Source: Rhizophagus irregularis (Eukaryota > Glomeromycota > Glomeromycetes > Glomerales > Glomeraceae). From it: a DNA stretch of 64,000 nucleotides. Positions 1 to 64,000 of this stretch are shown one piece after another. Positions within the stretch are counted from its first letter, which is position 1. Every line of letters starts with the position of its first letter. A program made the translations under genes and the position numbers. The notes below the pieces were generated by a model. The model saw only the letters and a program-made list of their open reading frames with translations, had not been told where the DNA came from and searched no databases. The DNA is taken from contig NC_089431.1 of NCBI RefSeq assembly GCF_026210795.1, positions 4,154,001 to 4,218,000 on the forward strand, in the 5' to 3' direction.

Positions 1-1214
1 ATCTTTAGTACTGCTATAATCACCAGCAGATTTCCATTCAACTGGATTATACCCTCCAAGGATTTTATCACTACCTTTCACTTTAACAATTGTTACAGTA
101 CGAGGTTGATTATCACAGATTTCATGAAATTTATTAACAGAAAACCCATCACGAGATCCACAAAGCATTAATTTGAATTCGTATGAAGCTGATCTATCAA
201 TCCATTTTGAAATTAATTCAACATGTTGAATTGTAATAATTTTTGAATCGATGTATTTACGAGGTATTGATTTGCCACTTGGTCTGCTATAAGGATGTAA
301 ATTTAAAAAAATTTTCAATAAATCTACGCATAATTCCTTTGGTAAAATTTTCTTATAAGGTAACACTTTATCAGAAAATTCTTTAGAAGTAAAATTACAA
401 AATCTAATAAAAGGAATACATTGTCGCAACGTATTTTTTAATGTATTAAAATCATCTTTTAAAAAATTTGTAGGATCAGAGGGAAGTTCAGGATTTTGAG
501 CAAATCCCCATTTAAGCACATGTTCCCAAACCTGGATTTCACTCATCTGAAGTTCATCATTTTGAATAATTAAAATCAAAACTTTTTCCGGAATTAAAGA
601 GAAGTTAAGCGATTTGAGTATCTTATCTGGTTTCTTTATTATAAAATCGTTACAATACCTTTGAAGTTCTAAGAAAGAATCATTTTTAAAACTCGTCTGA
701 TACACCAGGTTAAAATTTTGTTCTATCCAACTTGCATTGTTTTCAACCAAAAAAGATTGTAAATAGTTGTTCAATTCCTGAAGACTTAATTCGTTAGCAG
801 TAACCAAAATTTTAAAGATATCAGAAATATCATCATATTCTTCCAAAGTAAGTTTTCCTCCATAAATATACCTAAGATAAAAAACGTACGTATGAATAAT
901 TTTAATCGCTCGGTTTTACGGTATTTATCATAATAATTTTTTAAATTTTTTTCTTACCTTAAAATTATCTGAAAAATTTCAGGTGAAATATTAGGTAATT
1001 TTATATGTACCAAAGTTCCATCATTATTTTTTTTATTTGTTGACAAAATTCTTCGCAAATAAGGAGAACGATAATTTAATATAACCATATGAGCTTTAAA
1101 TATTTTTACGTTAGGGTCATTACCAACTTCAATAGTAATATCATAATATTCGTCATCATCTAAAATTTCAAGTAAATTTTGTGATAATTTTGGTAAAAAT
1201 TTATTACCAGCCAT
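1..1214 (-). CDS. BTB-BACK-TLDc domain protein, 5' part (3' end beyond window)
   Basis: Spliced gene on the minus strand: exon 1 is 1214..958, a GT-AG intron covers 957..872, and exon 2 runs from 871 past the window start. Exon 1 encodes the BTB/POZ domain (start MAGNKFLPKLSQ, core DDDEYYDITIEVG, then IFKAHMVILNYRSPYLRRIL). The intron splits the Arg codon before YIYGGKL. Exon 2 encodes a BACK-like helical region (WEHVLKWGFAQNPELP) and enters the TLDc domain (FKLMLCGSRDGFS, ILGGYNP) without a stop. BTB-BACK-TLDc proteins are thought to act as cullin-3 substrate adaptors or stress-related factors; the actual role here is unknown. Domain order and intron position match the three copies at 27-33 kb. 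The copy looks intact as far as it is visible; the last ~70 codons are missing. Confidence 0.88.
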
Positions 1215-2307
1215 TATAAGTGTTATAATCGGTTTTACAATAAAAAAAAAAAAATTTTTAATGAGAGGGTGATGTTGAATTAATCTTTAATTTAACCTTA
1301 TATTCGTGATGTGCTGCCTCAGCCACAAATTTGCAGATCATCCAGTGACTGATTCATGCAAAATAGTAAATAATGGAAATACGCAAAGCTTCCAACAGGA
1401 TTACGGTAATTTTATTTAATAAAAGAATCAAAGATTGTTAAGATTTGGCATTTATTAAAAATATGTATCACTTAATACAAATGCTTTTACAGATTTATCC
1501 ATATTTTACCCAGATAAATCCGGTGATTATAACATGCCCACTGTATATTTGTAAAACATAAATAAATGTAATTTTTTAAAAAACAATTTTTTTATAATAA
1601 ACATCGGGTATATTATCATATTTATATTTTTATAAATATATCCAAAACTTTCATATTAAAATATCACCAAGGTTTATATTTATATGATCGTAAATCAAAA
1701 GTTAGAAAAGAACAATTTTTTCATTTATATCTAATAAAAAAAAATTACTTGTTTAGTTTTAATAAAAAAAAGATGATTTTATTATGAAAATAAAAAATCA
1801 AGCGTGTTTCATTTTTAATAAAAAAAATGATATTTTTTACTTGTATAATAAAAAAATTACTTATTTTAGTTATTTTTCATTTTAATAGATTTTTTTTACG
1901 AAAAAATCAAGTGTACTTTATTTTTTATTACCATTTTCAAAATGGTGTATGCAGTTATATTTGAATAAGAAAAAAAAGAAAACTGAATACCGATCAAATA
2001 TTGGTATTTGACACAACAAACTTCCCACATCATTTTGAAAAATTGTTATAAATAATAAAAAAATTGATTCTTATTTAATAAAAAAACAACTTTTATTTTT
2101 GTTTATAAGCCTTTTTTCCGTTTTCAATAAAATAAAATGACTTTTATTTTATACCCACAAAGAAAGAAGTAAATGATATAATTTAGTAAATTAAATTTTT
2201 AAGATATTGAAAATCTAAGAAAAGAAACAATGGATAAATATTTTTTACACTTAGTTTTCGTGGTTTTTTTTTAATTTTAATTCTAATAGTAAGTAATAAC
2301 AAATGAA
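1215..2307. other. AT-rich intergenic sequence, no gene seen
   Basis: No plausible coding sequence on either strand. From about 1730 to 2120 the DNA is a run of short A/T tracts (TAATAAAAAA and TTTTTTAT alternating) that could fold back on itself. A similar stretch lies at 19.8-20.1 kb. Confidence 0.5.
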
Positions 2308-2557
2308 TAAGTTTGATCGTTCGATTTTTGATCGTGTTTCAAGTAGATAATTATTGGCTAACAGGATCGTGTAACTCGATCAGTGACCCGATTTTCCCGA
2401 ACTACAGAAAAGTAGAATTTTTTGATCGTATTTTAAAATAGGCAAAGCACAACAAAAATTTTTACGACAACGATCAGTGTACTCAATTTTGATTTTGATC
2501 ATATGTTCGGATTGGCTAACGGAATTTGCGATCAAAAATCCGAATGATCAAAATTGA
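2308..2557. mobile_element. Candidate small TIR element (MITE-like)
   Basis: An imperfect inverted repeat of about 25 bp bounds this segment. The left arm, from 2312, reads TTTGATCGTTCGATTTTTGA; the right arm, read on the minus strand from 2553, is nearly the same. A second inverted pair (TTGGCTAACAGG near 2355 against the complement of ATTGGCTAACGG read directly near 2513) complicates the structure. There is no coding capacity, and no clear target duplication was found, so the ends are approximate. Confidence 0.4.
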
Positions 2558-2844
2558 ACTGGCCTACTACGTGACTACGTGTCAAAGCAAGAAATATTCT
2601 GATTTTAAATAATCAATAAAAGAAAAACAAGTATAAATTACATTTTACAAAATAGCGACAATAGACGTATTTTTAGTCCTGTTTTAATTTTACGTTAAGG
2701 TGTACAAATTATTGAACATTAGGAATTATGAGGATAATAATAATATTATTATTATCTCTAGTTGAAATGTCATATTAAAATATTACATTAGTTTAAATTC
2801 CTTTTTTTTTTATTTCATGCTCCTAAACTCTTACCCGAATACCA

Positions 2845-3066
2845 GGGCCCCGAGCTATATATATAGAGGTAAGGTGCAGCCAAAAAAAAATTACTATTAG
2901 CTCTACGCATTTTTTCAGGGCCGGAATTATGATAATGCCAGTCAGCGTCTAAAAAAGGAAATAAATTCCGGCCGGCATTATTTATAAAAGGAATGATCTA
3001 CATGATTATTTTTGGTCAATTCTACGCAAACCCTTACCCTACCTTTTTATGTATAGCTCGGGGTCC
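2845..3066. mobile_element. Non-autonomous TIR element (Mutator-like MITE candidate)
   Basis: About 220 bp bounded by inverted repeats. The left end GGGCCCCGAGCTATATATAT matches the reverse complement of the right end (...TATAGCTCGGGGTCC). The similarity continues inward through a GAGGTAAGG-like segment. An internal GGCCGGAATTAT pair (2919 and 2968) makes a smaller hairpin. The terminal GGNCCCCG resembles the element at 11784..12924, which has a 10-bp target duplication, hence the tentative Mutator-like assignment. Flanks share only an imperfect CGAATA. Confidence 0.5.
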
Positions 3067-3340
3067 TCGAATAACCCGATCATCATGTCCAAAAATTTTA
3101 TAATTTTCCTTAAAATACATATCTCGTTCTAAATAACGTATAGTAACTTCTGACCAAATTAAACTTCTTGTTACATAACACAATATTACATACTATTCTT
3201 TAATATACTATGCATTTAGAAATATTTGACATAACATTTATCAAAAACACTTATCTAACATTTAACTATTAATCAATTTCTACCCTTTTTAATATAAAAT
3301 GAAGTAAAAATATTTTACGAAAAAATTCTATAAATAAAAT

Positions 3341-5260
3341 TCAAGGTTTATAAATATCGATATCAAATTCAAGTTCAAGGGTGACGTAATCTACAGTCTA
3401 ACCTCGATATACCGATATTCGATATACCGATATACTATTAAAAACTTGATATACCGATAAAATTTTATTTTCCGACTATATGTGAGGACATATAAATATC
3501 GGTATAACTTTGATATAACGATATTTCCTAAAAATTTCATATATGTCCCGACATATCGTTATATGAAGGTTTGACTGTATATTCAATTAAAAATAAATAA
3601 ATAAATAAATATTATAACATATAATACCTAGATAATATTAAAAGTACTAATAAGTTATTTACCTTTATTAAAATTCATATTAATATTAATCAAATTCAAT
3701 TTCTTTCGTAAGAAAGTATAAATTTTAATTTAATTAAAATTATAAAATGTTAATATAATAAAATAAAAATTAGTTAACTAATTATTATTTACCATTAATT
3801 TCATTTCCACATAATTTTTTCCTTTTAATAATTTGACCTATAAAGTTTTGATTTATTAAAAGTTTTCTTAGTTAATTTACAAATCAAATAATAAAATTTA
3901 ATAACATAATACCATTGTCATCATTAACTTTAACTAAGTCTTCAAATTTTCTTTTATCTTTGAAAGAAATAATAATTATTAATAATAATATACAGTAAAT
4001 GAAACAAATTAAAATAGCTTAAAATAGTAAATCTTAGTTTTACCAGTTCTAAATTTATAGACTGACTTTTTGAACTCCTTAAAGCAAGACATTACAGAAT
4101 GAATCATTTTACTTAAAGGTCTACTCTTATAAATGGCACCTGGGTTATTCATTGTTACGGGCCCAATATCTGATGATTTTATAATCTTAGTTGGAATATT
4201 ATTATTACAATTTTTCTCTTCATTTTTCCACATTTCTATAATTTTATCATAAATATCAGTGGTTGTTTGTCTTTTCTCTGGATCAAAATGCCAGCATTCT
4301 TTCATTAATTCAACATATCCTTCAGGCGCATTTGTGACAATCGGTGGTCGTAAACCATCGCATATATCAATAATAAGATACGTATCATGACTTCGATCCC
4401 AAAAAGGTCTTCTACCTGTCATAAATTCCCACATAATCATTTCATAACTGTATATCTCTGAAGCTTCAGTATATTTATATCCTTGAAAAACCTCTGGTGC
4501 CATATAGGGAATAATACCATAATTCTCATTATTATCTCCAGATTCAGTTGCAGATTTACTTATACCTAAGTCACCTATACATACATGATAACTTCCGGAA
4601 TGTTTATTAAAAAAGATATTTCCATTACTAAAGCAATGTATCAAATCACCTAATTCATAATATGGCATAATAATCATGATATCATTGGTAATATTTACAA
4701 ATACAACTAACATTTGAAGAAAGTTGATAAAATATCTTGAGCTAATAACAAAATAAATACATTAATTTATTTATTTTATATAAACGTTTTGCTAATCAGT
4801 ATTAAATAAAGTACTACTATACCTCATTTAACTCTTTAGTTGTAATATTTTTGGAATTAACAAGTTTTTTGAGAACAACTGTATCATTCTTCAAACGAGT
4901 AATATTATCGATATTACGACTAATACTATACAAATGAATTGGACCATCAATCCAAGTTGCTTTATAAATTTTACTAAATCCTCCCTCAGCAATAAATTCT
5001 ATATTTTTGAATTGATCATAAGGAACAAACTCCATTTTCCCTTCACTTTTGGTAAGATTAATTTGTGTATATTTGATAAAATCATCAATAACCTTGTTTC
5101 CACTTGATTTAAAAACTGATTTTAATTTGTAACACAGACGACAAAACTGATGATCTTCCCCAAAAGGTATTCTTCTTCTATTACATCCGTTACATTTCTT
5201 GTATGTTTCACCTTGTTTTGATTTAACTGGTATGGTTTGTGTTGGCTGACTTAAATGCAT
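3341..5260 (-). pseudogene. Broken CxxC-leader protein kinase gene (catalytic loop deleted)
   Basis: Close relative of the intact kinase at 23076..24964, on the minus strand. Exon 1 (5260..4823) is intact: start MHLSQP, Cys-rich leader CNGCNRRR...CRLCYK, then the glycine loop FIAEGGFSKIYKATW. Exon 2 starts after the acceptor near 4743 but hits a stop after about 20 codons because of a deletion and frame change. The remaining frame (to 4009) lacks 36 residues present in the intact copy, exactly the segment ending in the HRDLHS catalytic loop, so GNIF follows SN directly. The DLG motif (IGDLGIS), APE and the CWHFDPEKRQ segment remain. Exon 3 is recognisable at about 3976..3911. A later exon (3720..3663) carries in-frame stops. 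The last exon is 3390..3341 and ends with TGA. Without HRD it could not phosphorylate; it is almost certainly dead. Confidence 0.85.
3392..3579. mobile_element. pogo/Tc1-mariner-like MITE, copy A
   Basis: Element of about 184 bp flanked by TA dinucleotides, with inverted ends TACAGTCTAACCTCGATATA and (right end, reverse complement) TACAGTCAAACCTTCATATA. TA target duplications and CAGT(C/A)-AACCTC-type ends are usual for pogo-like MITEs. A near-identical copy in inverse orientation lies at 13242..13418, and a longer relative at 44684..45144. It sits in the last intron of the kinase pseudogene; that intron is 272 bp here against 95 bp in the intact paralogue. Confidence 0.8.
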
Positions 5261-5547
5261 ATTGTCTGATATTAAAAAATCAATTTTATGTCTATAATTT
5301 GTTGATTTTTTTTGAAAAAGATTATTTTTGAATGTTGTCCTATTTATAAAAAAATATTTTCAGCAATAATATTGTATTAAAACATATAATTCTTCATAGA
5401 AGTTCATAAATCGAAAAAAGTTAATACTAATATAACTAATCCAAAAATGTATCCTTGAAAATGAAAGATGAACTTAGTAATATTAAACAATATGAAATTT
5501 CATTCATTTGTTTCATTCATTTGAAGACGTTGCATGATTTCCAGTAA
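5261..5547. other. Upstream region of the kinase pseudogene
   Basis: The reading frame stays open upstream of the ATG at 5260 for more than 20 codons. It aligns with the leader of the intact paralogue (KIDFLISDN before the Met), but has no ATG where that paralogue has its start. No other feature was seen. Confidence 0.4.
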
Positions 5548-5793
5548 TTGGAACGTCGATCAATTTCTGCAAAATCGAACAACGAACACATTCCGAACAC
5601 GGCAATAAATGAAAAAATTTTTTTCCTTTATAAACTAAATATATAAACTTTAGTAATATAGTTGCATAAAAATATATTAAATTATATATTATCTACATAT
5701 GCATTCACCTGAATTTGTTGTGTTCGGTGTGTTCGGTGTAAAATATATATTCAACATTTCAGGTTACTAACATTTCTGAAAACAGCAACAATC
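5548..5793. mobile_element. Degenerate copy of the GAACAC-repeat TIR element
   Basis: Resembles the better-preserved element at 32938..33410. It shares ACGTCGATCAATTTCTG followed by AATCGAACA and the GAACACATTCCGAACACGGC cluster at about 5589. The mirror cluster TGTTCGGTGTGTTCGGTGTA lies at about 5720, and the right end reads ACATTTCTGAAAACAGCAAC. The left terminal repeat is not recognisable. Confidence 0.5.
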
Positions 5794-6640
5794 AATTTTT
5801 AAGATAAAAAATAAATCGGCTATTGAATATTAAATAAACACGTACGGTAATCATTAGTATCATCCGGACCCATGTCTTCTTCCGTCATTACATGAATCCG
5901 AGCTAATTTCACATCGGATCCAATGAAAATTAGTATAGCCGTCAATGACGTAACACAATATACACAATATGGCGCAACTTGAGATAACGTAACTAATCAA
6001 ATGTCTGCAGCCCTAAACTTAATTAATATTGGACTGGATTTTAATTTGGTCTTTGGCCGAAAAAAGTTTCATTGCAAGGTTCCATTTTATTATTATTTTA
6101 ATTTTTAAATTTGACATATTTAAAATTTTCATATAATCATGTAAAAATAGAATTTTCTATTGATTGAAAAAATTATTTGAAAAATGGATACTGAAAAGAT
6201 TATAATAAAAAGAAATATATTTCCACATTAGGTATTGACATAATTAATAATTTAGTAAAGCAACACGACAAACAATTTAAAAATAGAGAATTCTAGAGCA
6301 TTTGTAGAATTCTAAGAATGTTTTATTGATTTATAGAATTTACAATCGAAATTCTATAATGAAATTTTGTAAATAAATAAAGTTTCAATTTTGCTTGGAA
6401 AAATGTTTATTTATTTGGATCAATATTGTTTACGTTGTACAATAAAGAATGTTTTCTTGTTATACTTAAAGATTTAACAAATATGGTATTCGTCTACTTT
6501 ACTTTAAGCTATTGCACAAAATCCTACATAGTCGTCATATTATTTGAATAATAAATGTCAATTTATATAATTTGCATTTAATTGATTCTCATATGTTATA
6601 ATAATCATTCAGAAAAAAATAAAAAAAAATTGGCAAAGAA
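5794..6640. other. Intergenic, no gene seen
   Basis: AT-rich DNA with stops in all frames. Nothing was recognised. Confidence 0.4.
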
Positions 6641-7371
6641 TACATACAGTATCGATCCAAATAATATTCATGTAGGACATCATTAAAACGTATGGATTTA
6701 CAAAAGTTCCTGAATTATGGGATTATATATTCAGTTAGTTATGAGATATGCGCCAGGAGGAGATTTACATAAGTATTTGCAGAAGAATTTTAAAAATATT
6801 AGAATCAAAAAATACATATTTTAAATCAAGTCTCATATGGGTACTTATATTTTATATTTACTGATTATACTCTTTAAATTAGGTTATTAATTTTTTATAT
6901 TTTTTAGGTAAAAAATTTATGCATCGAGATTTCCATAGTGGAAACATATTATATGATTTAGGTAGTCGTGATAGATGGAATTTTAATCGACTATTCATTA
7001 TTGAATGGAAAATTAGAGATTTAGGATTATCACAAGCTGTAAATAATAGATCATCAAATAATGAAATATATGGAGTAATACCTTATATTGCACCAGAAAT
7101 CTTTAAAGAGTCTAAATTTTCTCAGAAAGCTGATATTTATGGGAACTTACTACGGGTAGTAAACCTTTTGCTAATGTTAAACATGATATTCATCCTAGAT
7201 GTAAGATTATTGATGGAAAACGACCTAAAATTACAAGATGATACACCAGAATGTTATGCCACCTTAATGAAAAGTTGTTGGGATCCTGATCCCAAAAAAA
7301 GGCCTTCTATAAAAAATATTTATAATACTTTAATTATGTATTTGGCTATTTGCTCTCAATTTAAAATATAA
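6640..7371 (+). pseudogene. Broken protein kinase gene fragment
   Basis: Remnant of a second kinase type from the same expanded family. Upstream of the open frame, pieces such as YGFTKVPELWDYIF and, in another frame, MRYAPGGDLHKYLQKN (about 6700-6790) match the kinase N-lobe/hinge but are broken by a stop and a frameshift. After a possible acceptor at 6908 the longest frame (from 6919) has the catalytic loop MHRDFHSGNI, the DLG motif (RDLGLSQ), YGVIPYIAPEIF and the subdomain XI segment CWDPDPKKRPSI. Between ADIYG and DDTPE the frame is wrong: TTGSKPFANVKHD can be read in a neighbouring frame, and the helix-F segment before it is deleted. At least three lesions, so a non-functional relic. Confidence 0.78.
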
Positions 7372-8374
7372 AAAATAAAAAAAAATTATTTTATTAAGTG
7401 TCAATAGTACATAATTATTTATATTTTATATTGCGTGATTGTTTAAAAAAACCTTTTACATTAATGATCACCTTCGGTCTTGAACCCAAAGGTCTACAGT
7501 CCTCCGGCAAAAGAATCGAATAAATTATTTAGCAAGTTTGAAATTATTTCGGTAAACATTCAGATGGCATTATTTTTCTTGTATTTTTATATAAATGTTG
7601 TTGTTTTAAGTTTATCGATGAACTAATATCATATTTTATGAATTTTTCTTTATTAAATAAAGACTCGTAGTCAATTTATATGAATACATGTCGAGAAAAA
7701 TAGAGAAACTATTAAATAATCTAAATTAATCATGGCAAAGATCACTATTATGATAATTGTAGACTAACGTTATTTTTATACACCCTATGTTAAAGATTGT
7801 ACAAAAAGTATACAAGGATGTGAAAGTAGTATTGAAAAATAAAAACAATATTACCATCTAATAATTTAACGATTTTTTAAAATACTGTAACTGTTTTTAA
7901 TGATAAAAATGTTTTGAAAAATAAGAGTTTAGAATCGTAGCTAATTTGTGTAAGCTCATCTTTTTTTTTTAAAAAAAAAAAAAAATATCTCGTTTTGTGA
8001 ACAAATTCCGATTTTTACCAGAGCGAAAGCGGACTACTTTTGGAATTTGTGTACTGTTGATCGTCACGTGGGTCATACTCTGATTGGACAGTTTATAACT
8101 GGCGGAATACCAATTAGTAGCCAGGTGATAAAATACGACAGGCAGTCTGACTTTTAACAGATTATCTAAAAACGCGTGATATTTTCGATAACTACAATAA
8201 CTATTGATTAATCATTGACGCGTTTTGTAAATAATTATGTAATTATAACGCCAACGCCAACTTTCATAAGCTTAACCAATCAGAATTTGAGGATAATACA
8301 ATATATATATCCTATCTATGCGAAAATTAAAAATTTCAAGCCTTTTTTATTTATTTGCTGGCAATATAAAAAAA
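7372..8374. other. Intergenic and probable promoter of the next gene
   Basis: No coding sequence was recognised. CACGTG occurs at about 8066, and a TATA-like ACAATATATATATCC lies at about 8298-8312, 60-75 bp before the chosen ATG at 8375. Confidence 0.35.
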
Positions 8375-9011
8375 ATGGCTTATCAACGTACTATTCTTCC
8401 GCTTCATTACAACCCAGGCCTTTCACCATGCAGCAGGACTGTATGGTTTCTTACTGGGTTTCTTTTTGGTTCTTTGGTTGTGTTGGCCTTTGGAAGGCCA
8501 TCACTTTTTTATGATTTCTTTAATTTTCTTTTTACTTTTTTTCATTTAGTTTTAGATTTTCACAAATCAGAAACTGGACAACAAATAGTTATTTATATCA
8601 AAAAACTATATAATAACTATTCAGTCTTCTGCTCTATAGGAAACTTGAAAGAACTAATGGAAAGGGGAAATCACATGGTACCTTCCCTTTTCATTTGGAT
8701 TTTTCAAGAATATCCTGAGTCAGCTGGACATGTTTTCAGAAGGTTTAATCTGATTGCACTTAATGTGATATATAATAAAATATCAGATTACCTTTTGGAT
8801 TGTGTATGTACTAATTTTAATATTTATATTTAAAATTAACTAATCTATTAAATTCATCATATTTACTTTTATAGGCAGCTGATTTTCTACTTCCTAACTG
8901 GATCTTCCTCAAAGACTGGATGAAGGGTATGGCTAAAAAGGTATTGATTTATGTATATACTAAATTTATTATTCCTCGCATTTTTTCTTCTAGGTTACCA
9001 AGTATTTTTAG
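8375..9011 (+). CDS. Hypothetical 170-aa protein with one hydrophobic segment
   Basis: Proposed exons 8375..8803, 8875..8940 and 8994..9011, joined by GT-AG introns (GTATGT...ATAG and GTATTG...TCTAG), both in phase 0, ending in TAG. The start ATG at 8375 sits in AAAAAATGGCT and begins MAYQRTILPLHYNPG; an upstream in-frame ATG at 8318 would add 19 residues but lies close to the TATA-like sequence. Residues ~21-40 (VWFLTGFLFGSLVVLAF) form a likely membrane segment, followed by an aromatic-rich FYDFFNFLFTFFHLV stretch. The rest is mixed helical, with the conserved-looking WIFQEYPESAGHVFRRF and, in exon 2, DFLLPNWIFLKDW. No family was recognised. The model depends on splice sites read by eye. Confidence 0.45.
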
Positions 9012-9699
9012 AAAGCATAGATTAACTCCTGAGGACATGGTCTGAATGTATCCTTTTCTTTAATAGAGCAGAATTGTCCAGTTTCTGATTATTATTTTTT
9101 TATTTTATTTTGCCTATTATTCATTTGATACCTGGCTTATGATTGGGGCAGCATCCAGGAAATATTTAATTTTTAATGTTAAGGAATGTATTATTTATTA
9201 TTGTATTTCGAAGGATTAGGGGTTGGACACTTCAAATTTTGATTTTTGGAAGTGACAGAGTATGGCGAGTGTAGGGGCCATATTCAATAGTTTTGAATTA
9301 ATAAACACAAGTAATTTTGCAATGTATGAATTAAAATTATTTCAGTTTTCTAAGTGTATTTAAAATGTTCAATTATTTTTGAGTGATCAAAAAAAAAAAC
9401 TCATATATTGATTTGAATTATAAAGTTGAAATATACAATATAATTGAAGGTAAAGAAATTGCACAAATAAGTACCAATGTGTAATGAGCATCTATGACAT
9501 TAAAGGTATGAAGCTTAAATTTTTTTTTGTAAATCCTATTTAAAGTGATAATAACTAAATACAGTACATAATGTTATACCATCAAGACATTCAATTTATA
9601 CATTTGTTATAATGACTTCTGAATGAAAACAATACATTTATTCTTTAGAAGACATGAAATTTTTCATATACAGCAGTATTATGGGAGGATCTCACAATA
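9012..9699. other. Intergenic, nothing recognised
   Basis: AT-rich, no coding frame or repeat recognised. Confidence 0.35.
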
Positions 9700-10070
9700 G
9701 AATTACGTGACTTTGATTGATCGATGGGAGCAGTAGTGTATTCTTGCAAGATTTGGCTTTATTCCGCTAAGCTGATGATTTTACGACCTAACCTCAGAAA
9801 ATTATTCGTTTTCATTCCCCACTCTTTCATCTTCTCCAAAATCCCGATTCCATGTTCTCTGCCCAATGTATTCAGAGCCTCTGATCTTGATGGCTTCCTA
9901 TTCCATATCGCTAGAAGTTGTTGTAGAAATCCCTTCCAGTTCCATTAGCTTGTCCTTTACCTCTTTTAGACCTTTGGGTGCATCGTTGGATGCTTTATAT
10001 CATACATACTTTATTTTTTCGTCCGCGTAATGACTTCAACGATGTCCTCTGGCGCAATGTTATCTCGTTT
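9700..10070 (-). pseudogene. Unidentified coding remnant
   Basis: Less AT-rich than its surroundings. On the minus strand, pieces look protein-like: DNIAPEDIVEVITRTKK, then after a stop and frame change NDAPKGLKEVKDKLMELEG, and after another stop IRGSEYIGQRTWNRDFGEDE. The stops and frame changes mean it is not a working gene. The family is not recognised. Confidence 0.35.
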
Positions 10071-11529
10071 ATGTTTTATAAAATGTATATTTGTACTTTA
10101 ACTCATATTATAACGAAATTATAAGAGCCTAACGATATTACTGAATACATTTGGTTATCCGCAATAGCAAAGTGTGCTAATGTTTTTCCTCTATCAACTT
10201 CATTTTTATTGATTTTAATTTAACAATCTTTTTGCCAGATTTCAATTTCCACTTCAAGTAAATATAATAATCTTTGTAATTACGTTTTAAATTTTTTATG
10301 AATTTTTTTTTAATAATGAAAATAATTTTCGGATAGACAATTATTATTATCTTTTTCTAGACATTACATGACTAGGATTCCATAAACATGGAGATTTTCT
10401 CGATTTGTCGGGTGATATTACTTATTACTATATTACATGTTGCCTTTTACTTATCTTATTTACCTTCTACTGCTGTTGTGCAGTGTTGCATACAGACATT
10501 CCTATCTAATTAAATATTAATAACTGACTGAAGTGTGTTTAACAAGCTTCGTTTAAAATTAAATTACGGTATTATGACAAACTGATCAATGAACGAATAT
10601 TTTTCAGCTAGTTTAGCATTATTTTATTATAAAACACATTCGGAAGCTATGATGAAACTCAAATTAAAAATTATAATATTAAAAATACAATAGCCTTTTT
10701 GCTAAATAAATTACGTTTATCAACTGAATAAAGTTGCCGATTTTTGTCGTATCCCACATAATTTTCTAATTTAATTTTCATTATAAAGCGAATATAAAAT
10801 TGGAAATAAAGATCATGCTTAAATTTGAAAAAAAAAATACATAATATTTTATAATAGAAAATCATGTTAAAAAAAAAATTATTATCGAAGCTTTACTTCA
10901 GTAATTTTACCTGAACGCATAAATTTCTCGGCTATCAGCGGGTCATTATAAAAAAATTAATTAACGGCTATATAGATAAGATTTATTTATTGTTTAATTT
11001 GTTTTAATTACATTTTTTTTTTCCGGAAATGTGATATTTATTTAAAACTTTTGACGAACAAACTGCGCGTTCTGTGTGCGTACTGCACGTTTTGAAGTGC
11101 TTGTAACAAGTAACATTTGATTTAATAATTAAATTGTACTACATCCGAATTTCATAGATTTATTTTATTCTTCGGCACGAAAGTTAATTAGTTTTATAGA
11201 TAAATATATGACTTTAATAGCAAATATATATATAAATTTATAGAAAGAAAAAGGTTTTTTTTTTCCATAATTTTTACTTAAAAATAAAAATTTAATAAGA
11301 AAACTTAAAATAATAACGAATATCCTGGCTATATTCTATGTAATATGGTGCCGCTTTGTTGCTAAGAAGTAGAAATTGGTCCAATTTTAATATAAAATAA
11401 ATTTAAAAATTATTACTTTTTTTTAATCCAATTACTTTATTTTATATAAAATCTAAAAATAATCGTGATCCGTACAAAATCCCGAAAGAATGGCATAATG
11501 CTGTGCGGTTCGGGATTTTCGGGAATGTA
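10071..11529. other. Intergenic, nothing recognised
   Basis: AT-rich DNA without a convincing coding frame; short frames here have low-complexity composition. Confidence 0.35.
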
Positions 11530-11540
11530 ATAAATACACT

Positions 11541-11755
11541 GGATTCCTTAATGTACAGTGGGGGTGTACATTATTAATGTACGAACTGGCCGAAGTTAAC
11601 GTTAACGCTATCACGTGCAAGTGCATAACTCCTAAACTCGGGCCAGTTTGTACGTTAATATTGTACACCCTTTTTTACGCCTTGCCAACTTCACATAAAA
11701 TAAATAAAATAAAATAAATAATATTGTACACCCTCACTGTACGTTAAGGAACCTC
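11541..11755. mobile_element. Mutator-like MITE with 11-bp target duplication
   Basis: The 11-bp sequence ATAAATACACT stands directly before (11530..11540) and after (11756..11766) this 215-bp segment. The ends are inverted repeats of about 35 bp (left GGATTCCTTAATGTACAGTG; right end in reverse complement GAGGTTCCTTAACGTACAGT). Inside, a second inverted pair GGGTGTACATTATTAATGTA / GGGTGTACAATATTAACGTA runs into (A)ACTGGCC, so the element has nested arms. A 9-11 bp duplication is typical of Mutator-like elements. No coding capacity. Confidence 0.82.
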
Positions 11756-11783
11756 ATAAATACACTACCATAGTACTACCATA

Positions 11784-12924
11784 GGACCCCGGATAATTAT
11801 AATAGAGGTCACATCCGCAGTACTAATTAAAAATCTAATGAAATATACATAAATTTTGCCGTTTTGATATACATTTTTATCATATGACCTTATTTTGTAC
11901 TACAAATATCCTTTTTTATCATATGACATCAATTTACTAAAAAATAGGTCAAAATTTTATTTTATATTAAAATTATACAGCATTATCATCAATTGACTCT
12001 GTAGAAATAATCAAGTGTAATTTATCTATAGCTGAATTAAAAAATTATAGATTATCATTTCTTTTTTTCCTACGATCAAAAATCCCATATTTTCAGTGAA
12101 ATTTTCGCAATTTCCCAAAAATTCATTAATTCTAAAATCATAGCTAGTCTAAATTGTAACGCTAAGGTTTAATAAACAACCCCCATTAGAAAAGACAGCT
12201 GCGGAAGTTAAATGTGAATATTGCAAATGAAGGATCTTTTCAGCAGTATTATCAATTCTGGCTAACGGTGAAAGAGTCTCATAAGGAGTATCAAAAGTAA
12301 TAGAAAAGATATCAGATATATTAATATTTGAAACATGAACAGAATGAATATTAGGAGGTAGAATTGTAGAAAGTATTAATGTTTAAAAGTTTCTCGAGAT
12401 ATTTCATTTTGTATTGATATATAATGACATTAAAGACAAAAATTAAAACACGAAAACGCGTGTCTTAAGTCTTAACATTTTAAAAATAATTAATGGTAAA
12501 TCATATTGAATCTCTGGTAAATTTATCTGACATGAAAAGCAAATAAATTTAATAAATTTAAATAATTATATTACATTGTGATAAAAAAATGAACTTTTTG
12601 AATATAAATTTATTACGTTATCATTATGATAAAATTATCTCAAGCAAAATTTGCTATTTATATTAAATTTGATGTAACACTACTGCATATTATATTCCCC
12701 ACTATATTCCCCCTAAAATATACGCTTTATTAGAAAAATTACATGTGACCTTAAAATTTTACAAAAATTATATACTTATTTTACTGTGACCTAATTCAGA
12801 AGTATTCTATTTTTGCATGTGACTTTTACTTAAAATACCCGCTTTTGCATATGACCTTTTCATTAAAAATACAATAAAATATACTTTTTTTGTATATGAC
12901 CTTTATTATAATTATCCGGGGTCC
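11784..12924. mobile_element. Non-autonomous Mutator-like element with 10-bp target duplication
   Basis: TACTACCATA is repeated exactly at 11774..11783 and 12925..12934. The 1141-bp body has inverted ends: GGACCCCGGATAATTATAAT on the left, and the same on the minus strand from 12924, continuing to AGAGGTCA / AAAGGTCA. Near both ends TATGACC or TGTGACC motifs recur at short spacing (about 11881, 11920, 12746, 12787, 12825, 12849, 12894), which could be transposase-binding sites. No open transposase frame, so it would depend on another element. Confidence 0.8.
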
Positions 12925-13241
12925 TACTACCATAGTACCATGTGGAAAAATTCAATCCACGTGATGCAGGCTACGCCACAGAGGCGCAGAAAATCAATCA
13001 TCTGCATTCGGTAAAAAAATGGCTCATTTTTAGAATATTGCTATCTCGGAATTAATTTTTCTGCTAACCTTCTTTTGGTTAAAGTAGTTCCTATACAGTA
13101 TATATACAGTGTATAACTTATTTTATATAACTATAATCATGTGATCTAAGTTATCGAATCATTTATTTCAATTAATCGTTGTTTATAATCTGAATCAACG
13201 TGGCTATAAATCTATAATAATTTATAAAATAAATTGTCAGA

Positions 13242-13418
13242 TACAGTCAAACCTTTATATAACGATATGTCGGGACATATATGAAATTTTTAGAAAATAT
13301 CGTTATATCGATATTTATATGTCCTCACATATAGTGGGAAAATAAAATTTTATCGGTATAACAAGTTTTTAATAATATATCGGTATATCGAATATCGGTA
13401 TATCGAGGTTAGACTGTA
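13242..13418. mobile_element. pogo/Tc1-mariner-like MITE, copy B
   Basis: Inverse-oriented, nearly identical copy of the element at 3392..3579. Ends TACAGTCAAACCTTTATATA and (reverse complement) TACAGTCTAACCTCGATATA, flanked by TA. It shares the internal block ATGTCGGGACATATATGAAA. Confidence 0.8.
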
Positions 13419-13677
13419 CTTGGATCACCGGGATAAAAGTGTTACTAATATAACTACGCATTTTTGGATAATATAAGTTATAAAATTTTCTGCTATTTTG
13501 CACCAAGTGTAAAGTAAATTTTTTATAATTTTCATTATTTTAAATTTCATAACTTACAATCGAATAAAAAAAAATTTTATAAATTTTACATTTTACAACG
13601 TAAAAGATTTAATTAGATTTAATTTCCAATATATAAATTTTCTTGATACCACACATTATTTTTTCATTTTCTAAATT

Positions 13678-15585
13678 TCACTTAACCCTCTTTTCGATAA
13701 TAATTCCACTAGAACTTGGGTATGCAGTTGGACCGTACATCCTTCTTCCTTCAATTTTACCACTCTTTGTACAAATATTATATTTTAAGATAATGTTATG
13801 CAAAAAAAATTTGATTTCGTTTATAGCAAAATGTCTTCCAGGACATCTAAATAATTTAATGATAATTAGATTAATTTTAAAATATTTAAATATTTGCAAA
13901 AAATAAAAAAAAATTAATTATCTATTATAAACTTACGCGTGTTTACCACCTCCAAATAACATAAAATTTTTACCAATTTTTGACGCAGGAACATTTGTAT
14001 CTACATGTCTAAATGGTTCAAATGATTTCGGATTTGGACCTTGTAACAATTCATCTTGATAAATATCATCAACATAAATCTTAACTGTATGATCTTTTGG
14101 TAATTGTAAACCATTAGAGAAAGTATAATCTTTTAATACAGAATGATCAAGTGCTAATATGTGACCAGTTAATCTTAAAGATTCTCTAATAAAACTATCT
14201 AATTTCTTCATATTGTCAAGAGCTTCAAATGGAAGCAAACCATTCTCATCAGCTTCTTTATGTACTTCCAATTGTTCTTCATATAATTCTTGCATATATT
14301 GAGGACGAGAAGCTAAATCCATTAAAGCATTTGCACAACCGTTTGATGTCGTATGAATTGAAGCGAAAAGAAATAAAAGTAATTTATCAGCTAATGATAG
14401 ATAATTAACATTATTAAGATCATCAATATCTTCTTGTTCTATAATATCTTGAAGTAAATCATCAGGACGCTTCCAAGAATCACCATATTTTGCTTTCTCT
14501 TGCAAACGTTTACAAACTTGATTTTTAATATATTTAATTAATATATTTCTATGTTTAATTGCTGGATTATATAATCCTGAACTCACGAGAATGCGGTTAA
14601 GGAGTCCCGGATAAAAAAAATTAAGAAATGGTGGAATTTTTATTAATGCCGATAAATCACTTGTAAATTCTGCAAATGTTGTTACAACTTCTTCATTTTT
14701 CGATTCCTCCTATAAAAAAAAAAAAAAAGTAAATATTTAATAAAAAAAAATTAAAATAATAAATATAAACAAGTATAGAACGTATATATACTTACTTCAC
14801 CAATAAAAACATTTGCAACAGGAGTAGAAATAATTTTAATTATTAAAAAATACATATTATCAAAAACTTTTGGATCATCATGAACATTACTATCAATATA
14901 TTTTTGAGTGGCAGAATGAAGACATTTTTGCATACGTTCAGAATAAAAATTTAATTTACAAAAAATATGTTCTTTAAGCAATTTTGGCATATTTAACATA
15001 TTTACTAAACCCATATGTTTAAGTAATAAGTCATACGGAATTATTTCGAAAAATGCTTTCCCAAAATTAAACGCATCATCCCTTGATAATATCTCTTGCG
15101 AATATTCTTTTCCTATTAAAGTACATATAATATTTTATTGGTCAATGAACATTAAAATTATTTATATACAGTATATATATTTATAAATGTATTACCGACG
15201 ATTGTTCTCACTTGACCCCATACATATATACTAAAGATACCACCATACTAATTAATACGAAAATGTAAATTGTTAATAGATTTGACGCAAAAAAAAAAGA
15301 AAACAAAAAATTTTTACTATTTTATTTACCTCCTTTTTGCATTGTTTAAGGAATTCTTCGGAATTAAACGTATAACTATAAGTATGACCGATAATTGGAA
15401 TGTTATAACGAACAAGAGGTGGCATATTCTAAGAGAATATAAAAAAAATAAAATAAAAAAAAAACTCTATATAAAAAAAAAATTAATAATGAATTTAATT
15501 TTCTTACGAATTTTGGTTTGCGAACACGCTTTAAAATATAAAATGATACCAATAGAATGGATCCTAGAATGATCGTTTGATACAT
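13678..15585 (-). CDS. Cytochrome P450 monooxygenase (complete, 6 exons, 495 aa)
   Basis: Exons on the minus strand: 15585..15508, 15428..15330, 15247..15196, 15112..14796, 14709..13937 and 13846..13678; all introns are GT-AG and the phases close to 495 codons plus TGA. The N-terminus (MYQTIILGSILLVSFYILKR) is a membrane anchor followed by basic residues, as in ER-bound fungal P450s. Recognisable parts: proline-rich MPPLVRYNIPIIGH, I-helix LFASIHTTSNG, ExxR as ESLR, FEPFRHVD, and the haem-binding FGGGKHACPGR. The Cys codon lies just after the last intron. The HTTS I-helix with His in place of the usual acidic residue is known from several fungal P450 families. It would use NADPH-P450 reductase and O2 to hydroxylate a lipophilic substrate; the substrate cannot be told. 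No lesions seen. Confidence 0.92.
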
Positions 15586-17843
15586 TTTTTTTGATATGGA
15601 AGAAATAAAAGTAAAATGGAAATATCGAAAATTTTAGACTTTTGAAGGGAGTCGATAACTTTTTGCGTGAGGGAAATAAATACGCATTTTTATATCTACT
15701 TTTGAACTTACCAAATTAAGTTAGTAAAATATTCTTTGTCATTATTCTTAAAATTAGATAATCATAATCGATTTGCTAACTCAAAAAAATATGGCGGACA
15801 TGTGAATTAAAACTCTAATTCGACCAAAGTAAAAACCTTTACAATACGTACAACATGCAGATTATAAATCGTTTGAAATATCATTAATAATTTTTAATGA
15901 AAATATTAGTCATAATAAACAAATGTTCGGATACCATATCAGACATTCTTTTGTAATGGTTAAATCAATTTTATCTTAAACTTAGGTTTTAATAAACTAT
16001 CATTTAAACTTTATTATAGCTTTTAACAACTAGCTAAAACTAAAATAATTTTAACATCTGGTTCGGCATCAAAAATGAATTTTGGGGCCGTCGACGATCA
16101 GAATCCTGACAAATAATATTTCGCGTTACACGCAAAATTTATTTTAAAAGTTAATATACTTTGCGAAAATTAATGATTTTATTTTAAAAATTAATACTTT
16201 TATTATTGATATTTTTAAAATTTAATAATTCTTAATGTTAATGATTCTTAATATAAATAATAAATATGAACAAAAATGTATGGTATTTTTTTATAAATTG
16301 GGTTATCACTTCTTTAATTTATTATACCATATTTCTGGTGGTATCGGGACATTTCGCTGAGCCGAAAAATAATCTTTATTCATAATGCCCCTATTTTTCG
16401 GCAGAGCTTCCTTGGCGAAATATCCTGTAACTATTTCTGGTTGAAGTAAATTGGCGTTACTTGCGTTACGATAACAAAATTTCGTATCACGGTATAATAC
16501 GAACCAATTTTTGTGATTGATATCATTTATAAAATTAAAGTTTCTTTCTGATTATAAATTAGATTAACTTTACAGTTATTTGCACCCATTTTTAGTAATT
16601 AATTTCGCTTACTGAATTTTTTATCGAATCCCGTATCCCGAATATCATGAGAATCGGATATCCCGACCATCAATTTTTTTTTTCCGGATCATATTTTTTC
16701 CAATGCACTGATCTGCATTATGATTGTTACAGTGAATCGTGACACGCTTTTTCCTCCTGAGAGTCAAAGCAAATTAAAAATTTTATTAAAATAAAAAATT
16801 AAAATAGAAAATACCTTCATTATTAAGTAATAAATGATTAATAATGTATTACTAAATTTAAATGTTACACTATTATATCCAGTATCATAATCACTTTTTT
16901 ATATGAAGTTGAGATATTTGATCTGCTTTTTCAAAAATAATTTTAATTTCTTTTCCCTTATGACGACCTGACGACCGAATTTTTCTTTTTCTTGATATAA
17001 ACCACCAATAGAATAATACCAAATTTTTAAAATGTTCACTAATTCTTTAGCTGTTTATTTTTCACTTGAATTAGTATTCATACTTTCTTATAAAATTCAG
17101 GATCGATCAAAGGAGTTTTATGTGAAGAAACGTAAATCTATACTTAGGTGATACAATATTACATTTGCATATTTTTATAATCGTATTAAATTCAGCCGAC
17201 AAGAATAATAAATCGAAAAAATAACCACGACCTGTCCCCTGTTTCACATGTATTTGAATGAATCGTTCTTGTATACCTAATATTGAACAAAAATGAACTA
17301 AAGGTCACGATTAAATTATCACCACGTACATGATGAAAAAATCTTGGGTGATTTGCTCGATCGGAAATAATTAGTTTTCACATTGACAGGCTAAAAGCTT
17401 ACCGCAATATACTCATAATTTTCACCGACTAACCAAAGTAAGATATTAAACTAATAGACGGCCGATATGGTGTTATACAAATAGGTTTAATAGATTCAAC
17501 CCCGTGCTTTCTTTGTCAATAAGGATTATATTTGTAATGAATAAAATTTGGACGACCTCGAGCAATACAATAACGCGTCTCTTCAGGGCGAGAATTTCCA
17601 GAATTACATAATGCTGCTTGGCATTATCCAAAAAAGGAAAGATCTATTTTTTCAAACTCTCCCACATATGACTCCATCTGATAAGTGAAATTACACACCA
17701 TTTGTCATTTGTCATTTGAATCATTTGTCTGTCATTTGCCAAATAAGGTAGTACAGTGATGTTTATGTAAAAAAATTTGTTTCTAAAATGTGACACGCTT
17801 TGTATACCTTAGAAGTACTTGTCAGACAAATATTTAACTAATG
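15586..17843. other. Intergenic with a short foldback
   Basis: No gene recognised. Around 16345-16435 an inverted repeat is visible: GGACATTTCGCTGAGCCGAA on the left, and on the minus strand of the right arm AGGATATTTCGCCAAGGAAG followed by CCGAAAAATA. It could be a tiny decayed TIR element. TCATTTGTC is repeated near 17702-17735. Confidence 0.4.
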
Positions 17844-18413
17844 AACTTTCAAAGCTGGTGTATCAACTTTCTTGAAATACGATTGGTCAGAACACGCAAA
17901 ACAACATACATATTTTGATAGAAATCCAGAAATAATCGAAAATATTGTACGTTCATATAGTACATATACTGGGGGCTTTATTAGAGAGCGTGACAGTAAT
18001 AGAGGTCCCAACGCACCCTCGCTTCTTATGACGGTGATGACAAGATAGTGTCGTTTGAAATTTGGGAAGCATCGAAGTTATTGTGTTGCCATTTATTTGA
18101 TACTTCAGAAATGATAAATAATAAACCACCACTCTCTCTTTATCCCATTTGTTATGAAGATCACGATGAATTGGAGGTTCTCCTTATTGGTTCTAAGCCT
18201 TCATTCATCACATTCGAGAAAACTGGGGATAAAGATATTGAAGTGGGAATGGATGACGAAAATAAAATCGTAACATTATTGTTTCACAATGCAAGTAGCA
18301 GATTGGCGAAAACATTACCAGAGAACGAGAGAGACAAACTTGCAGAAGAAGCGAGGTTGAGATCATTGGAAAATGCAAAATGGGATCGTTTATTATTAAA
18401 CAAGCAAGATTAA
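17844..18413 (+). pseudogene. Frameshifted gene of unknown family
   Basis: Two adjacent reading frames look like parts of one protein. The first (about 17844-18020) contains VSTFLKYDWSEHAKQHTYFD and YTGGFIRERDSNRGPNAPS. The second (about 18015-18413) contains SYDGDDKIVSFEIWEASKLL, LYPICYEDHDELEVLLIGSK and a charged C-terminus NERDKLAEEARLRSLENAKW ending in TAA. The switch between frames falls near 18020-18035 with no obvious intron, so a frameshift is likely. Neither frame has a suitable ATG, so the 5' part is missing or lies in an unrecognised exon. The composition is clearly coding-like, but the family was not recognised. Confidence 0.5.
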
Positions 18414-18839
18414 TATCAACAATTTATTCAACAACATCATCATGCCAACATTATGCCAAAGAAGATGCCATAATGGAAGATTTATTAATTACAAATTTCA
18501 AGAATACGAATCTTATAAATTGACTGAAAAAGCAATATACAAATAATAAGCTAGGTGAATAAATCTAAATAGGTTTAATAACAAAGCTTTAATATAGTTA
18601 ATAAAAATAATTAATTTGCGTTGTGATTTATCCAATTGTATATCTAGCAAACATAATGCAATTTTTCATACAAAATATCATTTGAACGTAATATTAAATT
18701 TCATTAAACTGATACTTAAAATTAAATTAAACTAAAATTATTTCAAACGAAATTATTTTAGCGACTTGTTAATACTAAAAATAAATTTTAACAATCAATA
18801 TAGAATAAAAAAAAATACTTCGCCATTTACTTTATAGAG

Positions 18840-19560
18840 AAGTGGCTTTTTGGGATCGCACGTTGCCACACAAGTTATCGATAATAACCCACTTGAATCT
18901 GGATCACTTGTAATATAATCTTTTCCAAAATATATATTATTTAATATTTGTGCACCTTTGTAAAGATTATTATTATAATTCCTATTCTCTATATAATTTT
19001 TGTTATAACTTCTTCTTTATCCTTTTTCGTAATACCTAACTTTTATTAAAAGATTATTTCTATTATCTCAAATCGCTTTTATTCTTTCTTTAAAACTGTT
19101 TGTAATAAAAATACTCCATAGTTATTATATTTTACTAATACCAAGACGAATAAAAAATTCCATGATTTCTAAAGGAAAAACTCCTTTAATTAAATCTATA
19201 AAAGTTAAAGTGTTATCACGATATTCTAATTTAAACCACATCAATTTTTTAATTTTAATTATGAATGTAATATCAAAGAATCGGAAATTGTTTTATAATT
19301 TCTGTATATAAAATTTTTGCAACATTATTGATAATATCTGAAAAAATTCGCTTATTTTTTTCCAATCTTTATAAATATTACAAGAACTTTTCTTCCTTTA
19401 TTCGATCATGGGTATTTCTTCGAATAATCTTTGTATTTTTATACGTTTTGCTCAACTAGAACGACAAGAAGTTTGTAAGATGTTTTCGTAATTTTTTTAT
19501 ATATTCAAATGTTTACATTCCAGACCACTTCCAATTTTCTATATTTACTATTTCTTCGTA
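18840..19560 (-). pseudogene. Heavily decayed coding remnant
   Basis: On the minus strand a protein-like stretch (WFKLEYRDNTLTFIDLI, then KGVFPLEIMEFFIRLGI) is visible around 19130-19245. It is followed and preceded by frames full of stops (for example a lysine-rich YIKKLRKHLTNFLSF near 19450-19500). The style is reminiscent of F-box/LRR proteins of this genome, but that is only an impression. Confidence 0.3.
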
Positions 19561-20931
19561 AATTTAAAAATTTTAAACGGTAGTTTTATTATTCTTATAT
19601 TCTTGGTTAAAAAAAAAATATATATATTTTATTGATAAATAAATATGCATTAAGTATTAAATGATTTATATAATTCTTTTAAATTCATATTTGATATCAA
19701 GAAAATGGAAATTCATAACTTTGCTTCAACTGGTTTAATTATTGGTTATTAAAATCATCCAGTTACAAATTACAATAAATTACTTCGAATAACTCGCATC
19801 GAACAGGTCAGGTGATATCAATCCGATCCGAAATATTAAAAAAATCAGTCTAAAAACGAAAAAATTGATTTTTTAATTAAGTTATGACTGATTTTTATTT
19901 AAATAATAAAAAAAATCATTATTTTTTTTTTTAAATTATAAAAATCATTATTTTTTTTATTAAAAACGAAATAAATAATAAAAAAAACGTTTTCTTACGA
20001 AAAAAACTTATTTTTATTAATAAAAAAAATCGTTCTTTTCTTTTAAAAAACAACTGATTTTTTTATTAATTCGTCATTTTTATAATATCAATTGTGCGAT
20101 GATTTAATTCAAAATACTTATTTATCATCGACTTTAGGCATTCCCTCAAGAATTACTCATTTGTTAGATTTGACTGTCATTTTTTTTTTTAAATAAAAAA
20201 CACAAATGTAATTTATCAAAACTGTTTATTTATGTTAGAAAAAATATGGTTTGACTTTGAAAGAATTTTCTTATGATATTTAAATTTGGCTAGCAGGGTC
20301 TAGGATGGTCAATATCTAATAACTATCAACCACCCTCAATTATTAGGGTCAGGAGAAATACTCGTCGTAGGTGTAAAAAAATTACCATGGTTGTCCCGTA
20401 ATTTCTATAGAGAAAAATAAAAATGATAAACCTAATTCGGTTGACCTTAACTGACAAAGTATAATCAGTTGGTTTAATATACAATTTCTACTATGTGACG
20501 AAATAAATAAGACGAATATATGTAATGTAAAATTTAATGGTATTTCTCACTGAAATTAAAAAAGTAAACAATTAAAATTGAAATTACAGTATATGGGAAC
20601 TTTCTTGAAGACCTCGATCCCAAAAATAAGTTTGAGATGAGATTAACTGCGACATCAAGTCAACGAAAAACAAGTGACATTTTCACTGATGCTGGTAATT
20701 AATGAAATAATAAACACGTGCATGCGTTAAACTAATTATCATAATAATAAATTTTAATCTTCTTTATATCATAAAGTAACAGCACTTTTGAGTCTATTAT
20801 AGAGCTATTAAATGGTTATATGCTCGCAATCAAAAAATACTTAACGTATTTCTGAATATTTTATTAAAAAAGTAATAATTACTCTACTAAAATAATAGTC
20901 TTAAATAACCAAAAAAAGACAAAAATCAAAA
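19561..20931. other. Low-complexity intergenic sequence
   Basis: Around 19830-20085, runs of A and T with repeated AAAATCA/TGATTTTT blocks can fold into a hairpin (AAAAATCAGT at about 19840 against ACTGATTTTT at 20049). No gene seen. Confidence 0.4.
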
Positions 20932-21318
20932 CTAGAAACTAGAACAGGAAGACGTCCTATAATATATAAATAATAAATTTCGCACGAAAGGTATAATTTT
21001 TTCACCGATAGTCATTTTCTTGTTAATACAAATGATATTAGCTGCTTTATGACCAATCACGAGATATTTTAAGACTTTAAAGGAGCCTCCTAATAGTGTA
21101 TCACAACCAATAATGTATAATATTTCACCTGCAAGCCCGGAAACATAACAACTGCCAATAATCATTAAACCACCAATGGGAATTGCCGCAAAACCTGTCA
21201 TATACACAATTGTTCCTGGTACCGCCATCGATGCCAACTTTATTCCCCATTCTGCAAATTTCCAAATTTTTTTCTCGTTTTCCTTCGCTGGTTTCAATAT
21301 TAATTGATTTGTTTCCAT
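20932..21318 (-). CDS. Small membrane protein, unknown (128 aa)
   Basis: ATG at 21318 (METNQLILKPAKENEKK); the open frame extends 17 codons further upstream but without another ATG. A charged N-terminus of about 25 residues is followed by two closely spaced hydrophobic stretches (MAVPGTIVYMTGFAAIPIGG and MIIGSCYVSGLAGEILYIIG) and a third weaker one near FKVLKYLVIG. The C-terminus is basic and ends ...CSSF. No family recognised. Absence of stops over 146 codons in AT-rich DNA and the clear amphipathic layout argue for a real gene; nothing in the neighbourhood points to a function. Confidence 0.5.
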   Translation of the reverse strand: METNQLILKPAKENEKKIWKFAEWGIKLASMAVPGTIVYMTGFAAIPIGGLMIIGSCYVSGLAGEILYIIGCDTLLGGSFKVLKYLVIGHKAANIICINKKMTIGEKIIPFVRNLLFIYYRTSSCSSF

Positions 21319-21369
21319 AATCAAGGTTCCTTCGTTTTTACCTTGGTGACTAATATTCCCTCTGTACAA

Positions 21370-22030
21370 GTTATTTTTATGATTTATATATTAATAGGAA
21401 CACAAGTAAGGGAAATCAGCTTATTTTGAAAAAAAAAACAAAAGCTATTCAAATTCACAAGTGCGCATGAAGTGAATATTTATTCGAACTTTCATAATAT
21501 GAGATGTGACCGACATTTTTAATTTGTTGATTAACAATCATATTACTAAACATCATAACCATGTTGAACATATGAAAATGATTTTCCACATTTGTCATAT
21601 GTCATACACTTTACATATTTTTTTCGTAATTATCAAGAGCTTGTGGCGGTATATTGTACCTTTCTATGTAGGTGTAAATTAAATTCTAATATCGATTATA
21701 CCTATTAATTTTGTACTATTTCGCTGGTTGTATCCCATAATCACGTGCTAATATATGAGCGAGAACGCTGAAACTGATAAAAATAAACACAAACCGTACG
21801 TTTTTCACAATCACAAAATCAATCAACATAAGTTCTTGTAACACAAAAAATAATTAGATAAACAATAATAAGAAAAAAATATTTGAAATTATGTATAGAC
21901 TTGATAAAATTGGATGTTTAAATGATAATTATTTATGACAAATAAAATTGTTAATGTTAATTAATAGATAATTATATAACAAAAAAAAACCCTCAAAATG
22001 AAAATAATTCATGCGTGCTACATAATTCAT
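21370..22030. other. Intergenic
   Basis: No gene or clear repeat seen; probable promoter of the minus-strand small membrane protein lies at its left edge. Confidence 0.35.
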
Positions 22031-22323
22031 TGCGGCGGATTTATGAAATTTGGCAAAAACCCTGCTGCGCCCTCGGGAATTAAAATTGACTTACAGAAAC
22101 ATTCCTAAAAAATGTCAAATGTGACGCACCTTTAACACTGGAAAAATTGGTTAGGTAACGGAATAATTGGTTAGACGCAAGATTTGGGGTACAAAAAATT
22201 TTTTTAGGGCTCATTTTTGACTGTTCACTAATAAATTTGGGAAATTTGGTGACTAAAAGACTGTCAAATATTTATTTAATTTGACATGACGGACAAATTT
22301 AGGGTATTTCATAAATCCGCCGT
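22031..22323. mobile_element. Candidate MITE with GGCGGATTTATGAAAT ends
   Basis: Left end TGCGGCGGATTTATGAAATT, right end in reverse complement CACGGCGGATTTATGAAATA: about 18 bp inverted, 293 bp apart. No coding capacity. A convincing target duplication was not found. Confidence 0.5.
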
Positions 22324-23075
22324 GATGTATCCTGCTACTATTTCCCTTTCCTTTACCTTACTCCTCTTGATGAGGTTTTTACCTCAAAAGCAGAATTTTG
22401 AGAAAAAATTTTTTTACCAATAACCAATCAGAGTATAATTTGATTTCTTTCCGAATAGAATCATGTAATAAAATTCAGCGGCGGGCAAGATCAGTTGTTC
22501 AAGATCAGTTGTTTCTGGCAGGATCAGTTATTTCATGTGCAGACATACTGATTCGTGATATCGTTTAGGTCATATGTGCTTTGACCACATTTACTGCTTT
22601 AATCATGTTAGAGACTGCGGCATTACATCATTATGTAATTATGTAACATTTTTACTTTGTTTACATCATGCTTTTTTATTTTTTCATGTTAAAAATCATT
22701 AAGGAGTTCTTATATCCAGATCCACGCAGTACATAATCTTAATCTCTGTAGAATTTTTCTAGAACTGCATCTAGAAAAGAATGAGAAAATTTTTTTACTT
22801 TGTTCGTTGGAATTACAACTGAATTTGTACTTACGCCACATTATAATTGTCCTACGTATTGTACATGAGAGTACATATGAGCATTCTTTGAAGGAATTCT
22901 TTCATTTTCCAAGATACATTTTTTAAATTAGTTATTAACTTTTTGGGTTAAAAACTTCCACGAAGAATTATTTGTAAAATTTATATAAATTTATTATTGA
23001 AAATAAATTTATAAATTGGACTACATTCTCAAATGCCTCAAAATAAACCTAATTTTTTTCAAAACAAATTAATAT
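22324..23075. other. Intergenic, upstream of kinase gene
   Basis: No gene recognised. A direct repeat GATCAGTTGTT occurs at about 22490-22512. The promoter of the downstream kinase is presumably here, but no clear box was picked. Confidence 0.3.
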
Positions 23076-24964
23076 ATGATGGAACAATTAACAAATTATA
23101 AACATAAAATTGACTTTTTACTATCAGATAATATGCATTTATGTCAACCAGCACAAACCACGGTTAAACAAAATAGAAAAACATATAAAAAATGTAATGA
23201 ATGTTATAAAAGAAAACCATTTGCTGATTATCAGATTTGTCGCATGTGTTACAAATCAAAAATAGCTTTTAAATCAAGTGGAAATAAGGTTATTGATAAT
23301 TTTATCAAATATACACAAATCAATTATTCATCCCGAGATGGAAAAATGGAGTTTGTTCCCTATAATCAATTCAAAAATATAGAATTTATTGCTGAAGGAG
23401 GATTTAGTAAAATTTATAAAGCTACTTGGGTTGATGGTCCAATCAAAGGTTGGTATATACGTGATGGTGCGAATATTTCTCGTAATAATAATTATACTGT
23501 TGTTCTCAAAAAACTTCACAATTCTGAAAACTTTACACCAAAGGAACTAAATGAGGTACAGTACATGTAATATTTTAAATATTCAATATAACAATGATGT
23601 TAAATTAAGGATTTTTTATTTAGCTCAAGGTATTTTATCAGATTTATTCAAATAGAGAAACTTCTAATGAATTCATTTGCCAATATTTTGGAATTACTCA
23701 AGATCCTATTACCAAGGATATTATGATTATTATGCCATATTATGACTTAGGTGACTTGATACGCTACATAAGTAATGATTTTTATAATATTTGTTGGGAT
23801 ACAAAGTTGTTTAAATTACGTCGTATAATATATGCACTTAATAATATCCATAATTCAGATATTATTCACAGAGATTTACATAGTGGAAATATCTTTATAA
23901 GTGGAAGGTTTGCATATATAGGTGATCTGGGAATAAGTAAATCTGCAACTGAATCTACAGATAATAATGAGAATTATGGTATTATTCCTTATATGGCACC
24001 AGAGATTTTTCAAGGACAAAAATATACAAAAGCTTCAGATATATATAGTTTTGGAATGATTATGTGGGAGCTTATGACAGGTAGAAGACCTTTTTGGGAT
24101 CGAAATCATAATACATATCTTATTATTGATATTTGTGATGGTTTACGACCACCAATTGTCACAAATGCACCTGAAGAATATATTGAATTAATGAAAGAAT
24201 GCTGGCATTCTGATCCGGAGAAAAGGCCAACAGCCATTTATATATTTAAAAAACTTCTTAATATGTCGGGTTTGATAATTGAAATTGTAAAATCATCAGA
24301 TATTGGTCCTGTAACAACTAATCATTCAGGTGCTGTTTATAGGAGTAGACCTTTAAATAAAATGATTCATTCCGCAATGTCTTTAAGGAGTTCAAGAAGT
24401 CTGCTGTCTACAAATTTAGAAACTGGTAAACAATTATAATATTATTTATTATAAATTATTTAATTTTGTTTATTTATGTTATTATTAATAATCATTATTT
24501 CTTTTAAAGGTAAAAGAAAGTTTGAAGATCTAGTTACAAAAAATGATGACGATGGTATTATGGATAATAAAATTTATGGTTTTATTCTGTAATTAACTAA
24601 ACAAACTTCCAATAAATCAAAAACTTTATAGGTCAATGTATCAAAAAGAAAAATTTATGTGAAAATGAAATTAATGGTAAATAATTATTATTAATTAACG
24701 AATTTATTAGTATTTTTTAAAATTTACACTTTTATATGTTTCTCTAGAATATCTTACGAACGAAATTGAATTTGATGTTAATGTGAATTTTAATCAATCC
24801 CATAAACCTCATAATAAAGGTAAATAGTGTAAATAGTTTATTGGTGTTTTTAATAATATCTTAGTAATGAATGCTTTTATATGTTATAACCATTTATTTT
24901 TTAATTGAATATAGATTACATCACTCTGGAATTTGAACTTGATATCGATTTTAATAATCCTTGA
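23076..24964 (+). CDS. Protein kinase with CxxC leader (complete, 6 exons, 505 aa)
   Basis: Exons 23076..23555, 23624..24425, 24510..24578, 24632..24676, 24748..24819 and 24915..24964; introns are GT-AG, the last four all in phase 1. The leader carries two CxxC pairs (CNECYKRK, CRMCYKSK), a possible zinc knuckle. The kinase domain follows: glycine loop FIAEGGFSKIYKATW, lysine in VVLKKL, hinge IIMPYYDLGDLI, catalytic loop IIHRDLHSGNI, metal-binding IGDLGIS (DLG instead of DFG), YMAPEIF, WDRNHNTYL and CWHSDPEKRPT. The tyrosine-kinase-like style fits the family amplified in arbuscular-mycorrhizal fungi. The small 3' exons encode an acidic tail (YLTNEIEFDVNVNFNQ, EFELDIDFNNP). If the intron after 24425 is retained, translation stops at 24439. 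Substrate unknown. It is the intact reference for the pseudogene at 3341..5260. Confidence 0.9.
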
Positions 24965-25390
24965 ATTTTATTTTTTTCTGTATATCAGATATAAATTTAT
25001 AGATTTTTTATTTTATACTATAGAGGGTAGAAATTATTAATAGTTAAATATTAGTCATAGATAAATGTTATGCAAGTCTTTTAAAAACTTGTTGTCACCT
25101 GATCACCACGTTTGAGGTGCAGAAGAAACATTGATCAGGAGGGAAAGGGGAAAACGAAAGGGAAAGGAAAAACGAGAGGAAAGAGGAAAATGAGAGTGAG
25201 AGGGAAAACAATAAACCACTTTTTACAATAGACGATTATTTTAATAGAATAATTAATTATATACGTTAAAGTAAATATATTATAATTACAAAGAATGAAA
25301 AAGCAATAACTATTTAAGCCCAATATGATTATTATAAATATAAAAATCCAGAATATGCATATCAATGATATCAATGTCACTTTTTGTTTC
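24965..25390. repeat. Intergenic with purine-rich tract
   Basis: From about 25138 to 25208 one strand is nearly all purine (repeated GGGAAA/GAGAGG-type blocks). No gene seen. Confidence 0.45.
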
Positions 25391-26270
25391 TTATTCTGGT
25401 AAACCCGAATCTAGAAGAAAAGAAATTGCTACATTTAGATAAAGAACAAAACAAAATATGTGTAAGTACCAGATTTGAACTCCCATACAGTTCCATCTTC
25501 TAGTACGCCCATAAAATTTCACAAGGCTTCTCTGATACTGCTTTGAAAAAAATCCTCCATAAATACTAATATGCCATTCAGCAGAGAATCCCATTTGAAT
25601 ACATGCTCATAGCAATCCAAAAACGTAAACCAGAGTAAGATTTTCCAATAATAATTATACGATTGAAACCGCATAGTGCACTTCCATTAAGTAACTACAG
25701 TCTACGTCTACGGATACCATTATTTGATCATCACTGTGTATTTTTATACCGTCTGATTCATTTGCGGTCATTTCGGCTACCAAGGGTGGATTATTGCAAG
25801 ATGTGTCGAATCTATTATTGTCTGATAATGAAGGCATGGAGGAATTATTTCTCCAATTAGGTGAGTACAATGTAGCATGACGTCAGGAGTTTTCTTCCCT
25901 CAAGGGTACCACTTCTGCACAATGGCCCCAGGAATTTGCGCAATCTTCCATTTTTTCCTTGGTTTTGACATTTAAAAATAATGTCCTCATCATTTTATCT
26001 CTCCTATTCGCTGCTCGTTTGATAATTTGGTATTTCAATTTTCTCTCTTCTTTCGTACAGTACTTCCCATCTCTCCACGAAGTGATATCAAAAAGTAATT
26101 CTTGATGCTCCCTCTCCGGATGGAAAATGTGAGATTTATCGTGGACGGACGAGCTAATGAATTCTTCTCCGTTTCCATAATCTTGTCTACAAGACCGACA
26201 GCATTTTCTCCAAGTACGCAGTTTGACTTTCGAGTTTTTTATTCAGAGGATTTACCATGTAATTGCATTT
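25391..26270 (-). pseudogene. Decayed unidentified gene with a GHCAE motif
   Basis: On the minus strand a frame of about 115 codons without ATG runs from near 26230 to 25885. It contains CCRSCRQDYGNGEEF, FDITSWRDGKYCTKEERKLK, AANRRDKMMRTLFLNVKTKE and CANSWGHCAEVVPL before a stop. Further on are a Ser/Asn-rich frame (25870..25655) and, in other frames, IIIIGKSYSGLRFWIAMSMY and FMGVLEDGTVWEFKSGTYTY. These fragments in changing frames suggest one or two broken genes. (H/C)AE near cysteines recalls zinc-dependent deaminase-fold proteins, but no second CxxC motif was seen, so this is only a suggestion. Confidence 0.45.
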
Positions 26271-27203
26271 TTACTTTTTTGGAGGTCGACTTATACTGTA
26301 CTTCCAAGGCAGGCTATTCCGCTATTACATCCCACACACTGATGATAAGAATCGGGTGGAGTCACCATTTTGCCCAAATGGCTATAAGACATTACAATTT
26401 GTATAAAATATGTTTTGTTAAATCACGAACGATACCTCTTTCAATTCAAGGATTCTTTTTATTATTTTCCAGGGCAGCCAATGATAATTTCACTACCCCA
26501 TTTATATTTTTTTCACGTAAAAATTCACCTGTAAGGAACTATGAAATCCGGTATTGTATCTTTCATCCATGATTCGTGTAGTTTGTCTAACCAGGCGTAA
26601 GGAATAGAGAAATTAATAACAAAAAAATAATAAGTAAATACCAATTATTTCTAAGCCTAACTAATCTAAAACTACCCTAGCGTTACCCCGCAATTTTTTA
26701 CGCAATGTCACGCGCGATCAAAATTAATTTTGTGATACAGCATATAGATTTAAAACATAAACTCTTTTTTAAAAGTAATCAAACTAAATTTTCCAATACG
26801 ACTTATATTTAATAATTATCTCAATTAACTCGTCATTTATATACAGTACATTTTGTTTTACCAAGGGAATGATCTTTTAGATAAAACATCAACATTAATA
26901 AATTTCGCAGTACAGTATCTTTAATACACGAAAATTTATTCTTTATATTATAATACGGTAACAGTTGCACCATAATTTTTAACTTTTCATAAATTCATAA
27001 AAAATAATATCTCTTTATTAACCATAACCATAAGAGCCGCAGAAAATTTATTTAATTTGAATGATTCCCGGACCACAAATTATAACCGAGACGAAATTAT
27101 GAAACTGCTCAGGAATTCAGCATACCATTCTCCCGAGCTGTCGGAAACTTGATCAACCATTCGAATAAAAAGAATAATACTTATATAAAATAAATAAGTA
27201 ACA
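26271..27203. other. Intergenic
   Basis: Frames on the plus strand (26102-26572) have atypical composition and overlap the remnant above; nothing was recognised beyond it. Confidence 0.3.
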
Positions 27204-28755
27204 TTATTCAATTACAATTTGAAATATCTCATATTCTTCTACAGAAAATTTACCTCCAATTTCTCTGATCGATTTTTCATAAGATTTTTGTTTAAAGTAA
27301 CTAGTTTTATAAGAATTAAAATCCTCACCCCTCAAAATAAGATCATTACTACCAATTACCAAATGATGGTCCATTATTAATATAGCACTATATTCATCAA
27401 AAACATAACTTAAAATATAATTTCCAATATTATCACTATTATCATTATCATTTTTAAAAGAGAATATAAAACTATTAGCAGTGCTATAATTATAATTGAG
27501 TTCCCAAATTGTTGGATTATACCCTCCAAGAATTTCATTACTATTTTTAACCTTAATAATTGTTACGGTATTAGATTGATTATCACAAATTTCATGAAAT
27601 TTAATAGGTGTAAACCCATCACGAGATCCACGAAGCATTAAATTGAATTCGTATGAAATTATCTTATTTGTATTATCTGTATTATCTGTAATATTTGTAA
27701 TATTTGTAATATTTAATTCATCAATCCACTTTGAGATTAATTCAGCATGTTGATGCGTAATAATTTTAGAATCAATATTTTTAAATTCATTTCTCTAGTT
27801 ACATGTGGTCTTGGTTTACTATTAGGATGTAAACTTAAATGATTTATTAATAAATCCTTATATAATTCTTTCGATAAAATTTTTTTATAAGGTAATACTT
27901 TATCTAAAAATTCCTTGGAACTTAAATTATAAAATCTTATAAAAGGAATATATTGTTGTAAAGTATTTTATAATATATTGAAATCATCTTTTGAGAAATT
28001 TGTAGGATCAGAAGGAATTCCTGGATTTTGTGCATGTCCCCATTTAAGTACGTGTTCCCATACATGAACTTCACCCATTTGAAAATTATCATTTTGAATA
28101 AGTGTGATCAAAATTTTTTCCGAAATTAAAGAGAAATCCATTGAATTAAATATTTTATCCGGTTCTTTAGATATTAAATCGGTACAAAATTTTTGAAGTT
28201 CTAAAAACGAATCATTTTCAAATAATGTTTGATATATCATGTTAAAATTTTGTCCCAACCAATTTGCATATTTTTCAATCAAAAAAGATTGTAAATAATT
28301 AACTAATTCTTGAAGACTTAATTCATTAGCAGCAACTAAGATTTTAATGATATCATTAGCATCATGTTCCTCTAATGGAAGTCTTCCTCCATAAATATAC
28401 CTTAAAAATCGAAATCGGTGAAAAAAAAAATTTTTTAAAAAAAAAATTTAATTATTAAATAACATCATAAATTATTAAAAATTCTTTCCCACCTTAAAAT
28501 TGTTTGAAAAATATCGGGTAAAATATTTGGTAATTTAATATGTACCAAATTTTCATCATTATTCTTTAAAATTCTTCGTAAATGAGGTGAATGATGATTT
28601 AAAATAACTTTATGAGCTTGAAAGATTTTTACGTTAGGATCATTACCAACTTCAATGGTAATATCACAGTATTCGTTGTCATTCAAACTTTCGAGATAAT
28701 TCTGAGATAATTTTGGCAAAAATAATTTTGGTAAAAATTTATTGTTTATTATAAT
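27204..28755 (-). pseudogene. Broken BTB-BACK-TLDc gene
   Basis: Minus-strand paralogue of the gene at 31260..32795. The BTB part (28755..about 28494) has no start: where relatives have ATG, the frame reads ...IIINNKFLPK, and a 15-bp duplication gives LPKLFLPKLSQ. The donor GTGGGAAAG is weaker than in the relatives. The second exon starts at the G before TATATTTATGG near 28399 and is open through WEHVLKWGHAQNPGIP. It then meets an in-frame TAA at 27970..27968, where relatives have a Lys codon. A frame change follows near 27800 (after HPNSKP). The TLDc part (27638..27204: MLRGSRDGFTPIKFHE, ILGGYNP, YEIFQIV) is open. A short Asn-Thr repeat (NITNIT...DNTDNT) precedes it. Three independent lesions make function unlikely. 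Confidence 0.82.
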
Positions 28756-29397
28756 TATTTTCTTCTCTTTCTCTTTTTTTTTTTCTGGGAAAAAGGAAAA
28801 TTATAATTTGATCAAAGGTAAATTGGCAATAAATCAGGAAATCATAGTTGCACAACATTGTAAATCCGGATTATAAGCCCAATTAGATTTGATAAAACAA
28901 TGAAAGATTAATGGTAATTTGTCATTATTATAGCATTGTATTGTGGCAAAGGTTACCTGTTTCTCTGTTGTAAAAAATCAAACACATAGTGTTCCACATT
29001 GTGGTAAATCCGTAAATATAAACGTGAAAATTTATATCGTGATATTATCCGATTTGGACCGCCATCTAAGCCATCTAAGATAGGACGAGATGAATTATTA
29101 GATAGAAATGCAGTAGCCGTATTTTCTGATCGTTAACGATCATGATGTTTCGTTCGTAAATATTTGTTATCATTTGATGTAATGTTGAAAATTGAACAAT
29201 TCAATTGAAAATAAAATGTCAAAATAACCAAATAATTTCGTTTCTCGCCCCTCAAATGCAAGCAGTTCATTAGATAATTTTTGTTTTTTTTTAAAAAAAA
29301 AATACAAATTAAGAAATATACATAACAACGAAATGATCCTGAATTTCTACGTGTAAATACAAGAAAACTATATAACATAAACACACTAAATTAATTA
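28756..29397. other. Intergenic between two BTB-TLDc copies
   Basis: No gene or repeat recognised; contains the probable former promoter of the copy to the left. Confidence 0.35.
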
Positions 29398-30852
29398 TCA
29401 ATTTTTGATTACCAAGAAAACTTCGTATTCTTCTATAAAAAAATCACCATCAGTTTCTCTGATCGATTCCTTATAAGAATTTTTTATACAACTACTACTT
29501 CTATATAAATTATTTAATGATAAAATAATGTCCCCATTACCAAATGATGGTCCATAATTAGGATTATTAAATATGGCGAAATTTCCATCTTTTATACGAC
29601 TTAAAATATGATCTTCAAGGTTATCATTATTCTTAAAAGAAAATAAAAAGCTATTATTAGTGACACCATAACTATTAATATTAGAATTCCACGTTATTGG
29701 ATTATATCCTCCAAGAATTTCATCACTATCTTTTACTTTAATAATTGATACCGTATAAAATCTATTAACACAAATTTCATGAAATTTTTTTGGTGAAAAT
29801 CCATCACGAGATCCACGAAGTATTAATTTGAATTCATATGTAGAATTCAATTTATCAGTAATTTGTAACCCATTGATCCATTTTGAGATTAATTCAGTAT
29901 GTTGAAGCGTAATAATTTTTGAATCAATATTTTTACGAAGTTTTGATTTACCGATTGGCTTGTTATCAGGATGCACACTTAAATGATTTCTTAATAAATC
30001 CTTATACAAATCTTTTGGTAAAATTTTTTTGTAAGGTAACACTTTTTCCAAAAATTCTTTAGAAGTAAAATTATAAAATTTAATAAGAGGAATACATTGT
30101 CGTAAAGTATCCTTTAAAATATAGAAATCATTTTTTGATAAGTTTGTAGGATCAGTTGATAGTTCCTGATTTTGAGCATGACCCCATTTAAGTGCATGTT
30201 CCCATACTTGAACTTCGTTCATCTGAAGATTTTCATTTTGAATAAGCGAGATCAAAATATTTTCTGGTATCGAAGTGAAACTTAATGAATTAAATATCCT
30301 ATCCGGTTCTTTGGACATTAAATCATTACAGTATTTTTGAAGTTCCAAAAAAGAATCATTTTCAAAACTCGTTCGATATATCAAGGTAAAATTTTGTTCC
30401 ATCCCATTTGTATAGTTTTCAATAAGAGAAGATTGTAAATAACTAACTAATTCTTGAATATTAAGTTTGTTCGCAGCAACCAATATTTTAATGATATCTA
30501 AAATATCATATTCTTCCAAAGGAAGTTTCCCCCATAAAGATACCTGAATTTCAAAAATCTTTTAAAAATAAATTCTTATATAAATTCACATATAGTACGT
30601 CCTCTTACCTCAAGATTATGTGAAAAATTTCTGGTAAAATATTTGGTAATTTAATATGGACCAAAATTCCATCATTTTTCTTATTAACTGACAAAATTTT
30701 TCGTAAATAAGGTTTAAAATTACCATATGAGCTTTAAATATTTTTACGTCAGGGTCATCACCAACTTCAATAGTAATATCATAATATTCGTCATCATCTA
30801 ATATTTCAAGTAAGTCTTGTAATAATTTTGGTAAGAATTTATTATCAACCAT
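29398..30852 (-). pseudogene. BTB-BACK-TLDc gene with two frame disruptions
   Basis: Exon 1 starts at ATG 30852 (MVDNKFLPKLLQDLLEILDD) and its donor follows 30609; exon 2 runs 30543..29398. In exon 1, about 10 bp are missing after MVILN compared with the other copies (which have RRSP or YRSP there), shifting the frame into a stop. At the start of exon 2 one A is missing in GGGGGAAAC, which again shifts the frame before LEEYDILD. Beyond that, 373 codons are intact: BACK-like WEHALKWGHAQNQELS, TLDc FKLILRGSRDGFSPKKFHE, ILGGYNP, GPSFGNGDI and IEEYEVF. Either a recent pseudogene or, less likely, two assembly errors (one at a homopolymer). Confidence 0.75.
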
Positions 30853-31164
30853 TATATTGAGGAGATTGTTGTTTTGAAGAAAAAAGAAAAACAAACGTGA
30901 TCGTGTATGGTAGGGTAGTATGGTAATTGTCAACCTTATAAATCTTTTTTTCTGAATCGGGAAATCAAGATCGCACATCGTTGTAATGAAGTTGATATCT
31001 TAATTAAAGAAAATTTAATATTATGGGTCAGTCGGTATAGAACTTTCTGCAAATTCGCTTTAATAATCATTATCCCTTTGTTTTTTTTTTTAAAAAAAAA
31101 AAAAGATTCAATGCAATTCGTTCGATGGAAATGAATGAATGATCTGAATGATACGGGAGGTTGG

Positions 31165-31195
31165 ATCACGTGATAAAGGAATTTAAGTATAAATA
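31165..31195 (+). promoter_or_regulatory. E-box and TATA box upstream of BTB-TLDc gene
   Basis: The palindrome ATCACGTGAT (31165..31174) and a canonical TATAAATA (31188..31195) lie 95 and 65 bp before the ATG at 31260. The 407-bp space to the divergent copy at 30852 probably works as a shared promoter region. Confidence 0.55.
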
Positions 31196-31259
31196 GTACG
31201 CCACACAAACTCCCCTAAAAAAACCAAAAAAAAGTTTAAACCACAACTATAAACGAAAC

Positions 31260-32795
31260 ATGATAATGGATTTAAAGGATTATGAGTTTTTGCCTCAATT
31301 ATCTCAAAATTTACTTGAAAGTTTGGACGAAGACGAATATTATGATATAACTATTGAAGTTGGTAAAGATCCCTACGTAAAAATTTTTCGTGCTCATATG
31401 GTTATTTTAAATCGTCGTTCTCCTTATTTGCGAAGAATTTTATCAACTAATAAAAAGTACAATGATGGAAACTTGGTACATATTAAATTACCAAATATTT
31501 TACCAGAAATTTTTCATATAATTTTAAGGTGAAAGGAGAATTAAAACTATAAAATAATTTAATTAATATTTTACAATATTTTTTTTTTAATATTAAGTAA
31601 AAAACTTTTTTTTCTTTTTTTTTATTTTAGGTATATTTATGGGGGGAGGCTTTCTTTAAAGGAATATGATACTGCAGATATCATCAAAATCTTGGTGGCG
31701 GCTGTTCAACTTAACCTTAAGGAATTAATAATCTATTTACAATCATTTTTAATTAAAAACAAATCCGATTGGATGGAGAAAAATTTTAACCTTATATATA
31801 GGACGAGTTTTGAAAATGAATCTCTCTTGGAACTTCAAAATTACTGTAATAAACTTATTTCAAAGGAACCAGAAAGGATGTTTGAATCACAAAATTTTTC
31901 TTCAATTCCAGAAAAAGTTTTGGTCTCGCTTATTCAAAATGAAAATCTTCGAATGAGTGAAATTGAAATTTGGGAACATGTTCTTAATTGGGGACTTGCA
32001 CAAAATCCGGAACTTCCATCTGATCCTGCAAATTTTTCGAAGGATGATTTTAGTTTATTGAAAAATACCTTAAAATCGTATATTCCTTTTATTAGATTTT
32101 ACGATTTAACCTGTAAGGAATTTTCGAAAAAAGTATTACCTTATAAGAAAATTTTACCAAAGGAATTATATAAGGATTTATTGGATACATTTTTAGATTT
32201 ACATCCTGATAGTAAACCTGATAAATCAAACCCTCGTAATTCTAATAGTTCAAAACATATTGATTCTAAAGTTATTACATCACAACATGCTGAATTAATA
32301 TCGAAATGGATTGATAGATTAGAAATTACGGATAAACTGACTTCTTCATATGGATTCAAATTAATTCTTCGTGGATCTCGTGATGGGTTTACGTCTCGTA
32401 AATTTCACGAGGTGTGTGATGATCAAACTAATATTGTAGTAATTGTTAAAGTGAAGCAAAGTAATGAAATTCTTGGAGGGTATAATCCAGCCACGTGGAA
32501 ATCTGGTTACCGTTTTAGCACTACTAGAAATAGTTTCATATTCTCCTTTAAGAATAATGATGGTATTGAAAATTTTATTTTAAGTCGTGTAATGGATGAA
32601 GAGTATGCCATACTTAATAACCCTACCTGCGGTCCTTCGTTTGGTAATGGTGACCTTATTTTGTCAGGCGAAGAGAGTTCTTCTGGTTATTGTGAAAGTT
32701 ATTGTGAAAAAAGTTCTTATGAGAGGCTTATTAGGGAAACCGAAAGTGAATTTTCTGTAGAAGAATATGAAATATTTCAAATTGTAAAATACTAA
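31260..32795 (+). CDS. BTB-BACK-TLDc domain protein (complete, 2 exons, 477 aa)
   Basis: Exons 31260..31528 and 31631..32795, with intron GTGAAA...TTTTAG splitting an Arg codon as in the other copies. ATG 31260 (MIMDLKDYEFLPQLSQ) is followed in frame by another ATG at 31266; either could be used. Residues ~10-90 form the BTB domain (DEDEYYDITIEVG, FRAHMVILNRRSPYLRRIL). Residues ~100-230 form a BACK-like region (IWEHVLNWGLAQNPELPSDP). Residues ~290-475 form the TLDc domain (FKLILRGSRDGFTSRKFHE, ILGGYNPATW, FIFSFKNNDG, CGPSFGNGDLIL, VEEYEIFQIV). BTB-BACK adaptors often recruit substrates to cullin-3 ligases, and TLDc domains are linked to oxidative-stress responses and V-ATPase binding; the target is unknown. 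It is the only fully intact copy of the 27-33 kb cluster. Confidence 0.92.
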
Positions 32796-32937
32796 GTATC
32801 GGTATTAACAGTTAAAAAATTTATTTAATTTACTTAATTTACTCTTATTATTTGTAGTATAATTATATTTTATTTTATTAAATTTTTTTTCTTTTTTTTT
32901 TAAAACAATAAAAAAATATGTAAAAAAATTTTTAAGA

Positions 32938-33410
32938 ATTATTGCCGTTTTCAGAAATGTTGACAATCTGAAATTTTGACCATTTTATACCGAACACACC
33001 GAACACACCGAACACACCGTGAACACATACAAAAAATTATGCAAACTTGAAGTATTCATGCATAACTTTATATAAAAACTATTTTTGTCACTTTTTAGAT
33101 ATGAATAAAATTGAAAATATGAAAATTTGTACCGAACACACACCGAACACAAACGAACACACCAAACACACCGAACATTGGCAAATACAAGCAAATACAA
33201 GTGAATACATATATGCAAATAATATAATTTTTATACATTTTTTTATGCACACTACCTAAAAATATATTACTAAAGTTTTAATTTTGCTTTTTTTAAAGGA
33301 AAATTTGTTTTTTTTTAATTTTAATTGCTGTGTTCGGTGTGTGTTCGGTGTGTTCGATTTATAGAAATGATCGACATTCTAATGTCAACATTTCTGAAAA
33401 CGGCAATAAT
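32938..33410. mobile_element. TIR element with GAACACACC repeats
   Basis: Ends are inverted repeats of about 27 bp: left ATTATTGCCGTTTTCAGAAA, and the right end in reverse complement is the same, continuing to TGTTGAC. Inside, the left half has clustered CCGAACACA units (32990-33020 and 33131-33176) and the right half the complementary GTGTTCGGTG units (33330-33357), so each half mirrors the other. A decayed relative lies at 5548..5793. It has no coding capacity; short frames here only mirror the repeat. A target duplication was not evident. Confidence 0.7.
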
Positions 33411-34460
33411 CGGTTACAGAATATATATATTTTTTGTTTATGACTAGAAAGAAAGTTTTATAAATTAAATCATCGAATTCATCTTTAAAAGCGAAGAACT
33501 CATAAACAGTGATGAATTTCTATGAATAAGTAATAATTTTATCGCTAATAAATATTCCTTTTGATCTTCAACGCTAAAGCAATATTTGATTGGTCTACTT
33601 GATAAGAGAAAGACGCATTGGGACACATGTACTGGTAATTAAACAATGTGGAGAATTGTAAATCCTCAAAAATATGGGTAGTACATTTTTAGAAATTACA
33701 TGAATGAAAAAATTGGCGTATATTATTTATTTAATCACGGAGTAACCAAGTGTGATTTTCTTTGTATTATATTGTTATATTTCGTCATTGAATTTTTTCA
33801 TCACTATATTATATGTTTTGACAATTATTACTTTATATTTGTGATATTTTATTAAATATTTTAATGGTTTTGATGATGATTGAAAATTTAATTCTATTTA
33901 TATATACATATACTATATATTTTTTTCGGGAAAATATATCATTAATTCATTGTATTATTTACTTACAACTTTTAAAAAATTATTATTTAAATCAACCAAA
34001 AAAGGGTAACTGGACAATTCAATAAATAATCACGCCAGCCGGCTGAAAAAAGCCACGAATGAATTCAATAAACATTCCAAAATGGGAATCTATTATGATT
34101 GCATTTATACCAAAAAAAGATTATCATTTAAGTTAAATTCCTATGAATGGAAAATTTCATAGAGTAAAAAATCTTTGTCTCTGGAGTCCGGATATGCAGT
34201 ACACACAAACAATGATTAAAGACTTCCTTTTGTTAAAAATCGCTAGGTTTTACAAATTAAAAGTAAAAGAATCCTATACGATCTAACCATACCCCTTTGT
34301 GTTAAAAGTATTACATCTTACGATTTGAAAGTAAAATATAAGTTATAAATATAAAGAATATGATTATCCCGAACATTTCAGTTTAATTTAATTCTTTACC
34401 AAAAATTTAATTCTTTACCAAAAAAAAAAAGATCTAAAAAAAAACAAAAAATATTTTGAG
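33411..34460. other. Intergenic, upstream of permease gene
   Basis: No gene or repeat recognised apart from short A/T runs. The promoter of the permease is presumably in the last few hundred bases. Confidence 0.35.
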
Positions 34461-36736
34461 ATGGCAAATTTAGATGAAAATAATCAAGGTGAAAGTATGG
34501 AATTATTAGGCGTGATTTATGGTATAGGAATGAACGTTAATAATATAATAGGAGTTGGTTTGTATATTTATATTTACTGATTTTAAAAAAGGAATATCAA
34601 TACTAGATTTAAAAAAATGATTTTAAAATATATATGCAGGCATTTTTACAACTCCCGGAATTGTTTGGAAACAGGTAAAAACGCCTCATGTCGTTATATT
34701 ATTATGGCTAGCCGGTGGGATTGTAAGTCTATTTGGTTCCCTTATTTATACCGAGGTAAACAACATTGTCTATATATAAATGAATTTTTTTTTAAAAAAA
34801 AAATTATGTCGATTTAACTGTTCTCTGGTTTAAAAAAAAAAAGTATGGAGCCCTACATAGAGATAATGGTGGAGAAAAAATTTATTTGGAAAAAGCATAT
34901 CCATCACCACCATTAATGGCAAGCTACCTTTTTAGCTTCATGTTCATATTGTGAGTATAATAATTATTTTCGTAAAAAAAATTTATAAACTCTCCATATA
35001 ATTAATTTATCATGGTATTATTTAGCGTGATTCGACCCGTGATTATATGCGCAGTATTACAGTCTGCTGCGCAATATACATGGTATATGTTTGTTGGAAC
35101 CTCTCCATTGGATGGAGATGACAAAATAGATCCACTCTTAAATGGTTGGCAAAACAAATTTAAACCTTACTGGTATTTATTTTAAATTTATATACAATCT
35201 GTAAATTCTTTTTATTTTCATTATTTAAAATCCTTAAATAATTTCTCTTATTCATAGGATATTGAAATTGATAGCAATTTTTTTTTTGTTATTAATAACA
35301 GGATATCATTTGTTAAATAGAAAATTGGCAAATAAGATAAATCATGGTCTTGCAATAACTAAAATGATCGTGATATTGGTAATTGCATTGGGTGGAATAT
35401 CAAAGTATCATAATAACGAAAATTGGAAGAAACCTTTAGATGATAATTCGATCAATACAGCCGTTAATTCTTATCCTATTGCAATTATTCAAATTTTATT
35501 TAGTTATAACGGATGGAACACTCTAAATTATTCTTTAGATGAATTTAGAAATCCTGAAGTAAAATTAAAACTTAGCAATATTTCTAGTATTGTAATTGTA
35601 ACGATATTATGTAAGTTTTTTTTTAAAAGTATTTTTTTTTTGAACAAAACGTTGTATCTTTTATCTAATCACTTACTTTTATCAGATTTATTGGCAAATG
35701 TTGCATTTATTACTGCTTTACCATCTGATGTTATAACAAAAACCGAACATTTTAATGAGACAATTACAGCAGATTTCTTTAAAAGTATTTTTTTTGACAG
35801 TAATGTTGCTGCAAGGGTATTATCACTTTTTGTTGTTCTTTCTGCTGTTGGTACTGCTGCAACAAGTGTTTGGAGGTATTTAGTGTAAATTTTTCATTTT
35901 TAAAAATTTTTTTTTTTTAAAAAAAAAACATATTAAAAAATTTTTTTTTGATTAGTGGATCAAGAGTTATTGTGTCAGCGGCGAAATCAAATTTTTTTCC
36001 AATCTTTTCACCACAATTAGTAAAGTGGAGAGAAAGGGAGATAAATCAGCAAGGGCAAAGAGGGGAAAATATGCGATATACTGAATATACGCCAGTTAAC
36101 GCGTTATTAGCGCAACTTGTATGGTGTATATTCATTATATTAATCGTTGGTGGATCAATACAAGTTGATAGTTTCGTGCTATTCACTTCAATAGCAACTT
36201 TTTCTGTCTGGATATTTTACATTGTTACAAGCTTGGGTTTAGTTGTAAGCATAATTCAAATTCATTTTTTTTTTTATTATTTAACATTTATTGTTATTTT
36301 TTATTCATTTTTTTTTTAAAAAAAAAATTTTTAGAAAACACGAAAAAGATATCCTGGTAACCCTCCATTCAAAGTACCACGTTCAATAATTCATTTGTTT
36401 ATAGTTTCGGGATTTCTATTTATTGCATTATCATTTGTCCCTGATAAAGAATCAATACATCCGTATATAGTTCAAATATCATTTATCTTGGTTAGTTGTA
36501 TATTTTTATTTATTGGATTTATTTGTTATTTCGGATTATTTCGACAGCAACAGCAACCGATACAACCGCAACAGATACAACTACAACCGATACAACCGCA
36601 ACAGATACAACCGCAACAGATACAACAGCAACAGATACAACCGCAACAGATACAACCGCAACAGATACAACCGCAACAGACACAGCAACAACAGATACAA
36701 CAGCAACAGATACAACAGCAACAGACACAACAATAA
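34461..36736 (+). CDS. Amino-acid permease, LAT/SLC7-like (complete, 8 exons, 566 aa)
   Basis: Exons 34461..34557, 34640..34755, 34844..34950, 35036-10 (35026)..35172, 35258..35610, 35686..35875, 35956..36244 and 36335..36736, that is, exon 4 starts at 35026. All introns are GT-AG and the phases close to 567 codons with TAA. The first membrane segment holds the APC signature (IYGIGMNVNNIIGVGIFTTP). There follow about ten further hydrophobic segments (for example VVILLWLAGGIVSLFGSLIY, LIAIFFLLLITGYHL, IVILVIALGGI, FLFIALSF). The intracellular KTRKRYPGNPPFKVP loop before the last two segments is typical of SLC7/LAT transporters such as fungal methionine-type permeases. It probably imports amino acids at the plasma membrane. 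The usual ...GSGIF... is NVNNIIGVGIF here. The C-terminus is a Q/P/I-rich repeat. Confidence 0.9.
36545..36735 (+). repeat. 15-bp coding minisatellite (QQIQP)n in permease tail
   Basis: Tandem units close to CAACAGATACAACCG, about a dozen copies, encode QQIQP/QQIQQ repeats at the very C-terminus of the permease. Unit variants differ by single bases. Long open frames on other strands and frames are shadows of the repeat. Confidence 0.9.
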
Positions 36737-39348
36737 ATACAACGGCAATAATTGTAGCATCATAGTCGACAAAATGTAGAAGAATTATAATTTATCAATC
36801 AATGGCATTATGAGTATATTATATATATTTATAGTATTTTCATTTTAGTAGTAATATATATCTATATTATATAGATTCACTGTAATTATAATAAAAATCA
36901 AATCATCATTATATACATATTATTTAATTTATAAACGACAGCTTTTGGTGTGTTAATAATCAAGATCAAAATATTAAGATCTGACCAGTAAAAGTTTAAT
37001 TGAGTGTATGGAAAGGCAAATTAGTTAATTTGACGCACATTCGAAAAGGTGTGAAAGATTTGGAGTAATAAAATCCACAAATAAGGCTGGTCAAAAGGTT
37101 TATTTAACACGTGATTTAGGGCGGAATTAGAAAAAATTCTTTGATTTAGGCCAAAACTTGATGTATACTTTAATTCCAGCTCAAATTAACTACCATACTC
37201 CGAGATTGAGTACGTATTTCTATGAATTAATTATATTATCAGGAACTAAGGAGTTTGAATATAAATTTTTGCTTGAGCATCGGGCTATTATGGCTTTCGA
37301 TTCATTACTCTCCAAATTGATCATTAAAATAAGATTTAATTTTGAGATAAGTCGAAAAAAAAAGTAGGGATTTTATATATAACACACATTCTCAAAATAA
37401 CTATTACATATTTTAAAAAAAGCGGTACTGCAGATTCTTGTGACAAGTTTTTTTTAATATAATACAATTATTCTGATTTAATCGCTGTTACGCACGTTAC
37501 GCTGAGGCGATCGATTTTTGGAAGGTTTTTATTTTTAACGCGGTACAAAATTTTACACATAATTAATTTTTTATTAAAATTTTCATGTGGATATCCAAAT
37601 TTTACGGCTAATATTAAGGTAAATATCAACTAAATTTGATACACTAATTGTATTGCCTATATTGCCTTATTTCTTTTGTTTTTTTTAACCCTATATTATC
37701 TGTATTATCTGTCCAAAAATGTTCTAAACCGATAAAAAAAAAAAGTAAAATCAGCCCAAAACTTAACCAAAAAAAGGTTCACTTAAGTGTTAAAGTTTTT
37801 TTTAACCGGTTCTTAAAAATTGCCATTTTTAAACCAGTTTTCAAACTTGTTAATCTGAAATAAATTTTTTGTTACTCAAATGATAAAATCAAAAAAAAAA
37901 AAAAGACAAAAAAAAATTCTTTGTCAAAGTAATGTATCAGTAGTGTATCGTTATAACTTTTCCTTAAAAAAAAAAAATTATTATTATTATTATTTAATTT
38001 CGAAATTAATTAATATTATTGAGGATCAAATAAATCATTTTTTACATTTTTTTAGTAATATATTATAATATATTATGTATTAAACAATTAGAAATTTCTT
38101 TGTGTGCTGATCATTCCATTTTTCTATTTTGTTATTCATATTAAGATATATATATATTATATATAATATATTTACAAAAAAAACATTTGCTTTTGTTGTA
38201 AATCAAATCTATATCAGAAAATCAAAAAAAAAAAAAAATCATTTTTTAGTACGGGTACTCCTTTTGATTATGACCTGCCGAAATACAAAATATCTTGTTT
38301 TATTGGTAAGGTGATACATGGATTTTAATGAATATTTAATAAAATTAAATAATAATAATATATAAATAATATAAATAACAAACAATAACCAAGTCACAAA
38401 AAAAAATGGGAGCCACAAACAAAAAACAAAAAAAATAGAGTTAAATATTATTCATGAGAAAAAAATAGATTTATGATAAGTTCAATTGTTTATTCGAATT
38501 TTTTTTTTCGGTTAGTCAAGATTAAATAATAACATAATAATGATTAAAGTTCAATTTTAATAATTTTTATATAAGATATTGTCAATATTTTTTATTATTA
38601 TTATCTTTTTTTTTTATTAAATCTATTTAAGAGATCGGCAGCCCGTCATACAATCACATGCGCTTTTAATATTTCGTATCCGAAACATAGAATGAAAGTA
38701 TGAAAAAAGGAAGTATCACCGAAACATTTTTTAAGTGTCATTTTTAAAGAATTCGGGGAATATAATAAAATTGTAAAAATTGTAAGGAAATACAAGGAAC
38801 AAATTAATTTAGGTTTTGTAATTATTTTACTTTTTTGTTATTATGATTATTATGATTTTTTAGTAATAAATTAAAAAAAAAAATTTTCTTTCAATTATTG
38901 GTCTGCAATATAATAACGTAGTTTTGCTAATCGGTAAAAGCGATGGTGGTACCAAAAAAAAAGAAAATTATTGTTAACAAAGAAAAAATACTATAATAGT
39001 ATAATGGATTTTTCGCGTAATGATGTCCAAGAAATAGTTAATTGGCAAGTGATTTGTCGTGATCGCGTTTATTTTTTAACACCGTCTAAAAATTGTAATT
39101 TTTAATTGAATAGATCAAAGTATGATAATAACATAAATAACGCACATATACCAATATATTATTCATCAAAAAATACCAATTTAATATAATAATAAAATAA
39201 TTAATAAAAGATTAATAATAGTAATAATAATAATTATTTCTCAATAATCTCCCACCAAATAATATTTTTTAAAAAAGATCCTAAATATCCCAAATATCTA
39301 TAATTATTTGATTCTAATAAGTAATTTCAAATGAATTCTATCAAAAAT
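36737..39348. other. Long AT-rich intergenic region
   Basis: No supported gene. Around 37095-37365 a plus-strand stretch has some protein-like flavour (YLTRDLG, then after a stop YTLIPAQINYHTPRLSTYFY) and may be an unidentified old remnant. The rest is A/T-rich, with short TA-rich palindromes at about 38140-38170 and many homopolymers. Confidence 0.35.
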
Positions 39349-41148
39349 TTAACACACCTCAAAACCAAAAGATTCGTAAAACGGGTGATAAAAATCAGAA
39401 ACTTCTTCTCGTATGATGCCTATATATTCTCGCCCATTTTGTATCAAAAATTGATCAAAATCTTGATTAAAATTTTCTATAACATATTTAAATTTGAAGT
39501 TTCTATAATCACTATTTTCATAATATCTAATTCTATTTAAAGCAAATTGTAAAATTATTCGTAAATTATCATTTCGAATCATTTGATCATTATAAAAATA
39601 TAATTCACATAATTTGTTATAGCCCATATTTTCTAATAATTTCAATAAAAAGTATGTGATGAATTCTTCTTCAACACAACAGAGATTTAAACCTAATTTC
39701 TTCAAAGAACTAGGTAATGAATTAGCGAACGCCACGATATAGTTATCATTTAGCATTGGCGGTAATTTCAATTTCAATTTAAGATGTTCTAACTCTCCCA
39801 ACACCTCCAATAACCTGATAAACAACCAAAAATCTTTAATCGGTAATTCACACGATAAATGTGTTAAATTATGACAATTTTTTCCTAATGTTGTAATGAT
39901 CGAAGTATTTATTCTACCTAAATTCAATGTTCGTAGATTTGTTTTGGTCATTATGAGTATTTTCTTAAGACCAAAAGCAACTATATCATCACTAACTGAG
40001 AATCCATTTTTTTGTTGTTGATGTTGTTGTTGATGCTCATCGTATATACAATTAATATATTCATTATCTACGCCTACACAATCTTCAACACAATAAATGT
40101 TTTTAATGTTCAATTGATTGAATCCAAACTTTTCAAATATGGGTACTCCCCTCATTTTAATATCACAAGATCCCCAATTAACATCCATCATATACTCCTC
40201 CCCTTCTTTTCTTTCAAAGATCAACGACTCCAAATTGGTGCAATTTCGTAATTGTTTGATTATACTTGCGAAATTTTTTAATTTCCCTTCAATTGTCAAA
40301 TATTTTAAATTGGTTTCCTGAGATTTAATGATTTCTCCGAATTCAAATAAATTCTCAGTAATTAAAGATTCGTTAAAAGATAAACCTTCTATTTTAAACT
40401 GATGAGCAATAAAATCGGAAATATTTTTAATGAACCGTGTGGTAAATGATATGATATTATTAGATGAAATATTAATTTTAACGAATCTAATTGAAGAAGT
40501 GTAACGAGATAAAGCAATGAATAAATCATTAAGGTTGTCCTCATCACTTTGAATACTAGGATACCTTCCTCCAACAAAATGGGTAACTTCTAAATTTATT
40601 AAACGAGATATAGAATAAACAAATTCTTTATGTTTAATAAAAAATACTCTATCATGAGAGTTTAACTTAAAATATTTCAAGGATTTCAATCGTTTCATCG
40701 ACGCAAATAATAAGTTACCAACAAGATAACTTGTATAAATAAATTTATCTTGATAATTTACTCGATAATTATATGGGTCAATTAATATTAACCACCTCTC
40801 GATTAATGATTGAAATGTTTGTGAATTAAAACTTTTCAATAATTCTGGATAATAAAAATATGTCGCTTCCGGTGATTCCAAAGGAATTCCCGTATGTAAT
40901 AAATATGATTTATCTTCATCCACTAAAGAACTGATGTATGTATTTATAATAAGAGGTGATTTTGGACTATCTAAATTTATGTGTTCAAAAGGTTTACCCC
41001 ATAATAATGGGGTCGCCAAATGACAAAAAAATCGGTTTACGAATATACAACTGTGTAATGTTTTTCTATCATTTCTAAGTTGATAAAAAATTTCATCGTA
41101 ACACTCGACGGGTATTGGACTATTTACGTTAAACTCGCTAAAGTCCAT
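39349..41148 (-). CDS. F-box/LRR-like protein (single exon, 599 aa)
   Basis: Single open frame from ATG 41148 (MDFSEFNVNSPIPVECYDEI). Residues ~12-55 form an F-box-like motif (IPVECYDEIFYQLRNDRKTL, then CIFVNRFFCHLATPLLWGKPF). The rest has loosely repeated leucine-rich segments (LKYLTIEGKL, LESLIFERKE, LRTLNLGRI, LTHLSCELP, LEHLKLKLKLP, LKKLGLNLC), so an LRR-like solenoid is likely. A His/Gln run (HQQQHQQQ) sits near residue 375. F-box proteins recruit substrates to SCF ubiquitin ligases through Skp1; the substrate is unknown. Such single-exon F-box proteins are common in these fungi. No lesions. Confidence 0.85.
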   Translation of the reverse strand: MDFSEFNVNSPIPVECYDEIFYQLRNDRKTLHSCIFVNRFFCHLATPLLWGKPFEHINLDSPKSPLIINTYISSLVDEDKSYLLHTGIPLESPEATYFYYPELLKSFNSQTFQSLIERWLILIDPYNYRVNYQDKFIYTSYLVGNLLFASMKRLKSLKYFKLNSHDRVFFIKHKEFVYSISRLINLEVTHFVGGRYPSIQSDEDNLNDLFIALSRYTSSIRFVKINISSNNIISFTTRFIKNISDFIAHQFKIEGLSFNESLITENLFEFGEIIKSQETNLKYLTIEGKLKNFASIIKQLRNCTNLESLIFERKEGEEYMMDVNWGSCDIKMRGVPIFEKFGFNQLNIKNIYCVEDCVGVDNEYINCIYDEHQQQHQQQKNGFSVSDDIVAFGLKKILIMTKTNLRTLNLGRINTSIITTLGKNCHNLTHLSCELPIKDFWLFIRLLEVLGELEHLKLKLKLPPMLNDNYIVAFANSLPSSLKKLGLNLCCVEEEFITYFLLKLLENMGYNKLCELYFYNDQMIRNDNLRIILQFALNRIRYYENSDYRNFKFKYVIENFNQDFDQFLIQNGREYIGIIREEVSDFYHPFYESFGFEVC

Positions 41149-43199
41149 TTTTTCGAAAAAAAATTTATTTAACTCGCGAAAAAAAAGAAAAAAAAAAATA
41201 GAGAAAAAGAGTTTATTTGTTTAGTAAAAATTTATTTGTTTAGTAAAAAAATTGAACAAAATGACAAAATGAACGTGAAGTTTGTTTATTTATATATGGG
41301 TGTATATTTTAAAAAAGATCAACAAATATATATATACATTTTATTGCATTTTTCACATATTTCACATAAACAAAAAAGTCACTACAAATTTGAAACTCTG
41401 AAACTCTTATCGATCATAACAAAAAAAATTTCCCACAATTGAATTATAAATATTTACAATAATATAAATAATTCACGAGGCGTAGTAACAATTTTGTTGC
41501 GGTAATAAGTTCTCCCGCAAATTTTTCAAAAAAAAAAAGTCTTACAAAAAAAAACAGCTTTTACATATCTGGAAACAAAAGACAAAATGTCAAACGTAAT
41601 GCTTGTCCACCCATGACTTACTGACCGCAGTAATAATAATGAGTTTTTTTTATCGATTCTTCGAACAAAAAAGAAGTATGATAGAATTTCAAATATTTAT
41701 TTATTTTATTTTATGTACTGTACAGTAAAAGAATGTGACTTTATAATAAACTCTAAAAAGGGATAGACCGGATAGTTCCTTTTTTAGGGGCTTAACTTTT
41801 TTTGGATCGTCAATCGTCATTTTCAGGCATCCCTTCCCATTCCTGAATTAGTTCTTGTTGTTTAAAGATCCGATCTTTCGCATAATTTGCCTCAAGTTTC
41901 ATAACTTTCATGGCTTAGTTGGCTTGGTTTAATCTAAACGTATTTAACGATAATAATTGGTATTAAAAAAAAAAATTTTTTTATATTATAAAATATAAAA
42001 CGTTTCCGTCTTATCTATTTCACAATGTTTACTTAAACAGCATTAAAAGTAGCGAAAGATTACCATATATATAATTTATTTATTTTTTTAAAAAAAAAAA
42101 TTATTTCTCCTTTCAAACTTTAAAATTGTAATGGCAATAATACATGCACTCTGTACATAGAGCAACCATAAACGTGCATGAATCTTATGAAAGATCTAAA
42201 TTTTATTCTGTATTACATAGAATACATACTAGATAGCAGCCCTTGTGAAACCCGCCAATTTTTAAAAAACCTGGAAACCTTGATGGGGAAAAAAAATAAG
42301 TACAGAGAAAGAAAAGTATAAAGAAAGCACGGCAGGAGAAATGGAGAATCTTGATATGCATAATATATTTTACAGTAAAGTCTATCAAGAATAATACCTC
42401 ATGTCTATCAAGAATGATACTTTTGCCACGAGTAGACTTGGGCAGCAGGGCAAGTCATCACAAAAACAGTAAATATTTTAACAAATTATCCATTTTAAAA
42501 GTTTGGTAAGGTAAACAACTGGCTAATACTAATCTAAGATATCAGTTTCTTGTAAAAAAAAAAATAATGTAAATAATATTTGTCAAATAAAAATTATATC
42601 ATTTCTTTTTATACGCGATGCATCGTCACTTTCCTTTTTGTCGCCACCCCCCTTAAAATGGCGATAAATAAATTAATAGTATGGTGCGTGGCACCTATAC
42701 TCTTCAAAAATATTGCATAGTTCCTAATTGTATCTAGTTTTTCAATTTATATTTTATTAAAAGATTAAACCAATTTTTATATAATTTAAGTTGTTCTCTT
42801 TTAAAAATTGGTTCACATTTTAGATTAGCTTAATTATTAAAAAAGTTATTGGGAGTCAAAAATAAGGCATGTTATTATAAATTAAGCAAATTCGGACTAA
42901 CTTTGCAGGGGTAATTACAAGGGTAATTTTATAGATTGACCAATAAAATAAGAGATCTTTTATCACGTGATAACAATGTTCAAAAATTTTTTTTAAAAAA
43001 AACGAAAAATGCCACCTTTGTCCAAAAATCAAAAGAGCGGTCACATACAATAAATGGCCAATATGATGTTAAAGAATAGTATAAAAATAATCATAAATTA
43101 ATGCTAGTTAATAATAATAACGCAAAAAAACATTATGATAGAATAATTACAATGAAATTGCTGATGTATCCAATTCTCTTTACAATAATCCAATATTTC
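41149..43199. other. Intergenic with a tiny coding-like segment
   Basis: No full gene seen. On the minus strand 41911..41810, a possible acceptor (CTAAG) is followed by ATG and 32 charged codons (MKVMKLEANYAKDRIFKQQE...EGMPENDD) ending in TGA. It could be the last exon of a small gene or a remnant, but upstream exons were not found. GC-richer pieces at 42600-42660 were not identified. Confidence 0.3.
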
Positions 43200-44290
43200 A
43201 GGTTTGGGTGATGATGGTAATGATGCATTAGTTAGTGATTTCTTTAATAAAACTGAGGATTAGAACAATGATAATGATAGTGAATGGGATAATTCAGAAG
43301 ATGTAGAAGATGAAACAAAAGAATTTGATTTAGTATGGCAAGATGATAATTAATTAGAAAAAATAAAACAAGAACCATATAAGGTAGGCAAAATACCAAA
43401 ATCAACCTGATGGCTATTATAATAAATATGGTCCAAATGGTTCATTAACTAAAGCAACAGCTGATACAAAAAAAATTACAAATTTCTTTAAAGAAAAGTG
43501 ATGCTCAGGATACTGATCAATCATTTAATTTAAACACATTAGAAGATGCTTCAAATGGTTTGGAAAGTGATATCATTAATCCATATACTTATCAAATGAC
43601 TGAAAAAATAAGAAAAATTAAAAAAATAATTAGAAAAATAACACAGTCAGTTAACAATTACAGAATACAATTATAAAAAAGCAATATTTGAATATTTTAT
43701 CCTGTTAAACAGTAATAATGGGTGTAGATAGGATTCCACTTACTTATAAGATAAGTCACCCCCAAGCCTAAGGTAAAAATCATATATAAAATTCTTTGCA
43801 GATCCTACTATAAAAGAAAATTTTATGTTACATTGTTATGATTTTGTTCCTTTTTAGCTAATTAACCAATAGAATTTAAGAAAAAAGTAAGGTAAAAACT
43901 ATTAGTAAAAGGCCAATTTTCTACGGTGACCTTTATTATAAGTAAGCGGAATCCTGTGTAGATAAATAGATATCAGTTTAAGGGTTGCACAAAAAATCTT
44001 TATTAATGGTGGTATATAGAAAGCATGAAAAATTTGAAACTTTACAAGATATTAGTTAATAAACAATGACCTTTTAGCATCTAGAGGACGTAGAAAATAT
44101 CAAAAAACAGTTAGAGTGATTGATAATGAAGATGTTGCAGAAAGATGTCATGTTTGGATCTGAAAATAAAACTTTAATACTACATCTGTTGCTTTTAAAA
44201 ATTTTATTGAATATGAATTATTTTCTGCTATTGGAATTGCTAAAAAGAAGACCATTTATAATATAAGGATTGCAATAAGATGTAAGTGAT
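43200..44290 (+). pseudogene. Decayed DDE-type transposase N-terminal remnant
   Basis: Plus-strand pieces in shifting frames. The first is acidic (DALVSDFFNKTED, DNDSEWDNSEDVEDETKEFD, LVWQDDN, then QEPYK); next come NKYGPNGSLTKATADTKKIT and KITNFFKEK. After an inserted element the frame continues as GRRKYQKTVRVIDNEDVAER, CHVWI, TTSVAFKNFIEYELF and AIGIAKKKT. This order recalls the N-terminal part of DDE-superfamily transposases that are abundant in Rhizophagus, from memory only. Stops are numerous. The catalytic part is not in the window; two TIR elements interrupt or flank it. Confidence 0.5.
43731..43955. mobile_element. Mutator-like MITE with 9-bp target duplication
   Basis: GTGTAGATA occurs at 43722..43730 and again at 43956..43964. 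The ends are inverted: left GGATTCCACTTACTTATAAG; right in reverse complement AGGATTCCGCTTACTTATAA, continuing to GTCACC. Length 225 bp, non-coding. End sequence and duplication length relate it to the elements at 11541 and 11784. It lies inside the decayed transposase remnant. Confidence 0.75.
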
Positions 44291-44683
44291 TTTATTTTTA
44301 TTTTTTTTTTTAATCGCAGTGCATTTGCAGTTTTATTAAAAAAGAAAAATAATAAGAATATGTATATAAAGTATGATTCTAAAAGCTACTCTAATATAAT
44401 TAAACTACAAATCACTCATCATATATATAGTACCCTACATGTGTACGTTCAAGTGATTATTAGATTCAGTAGGTAAATAACATTTATAATGCGTCATCTT
44501 AACCAAATAGTTCTATCTTTAAAGTTAGGTGATCACAAGACCAATGTAAGTGATTTTAAAAATAATATGCAATTATTATATATAATATTAATTTTAATAA
44601 TTATATCTATTATAAAAAAAAGGGTTTAAAGTTCTTAGTTATTTATTTCAGCAATATTATCATAAGTGGGATACCACATATAA

Positions 44684-45144
44684 TACAGTCAAATTTCAAT
44701 ATACTGAACTCATGATTTGGAAGTAAAAGTTTGGTATATAGTAGAGTTTGGTAAAGCCAATTTTTATTATATACTAAACCCCTAAGTTTTTTCAGTAAAA
44801 GTTCAGTATATAAAGAAAATCACATGATTAATATCACAATTTTGGCTAAAATTAAAGATGACTTAATTTAGGCAAAAATTAAGTGGTTCTAATTCTGGCC
44901 AAAATTAATTAATTTCAGGCAAAATTGGAAAATCATGTGATTGAGTTCAGTATATCAAAATTTTTTTACTATGTTTTATAATACGTGATGAATTAATAAA
45001 AGTTCAGTATATGTTATACAAAGTTTATATAATGTTCAGTATATCAAGATATTTTTAAATATTATGAAACTGGTTTTTAAAAAAAAGTTCAGTAAGTCGA
45101 GAGTTTATTACATCATGGGTTCGTTATATCAAGATCAGACTGTA
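44684..45144. mobile_element. pogo-like MITE, longer member
   Basis: TA-flanked, 461 bp, with ends TACAGTCAAATTTCAATATA and (reverse complement) TACAGTCTGATCTTGATATA. Inside, GTTCAGTATAT and its variants recur many times (for example 44808, 44943, 45001, 45035), which look like subterminal binding motifs. Non-coding. It is inserted near the centre of an inverted pair AAGTGGGATACCACATATAA / TTATATGTAGTATCTCACTT, so a foldback element may have been its target. Confidence 0.7.
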
Positions 45145-45159
45145 TAAATTATATTATAT

Positions 45160-45510
45160 GTAGTATCTCACTTACCTTAGATTATAGTATCATATGTAAT
45201 CTAAATATTACATATAATATGAATACCACATATAATCTAAATATCACATGTAATTTAAATATCACATATAATCTGAATATCACATATGATCTTACATATG
45301 ATCTAAATGATGTGATCTAATTACCATATATAATCTAAATAATATGGTTTAAATACCACATATAATCTAACATTTTATTATTTTTTATATTGCTTTTATG
45401 TTCTAACTATGTCTTTAAGTCTTTCTTGATATTCATATTTTTATGCTAATATACTTTTTATTACCACAATATAATCTAATTACCACACATATATAATCTA
45501 AATATCACGG
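45160..45510. repeat. Tandem repeat, about 18-bp unit
   Basis: A dozen or so degenerate copies of a unit close to CACATATAATCTAAATAT, interrupted by a unique segment (about 45370-45460). No coding sense. Confidence 0.7.
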
Positions 45511-46443
45511 TTTTCTTTTTATTTCTGAATTGTTTATATACTAAATTCTATAACTAGGAAACGGGAACCGTTGTAAGTCCAGAACGAAAAACTAAAATTT
45601 GCCGATTTCATTGGGTGACGATCACATGGCGGACAGAGAAACTCACGTGATCGATTTTTTTTCATAGTGCGTAGACATATATTGTCCTTCGCTTCGCTCT
45701 GGACAATAAAGTTGTTGACCTTTTGTAGTTGTTTAGATACCTAATTTTATGTTGAGATGCTGACTTCTTGCACCTAATTGGGTGCTGGATTCTATATTGG
45801 AGTACTTACTCTTTGTGAGCATAGCAGACATGCTCATATCACCTTACTGATTATTTACTGATTACTAGATTCTGCAAAATATCTGATTCGATTTGAATCC
45901 GTGAATTAGATCTGAATCAGATCTGGATCAAATCATTAATTTATAATCCATAAATCTGATTAGACCAAAAAATAATGATCCGATTTGAATTGGATTAGAT
46001 CTGAATCAGATCTGAATCACATTTTGAATCATTTGAATCAAGCAATAATAGCTATCCGAAAATTTTTTTTAATCCAAGAAAAATGTTTTATTTAACAATT
46101 TAACAGAAATAACATTTTTTCTTTAGAACTCTTAAAAAAACCAATTTTTTTTTAAAAAAAATCTCACTAACTCTTTAAAAAAGAGTTTCTGTAAAAAATG
46201 AGAAGGAACGTCACGAGTCTAATGATAACAAATTGGCAACCAATCAGATGCTAATAGCCTTTCTTATTGGACTCTGACCATTTTTATGAATGCCAATTGT
46301 GGTCAATTAATGGCGCAAATCAAGATAAAATCGGAATGCAATATTGGCATTAAATGGGAGAACTAATTTATATATATCAGAATTTACCAATAATATTAAA
46401 TTGTTAAAATCAATTGCATTTAATAAGTAAATTTATATAAATA

Positions 46444-48119
46444 TAGTGCTCCGAAAAAAATCTGATCTGATCTGGGATCCGCAGATTTGATCCAAGTCAG
46501 ATCAGTTTGGTTTTCAAAATTTTGATCCGTAAATCAGATCAGATTTAAAAAAAATCTGATCTGATCAAATTCAGATCAGATCAGATCAAACACAAGAAAA
46601 TCTGATCTGATCTGAACAGATTTCGGATCAGATTTTTTTTTTAAATTAAAATTTTTTTTAAAAAAAAAATTCATTTTTTTAAAAACCCTTTCCTGGACAA
46701 ATGGACGCCAGACGACCAAGATTTAAAAGAACGAACTAGGTAAGTTCATTTCTTTTTTTTTATTATTTTTACTTGAGGGAACTTAATTAACGGTTTTCTT
46801 CTTTTTTATTAGGAAGCCTAGATGAACGAAGCCTAACGACCAGGATTTAAAAAAAAAGAACGAACCTATGGTGAGTTCGTTCTTTTTTTTAAGGTTTTTT
46901 TTTATTTTTTATTTAAGGGAACGTAATTAACGTTTTCTTTCTTTTTTTTAGGAAACCTGGACGTAAACAAAGTCGTTAACGACCAGGATTTAAAAAAAGA
47001 ATGAACTATGGTAAGTTCGTTTCTTTTTTTAAGTTTTTTTTTTTAATTTACTTAAGGAAACATAATTAACGTTCTCTTTCTTTTTTTTTAGGAAACCTGG
47101 ATGTGGACGAAGCCATTAATGACTAGGATTTAAAAAAAGAATGAACTATGGTAAGTTCATTTCTTTTTTTAAGTTTTTTTTTTATTTTTACTTAAGAGAA
47201 CGTAATTAACGTTCCCTTTCTTTTTTTTTTAGGAAACCTGGACGAACGAAGTCGTTAAGATGTTAACAACCAGGATTTAAAAAAAAGAACGAACTATGGT
47301 AAGTTCGTTTCTTTTTTTAAGTTTTTTTTTAATTTACTTAAGGGAACGTAATTAACGTTCCCTTTCTTTTTTTTTTAGAAAACCTGGACGTGGACGAAGT
47401 CGTTAATGACTAGGATTTAAAAAAAGAATGAACTATGGTAAGTTCATTTCTTTTTTTAAGTTTTTTTTTTAATTTACTTAAGGGAACGTAATTAACGTTC
47501 CCTTTTTTTTTTAGGAAACCTGGACGTGAATGAAGCCATTAATGACCAGGATTTAAAAAAAGAACGAACTATGGTAAGTTCATTTCTTTTTAAGTTTTTT
47601 TTTTATTTTTACTTAAGGAAACGTAATTAACGTTCCCTTTCTTTTTTTAGGAAACCTGGACGAACGAAGTCGTTAAGACGTTAACGACCAGGATTTAAAA
47701 AAAAGAACGAACTATAGTAAGTTCGTTTCTTTTTTTTAGGTTTTTTTTTTATTTTTACTTAAGGGAACGTAATTAACGTTCCCTTTCTTTTATTTTTAGG
47801 AAACCTGGACACGAGACAAAGCTAAACGACCAGGATTTAAAAGAACGAACTATGGTAAGTTCATTTTTTTATTTTTATTTTTATTTTTTTTACTTTAAGA
47901 AACGTAATTAACGTTTCCTTTCCTTTTTTTAGTACAAGGACCAGATCTGAACCAGATTCGGATCAGATTCAAATCGGATTCAAATGGATCCGAACCAGAT
48001 TCGGATCAAATTGAACTAGATCTGATCAGATTCGGATCAGATCAGATCTATTAAAATAAAAATCAAATTAGATCAGATTTAAGTTAAATCCAGTCTGAAC
48101 CGATCTGTTAAGAGCACTA
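46444..48119. mobile_element. Non-autonomous hAT-like element with 8-bp target duplication
   Basis: TATAAATA stands directly before (46436..46443) and after (48120..48127) a 1676-bp segment with ends TAGTGCTC and GAGCACTA, the form usual for hAT elements. The first and last ~180 bp are packed with GATCTGAT-type motifs that may bind transposase. The middle is a nine-unit tandem array. No transposase is encoded. Confidence 0.75.
46681..47935 (+). repeat. Tandem array of nine exon-like units (~140 bp)
   Basis: Nine units, each with the same order: a T-rich tract ending in TTTTTAG, then GAAACCTGGACG..., a conserved ACCAGGATTTAAAAAAAGAA, ACTATG, GTAAGTTCGTTTC (donor-like), a T-run, CTTAAGGGAACG, TAATTAACGTTCCC and the next T-rich tract. 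Two imperfect palindromes recur in every unit (GAACGAAC...GTTCGTTC and GGGAACGT..AACGTTCCC). The ~57-66 bp between acceptor-like and donor-like sites is open in some units but has stops in others, so protein coding is doubtful. Confidence 0.85.
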
Positions 48120-48339
48120 TATAAATATATTGCTCAAATTTATTTACATTATAAAAACAATTAAAATACTAATTTAATATATTAAATGTCCTATAATATA
48201 TAATACATAAAGTATTACTCTCGAAACTTATTATCTAATCCAAGAGAACCTACAAAAAGAAGTAAAATAAAACGTTAATAATGTTTCTTAAAAAAAATTA
48301 AAGTTTCAAAATTTCAAAGTTGAAACTTATCGATCAAAA

Positions 48340-49130
48340 GCCCAAAAGAAACTGATATCTAAAAAAAAAATAAAATTAAGCCAATTTAATTTTACCAATC
48401 CAAAAGGCAGTATTAAAGCCGATACCTAAAAAAAGAAATAAAAAAATGTTAGAAAAAGTTATTTTTTTAAAAAAAACAAAGTTTCAAAAAAACAAAAATT
48501 TTGAAATTTACCCGATCTAAGTGAAGAGTCTCACCGATACCTAAAAAAAGAATAAAAAAAAAATATTAGAAAAAAGTTTTTTAAAGTTTTGAAAGAACAA
48601 GAACGAAACTTTAAAACTTAGAAACTTATCCAATCCAAGTGAAGGGTCTCGCCGATACCTAAAAAAGAAATGAAAAAAAATATTAGAAAAAAAATTTTTA
48701 GTTTCGAAAGAACAAGAACGAAACTTTTGAAACTTACTAATCCAAAGTGAAGGGTCTTGCTGATACCTAAAAAAAGAAATAAAAAAACATTAGAAAAAGT
48801 TTTTTTTTTAAAAAAAATAAAGTTTCAAAAAAATGAAAATTTCGAAACTTACCGATCCAAAAAAAGATTCAAAAGAAGAACGAAACTTACCTATTCAAAA
48901 GAAAGGTTGAAGCCGATACATCATACATACCTAAGAAAAAAAGAAAAAAAATTAAATTTATTATTTTAAAAAAAACAAATAAGTTTCAAAGTAAAACCTT
49001 CAAAACTTACTGAATCTAAACTAAAAAATGTTTCAAAATAAATGAAATGAACGAAACTTATCAATTCAATTCAAAGAAAGCCGATATCTAAAATGGAAGT
49101 GTTTTTTTAAAAAAGGAAAAAAAGTAACTT
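48340..49130 (-). repeat. Tandem array of about seven units, exon-like on minus strand
   Basis: Units of about 105-150 bp. On the minus strand each has a T-rich tract ending TTTTTAG, then GTATCGGC(G/T)AGACCCTTCA and a few more bases, then GGTAAGTTTC (donor-like) and a GAAACTTT/AAAGTTTC stem. The exon-like part is only about 27-30 bp. It differs in sequence from the array at 46681 but has the same layout. Confidence 0.75.
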
Positions 49131-49625
49131 TTAAAAGCTCAAAAAGATTATCTTTAGACACAAACCATAATTGACTAGGCTGATCTGCCAATTGATTTAT
49201 TTTGCTGATTTTGCCATTAGTCAAAAATTTTGACAATTCTTTTTTTTAAAAATTCATTAAAAGATGGGTATGTTTAATTGTTTTAAAAAAAAAATTGTGC
49301 ACTTATCCCTTTTTTTATAAATTCATTTAAAAAGGGGCAGATTTTTAGATGTTAGAAAAAAAAATTTTTATTTCATTAATTTCATTATAAAGGATGTCCC
49401 TTTTTCTTTTTTAAAAATTCATTAGAGAGTGAAGTAATTATATTTAAGAAAATTTTTTTTTTTTACTAGCACTTTTCCCTTTTTTATAAATTCATTTAAA
49501 TGGGCCAATTTTTATATAGAAAAAAAATTTTATTTCATTATAAAAGAATGAATTTTTTAAAAATGTTAAAAAAGAAATTTTTTTTTATCACTGATTTACC
49601 CTCTTTATAACATTATTAATACACT
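49131..49625. other. AT-rich linker upstream of hAT transposase
   Basis: Several repeats of (T)CCCTTTTT..AAATTCATT(T)AAA blocks (about 49245, 49305, 49405, 49475) form a loose direct repeat of 80-100 bp. Probably part of the transposon's 5' region. Confidence 0.4.
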
Positions 49626-51837
49626 ATGGAAGTCGGTGATGATGATAATGGTAATGAACAAGATTTTGAAAATGAAGTTTTACTGACAGTGGAAAGTTTT
49701 AAAGGTAGTATTGTCTAGATCTATTTTACAAAAGATCCTGATTTTAAAGAAAATAAGAAGGCCACCTGCAAACATTGTTCTAAAGTTTATGTGTATTTTG
49801 GGGGCAACACATCAAATTTAAAGAAACATTTAAAAAAACATAATATACAAATGAATTAAAATCATGGACAAGACATTAGAGAAATGTTTAGCTCTTCTAA
49901 GGTATATGTCTTTACTTTATTTCTTGTAAAGTTTTTCAAATTTGAATTTCCATTATTAATAATAGTTATTAATTAGTGGGTTTATAATAATGATACAATG
50001 AGAGGAAAACTTGTCCAATAGGTTATAATGAATTAACAACCCTTTAGCGTTGTTGAAGAACTAAGTTTTATTGAGTTTATGCATTCATTCCATCCCAGTG
50101 CCTTGGTATCCTTAGTAGACACGATCAAGAGAAACATTTACAATCTTTACAAAGTAAATGTTAAAAAGATTAAAGATATTTTGCAAATGGTGCCAGAAAA
50201 GATATTATTTACAACCGATATCTGGACTTCCCTCTCAACCAAATCTTTCCTGTCCTTAACTGCCCATTTCATTGATAAAGAATGAAAGTTATGAAGTGTG
50301 ATAGTTGACTTTATACAAATGTATAGATCTCACACTGGCAAAAATATTAAAAATACATTCATATTAGGATTAGAAAATTTGTCAATTGAAGATAAGGTAA
50401 TTACTTATTCTTAAATTTATTCTTAAATTTAAGTTAGAATAAATATATTTAATTTGTTTATAAATTTTATAGCTATTTGGAATTACTCTTGATAATGCCT
50501 CAAATAATCAAGTATTTATTAATGAATTAAGTAAATGGGCAGATCAAAATCATATCATTTTTAACAGTGAAAACTACTTTAGATGCTTTGTGCATACAAT
50601 TAATATAGGTGTACAAGAATTTTTAAAATATTTAGATCAAGAACTAGGTTTAAGTCAGGTTAGAATTTTTTTATTTTACTTAATTTTGGTTTATTAATTA
50701 ATAATTTAATTTATTCATTTATAGCTCAGGCAACTTCTTAATAAAATTTGTGCATCTACTCAACGGTGTGAAAAATTAAGCCTTGCATGTAAGAATAATA
50801 GTATTGATGATTTAAAACCTATAATAGATGTGCCAACAAGGTGGAATTTGATGTGTGAAATGATTTCAAGAGCTTTATTAATAAAACCTGTAAGCTTTTT
50901 TACGTACTATATTTACTGTAATTTTGTATTATTACTTATTACTTTTCAAATTAATTATTTATTGGGCTCTTGATATTACTGCAATATCTGATCATGATCT
51001 CAAAAGCTATACACTTACAGAAGAACAATGGAATGGACTTAGAAAAATAGTGGATTTTCTTGAACTATTTAAAGAAGTAACAGCAGTAATTTCAGGAAGT
51101 ACATATTCAACACTTTTTATGATGATTCTATTATTCAATTTTTTAATTAATCATGTAGAAGATATTATTGGAGATGAGAATGAAAAAGTTAATGATGAAA
51201 ATGATGATGAAAATGATGATGAGAATATACGAATTGAAAAATCAATAAAAAAAGCTGCTAAATATTGCAAAGATAAATTATTGAAATACTATGTCAAGAC
51301 AAATAACGTGTATTCAATAGCAGTTATCTTAGATCTGAGATTAAAAATACAATATTTTAAAGATGAAGAGTGGGATGATGATTTAATAAATGAAATTAAT
51401 CAAAAGTATGTACTTTTAAAGTTTTTGATATATTTATTTAATAATTATATTAATCATTAATTTTTTATTTAGTTTTGTGAATATTTTTAATTCTAATTAT
51501 GCCACTACCTCCTTAAATTCCAACATTTCCTTCACCTCAAAAGAAAAATCAGTAATATCACGTGTATTTAAACGTCACTATGGAAAATGTAGATAAATTT
51601 AAAACATATATTGCTTTACCAACTGTTTCTGGTAAAACTTTGGATCCTCTCAAATGGTCGCGAATTAATGAAACTCAATATCTACAACTTAGTAAGATGG
51701 CCCATGATTATTTAGCTATACCTGCTACAAGTGTACCATCAGAGCAGTGTTTTTCAATTTCAAAAAATTTAATTACAAACAATAGAAACTGTTTAATAGG
51801 AAAAACAATAAGAATAAGTATATATTTGAAATCCTAG
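49626..51837 (+). pseudogene. Decayed BED-hAT transposase, multi-exon
   Basis: Likely exons 49626..49901, about 50037..50396, 50473..50658, 50725..50889, about 50968..51405 and about 51473..51837. The first has a BED zinc finger (CKHCSKVY...SNLKKHLKKH). Next come the catalytic-region motifs FTTDIWTSLSTKSFLSLTAH and ITLDNASNN, then VPTRWNLM. The C-terminal hAT dimerisation motif follows (PLKWSRINETQYLQLSKMAH, ATSVPSEQCFSISKNL). Lesions: TAG inside the BED finger exon (SIV*IYF), two TGA codons after FIDKE, and loss of the AG before the fifth exon (TTATTGGG where TTATTAG is expected). It once moved DNA by cut-and-paste; now inactive. Confidence 0.88.
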
Positions 51838-53160
51838 AATTATTTATTGAATAATGAATAAATAATTATTTATTTTTAAAATTATATTATTTTTTTTATT
51901 TTATTTTATTTTTTTCTTAGTATTATAAATATAAGTATCATGTCAATAAAGTAACTAATCTAATATCTATCTATATAACTAAAAAAGATTAAGTGAAATA
52001 TAATTAATGACTATAGAGAGGTTGGCTAAATACACTTTTTTGAATAATAGTGTAGTTAGCCGAAATATTCACAGATAACTGTAACATTTTGAATTGCTGT
52101 TTCGTATTCTTTATAAGACCCGCTTGATCAACAAATCATGTTGTACATATTGTATATCTAATAGAATTTTTTTTTTTTTTTTTTTTTGATTATTAAATTA
52201 CCGATTTATTTTTTTTTCAAATATTTATTTTTTTCATCATTTTTTTTTTAAACCTATTTTTAAATTTTTTTCCTTTTCTTTACCATTCTTTTTTTTCTTT
52301 TCCTCTTTCTTTTTGATTTGGTTTTTTTTTCACCAAGAATTTTTTTGGTTTTTTTTCATTCTTTTCCCGTTTATTTTTCCAAACTAAAATTTTTTTTTTT
52401 TATAAATAATTCTATTGTTTTAGTCTTTTAAGACCGATTTTTTTTATACTATTTTTTTTTCGGTCTTTATTTTTAGACCATATTATTAAAAATTTTTTTT
52501 CAGTCTTTTTGAACCTTATTTTTCAGAATTTTTTTTGGTACCTATTTTTTTTATGAATTCCTTTTTTTTCAAAAATTTCCTTTTTTTAAACCAATTTCTT
52601 TTTTTATCCTTTTTTTTCCCCTAATTTTATTTTTGTTTTTTTTTCAAATTTTCTTTATTGTTATTTTTTTGGGGTTTTTTTCGAATTTTTTAAAACCTTT
52701 TTTTTGAGTTGGTTTTTTTTCCAATTTGAAAATTCTTTTTTCACTTTTCTTTTTTTGGATTAGCTTTTAACTTTTTTTCCAATCTGAAAAATTTTTCTTT
52801 TTTTGGTTTGGCTTTTTTTTTGTTTTTTCCTGAACCATATTTTAAACCATTTAGATTTGGATCAGTGATCAGATTGATGCTGCAGCACCACAGTAATTCT
52901 TCTTAATAAGAATATTTTCTCTAATTATTTTTTAGGTTCAATAATAGACTGACATATAATTTACTTATTTATTTATTTTTTGTAATAATAGATCTGACAA
53001 TAGATCGGAATAATTAATTTTCTAAAAAATTTTTTTTTTCATAACAATAGATTGTTATAATTGATTTTTGGAGGATTTTTTTTTACTTTAATTTTAAAAT
53101 ATATTATTAATACTTTAAAACTAAAATGTTTGCCATGAACCCTTTTTTTAATTAAAAATA
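51838..53160. other. T-rich region, probable 3' part of transposon
   Basis: From 52165 to 52830 the plus strand is dominated by T runs separated by short variable words (TTTTTTTCCAATTTGAAAA, TTGGTTTTTTTT), a possible decayed version of the minus-orientation arrays. No gene. Confidence 0.4.
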
Positions 53161-53339
53161 TAAAATTGAATCAGATTCAAATTGGATTTAGATTAGATTC
53201 AGATTAGATTCAGATTAGATTCAGATTAGATTTAATTTGATTTGGATCAAATCCAATTTTTTTAAAATAAATCAGATTGGATCAAATCTTACTATCTAAA
53301 TCTGATCTGATCTGATCTGTGCGGAACCCTACTAGTACC

Positions 53340-54590
53340 TGAATATTTCATAGCGTTACTGAGTTTCTTGAAGTATTTGAGGTTTCCTTGCGGGATGGTA
53401 CCACATCTAAAAACACTGTGCGCCTATCATCATTCTCCATTCTGAAAACATTTTCATTAGTTAGGACGATGGTAGACATAAAGTTCTTGTACTATATTGG
53501 TGTCTTGTGTTTTCATGGATTTCCATTATGCCACCTATTACCTTATCCTTCAAAGAGCGATACAGATTATTTCACTGGTTTTTTTCTGTGGGTATTTCCT
53601 CGAGAAGGAGAAGGACCTTGCCTTGTAACTGCGCATTGAAACTACTAAGAATCGTCTGAGGATCGCTGGTCTTATAAATGAGTTGAGTGTCTAGGATACT
53701 GCGTTAGATGAAATCTGTTATAATACTCTTATCCCAATCCTGTCCTGATTTCAGGTAAAGAATTGAGTACATCTTCCTTTCAGCAGATATACTGGCCAAC
53801 CATTTGATGATATATTTGGTGAGATTCCAATCACCTGAACACCAGATATCCTGAATATGGGAGAAGATAAACTTAACTGCAAGATGGATCTTAGATTCAA
53901 AGGTGGATATTGGACGCAAGATGTGGAGAAATCCTGGAAAGATATTCAAATAGAGTTGGCCTGTTGAGGATCTGAAGATTCGCTGTTTATGAGGATCACA
54001 GATTGCAATTAAGGTTGCCTGCCTAAACCTCTCCAAAATTTTACGATTAGCTTTTCCAAGATTTTACTATAGTTTTATTATAGTTTTGGCAAGGTTTTGG
54101 CAGTTTCGGCATTTATAATAAGTTTTGTCAGGTTTTGCTTTTTTCCAGAATTTCGCCAACTTTTTAATAAGACTTTCATATAGTTTTGGCAAAGTTTCGC
54201 TATTTCAGCATTTCGCCAACTTGCCAAAACCTTCTAGTTTCTCCAGCAACCTTAGTTGCAATACATACATCGGTATTCTCATACATAAACCACTTGTAGA
54301 TGTTGAATTCAGTCTTTTAAGAGGGACTTTGTTCAGGTTGTATGTAGAATGCCTTAGTGATTGGATGGATAAGTTTACCAATATTTTTGTCAATAATATG
54401 TTTCAAACTTTTACTATCTGGGTCCTACCAGAAAACCCCATGAGGATCTGCATAGGAAATAAAATAACTGTAAAGATACCTCTTGACTTGATTGAGATCA
54501 CTCATACTCTTTGCAGCGATAATAAGCCATTTAAGCTCATTGATACTGAAGGCTTTCTTTTATTCGTCCAAACTTGAAAATAACTTGAAC
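53340..54590 (-). pseudogene. Decayed primase/helicase-like gene
   Basis: On the minus strand, fragments in a consistent order but with stops and frame changes: LKWLIIAAKSMSDLNQVKR and SYADPHGVF (54520-54410), TEFNIYKWFMYENTDV (about 54300), LYLNIFPGFLHILRPIS (53975-53920), WLASISAERKMYSILYLKSG, DKSIITDFI, LSSFNAQLQGKVLLLLEEIP and a last piece resembling RRTVFLDV. The LYLKSG..DKS segment sits where a Walker A motif is expected in D5/DUF5906-type helicases, with its glycine lost. Similar genes recur in Rhizophagus as part of repeats, from memory. Probably replication protein of an integrated mobile element; dead. Confidence 0.55.
54002..54262. mobile_element. MITE-like insertion in the primase/helicase remnant
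   Basis: Inverted ends ATTGCAATTAAGGTTGC (left) and ATTGCAACTAAGGTTGC (right, reverse complement). It interrupts the reading of the remnant between CIAT (right) and ICDPHKQRIF (left). Inside, TTTTGGCAA(G/A)(T/G)TT and TTTCGCCAAC words recur on opposite strands. Confidence 0.55.
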
Positions 54591-55800
54591 TTGAGTAGTT
54601 ATTTTTTGTTCTATCAAATCGAGATCTAATTTGTAGTTACTTAATCTTCAATTGCTGAATATTTTTCCAAAGATCTGCACTCCTACCTGGCTATTTCTCT
54701 GCGGCTCAACAGACTTTCTAGGGACCATTGCGTGTCAGAATGATATGTTTACTTGAGTATGTTAGAGGTTTGGATTACCGCCCCTATTGGTCACTTGCTC
54801 ACTACGTTCGCTCTATATAGAGATAATCAACCTGCTAACCAAGAGTGTAAACTTACCTGCTGACCTACCTGCTGACCTACCTGTTTACTCAGTTTGCTAT
54901 CTCACTGCTTCCAATAGGAAAATGAACGGAATCCTGAAAGTGTTTCAGATTGTTTCAGAATTTTTGATCTGAGGGGTAAAAATAAAAATATTTTCTGAAA
55001 AGTATTCCTGCCTACTTTTACCAAAATTGCCGAAACATCTGAAACATTGAAATACCCCCTATGATTCTCTCTTATTTTCCTCTCTTTTTCCTTATTTTAT
55101 CGTTTTTTAGTATATTATTATATTTTAGATCTAGTTTCAGATTGTTTCAGATATATGGAGTATTCCTGAGCCCCATAGGGGTCAAATAGGTACTGTGAGA
55201 CCATGAAGCCAAGATGGGTAGAGCCTGTGACACATACATCCAGCCCGATGATAATAGAATGCCAATTGTTCAGCCAGAATTAATGTTAATTCTAGCTAAA
55301 ATGATTTATAAATTCATATTATTAGAAATTTTATTATATATAAAATTGTGATACCCATTAAATTTTTTCTATATTCATTAAGAATAATAAATATATATTT
55401 AATTGTTTCAAAAAAAAATAAAGTTTATAGGATAAATAATTCTCATTCAGTTATTTTAAACAAAAATATTTTTATATTAGTTTTTAATTTAGGCCAGTTT
55501 ATAAATTTAAGCCTGCATTATATTAGTATTAAACTGGCCAAATTCCTTTAAATTTATTCAAAACATAGTAAAATAACCAAAATTAAAACTTATATATCTT
55601 ATGTTACAGTAATTCAATTTGAAAAAACTCTTTGTTACATAAAAGTATACTGTTTAAACTACAATATTACAGAAAGTTTTTTTAAAAAATATTGATTAAA
55701 TTTTTTTTTCTATTTATTTGAAATCATATAATAAAAAGTGGTGGCTTTAGACTGTGTGCACCATATAATAAAAACTCAAATAAAAATTAAAGTACAAATT
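54591..55800. other. Intergenic, nothing firm
   Basis: A short direct repeat CTGCTGACCTACCTGCTGAC lies at about 54858. CAGATTGTTTCAGA-type words recur at 54945-55150. No gene recognised. Confidence 0.35.
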
Positions 55801-55804
55801 TATA

Positions 55805-56014
55805 TTATTTGTTTGTTTCATCTTCTATTTCTGGCGATTCTTTCATTCCCATTGGTTCTGATTCTTCCACTCCCATTGGTTTCGATTTTTCTATTCCCAT
55901 TGATTCCAATTCTTTCACTCCCATTGGTTCTAATTCTTCTATTCCCATTGGTTCTGAATTTTCTATTACTTCTATTTCGTTCATTTCTGCTAACATTTCT
56001 ATATTTTCTGCCAT
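55805..56014 (-). CDS. Short acidic repeat protein (69 aa), doubtful
   Basis: ATG at 56014 opens 69 codons (MAENIEMLAEMNEIEVIE...) with five copies of an eight-residue repeat of the form EPMG(I/V/M)(E/K)E(L/S), encoded by a 24-bp minisatellite (about 55845-55965; core CCCATTGGTTCTGATTCTTC on plus). Strong conservation of the repeated sense frame hints at coding, but no partner, promoter or family is visible. Confidence 0.3.
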   Translation of the reverse strand: MAENIEMLAEMNEIEVIENSEPMGIEELEPMGVKELESMGIEKSKPMGVEESEPMGMKESPEIEDETNK

Positions 56015-56055
56015 TATTAGATTTTCTTCTGTTTAAATCAGTGTTTCTGGCTTAA

Positions 56056-56454
56056 AAAAGTCAGTGTTAGCTAACATATTCTGCTCTATATAGGTCCAAT
56101 TTGAAGTACCTCATGGATAACAAGAGACAATATTATATATCTCATCATTATAATTTCACGTTTGTATTAATTGTGAAAATTGAAGAGAGAAAGCGTTGTT
56201 AACCGATTTGGTACGTTGAATAGATTAACTATGATTTGCAGTCAGGGAGATTAAGTACGTTTAACTATGACTGAAATCCAATCAAACAAGACACGCTTAA
56301 AACAGGGAGTTCATTTATTGTGTAAAAGGTTATACTTTATTATAGAACTTTATAATTACAAGAATAAGAACTAAAGGAACTAATTCGAACTGAAGGAACT
56401 AAACTTATAACGAAGGAAAATACCAACGTTATTTATATAAAAGTTACTACATAT
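56056..56454. other. Intergenic
   Basis: GAACT(A/G)AAGGAACTAA-type words repeat near 56370-56400. No gene seen. Confidence 0.3.
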
Positions 56455-56615
56455 AAAGATATAATAAATATAATAGATATAATAAATATAAGAAATATAA
56501 CTAATATAATAAATATAACTAATATAATAAATATAATAAATAAATTAAATATAATAAATAAAATAATTATATCGATTATATTAAATATAATTAATATAAT
56601 AAATATAATAGAAAT
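56455..56615. repeat. AT-only tandem repeat (ATAATAAATATA)n
   Basis: About a dozen degenerate copies of a 9-12 bp unit made almost only of A and T. Confidence 0.75.
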
Positions 56616-57168
56616 AATAGGCTAAATAGGCTGCGGCTAGGTCGGCTTGGCACAGTTGGACACAGTAGATCCTAATTTTCCACATGATCTTCTGGCGTAG
56701 TAAATTGTAACTCTACACGTAACTAGGGGTAACAGCATGTTGGTCCAAATATTTTATAATAAATCTATTAACTATTATTAAAAAAATTAATTCTATTACG
56801 AAAAAAATAAAACAAATAAAAAATAAAAAATAAAAAATACGATAAATAAGTTATTAAACCTCTTCAGATCTTCAAGATGGATTATAAATATTAATTTGTC
56901 TTTTCCATTTGGTTGTTTGATCAAGGTGCAATCAATGGTACTAGTTAATATATATTCATAATATTAATATACAGTACAACAAGTAATAGTAATTTAAAGA
57001 TTTATAAATTTTTTATTGATAATTTATTATTTGTTGATGTTAAAGACATAAAAATACTGTTATTTGATTTATGATATAATAAATCTAAAAACTTTAATTA
57101 ATTTTTATAATTACTTAATGGCAAGTAATTATTATTTATAGTTTTTTAAAGTTTTAGGCAAATTTACT
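56616..57168. other. Intergenic
   Basis: AT-rich, no gene or repeat recognised. Confidence 0.3.
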
Positions 57169-57445
57169 ACACAATTTTTTTTTAATAATTTAACTATTAA
57201 CAATTTTTGTCTATATATAACCTAAATCGGCCTTCTAAACCTTCTTTTTAAGCTTAATAAAAGTTGTAAAGTGAGGTGAAATACATAATATATATAAAAT
57301 TCAAACTTTTAAAATATATAAATGAAAAACACTATATGATTAACTCTGTAAAATTTTATAAATTTTGCCAATTTTTACAAATGTAAAAATTCATCTATAA
57401 GATATCTATTCCAAAAAATGATTTATATGAAAAAATAATGTTTTT
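57169..57445. repeat. Direct repeat copy 1 (~277 bp)
   Basis: Runs from ACACAATTTTTT to AAAAAATAATGTTTTT and matches 57983..58262 with scattered substitutions and small indels (shared blocks include GATTAACTCTGTAAAATTT and AATTCATCTATAAGATA). Non-coding; could be direct terminal repeats or a duplicated segment. Confidence 0.8.
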
Positions 57446-57501
57446 AATATAAATTTTATAATGTTTTCTATGTAAAAATAAAAAAAAAATCTAGGTTAAT
57501 T

Positions 57502-57918
57502 TATACATGAAGTCAAAATTAAAGCCTAAAAGTAGAAATATTTCGACTTGGGAAGGTCAAAAGTTGAAATTAAAGTTGAAATGATCGAAATTACATCATA
57601 GTCATGTGATTTTTATAATTATAATTTAATATAAAATTTTAAATGTAAATAATTCTGTCAATATTGATGTTACAAATATGAAATATATATCATTGGAATC
57701 CTCTCGATGAGCTGAATCCAACCGCATAAAGGTCATAAAAATCGAATCACTGGATGTGGAGTTCGTTAACTTTGAATTTTAATATTATTGTTTACTATAA
57801 AATCATATGACTATAACGTAATTTTGACCATTTCAACTTTGGAGAGGCTCAAGTTGAAATCATTTCGACCATTTCGACCATTTTGGAGGTCAAAATTAAC
57901 CAATTTCGGTTTCATGTA
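57502..57918. mobile_element. Mutator-like MITE with 10-bp target duplication
   Basis: TAGGTTAATT occurs at 57492..57501 and 57919..57928. The ends are inverted (left TATACATGAAGTCAAAATTA; right in reverse complement TACATGAAACCGAAATTGGT). Inside, the words GAAATGATCGAAAT / ATTTCGACCATTTC are also inverted. Length 417 bp, non-coding. It lies between the two direct repeats. Confidence 0.7.
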
Positions 57919-57982
57919 TAGGTTAATTATTGCAATGTCACATATATAATAATTAAACAATGTTAAAATTGCATACAAATTT

Positions 57983-58262
57983 ACACACAATTTTTTTTTA
58001 ATAATTTAACTATTAGCAACTTTTTGTCTATATGTAAAGCTTAAATTGGCCTTTTAAACCTTTTTTTCAAGATTAATAAAAGTTGTAGAGTAAAGTGAAA
58101 TATATAATATATATAAATTCAGACTTTAGAATATATAGATGAGAAACACAATGTGATTAACTCTGTAAAATTTCATAAATTTTGCCAATTTTTATAAATG
58201 TAAAAATTCATCTATAAGATAACTATTCCAAAAAATGATTTATATGAAAAAATAATGTTTTT
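57983..58262. repeat. Direct repeat copy 2 (~280 bp)
   Basis: Second copy of 57169..57445, same orientation, about 540 bp further on. Confidence 0.8.
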
Positions 58263-59355
58263 TAAAAAAACCTATCTTTGATCGTAAAATTGAGAGAAAT
58301 AAAAAGAATATAGTGAAAGAAATAGAGTGAAAGAAAAAAATAAAAGAAATAGAGCAAAGAGTTAAAACAAAAGAAATGGAGTAATAATGAAATGGCAAAC
58401 ATAAAGAAAAGGATAAAAGAAAGTTAGTAAAAATAAAACATAGAGAACAAAAGAAACCAAAATTGGAAAATGAAAAAATACCTTAATTGCGAAACTGGAC
58501 CAGATAGATTTCCAGAGTTGTTTAGCTATTCTTAAAAACTTTAATAATATTCTCAAATTAAAAAAAACTAAAAATAAATGAAAAAAAATGAAATGATACC
58601 TTGCAACATTAAAATCCAAGAGAATGTTCAAAGCAGCAAAGCCACTTCTAAAAAAAAATAAAAAAAAATTGCATTATACGTTGATATTACAATTGTTATG
58701 CATGGTGAATTTTACCATTTTAACAAAAAATTTAAATATTTAAATATTATGGTAAAATTCACCATTTGGTAAATTTATTATCTGGTAAATTTAACCACCA
58801 GTTATTGTTAAATTAATTCTAAATATTAATTAAAATATTGCAAAAAATATGTTTTTTTACTTTTTTTTTTGTAAGTTATAATAATATTATTTGGATTTTA
58901 ACTTAAATTTATTAAATAATTTTACTTAAGCAATAAAAATAATTTTTTAATTAAAGTAAAAAAATTATGCTTTAAAAATTTCTATATATTTTAATAATAA
59001 AAAATATAATAATATTTTTATAAATGCATTTAAATTATCAGAAATTTAAGGTAAAATTCATAATTTTAACTATATTATTCAAAGTTTTAATAGTAATTGT
59101 CCAGAGTGTAGTGAAGAACTATATAATTTTATGAAGGTCAATGACAATTAGTATTACATGGCGATTTCTGGTTGTTTGTACACGTCATTTCTGATTGGTC
59201 TGCATAGAATATGTATTGAAATTTCATGTTACATCAAAAATTAACAAGTTATGATTACCTTTTTTTTTTAGATTTTGGCTAGTAAGTATATTTTTCTTTT
59301 AAATAACTTTCTTATTGTTTTCTTGGGGTTTCTGGATTTCTTATACATATCAGAC
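58263..59355. other. Intergenic
   Basis: A purine-rich GAAATAGAG(T/C)(G/A)AA(A/G)GAA repeat lies at about 58300-58385. GGTAAAATTCACCAT and its inverse occur near 58700-58770. No gene recognised. Confidence 0.35.
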
Positions 59356-59515
59356 TAAAGCTCTGAATGGGTCGGTTCAGTTCAGTTTTAGTAAGGAACC
59401 AGAACCGGCCTGACATTCAGTTCCAGTTTTGGTTCAGTTCTTTGGATTTAAGCCCGACCTGAAACTAGAACCGAATTTTTAACCTGAATCGAACTGAAAT
59501 TATGGTTCGGTTCTT
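59356..59515. repeat. Composite GGTTCAGTTC repeats, possible hAT left end
   Basis: A dense cluster of GGTTCAGTTC, GGTTCGGTTC and GAACC(G/A)GAA words on both strands begins just after TAAAGCTCTGAATGGGTCGG. This could be a TARNG-type hAT end. The cluster resembles in layout the GATCTGAT clusters of the other hAT region. The matching right end would lie outside the window. Confidence 0.5.
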
Positions 59516-60435
59516 AATTAGATAATCAAAAGATTATCGATTTTTTTTTGTAAAAAAAAAAATATTCATCCGCTTCTTTAAAGTGCATTTCTTCACGAAG
59601 AATTTTTTTTTTAGTTTATTGTTTTTTTTCGTTCCTTTTTGCGTTCCGTTTTGCTAAATTCGTACATTTCTTTTCTTTTAGGTCTCAGTTCTTGCAACTC
59701 TTCACGGAAAGAAGGTGTTACTTTTTTTTGGTTTTTTTTGGTTTCCGTTTCTAATTTCGTACACCTCTCTTCTTTCTTCGTTTAGATTTTCCGTTCCTTG
59801 AGGTTTTCCTTGCGAAAGGTTCCAGTTCCTTGGAAAGGCAAGTTTTTTTTTCTTTTTTTTTGGATCCCTTTTCTAATTTTGTACGCCTCTCCTCTTTCTT
59901 CATTTAGGTTTTCCGTTCCTTGCGGTTCTTCTTACGAGGGCTTCGGTGGCAAGTATTTCTTTTCTTTTTATTTCTTTTTTTTTTAGATTCCTTTTCTAAT
60001 TTCGTACGCCTCTCCTATTTTTTCATTTAGATTTCCATTCCTTGCAGTTCTCCTTGCGAAGGGTTTCAGTTTCTCATTGCATTTCACAGAAATGTAAGTG
60101 TATTTTTTCTTTTTTTCTTTTTTCTTTTTTTTTGGGGTTTCTTTTTCTAATTTCGTACGCATCTCCTCTTTTTTTGTTTAGGTTTCCATTCATCATGTAA
60201 AGGCTGGTGTGTATTTTTGTATTTCATTATTTCAGTTTTTTTTTTTTTGTTTCTGTTATCCTTTGTTAATTTTATCCTTCCTCTCTTTTTTTTTAGGATT
60301 TCAGTTCCTTACGATTCCATTGGAAGGTAAATAGTTAGAGTATTTCTATCGCGTCTCTTTTTTTGTTTCTTTCATTCTTCTTTACTAATTCCATCTTTCT
60401 CTAAGTTTTCAATTCTTGCGGTTCTTCGTAGAAGT

Positions 60436-60662
60436 CTATCAAATGGAGCTGTTGCAGTACGACTTACCGCACCAGTTATCATACCAGCGAGAAGATATTT
60501 TAGATCAGTTGGTGGTATTATTACTTCACCATCCATATTATCACCTGTATTATCGCCTGTATTATCGCCTGTATTATCATCTGTATTGTCACCTGTATTA
60601 TCACCTGTATTGTCACCTGGGCTATGACTTTGTAGTATTCGAAATTTCTGGACCGCAGACAT
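60436..60662 (-). pseudogene. Captured mitochondrial carrier gene fragment
   Basis: On the minus strand the frame reads AVQKFRILQSHSPGDNT, then a (GDNT)n repeat, then DGEVIIPPTDLKYLLAGM and ITGAVSRTATAPFDR. At that point it runs straight into array sequence. The AGxxxGAVSRTxTAPFDR block is the first-repeat signature of mitochondrial solute carriers of the SCaMC/ADP-ATP type, with P-x-D-x-x but the basic residue lost. Only this ~75-codon piece is present, so it is a fragment, lying antisense to the array's exon-like units and the hAT gene. Confidence 0.75.
60537..60620. repeat. 12-bp minisatellite, (GDNT)n on minus strand
   Basis: Seven or so tandem copies of TCACCTGTATTA with single-base variants, inside the captured carrier fragment. 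Confidence 0.85.
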
Positions 60663-61140
60663 GGTTTGATTTGGTCTACAACACCAAAGGCGGCTTTTCT
60701 TTAGTTTTATTTCAAGGATCTTTAGTTCCTTTCACCAATTCTTATAGATTTTCATTCTTTGCAGGTAAGATATTTTTCTTTCTTTTTTTTTTTTTGTTTA
60801 TTCATTATCCTTTGCTAATTTCGTCCTTCTCTTCCTTCAGGCTTTTGCTTCTTTTGCGGCTCTTCATGAGAAGGTGGGTATTTATGATATAATTTTTTTG
60901 TCTTCTTCTTTATCCTTTGCTAATTTCGTCCTTCTTTTCTTTTCCTTTAGGTTCTTTGCGATTCTTTGAGGATACAGGTGTTTATTTTTTTTATTTTCTG
61001 TATTTTTTGTTTTCTTAAATTTAGGATTTTGATTCTTTGTACTCTTCAGAGAATGTATGTTTATCATTTTTTTCTTTTTTCGTATTCTTTTTTTGTTCTC
61101 TTGCTAATTTCGTCATTCTCTTTTTTTTTCTTTTTTAGAT

Positions 61141-61740
61141 CTTGATTTTTTTGCACTTTAAAAGAAGCAATGAATTAATTTAACAAAGGAAATAAAGGAA
61201 ATATACGAAATGAAACAAAAAATAAAAAAAATTGAACCACCTACTTTTCTGTAATCTTCATTTCTAATGATCTTTATGGATTCACGGGTAAGGTAGTTTC
61301 TTTTTAATTTTCTTTAATTTATTATTTATTTATTTTTTTCTCTGTCCGCCATATCACTAATATTAACAATTACTTTATAATATTTTTTTAATTCCCTATC
61401 AAAAAACTGTCATGTCACATGTTCATGCGCCAATATAAATGAACTACCCAATATTATTTTTAACGTCCAAATTCTTTTTTTTGATATATAAATGGCAAAA
61501 AAATTAGCATAAAAGTGGCCATTAACTATATTAACTATGTTGCTGAAGCATAGGACTGTGCAACTGAAATTTTGCCTAGCATATTTTTAATTTTTTTTTT
61601 ATTTTATAGTTTTTTTTTAATTAAAATTAGAAATAGCTGTGCGTGTGACATGTAAGGATCGTATTCTTTATCTTCTTATATAAAACATTCAATTATACAA
61701 AATGTACGAAAATTAATTTCTAACAATAAAAAAAATTTTT
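61141..61740. other. AT-rich linker
   Basis: No gene seen. Confidence 0.3.
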
Positions 61741-61920
61741 TTTTGATTGATATTGCCGATTTTGATTGATGTTGCCAAAACATTGCGCCAATCAATTTTT
61801 TTTGCCAAAACATTGCACCAATCAATTTTTTTGATTGATATTGCCGATTATTCTGATTGATTATTACCGATTAAATATTGTGATTGATATTGTCATATTG
61901 CCGATTGATATTGCCCAATT
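61741..61920. repeat. Short dispersed repeat TTGATTGATATTGCCGATT
   Basis: About six direct copies of GATTGATATTGCCGATT or variants, plus two copies of TTGCCAAAACATTGC(G/A)CCAATC. Directly upstream of the hAT gene; may be a regulatory or transposase-binding cluster. Confidence 0.65.
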
Positions 61921-62067
61921 TTTTTAGTAAATATTTCTATTTAAATGGTGTATAATATATATTTAAAAAAAAGATTTTGAGAAAAAAAAAAAGAAAAATT
62001 ATTTTTACATTAAATAATAAAATTTCTTTGATCCATCTTTCACCCCTCTTCTTTTCAAATACTTCAG

Positions 62068-64000
62068 ATGAGTAATATTGATATAGATTCTGAAAGTTTA
62101 TCTGATAATGGTATATCACGTGATGCAACACCTCATGTTAGCGAACCAGAAGATATTCCACAGTAGAGTAGTAGAAACTATAAATCTGTAGTTCATGATT
62201 ATTTTACTTTAAATAATACATAAAATTGATATGATTGCAAGCATTGTAATAAAAATTATAAAATAGCTAAAGATGGTTCAACATCTAGTTTATGGAAGCA
62301 TATTAAAACTAAACATAATGATATATATTCAGAAATAAGTCAATTAACCAGTGCATTAAATAAACTTGAAATCTCAGAGCCATTGGTATATAGTATTTTA
62401 TTTTTAATTTATTATTTTATATTTTATAATATATCTGATATTAATTAAACCAATTATATTATAGATATTTACACAGGAATCTTTTCGTAATGATTTAGTT
62501 TATTGGATTATTAGTGATGAACAGCCTTTTACCATAGTTCAAAATTTATTATTTCAAAAAATGATAATACGTCTTAATTCTGAAGTTAAAATACCTTCAG
62601 CTGATACAATTCATAATGATATTATAAAAATTTTTAAAGATGAAAAAGAATTTATAAAAAAAAAATTACAGGTTTGTTATGTATTTAAATATATTAAATT
62701 ATTACAAATATTTTATTTAATATATTATTTTATAAATTTATAGGAAATACCAAGCAAAGTTTCTATTACACTAGATGCATGGACGTCAAAGAATCAAATT
62801 TCTTTTTTAGGAATAACTATTCACTGGATTACAAATGATTGGAAACTTGAAAACACTACTCTTGATTTTTCTCATATAGAAGGACCACACTCAGGAGAGA
62901 ATCTTGCATCCAAATTGTTTGAAGTTTTGAAGGAATTTGAACTTTTACAAAAAGTAAATATTGCTAAATACTTTATTTAATAAATTTTTTAATTTTAATT
63001 TTTTTTGAAATACATTAGATATTAGGTATTAGTACCGACAATACGTCTAATATGAATAAGATGTTTAGTAAATTTGAAAGTATTTGTGAATATGAAGGAA
63101 TTGAATTTATTGCTAAAAATCAACGTATTCGTTGTTTAGCTCATATAATTAATTTAGCAGTACAAAATATACTTAAAACATTAAAGGAAGAAGCTCCTGA
63201 AAATGAAAATGAAATTTTACAAGAAAATACTTCTACTATTACATTAGGAGTTATTGCAAAAGTAAGTTATATAATTTATAATTAATTTTACTTATAATAA
63301 ATTATTAATTATTAATAATTATATTAATGAATTTATTACATTTTTATTAATAGCTTCGAACATTAATAATAAAAATTAGAGCATCTTCTCAAAAAAAAGA
63401 AAAATTTAAAAGACAATGTATTGCTTTAAATATAAAGCCATTAGAATTAATCCCTGATGTCAAGACAAGATGGAATTCTACACATAATATGATAGAAAGG
63501 GCTATTATTTTACGTGAGGTAAAAATATTTTATAGTATATAAAAAATATATTATATATATTAATACTTATTAGTATTTATTTATTAGCCACTATATAATT
63601 TTGCTGTAACAGATAAAGAACTTTTATCTTATGTATTAAATGATATAGAATGGAAGAAAATAAAAGAAATATAAGGTTTATTAACAGTAAATATATAATT
63701 TATATAATTGCTATTAAATTTTTTACATTATATTAATTTTTAATTAATTTTTAGTGTTTTGAAAAAGCAACCTTAGAGATGAGTTCATCATATTTTCCAA
63801 CACTTGGCCAGACTGTGCCAATATATAATTATTTAATTGATAAGATTGAAGATTTTCTTGATAAAGAAACTGATACAAAATCAGAAGATGTTGTTAATGC
63901 CACAAATAATGCCAAAAATAAGTTACAACAATATTATCTGAGTTCAGATGGACTTGTTTATATAATTGCAACTAGTATGTAATATATATATTTAGTTAAT
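62068..64000 (+). pseudogene. Decayed BED-hAT transposase (3' end beyond window)
   Basis: ATG at 62068 (MSNIDIDSESLSDNGISRDA) opens an exon with a BED zinc finger (YDCKHCNKNYK...SSLWKHIKTKH). In-frame TAG/TAA codons are at 62163 and around 62219-62225. Later exons, separated by 50-90 bp GT-AG introns, carry SFRNDLVYWIISDEQPF, the catalytic-region SITLDAWTSKNQISFLGIT, ISTDNTSNM, RCLAHIINLAVQ, VKTRWNSTHNMIERA and, near 63640-63980, WKKIKEI followed by a TAA, then ATLEMSSSYFPTLGQTVPIY. It is only distantly similar to the copy at 49626, so it is a separate hAT lineage. The dimerisation domain is outside the window. Confidence 0.85.

Follow-up and report, generated by a model that had tools for sequence, protein, structure and literature searches.

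A tandem array in a non-autonomous hAT-like transposon of Rhizophagus irregularis has the anatomy of a chain of short introns and mini-exons, and arrays of unrelated sequence with the same anatomy recur across the genome. We consider it probable that these are spliced, mainly non-coding intron chains carried by DNA transposons and maintained by selection, with splicing predicted from sequence. Splicing best explains how the signals are ordered and spaced, why they keep to one strand and change slowly, and why they recur in unrelated arrays. The window analyzed is a 64-kb stretch (NC_089431.1, genome contig label C3, 4154001-4218000), and the genome searched comprises 146.7 Mb in 32 contigs.

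TRF placed the array at 46712-47932, with a period of about 140 and 8.8 copies. The sequence predicts nine complete GT..AG introns (73-83 nt) and eight internal mini-exons (55-66 nt); the array opens with a donor and closes with an acceptor, which is why nine full introns enclose eight internal exons (Table 1). The initial annotation had described nine tandem units with both splice-like sites, eight of them with a donor. The array proved stronger than claimed: GTAAGT and GTGAGT were indeed the donor words, but the count was short, since nine donors (eight GTAAGT, one GTGAGT) pair with nine acceptors at the intron boundaries in Table 1. All nine introns thus have the GT..AG ends and GTRAGT donor of U2-type introns, and the opposite strand of the element (46444-48119) has no GTRAGT word. 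A parser that required only a donor, a Y-rich acceptor and the next donor, run over both strands of the 64-kb window, returned 12 units: eight from this array, two from a second array, one antisense artefact of this array and one elsewhere. Other tandem repeats of the window lie at 36548-36731 (15-bp x 12.3), 56451-56619 (9-bp x 18.9) and 59721-60071 (122-bp x 2.9), the last with no donor-acceptor plan by eye. The window also contains two similar copies of a kinase-like gene (by eye; 4009-5359 on the minus and 23073-24439 on the plus strand), several BTB/TLD-like frames by eye at 27204-32795 (TLD and BACK matches in 31563-32795) and a P450 match at 13933-14709 on the minus strand.

Table 1. 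Features of the array, its carrier element and the surrounding larger element (positions in the window)
Feature	Position	Strand	Basis or remarks
Larger hAT element (family 2) with second array and transposase remnant	45866-53331	+	Ends by homology to C27 copy
Left TSD TATAAATA	46436-46443	.	Same 8 bp at both flanks
Non-autonomous hAT-like element, 1,676 bp	46444-48119	+	TIR TAGTGCTC / GAGCACTA; GATCTGATC-type subterminal repeats; related ends genome-wide
Predicted intron 1, 73 nt, TAG/GTAAGT ... TATTAG	46740-46812	+	Donor/acceptor parse
Mini-exon 1, 58 nt	46813-46870	+	Donor/acceptor parse
Predicted intron 2, 81 nt, GTGAGT	46871-46951	+	Donor/acceptor parse
Mini-exon 2, 59 nt	46952-47010	+	Donor/acceptor parse
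Predicted intron 3, 81 nt	47011-47091	+	Donor/acceptor parse
Mini-exon 3, 59 nt	47092-47150	+	Donor/acceptor parse
Predicted intron 4, 82 nt	47151-47232	+	Donor/acceptor parse
Mini-exon 4, 66 nt	47233-47298	+	Donor/acceptor parse
Donor stem-loop, unit 5; AUG/GUA junction is the 6-nt loop	47275-47322	+	Fold of 47275-47378, z -5.78
Predicted intron 5, 80 nt	47299-47378	+	Donor/acceptor parse
Branch-site stem-loop, intron 5, GGGAACGU-AAUUA-ACGUUCCC; branch-like TTAAC at 3' edge of loop, 23 nt before intron end	47340-47364	+	Fold
Mini-exon 5, 59 nt	47379-47437	+	Donor/acceptor parse
Predicted intron 6, 77 nt	47438-47514	+	Donor/acceptor parse
Mini-exon 6, 59 nt	47515-47573	+	Donor/acceptor parse
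Predicted intron 7, 77 nt	47574-47650	+	Donor/acceptor parse
Mini-exon 7, 66 nt	47651-47716	+	Donor/acceptor parse
Predicted intron 8, 83 nt	47717-47799	+	Donor/acceptor parse
Mini-exon 8, 55 nt	47800-47854	+	Donor/acceptor parse
Predicted intron 9, 78 nt, ends TTTTTTTAG/TACAAGG	47855-47932	+	Donor/acceptor parse
Right TSD TATAAATA	48120-48127	.	Same 8 bp at both flanks
Second array, unrelated sequence, same anatomy	48418-49010	-	Parser recovered introns 48931-49010 and 48767-48852; remaining units decayed or not detected
hAT transposase remnant	50894-51837	+	PF14372 (below cut-off) and PF05699

Elements of the hAT superfamily end in short TIRs starting TAG or CAG, and the TIRs of the window element, the first member of what we call family 1, follow this rule. 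A genome search with the window array as query gave 64 matches from the 40 scored of 158 candidates; with the left end alone 40 of 180 candidates were scored, and with the right end alone 40 of 109. We read 38 family-1 loci: the window copy (L001) and L002-L024, all taken from the array search, and 14 more (L035-L048) picked from the end searches. Exact TIR words with an identical 8-bp TSD bounded 20 of the 38, and three further loci had a TSD equal at 7 of 8 positions when up to one TIR mismatch was allowed. The 20 TSD-bounded copies contain 150 GTRAGT donors in sense and none in antisense; the acceptor was the last signal in 20/20 and, by a crude rule, the donor the first in 16/20. Family-1 loci have 3-15 units by profile matches, although the locus with 15 (L015) may hold two arrays, and in 9 of the 14 loci L035-L048 GTRAGT words were fewer than matched units, indicating that some donors were lost. 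No transposase was recognized in the window copy, whose longest stop-to-stop frame is 51 aa (frames of at least 50 aa considered), or in L035-L048, where 12 of 14 loci had no frame above 100 aa and L042 and L046 had frames of 111-114 aa, taken without Pfam comparison. An autonomous relative with family-1 ends was sought and not found in the 14 extra loci, which include some long end-to-end spans and have no frame above 114 aa. Judged by its sequence, family 1 appears to be non-autonomous and hAT-like, and its copies have diverged to unequal degrees. One copy (L042) also contains a short coding-like amino-acid repeat, apparently an insertion. Across L001-L048, CpG columns vary far more than others (up to 22/47), as expected with cytosine methylation.

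The window element was inserted within a larger hAT element (family 2), which carries the second array of Table 1. The order in that array is a short exon, a GTAAGTTTC stem-loop, CTAAT, a T-tract, TAG and a GTATCGG exon. The window copy of the larger element has no identical TSD; its copy on C27 measures 8,997 bp, carries the TIR TAGGGTTCCGC and is flanked by two identical 8-bp TSDs, GGGTTCAC. The transposase remnant matches PF05699 in 51556-51834 (E 5.8e-16) and PF14372 in 50894-51457 (E 2.1e-4, 21.9 bits against a cut-off of 27). Transposase-like sequence lies in the plus orientation of the window and the array donors on the opposite strand, an arrangement also seen in the C27 copy.

We searched the genome with a donor-acceptor-donor pattern, GTAAGTTN{48,78}TTTTTAGN{15,45}GTAAGTT, and obtained 175 matches (80 forward, 95 reverse). 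The same pattern read backwards matched nowhere in the genome on either strand, and a mixed-strand control, with the donors reverse-complemented and the acceptor kept, matched seven times (4 + 3), two of them inside the C27 family-2 array. The 100 matches listed fall, by hand count, at about 67 places more than 10 kb apart; not every match need be an array, and part of the 175 may be ordinary genes. From the 100 listed places we chose 18 loci by eye for variety. At least 15 of the 18 had three or more parsed units, L058 had two, and L061 and L063 were absent among the units listed; the largest chain (L057) reached up to 18 parsed units. Several loci are related (L049, L050, L053, L054 and part of L059; L051 and L052; L055 and L056; L057 and L058; L059 and L066), and the 18 loci are not 18 families. 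Sequences differ between these groups, and units differ strongly even within L049, L051 and L053. In L060 (C5:2621500-2631499), four and three parsed units lie on opposite strands within 10 kb, perhaps in nested elements. Two loci have further elements near their arrays. In L027, viewed by eye in reverse complement, an element with the ends TAGAGATG / CATCTCTA lies between CCAGTAAT repeats, adjoins the array and is full of GGATGCCGAGATATTCGGC-type palindromes; in L033, a BED-finger-like hAT transposase start, also noted by eye, is close to the array and probably belongs to a nested element.

An automatic search for boundaries and TSDs at L049-L066 gave nothing reliable, and the ends of one carrier were instead read from two complete copies aligned to each other. 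The alignment of L053 and L054, flanks included, extends over 4.7 kb and stops at CACAGGTCGAA and TTCGACCTGTG; the TIR CACAGGTCGAA begins with CAC, with 11 of the first 12 positions equal. A 3-bp TSD was present in two of the three copies read to both ends, TTA in L054 and TAA in L049, whose right terminal word has one mismatch. The TSD of the C2 copy (L053) did not match, and for L050 the left end alone was found. Judged by these ends alone, the carrier of the L049, L053 and L054 arrays looks like a CACTA-type element, which means that the arrays are not peculiar to hAT. By their ends, the array carriers include two hAT families and one CACTA-like family.

We aligned 339 family-1 units with exon edges, kept 329 (10 were dropped for more than 25% gaps) and counted non-CpG mismatches against the consensus in 234 units from L001-L024 and in 95 units from the more diverged L035-L048. 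In the first set the splice signals had the lowest rates, at 1.7% for AG (8/458), 1.8% for positions +3 to +6 (17/931) and 2.6% for GT (12/466), and the donor-hairpin exon arm was on a par with GT (75/2770, 2.7%). Rates were 4.3% in the intron arm (80/1868) and 5.0% in the branch hairpin (245/4885), the Y-tract and T-rich middle had 86/2595 and 667/5482 mismatches, and the exon edges reached 5.7-15% (exon start 143/2487, exon end 272/1761). In the diverged set the splice signals remained at 2.4-2.7% (+3 to +6, 9/371; AG, 5/187; GT, 5/186) and the remaining regions at 5.5-20% (intron arm 42/760, Y-tract 58/1031, exon arm 76/1111, branch hairpin 135/1966, exon start 84/997, T-rich middle 258/2125, exon end 135/671). 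GT and AG were both intact in 210/234 and 82/95 units, respectively. The GT rate is alike in the less and the more diverged copies (2.6% and 2.7%), so that this comparison allows no inference on current selection or on the age of inserted copies.

A base-matched comparison of signal bases with other non-CpG bases, the T-rich middle excluded, gave mismatches in L035-L048 of 14/279 vs 107/822 for G, 5/278 vs 165/2284 for A and 0/187 vs 212/3079 for T, and the same direction in L001-L024; the p-values, from 1e-3 to 1e-11, are too small, since the units are related by descent and the words GTTTC/GAAAC recur between families. A few single G columns at exon edges were as well conserved as the splice bases. 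Seven pairs of homologous arrays, drawn from 12 of the 18 opened loci with some used twice, were also compared at non-CpG positions. GT and AG together differed at 3/132 positions and the rest of the intron at 215/2130 (p 0.0012); positions +3 to +6 were less clean (7/128), branch words differed at 7/139 and exons at 119/797. The proposal in the initial annotation that the splice sites are kept while the bases between them drift is consistent with these counts, the exon arm in L001-L024 being the one region to equal GT. Conservation centred on the palindromes had been named there as the adverse outcome, and the opposite was observed, with splice bases changing less than most palindrome bases.

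Folds of three window units gave z values of -5.78, -6.87 and -2.34, in agreement with the earlier description of two palindromes per unit, one overlapping the donor. In the predicted folds of the first two, pairing between the end of the exon and the beginning of the intron leaves the junction (AUG/GUA, AUA/GUA) as the loop, and a second stem-loop, with the arms and AAUUA loop of the branch-site feature in Table 1, carries the branch-like UUAAC. The third unit retains the donor stem; its minimum-energy fold differs at the branch site. The parser yielded 445 units from the window and L002-L066. Single-linkage clustering of their introns was replaced, because T-runs drew 435 of the 445 into one group; greedy clustering of T/A-collapsed introns gave 55 clusters. 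We tested the 43 representatives with a GTRAGT donor and a length of at most 115 nt, a few of which are diverged units of one family, and excluded 12 clusters (donor GTAAAT or GTAACT, or intron above 115 nt). YTRAY was present 15-45 nt before the intron end in 37/43 representatives, compared to 17.9 in dinucleotide shuffles (sd 3.2), and six had no branch word. CTAAY occurred at the branch position in 19/43 (shuffles 3.0, sd 1.8), and TTAAY, the branch word of family 1 itself, was mildly enriched (20/43; shuffles 14.3, sd 2.3); two permuted control words occurred in 1/43 each (shuffles 1.7 and 2.9). The Y-tract was part of the parser criteria but the branch word was not, and the proper distance of the branch word in the 37 representatives agrees with U2-type introns.

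The mean stem score was 9.74 on the donor side (shuffles 7.00) and 8.27 on the branch side of the 37 introns (shuffles 5.51). Single hairpins exceeded the 95th percentile of the shuffles in 56% (donor) and 49% (branch) of cases, so that about half fall short. A perfect stem of at least 6 bp starting at +4 was found in 24/43 representatives (200 shuffles, mean 9.7, maximum 17), with pair types that vary along the stem (CG, TA, GC, AT); stems from +4 onward could hinder U1. In its best register the branch hairpin has a loop of 5 nt immediately upstream of the branch A, with 201 of 333 rungs paired; swapping arms between introns gave 181.4 rungs (sd 6.0), and the maximum of 2000 permutations was also 201. 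Ordinary introns provided a weak control, consisting of 14 rough CCT introns (6 with good continuity, several clearly misparsed) and three introns of the hAT gene in the window. Under one scoring, a stem score of at least 8 starting at +4/+5 was reached by 22/43 array introns vs 1/14 rough CCT introns, and a branch stem score of at least 8 by 19/37 vs 1/8 rough CCT introns with a branch word; the three hAT-gene introns had no donor stem and one branch stem at this score. As read from these sequences, the intron plan common to the arrays is a donor beside or inside a stem-loop, a second stem-loop with the branch word at its loop, a Y-tract and TAG.

When the exons of the window array are joined, the longest frame covers 44/160 codons, below the shuffled mean of 49, and a coding reading of family-1 exons was rejected on this basis. 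Exon lengths over the 445 units fall into classes 0, 1 and 2 modulo 3 as 98/142/205. Schistosome micro-exon genes are long series of tiny coding exons with lengths in multiples of three. The arrays resemble them in the long run of tiny exons and differ in exon length (98/445 in multiples of three) and, in family 1, in having no long frame. A protein-coding micro-exon gene with degenerate copies would best suit L026, L052 and L055, whose joined exons are nearly stop-free (109/110, 76/76 and 94/100 codons, which base-shuffled exons reach in 1-3% of trials). However, L026 and L055 stay about as open when their exons are placed in random order (mean open codons 105.7 and 86.2), L052 less so (59.3), and most other chains resemble the window array in frame length. 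We regard such a gene as a most improbable source of the arrays; the class appears to be mainly non-coding, and L026, L052 and L055 could be coding. A genome-wide search for copies of family-1 exon-exon junctions, with at most two mismatches, found none, an absence that proves little.

It might be argued that the arrays are palindrome minisatellites acting as DNA, with repeats that form hairpins or bind transposase in hAT elements and splice-like words that are by-products of T-runs and palindromes. Internal tandem repeats are common in non-autonomous DNA transposons, each unit is largely palindromic, and in L001-L024 the donor hairpin has an exon arm conserved about as well as GT. We nevertheless consider this explanation quite unlikely, because the GT in the loop and the AG change less than the branch hairpin does and, in L035-L048, less than any of the arms; donors are strand-biased (150 vs 0), the mixed-strand control falls far below the true pattern (7 vs 175), branch words lie at the expected distance, and the same order of four signals recurs in unrelated families. 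The initial annotation had also set hairpins against splicing as a competing explanation. The hairpins are real, but the rivalry dissolves, with the splice signals sitting inside them.

The stems could serve another end if the sites are recognized and splicing is slowed, so that stalled spliceosomes feed small-RNA silencing or compete for splicing factors. The 24/43 representatives with stems from donor +4 onward suit such a trap, as do passages of PMC5554785 that cite unspliced introns as a signal for small-RNA production and silencing in Cryptococcus neoformans. The donors, however, are strong (GTAAGT) and accompanied by Y-tracts and branch words, and selection would not be expected to make a transposon feed the silencing directed at it, making a trap an unlikely function. 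Passages of PMC8469720 describe fungal introner-like elements, symmetrical sister introns and stwintrons with inverted repeats in which the donor G, branch A and acceptor G are frequently unpaired. The array introns share with them short GT-AG introns, inverted repeats and splice nucleotides frequently unpaired in predicted hairpins, suggesting that the intron module itself might be mobile and that repeated insertion built the arrays. This we consider very unlikely, since exon and intron multiply jointly as one unit within a locus. As described there, introner-like elements and stwintrons occupy many different genes with one terminal repeat, whereas the arrays consist of tandem exon and intron units in transposons with two small hairpins per intron.

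In the explanation we prefer, the array is a chain of U2-type intron modules and short, mainly non-coding exons in a non-autonomous hAT-like transposon. In family-1 RNA each 5' splice site would be displayed in the loop of a stem-loop formed by the exon end and the intron start; another stem-loop would present the branch site at its loop, with a T-rich tract and TAG downstream. Sense transcription would be followed by removal of the introns one by one, giving a non-coding RNA of joined mini-exons. Units are gained and lost, presumably through unequal exchange, and selection, assumed to act on active copies, would maintain the splice signals and stems. Splice sites carried by a hAT element are known from maize Ac/Ds, in which donor and acceptor sites let the element be spliced from pre-mRNA. 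Ac/Ds has few sites and the element is removed; the array has nine ordered donor-acceptor pairs that would keep mini-exons, with predicted stem-loops of its own. Mirtrons, in which one hairpin runs from splice site to splice site, are also short introns with hairpins, but two of the three window folds have separate stem-loops for donor and branch site, unlike the single hairpin of a mirtron.

The same plan in unrelated arrays and in hAT-like and CACTA-like carriers seems to point to a general benefit to DNA transposons. Our best guess is that many efficiently spliced introns would cause the transcript to be treated as a normal gene product and to escape RNA-directed silencing. According to passages of PMC5554785, nuclear RNAi against a transgene in C. 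elegans is limited when introns are present, and the protection of intron-bearing transgenes in plants is cited there. A benefit of the arrays could be similar, although the C. elegans barrier was shown, in those passages, with transgenes and genes and not with transposon arrays. Passages of PMC8647823 place hAT among the recently expanded families of R. irregularis, report many hAT copies with little methylation and describe the small RNAs of the fungus. These reports make silencing escape a reasonable guess. Cryptic introns in lncRNAs can mediate repression, as the title of PMC7229227 states, and an array effect could thus have either sign.

The strings 'splic' and 'intron' have no occurrence in the main text of PMC8647823 or of PMC11075540, and no such arrays were named in the titles and abstract openings returned by a literature search that covered few Rhizophagus papers and mostly non-subscription literature. 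We tentatively suggest that the arrays might form an undescribed class of selfish cassette, in which structure-coded mini-introns and non-coding mini-exons would let a spliced transposon RNA pass as gene RNA and evade small-RNA silencing. It is equally a tentative thought that such cassettes evolved in, or were exchanged between, DNA-transposon superfamilies of this arbuscular mycorrhizal fungus, with a splicing code held in RNA shape. According to the abstract of PMC11075540, two-thirds of the transposable elements of the R. irregularis genome are unclassified, and the arrays may account for part of its unclassified repeats. If spliced, they would be natural intron chains located apart from ordinary coding genes, at dozens of sites in the genome, and would offer a direct test of whether introns protect transposons from RNA silencing. 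They would also make it possible to study how splicing is tuned by stem-loops at the 5' splice site and branch site, and how one design came to be common to different transposon superfamilies.
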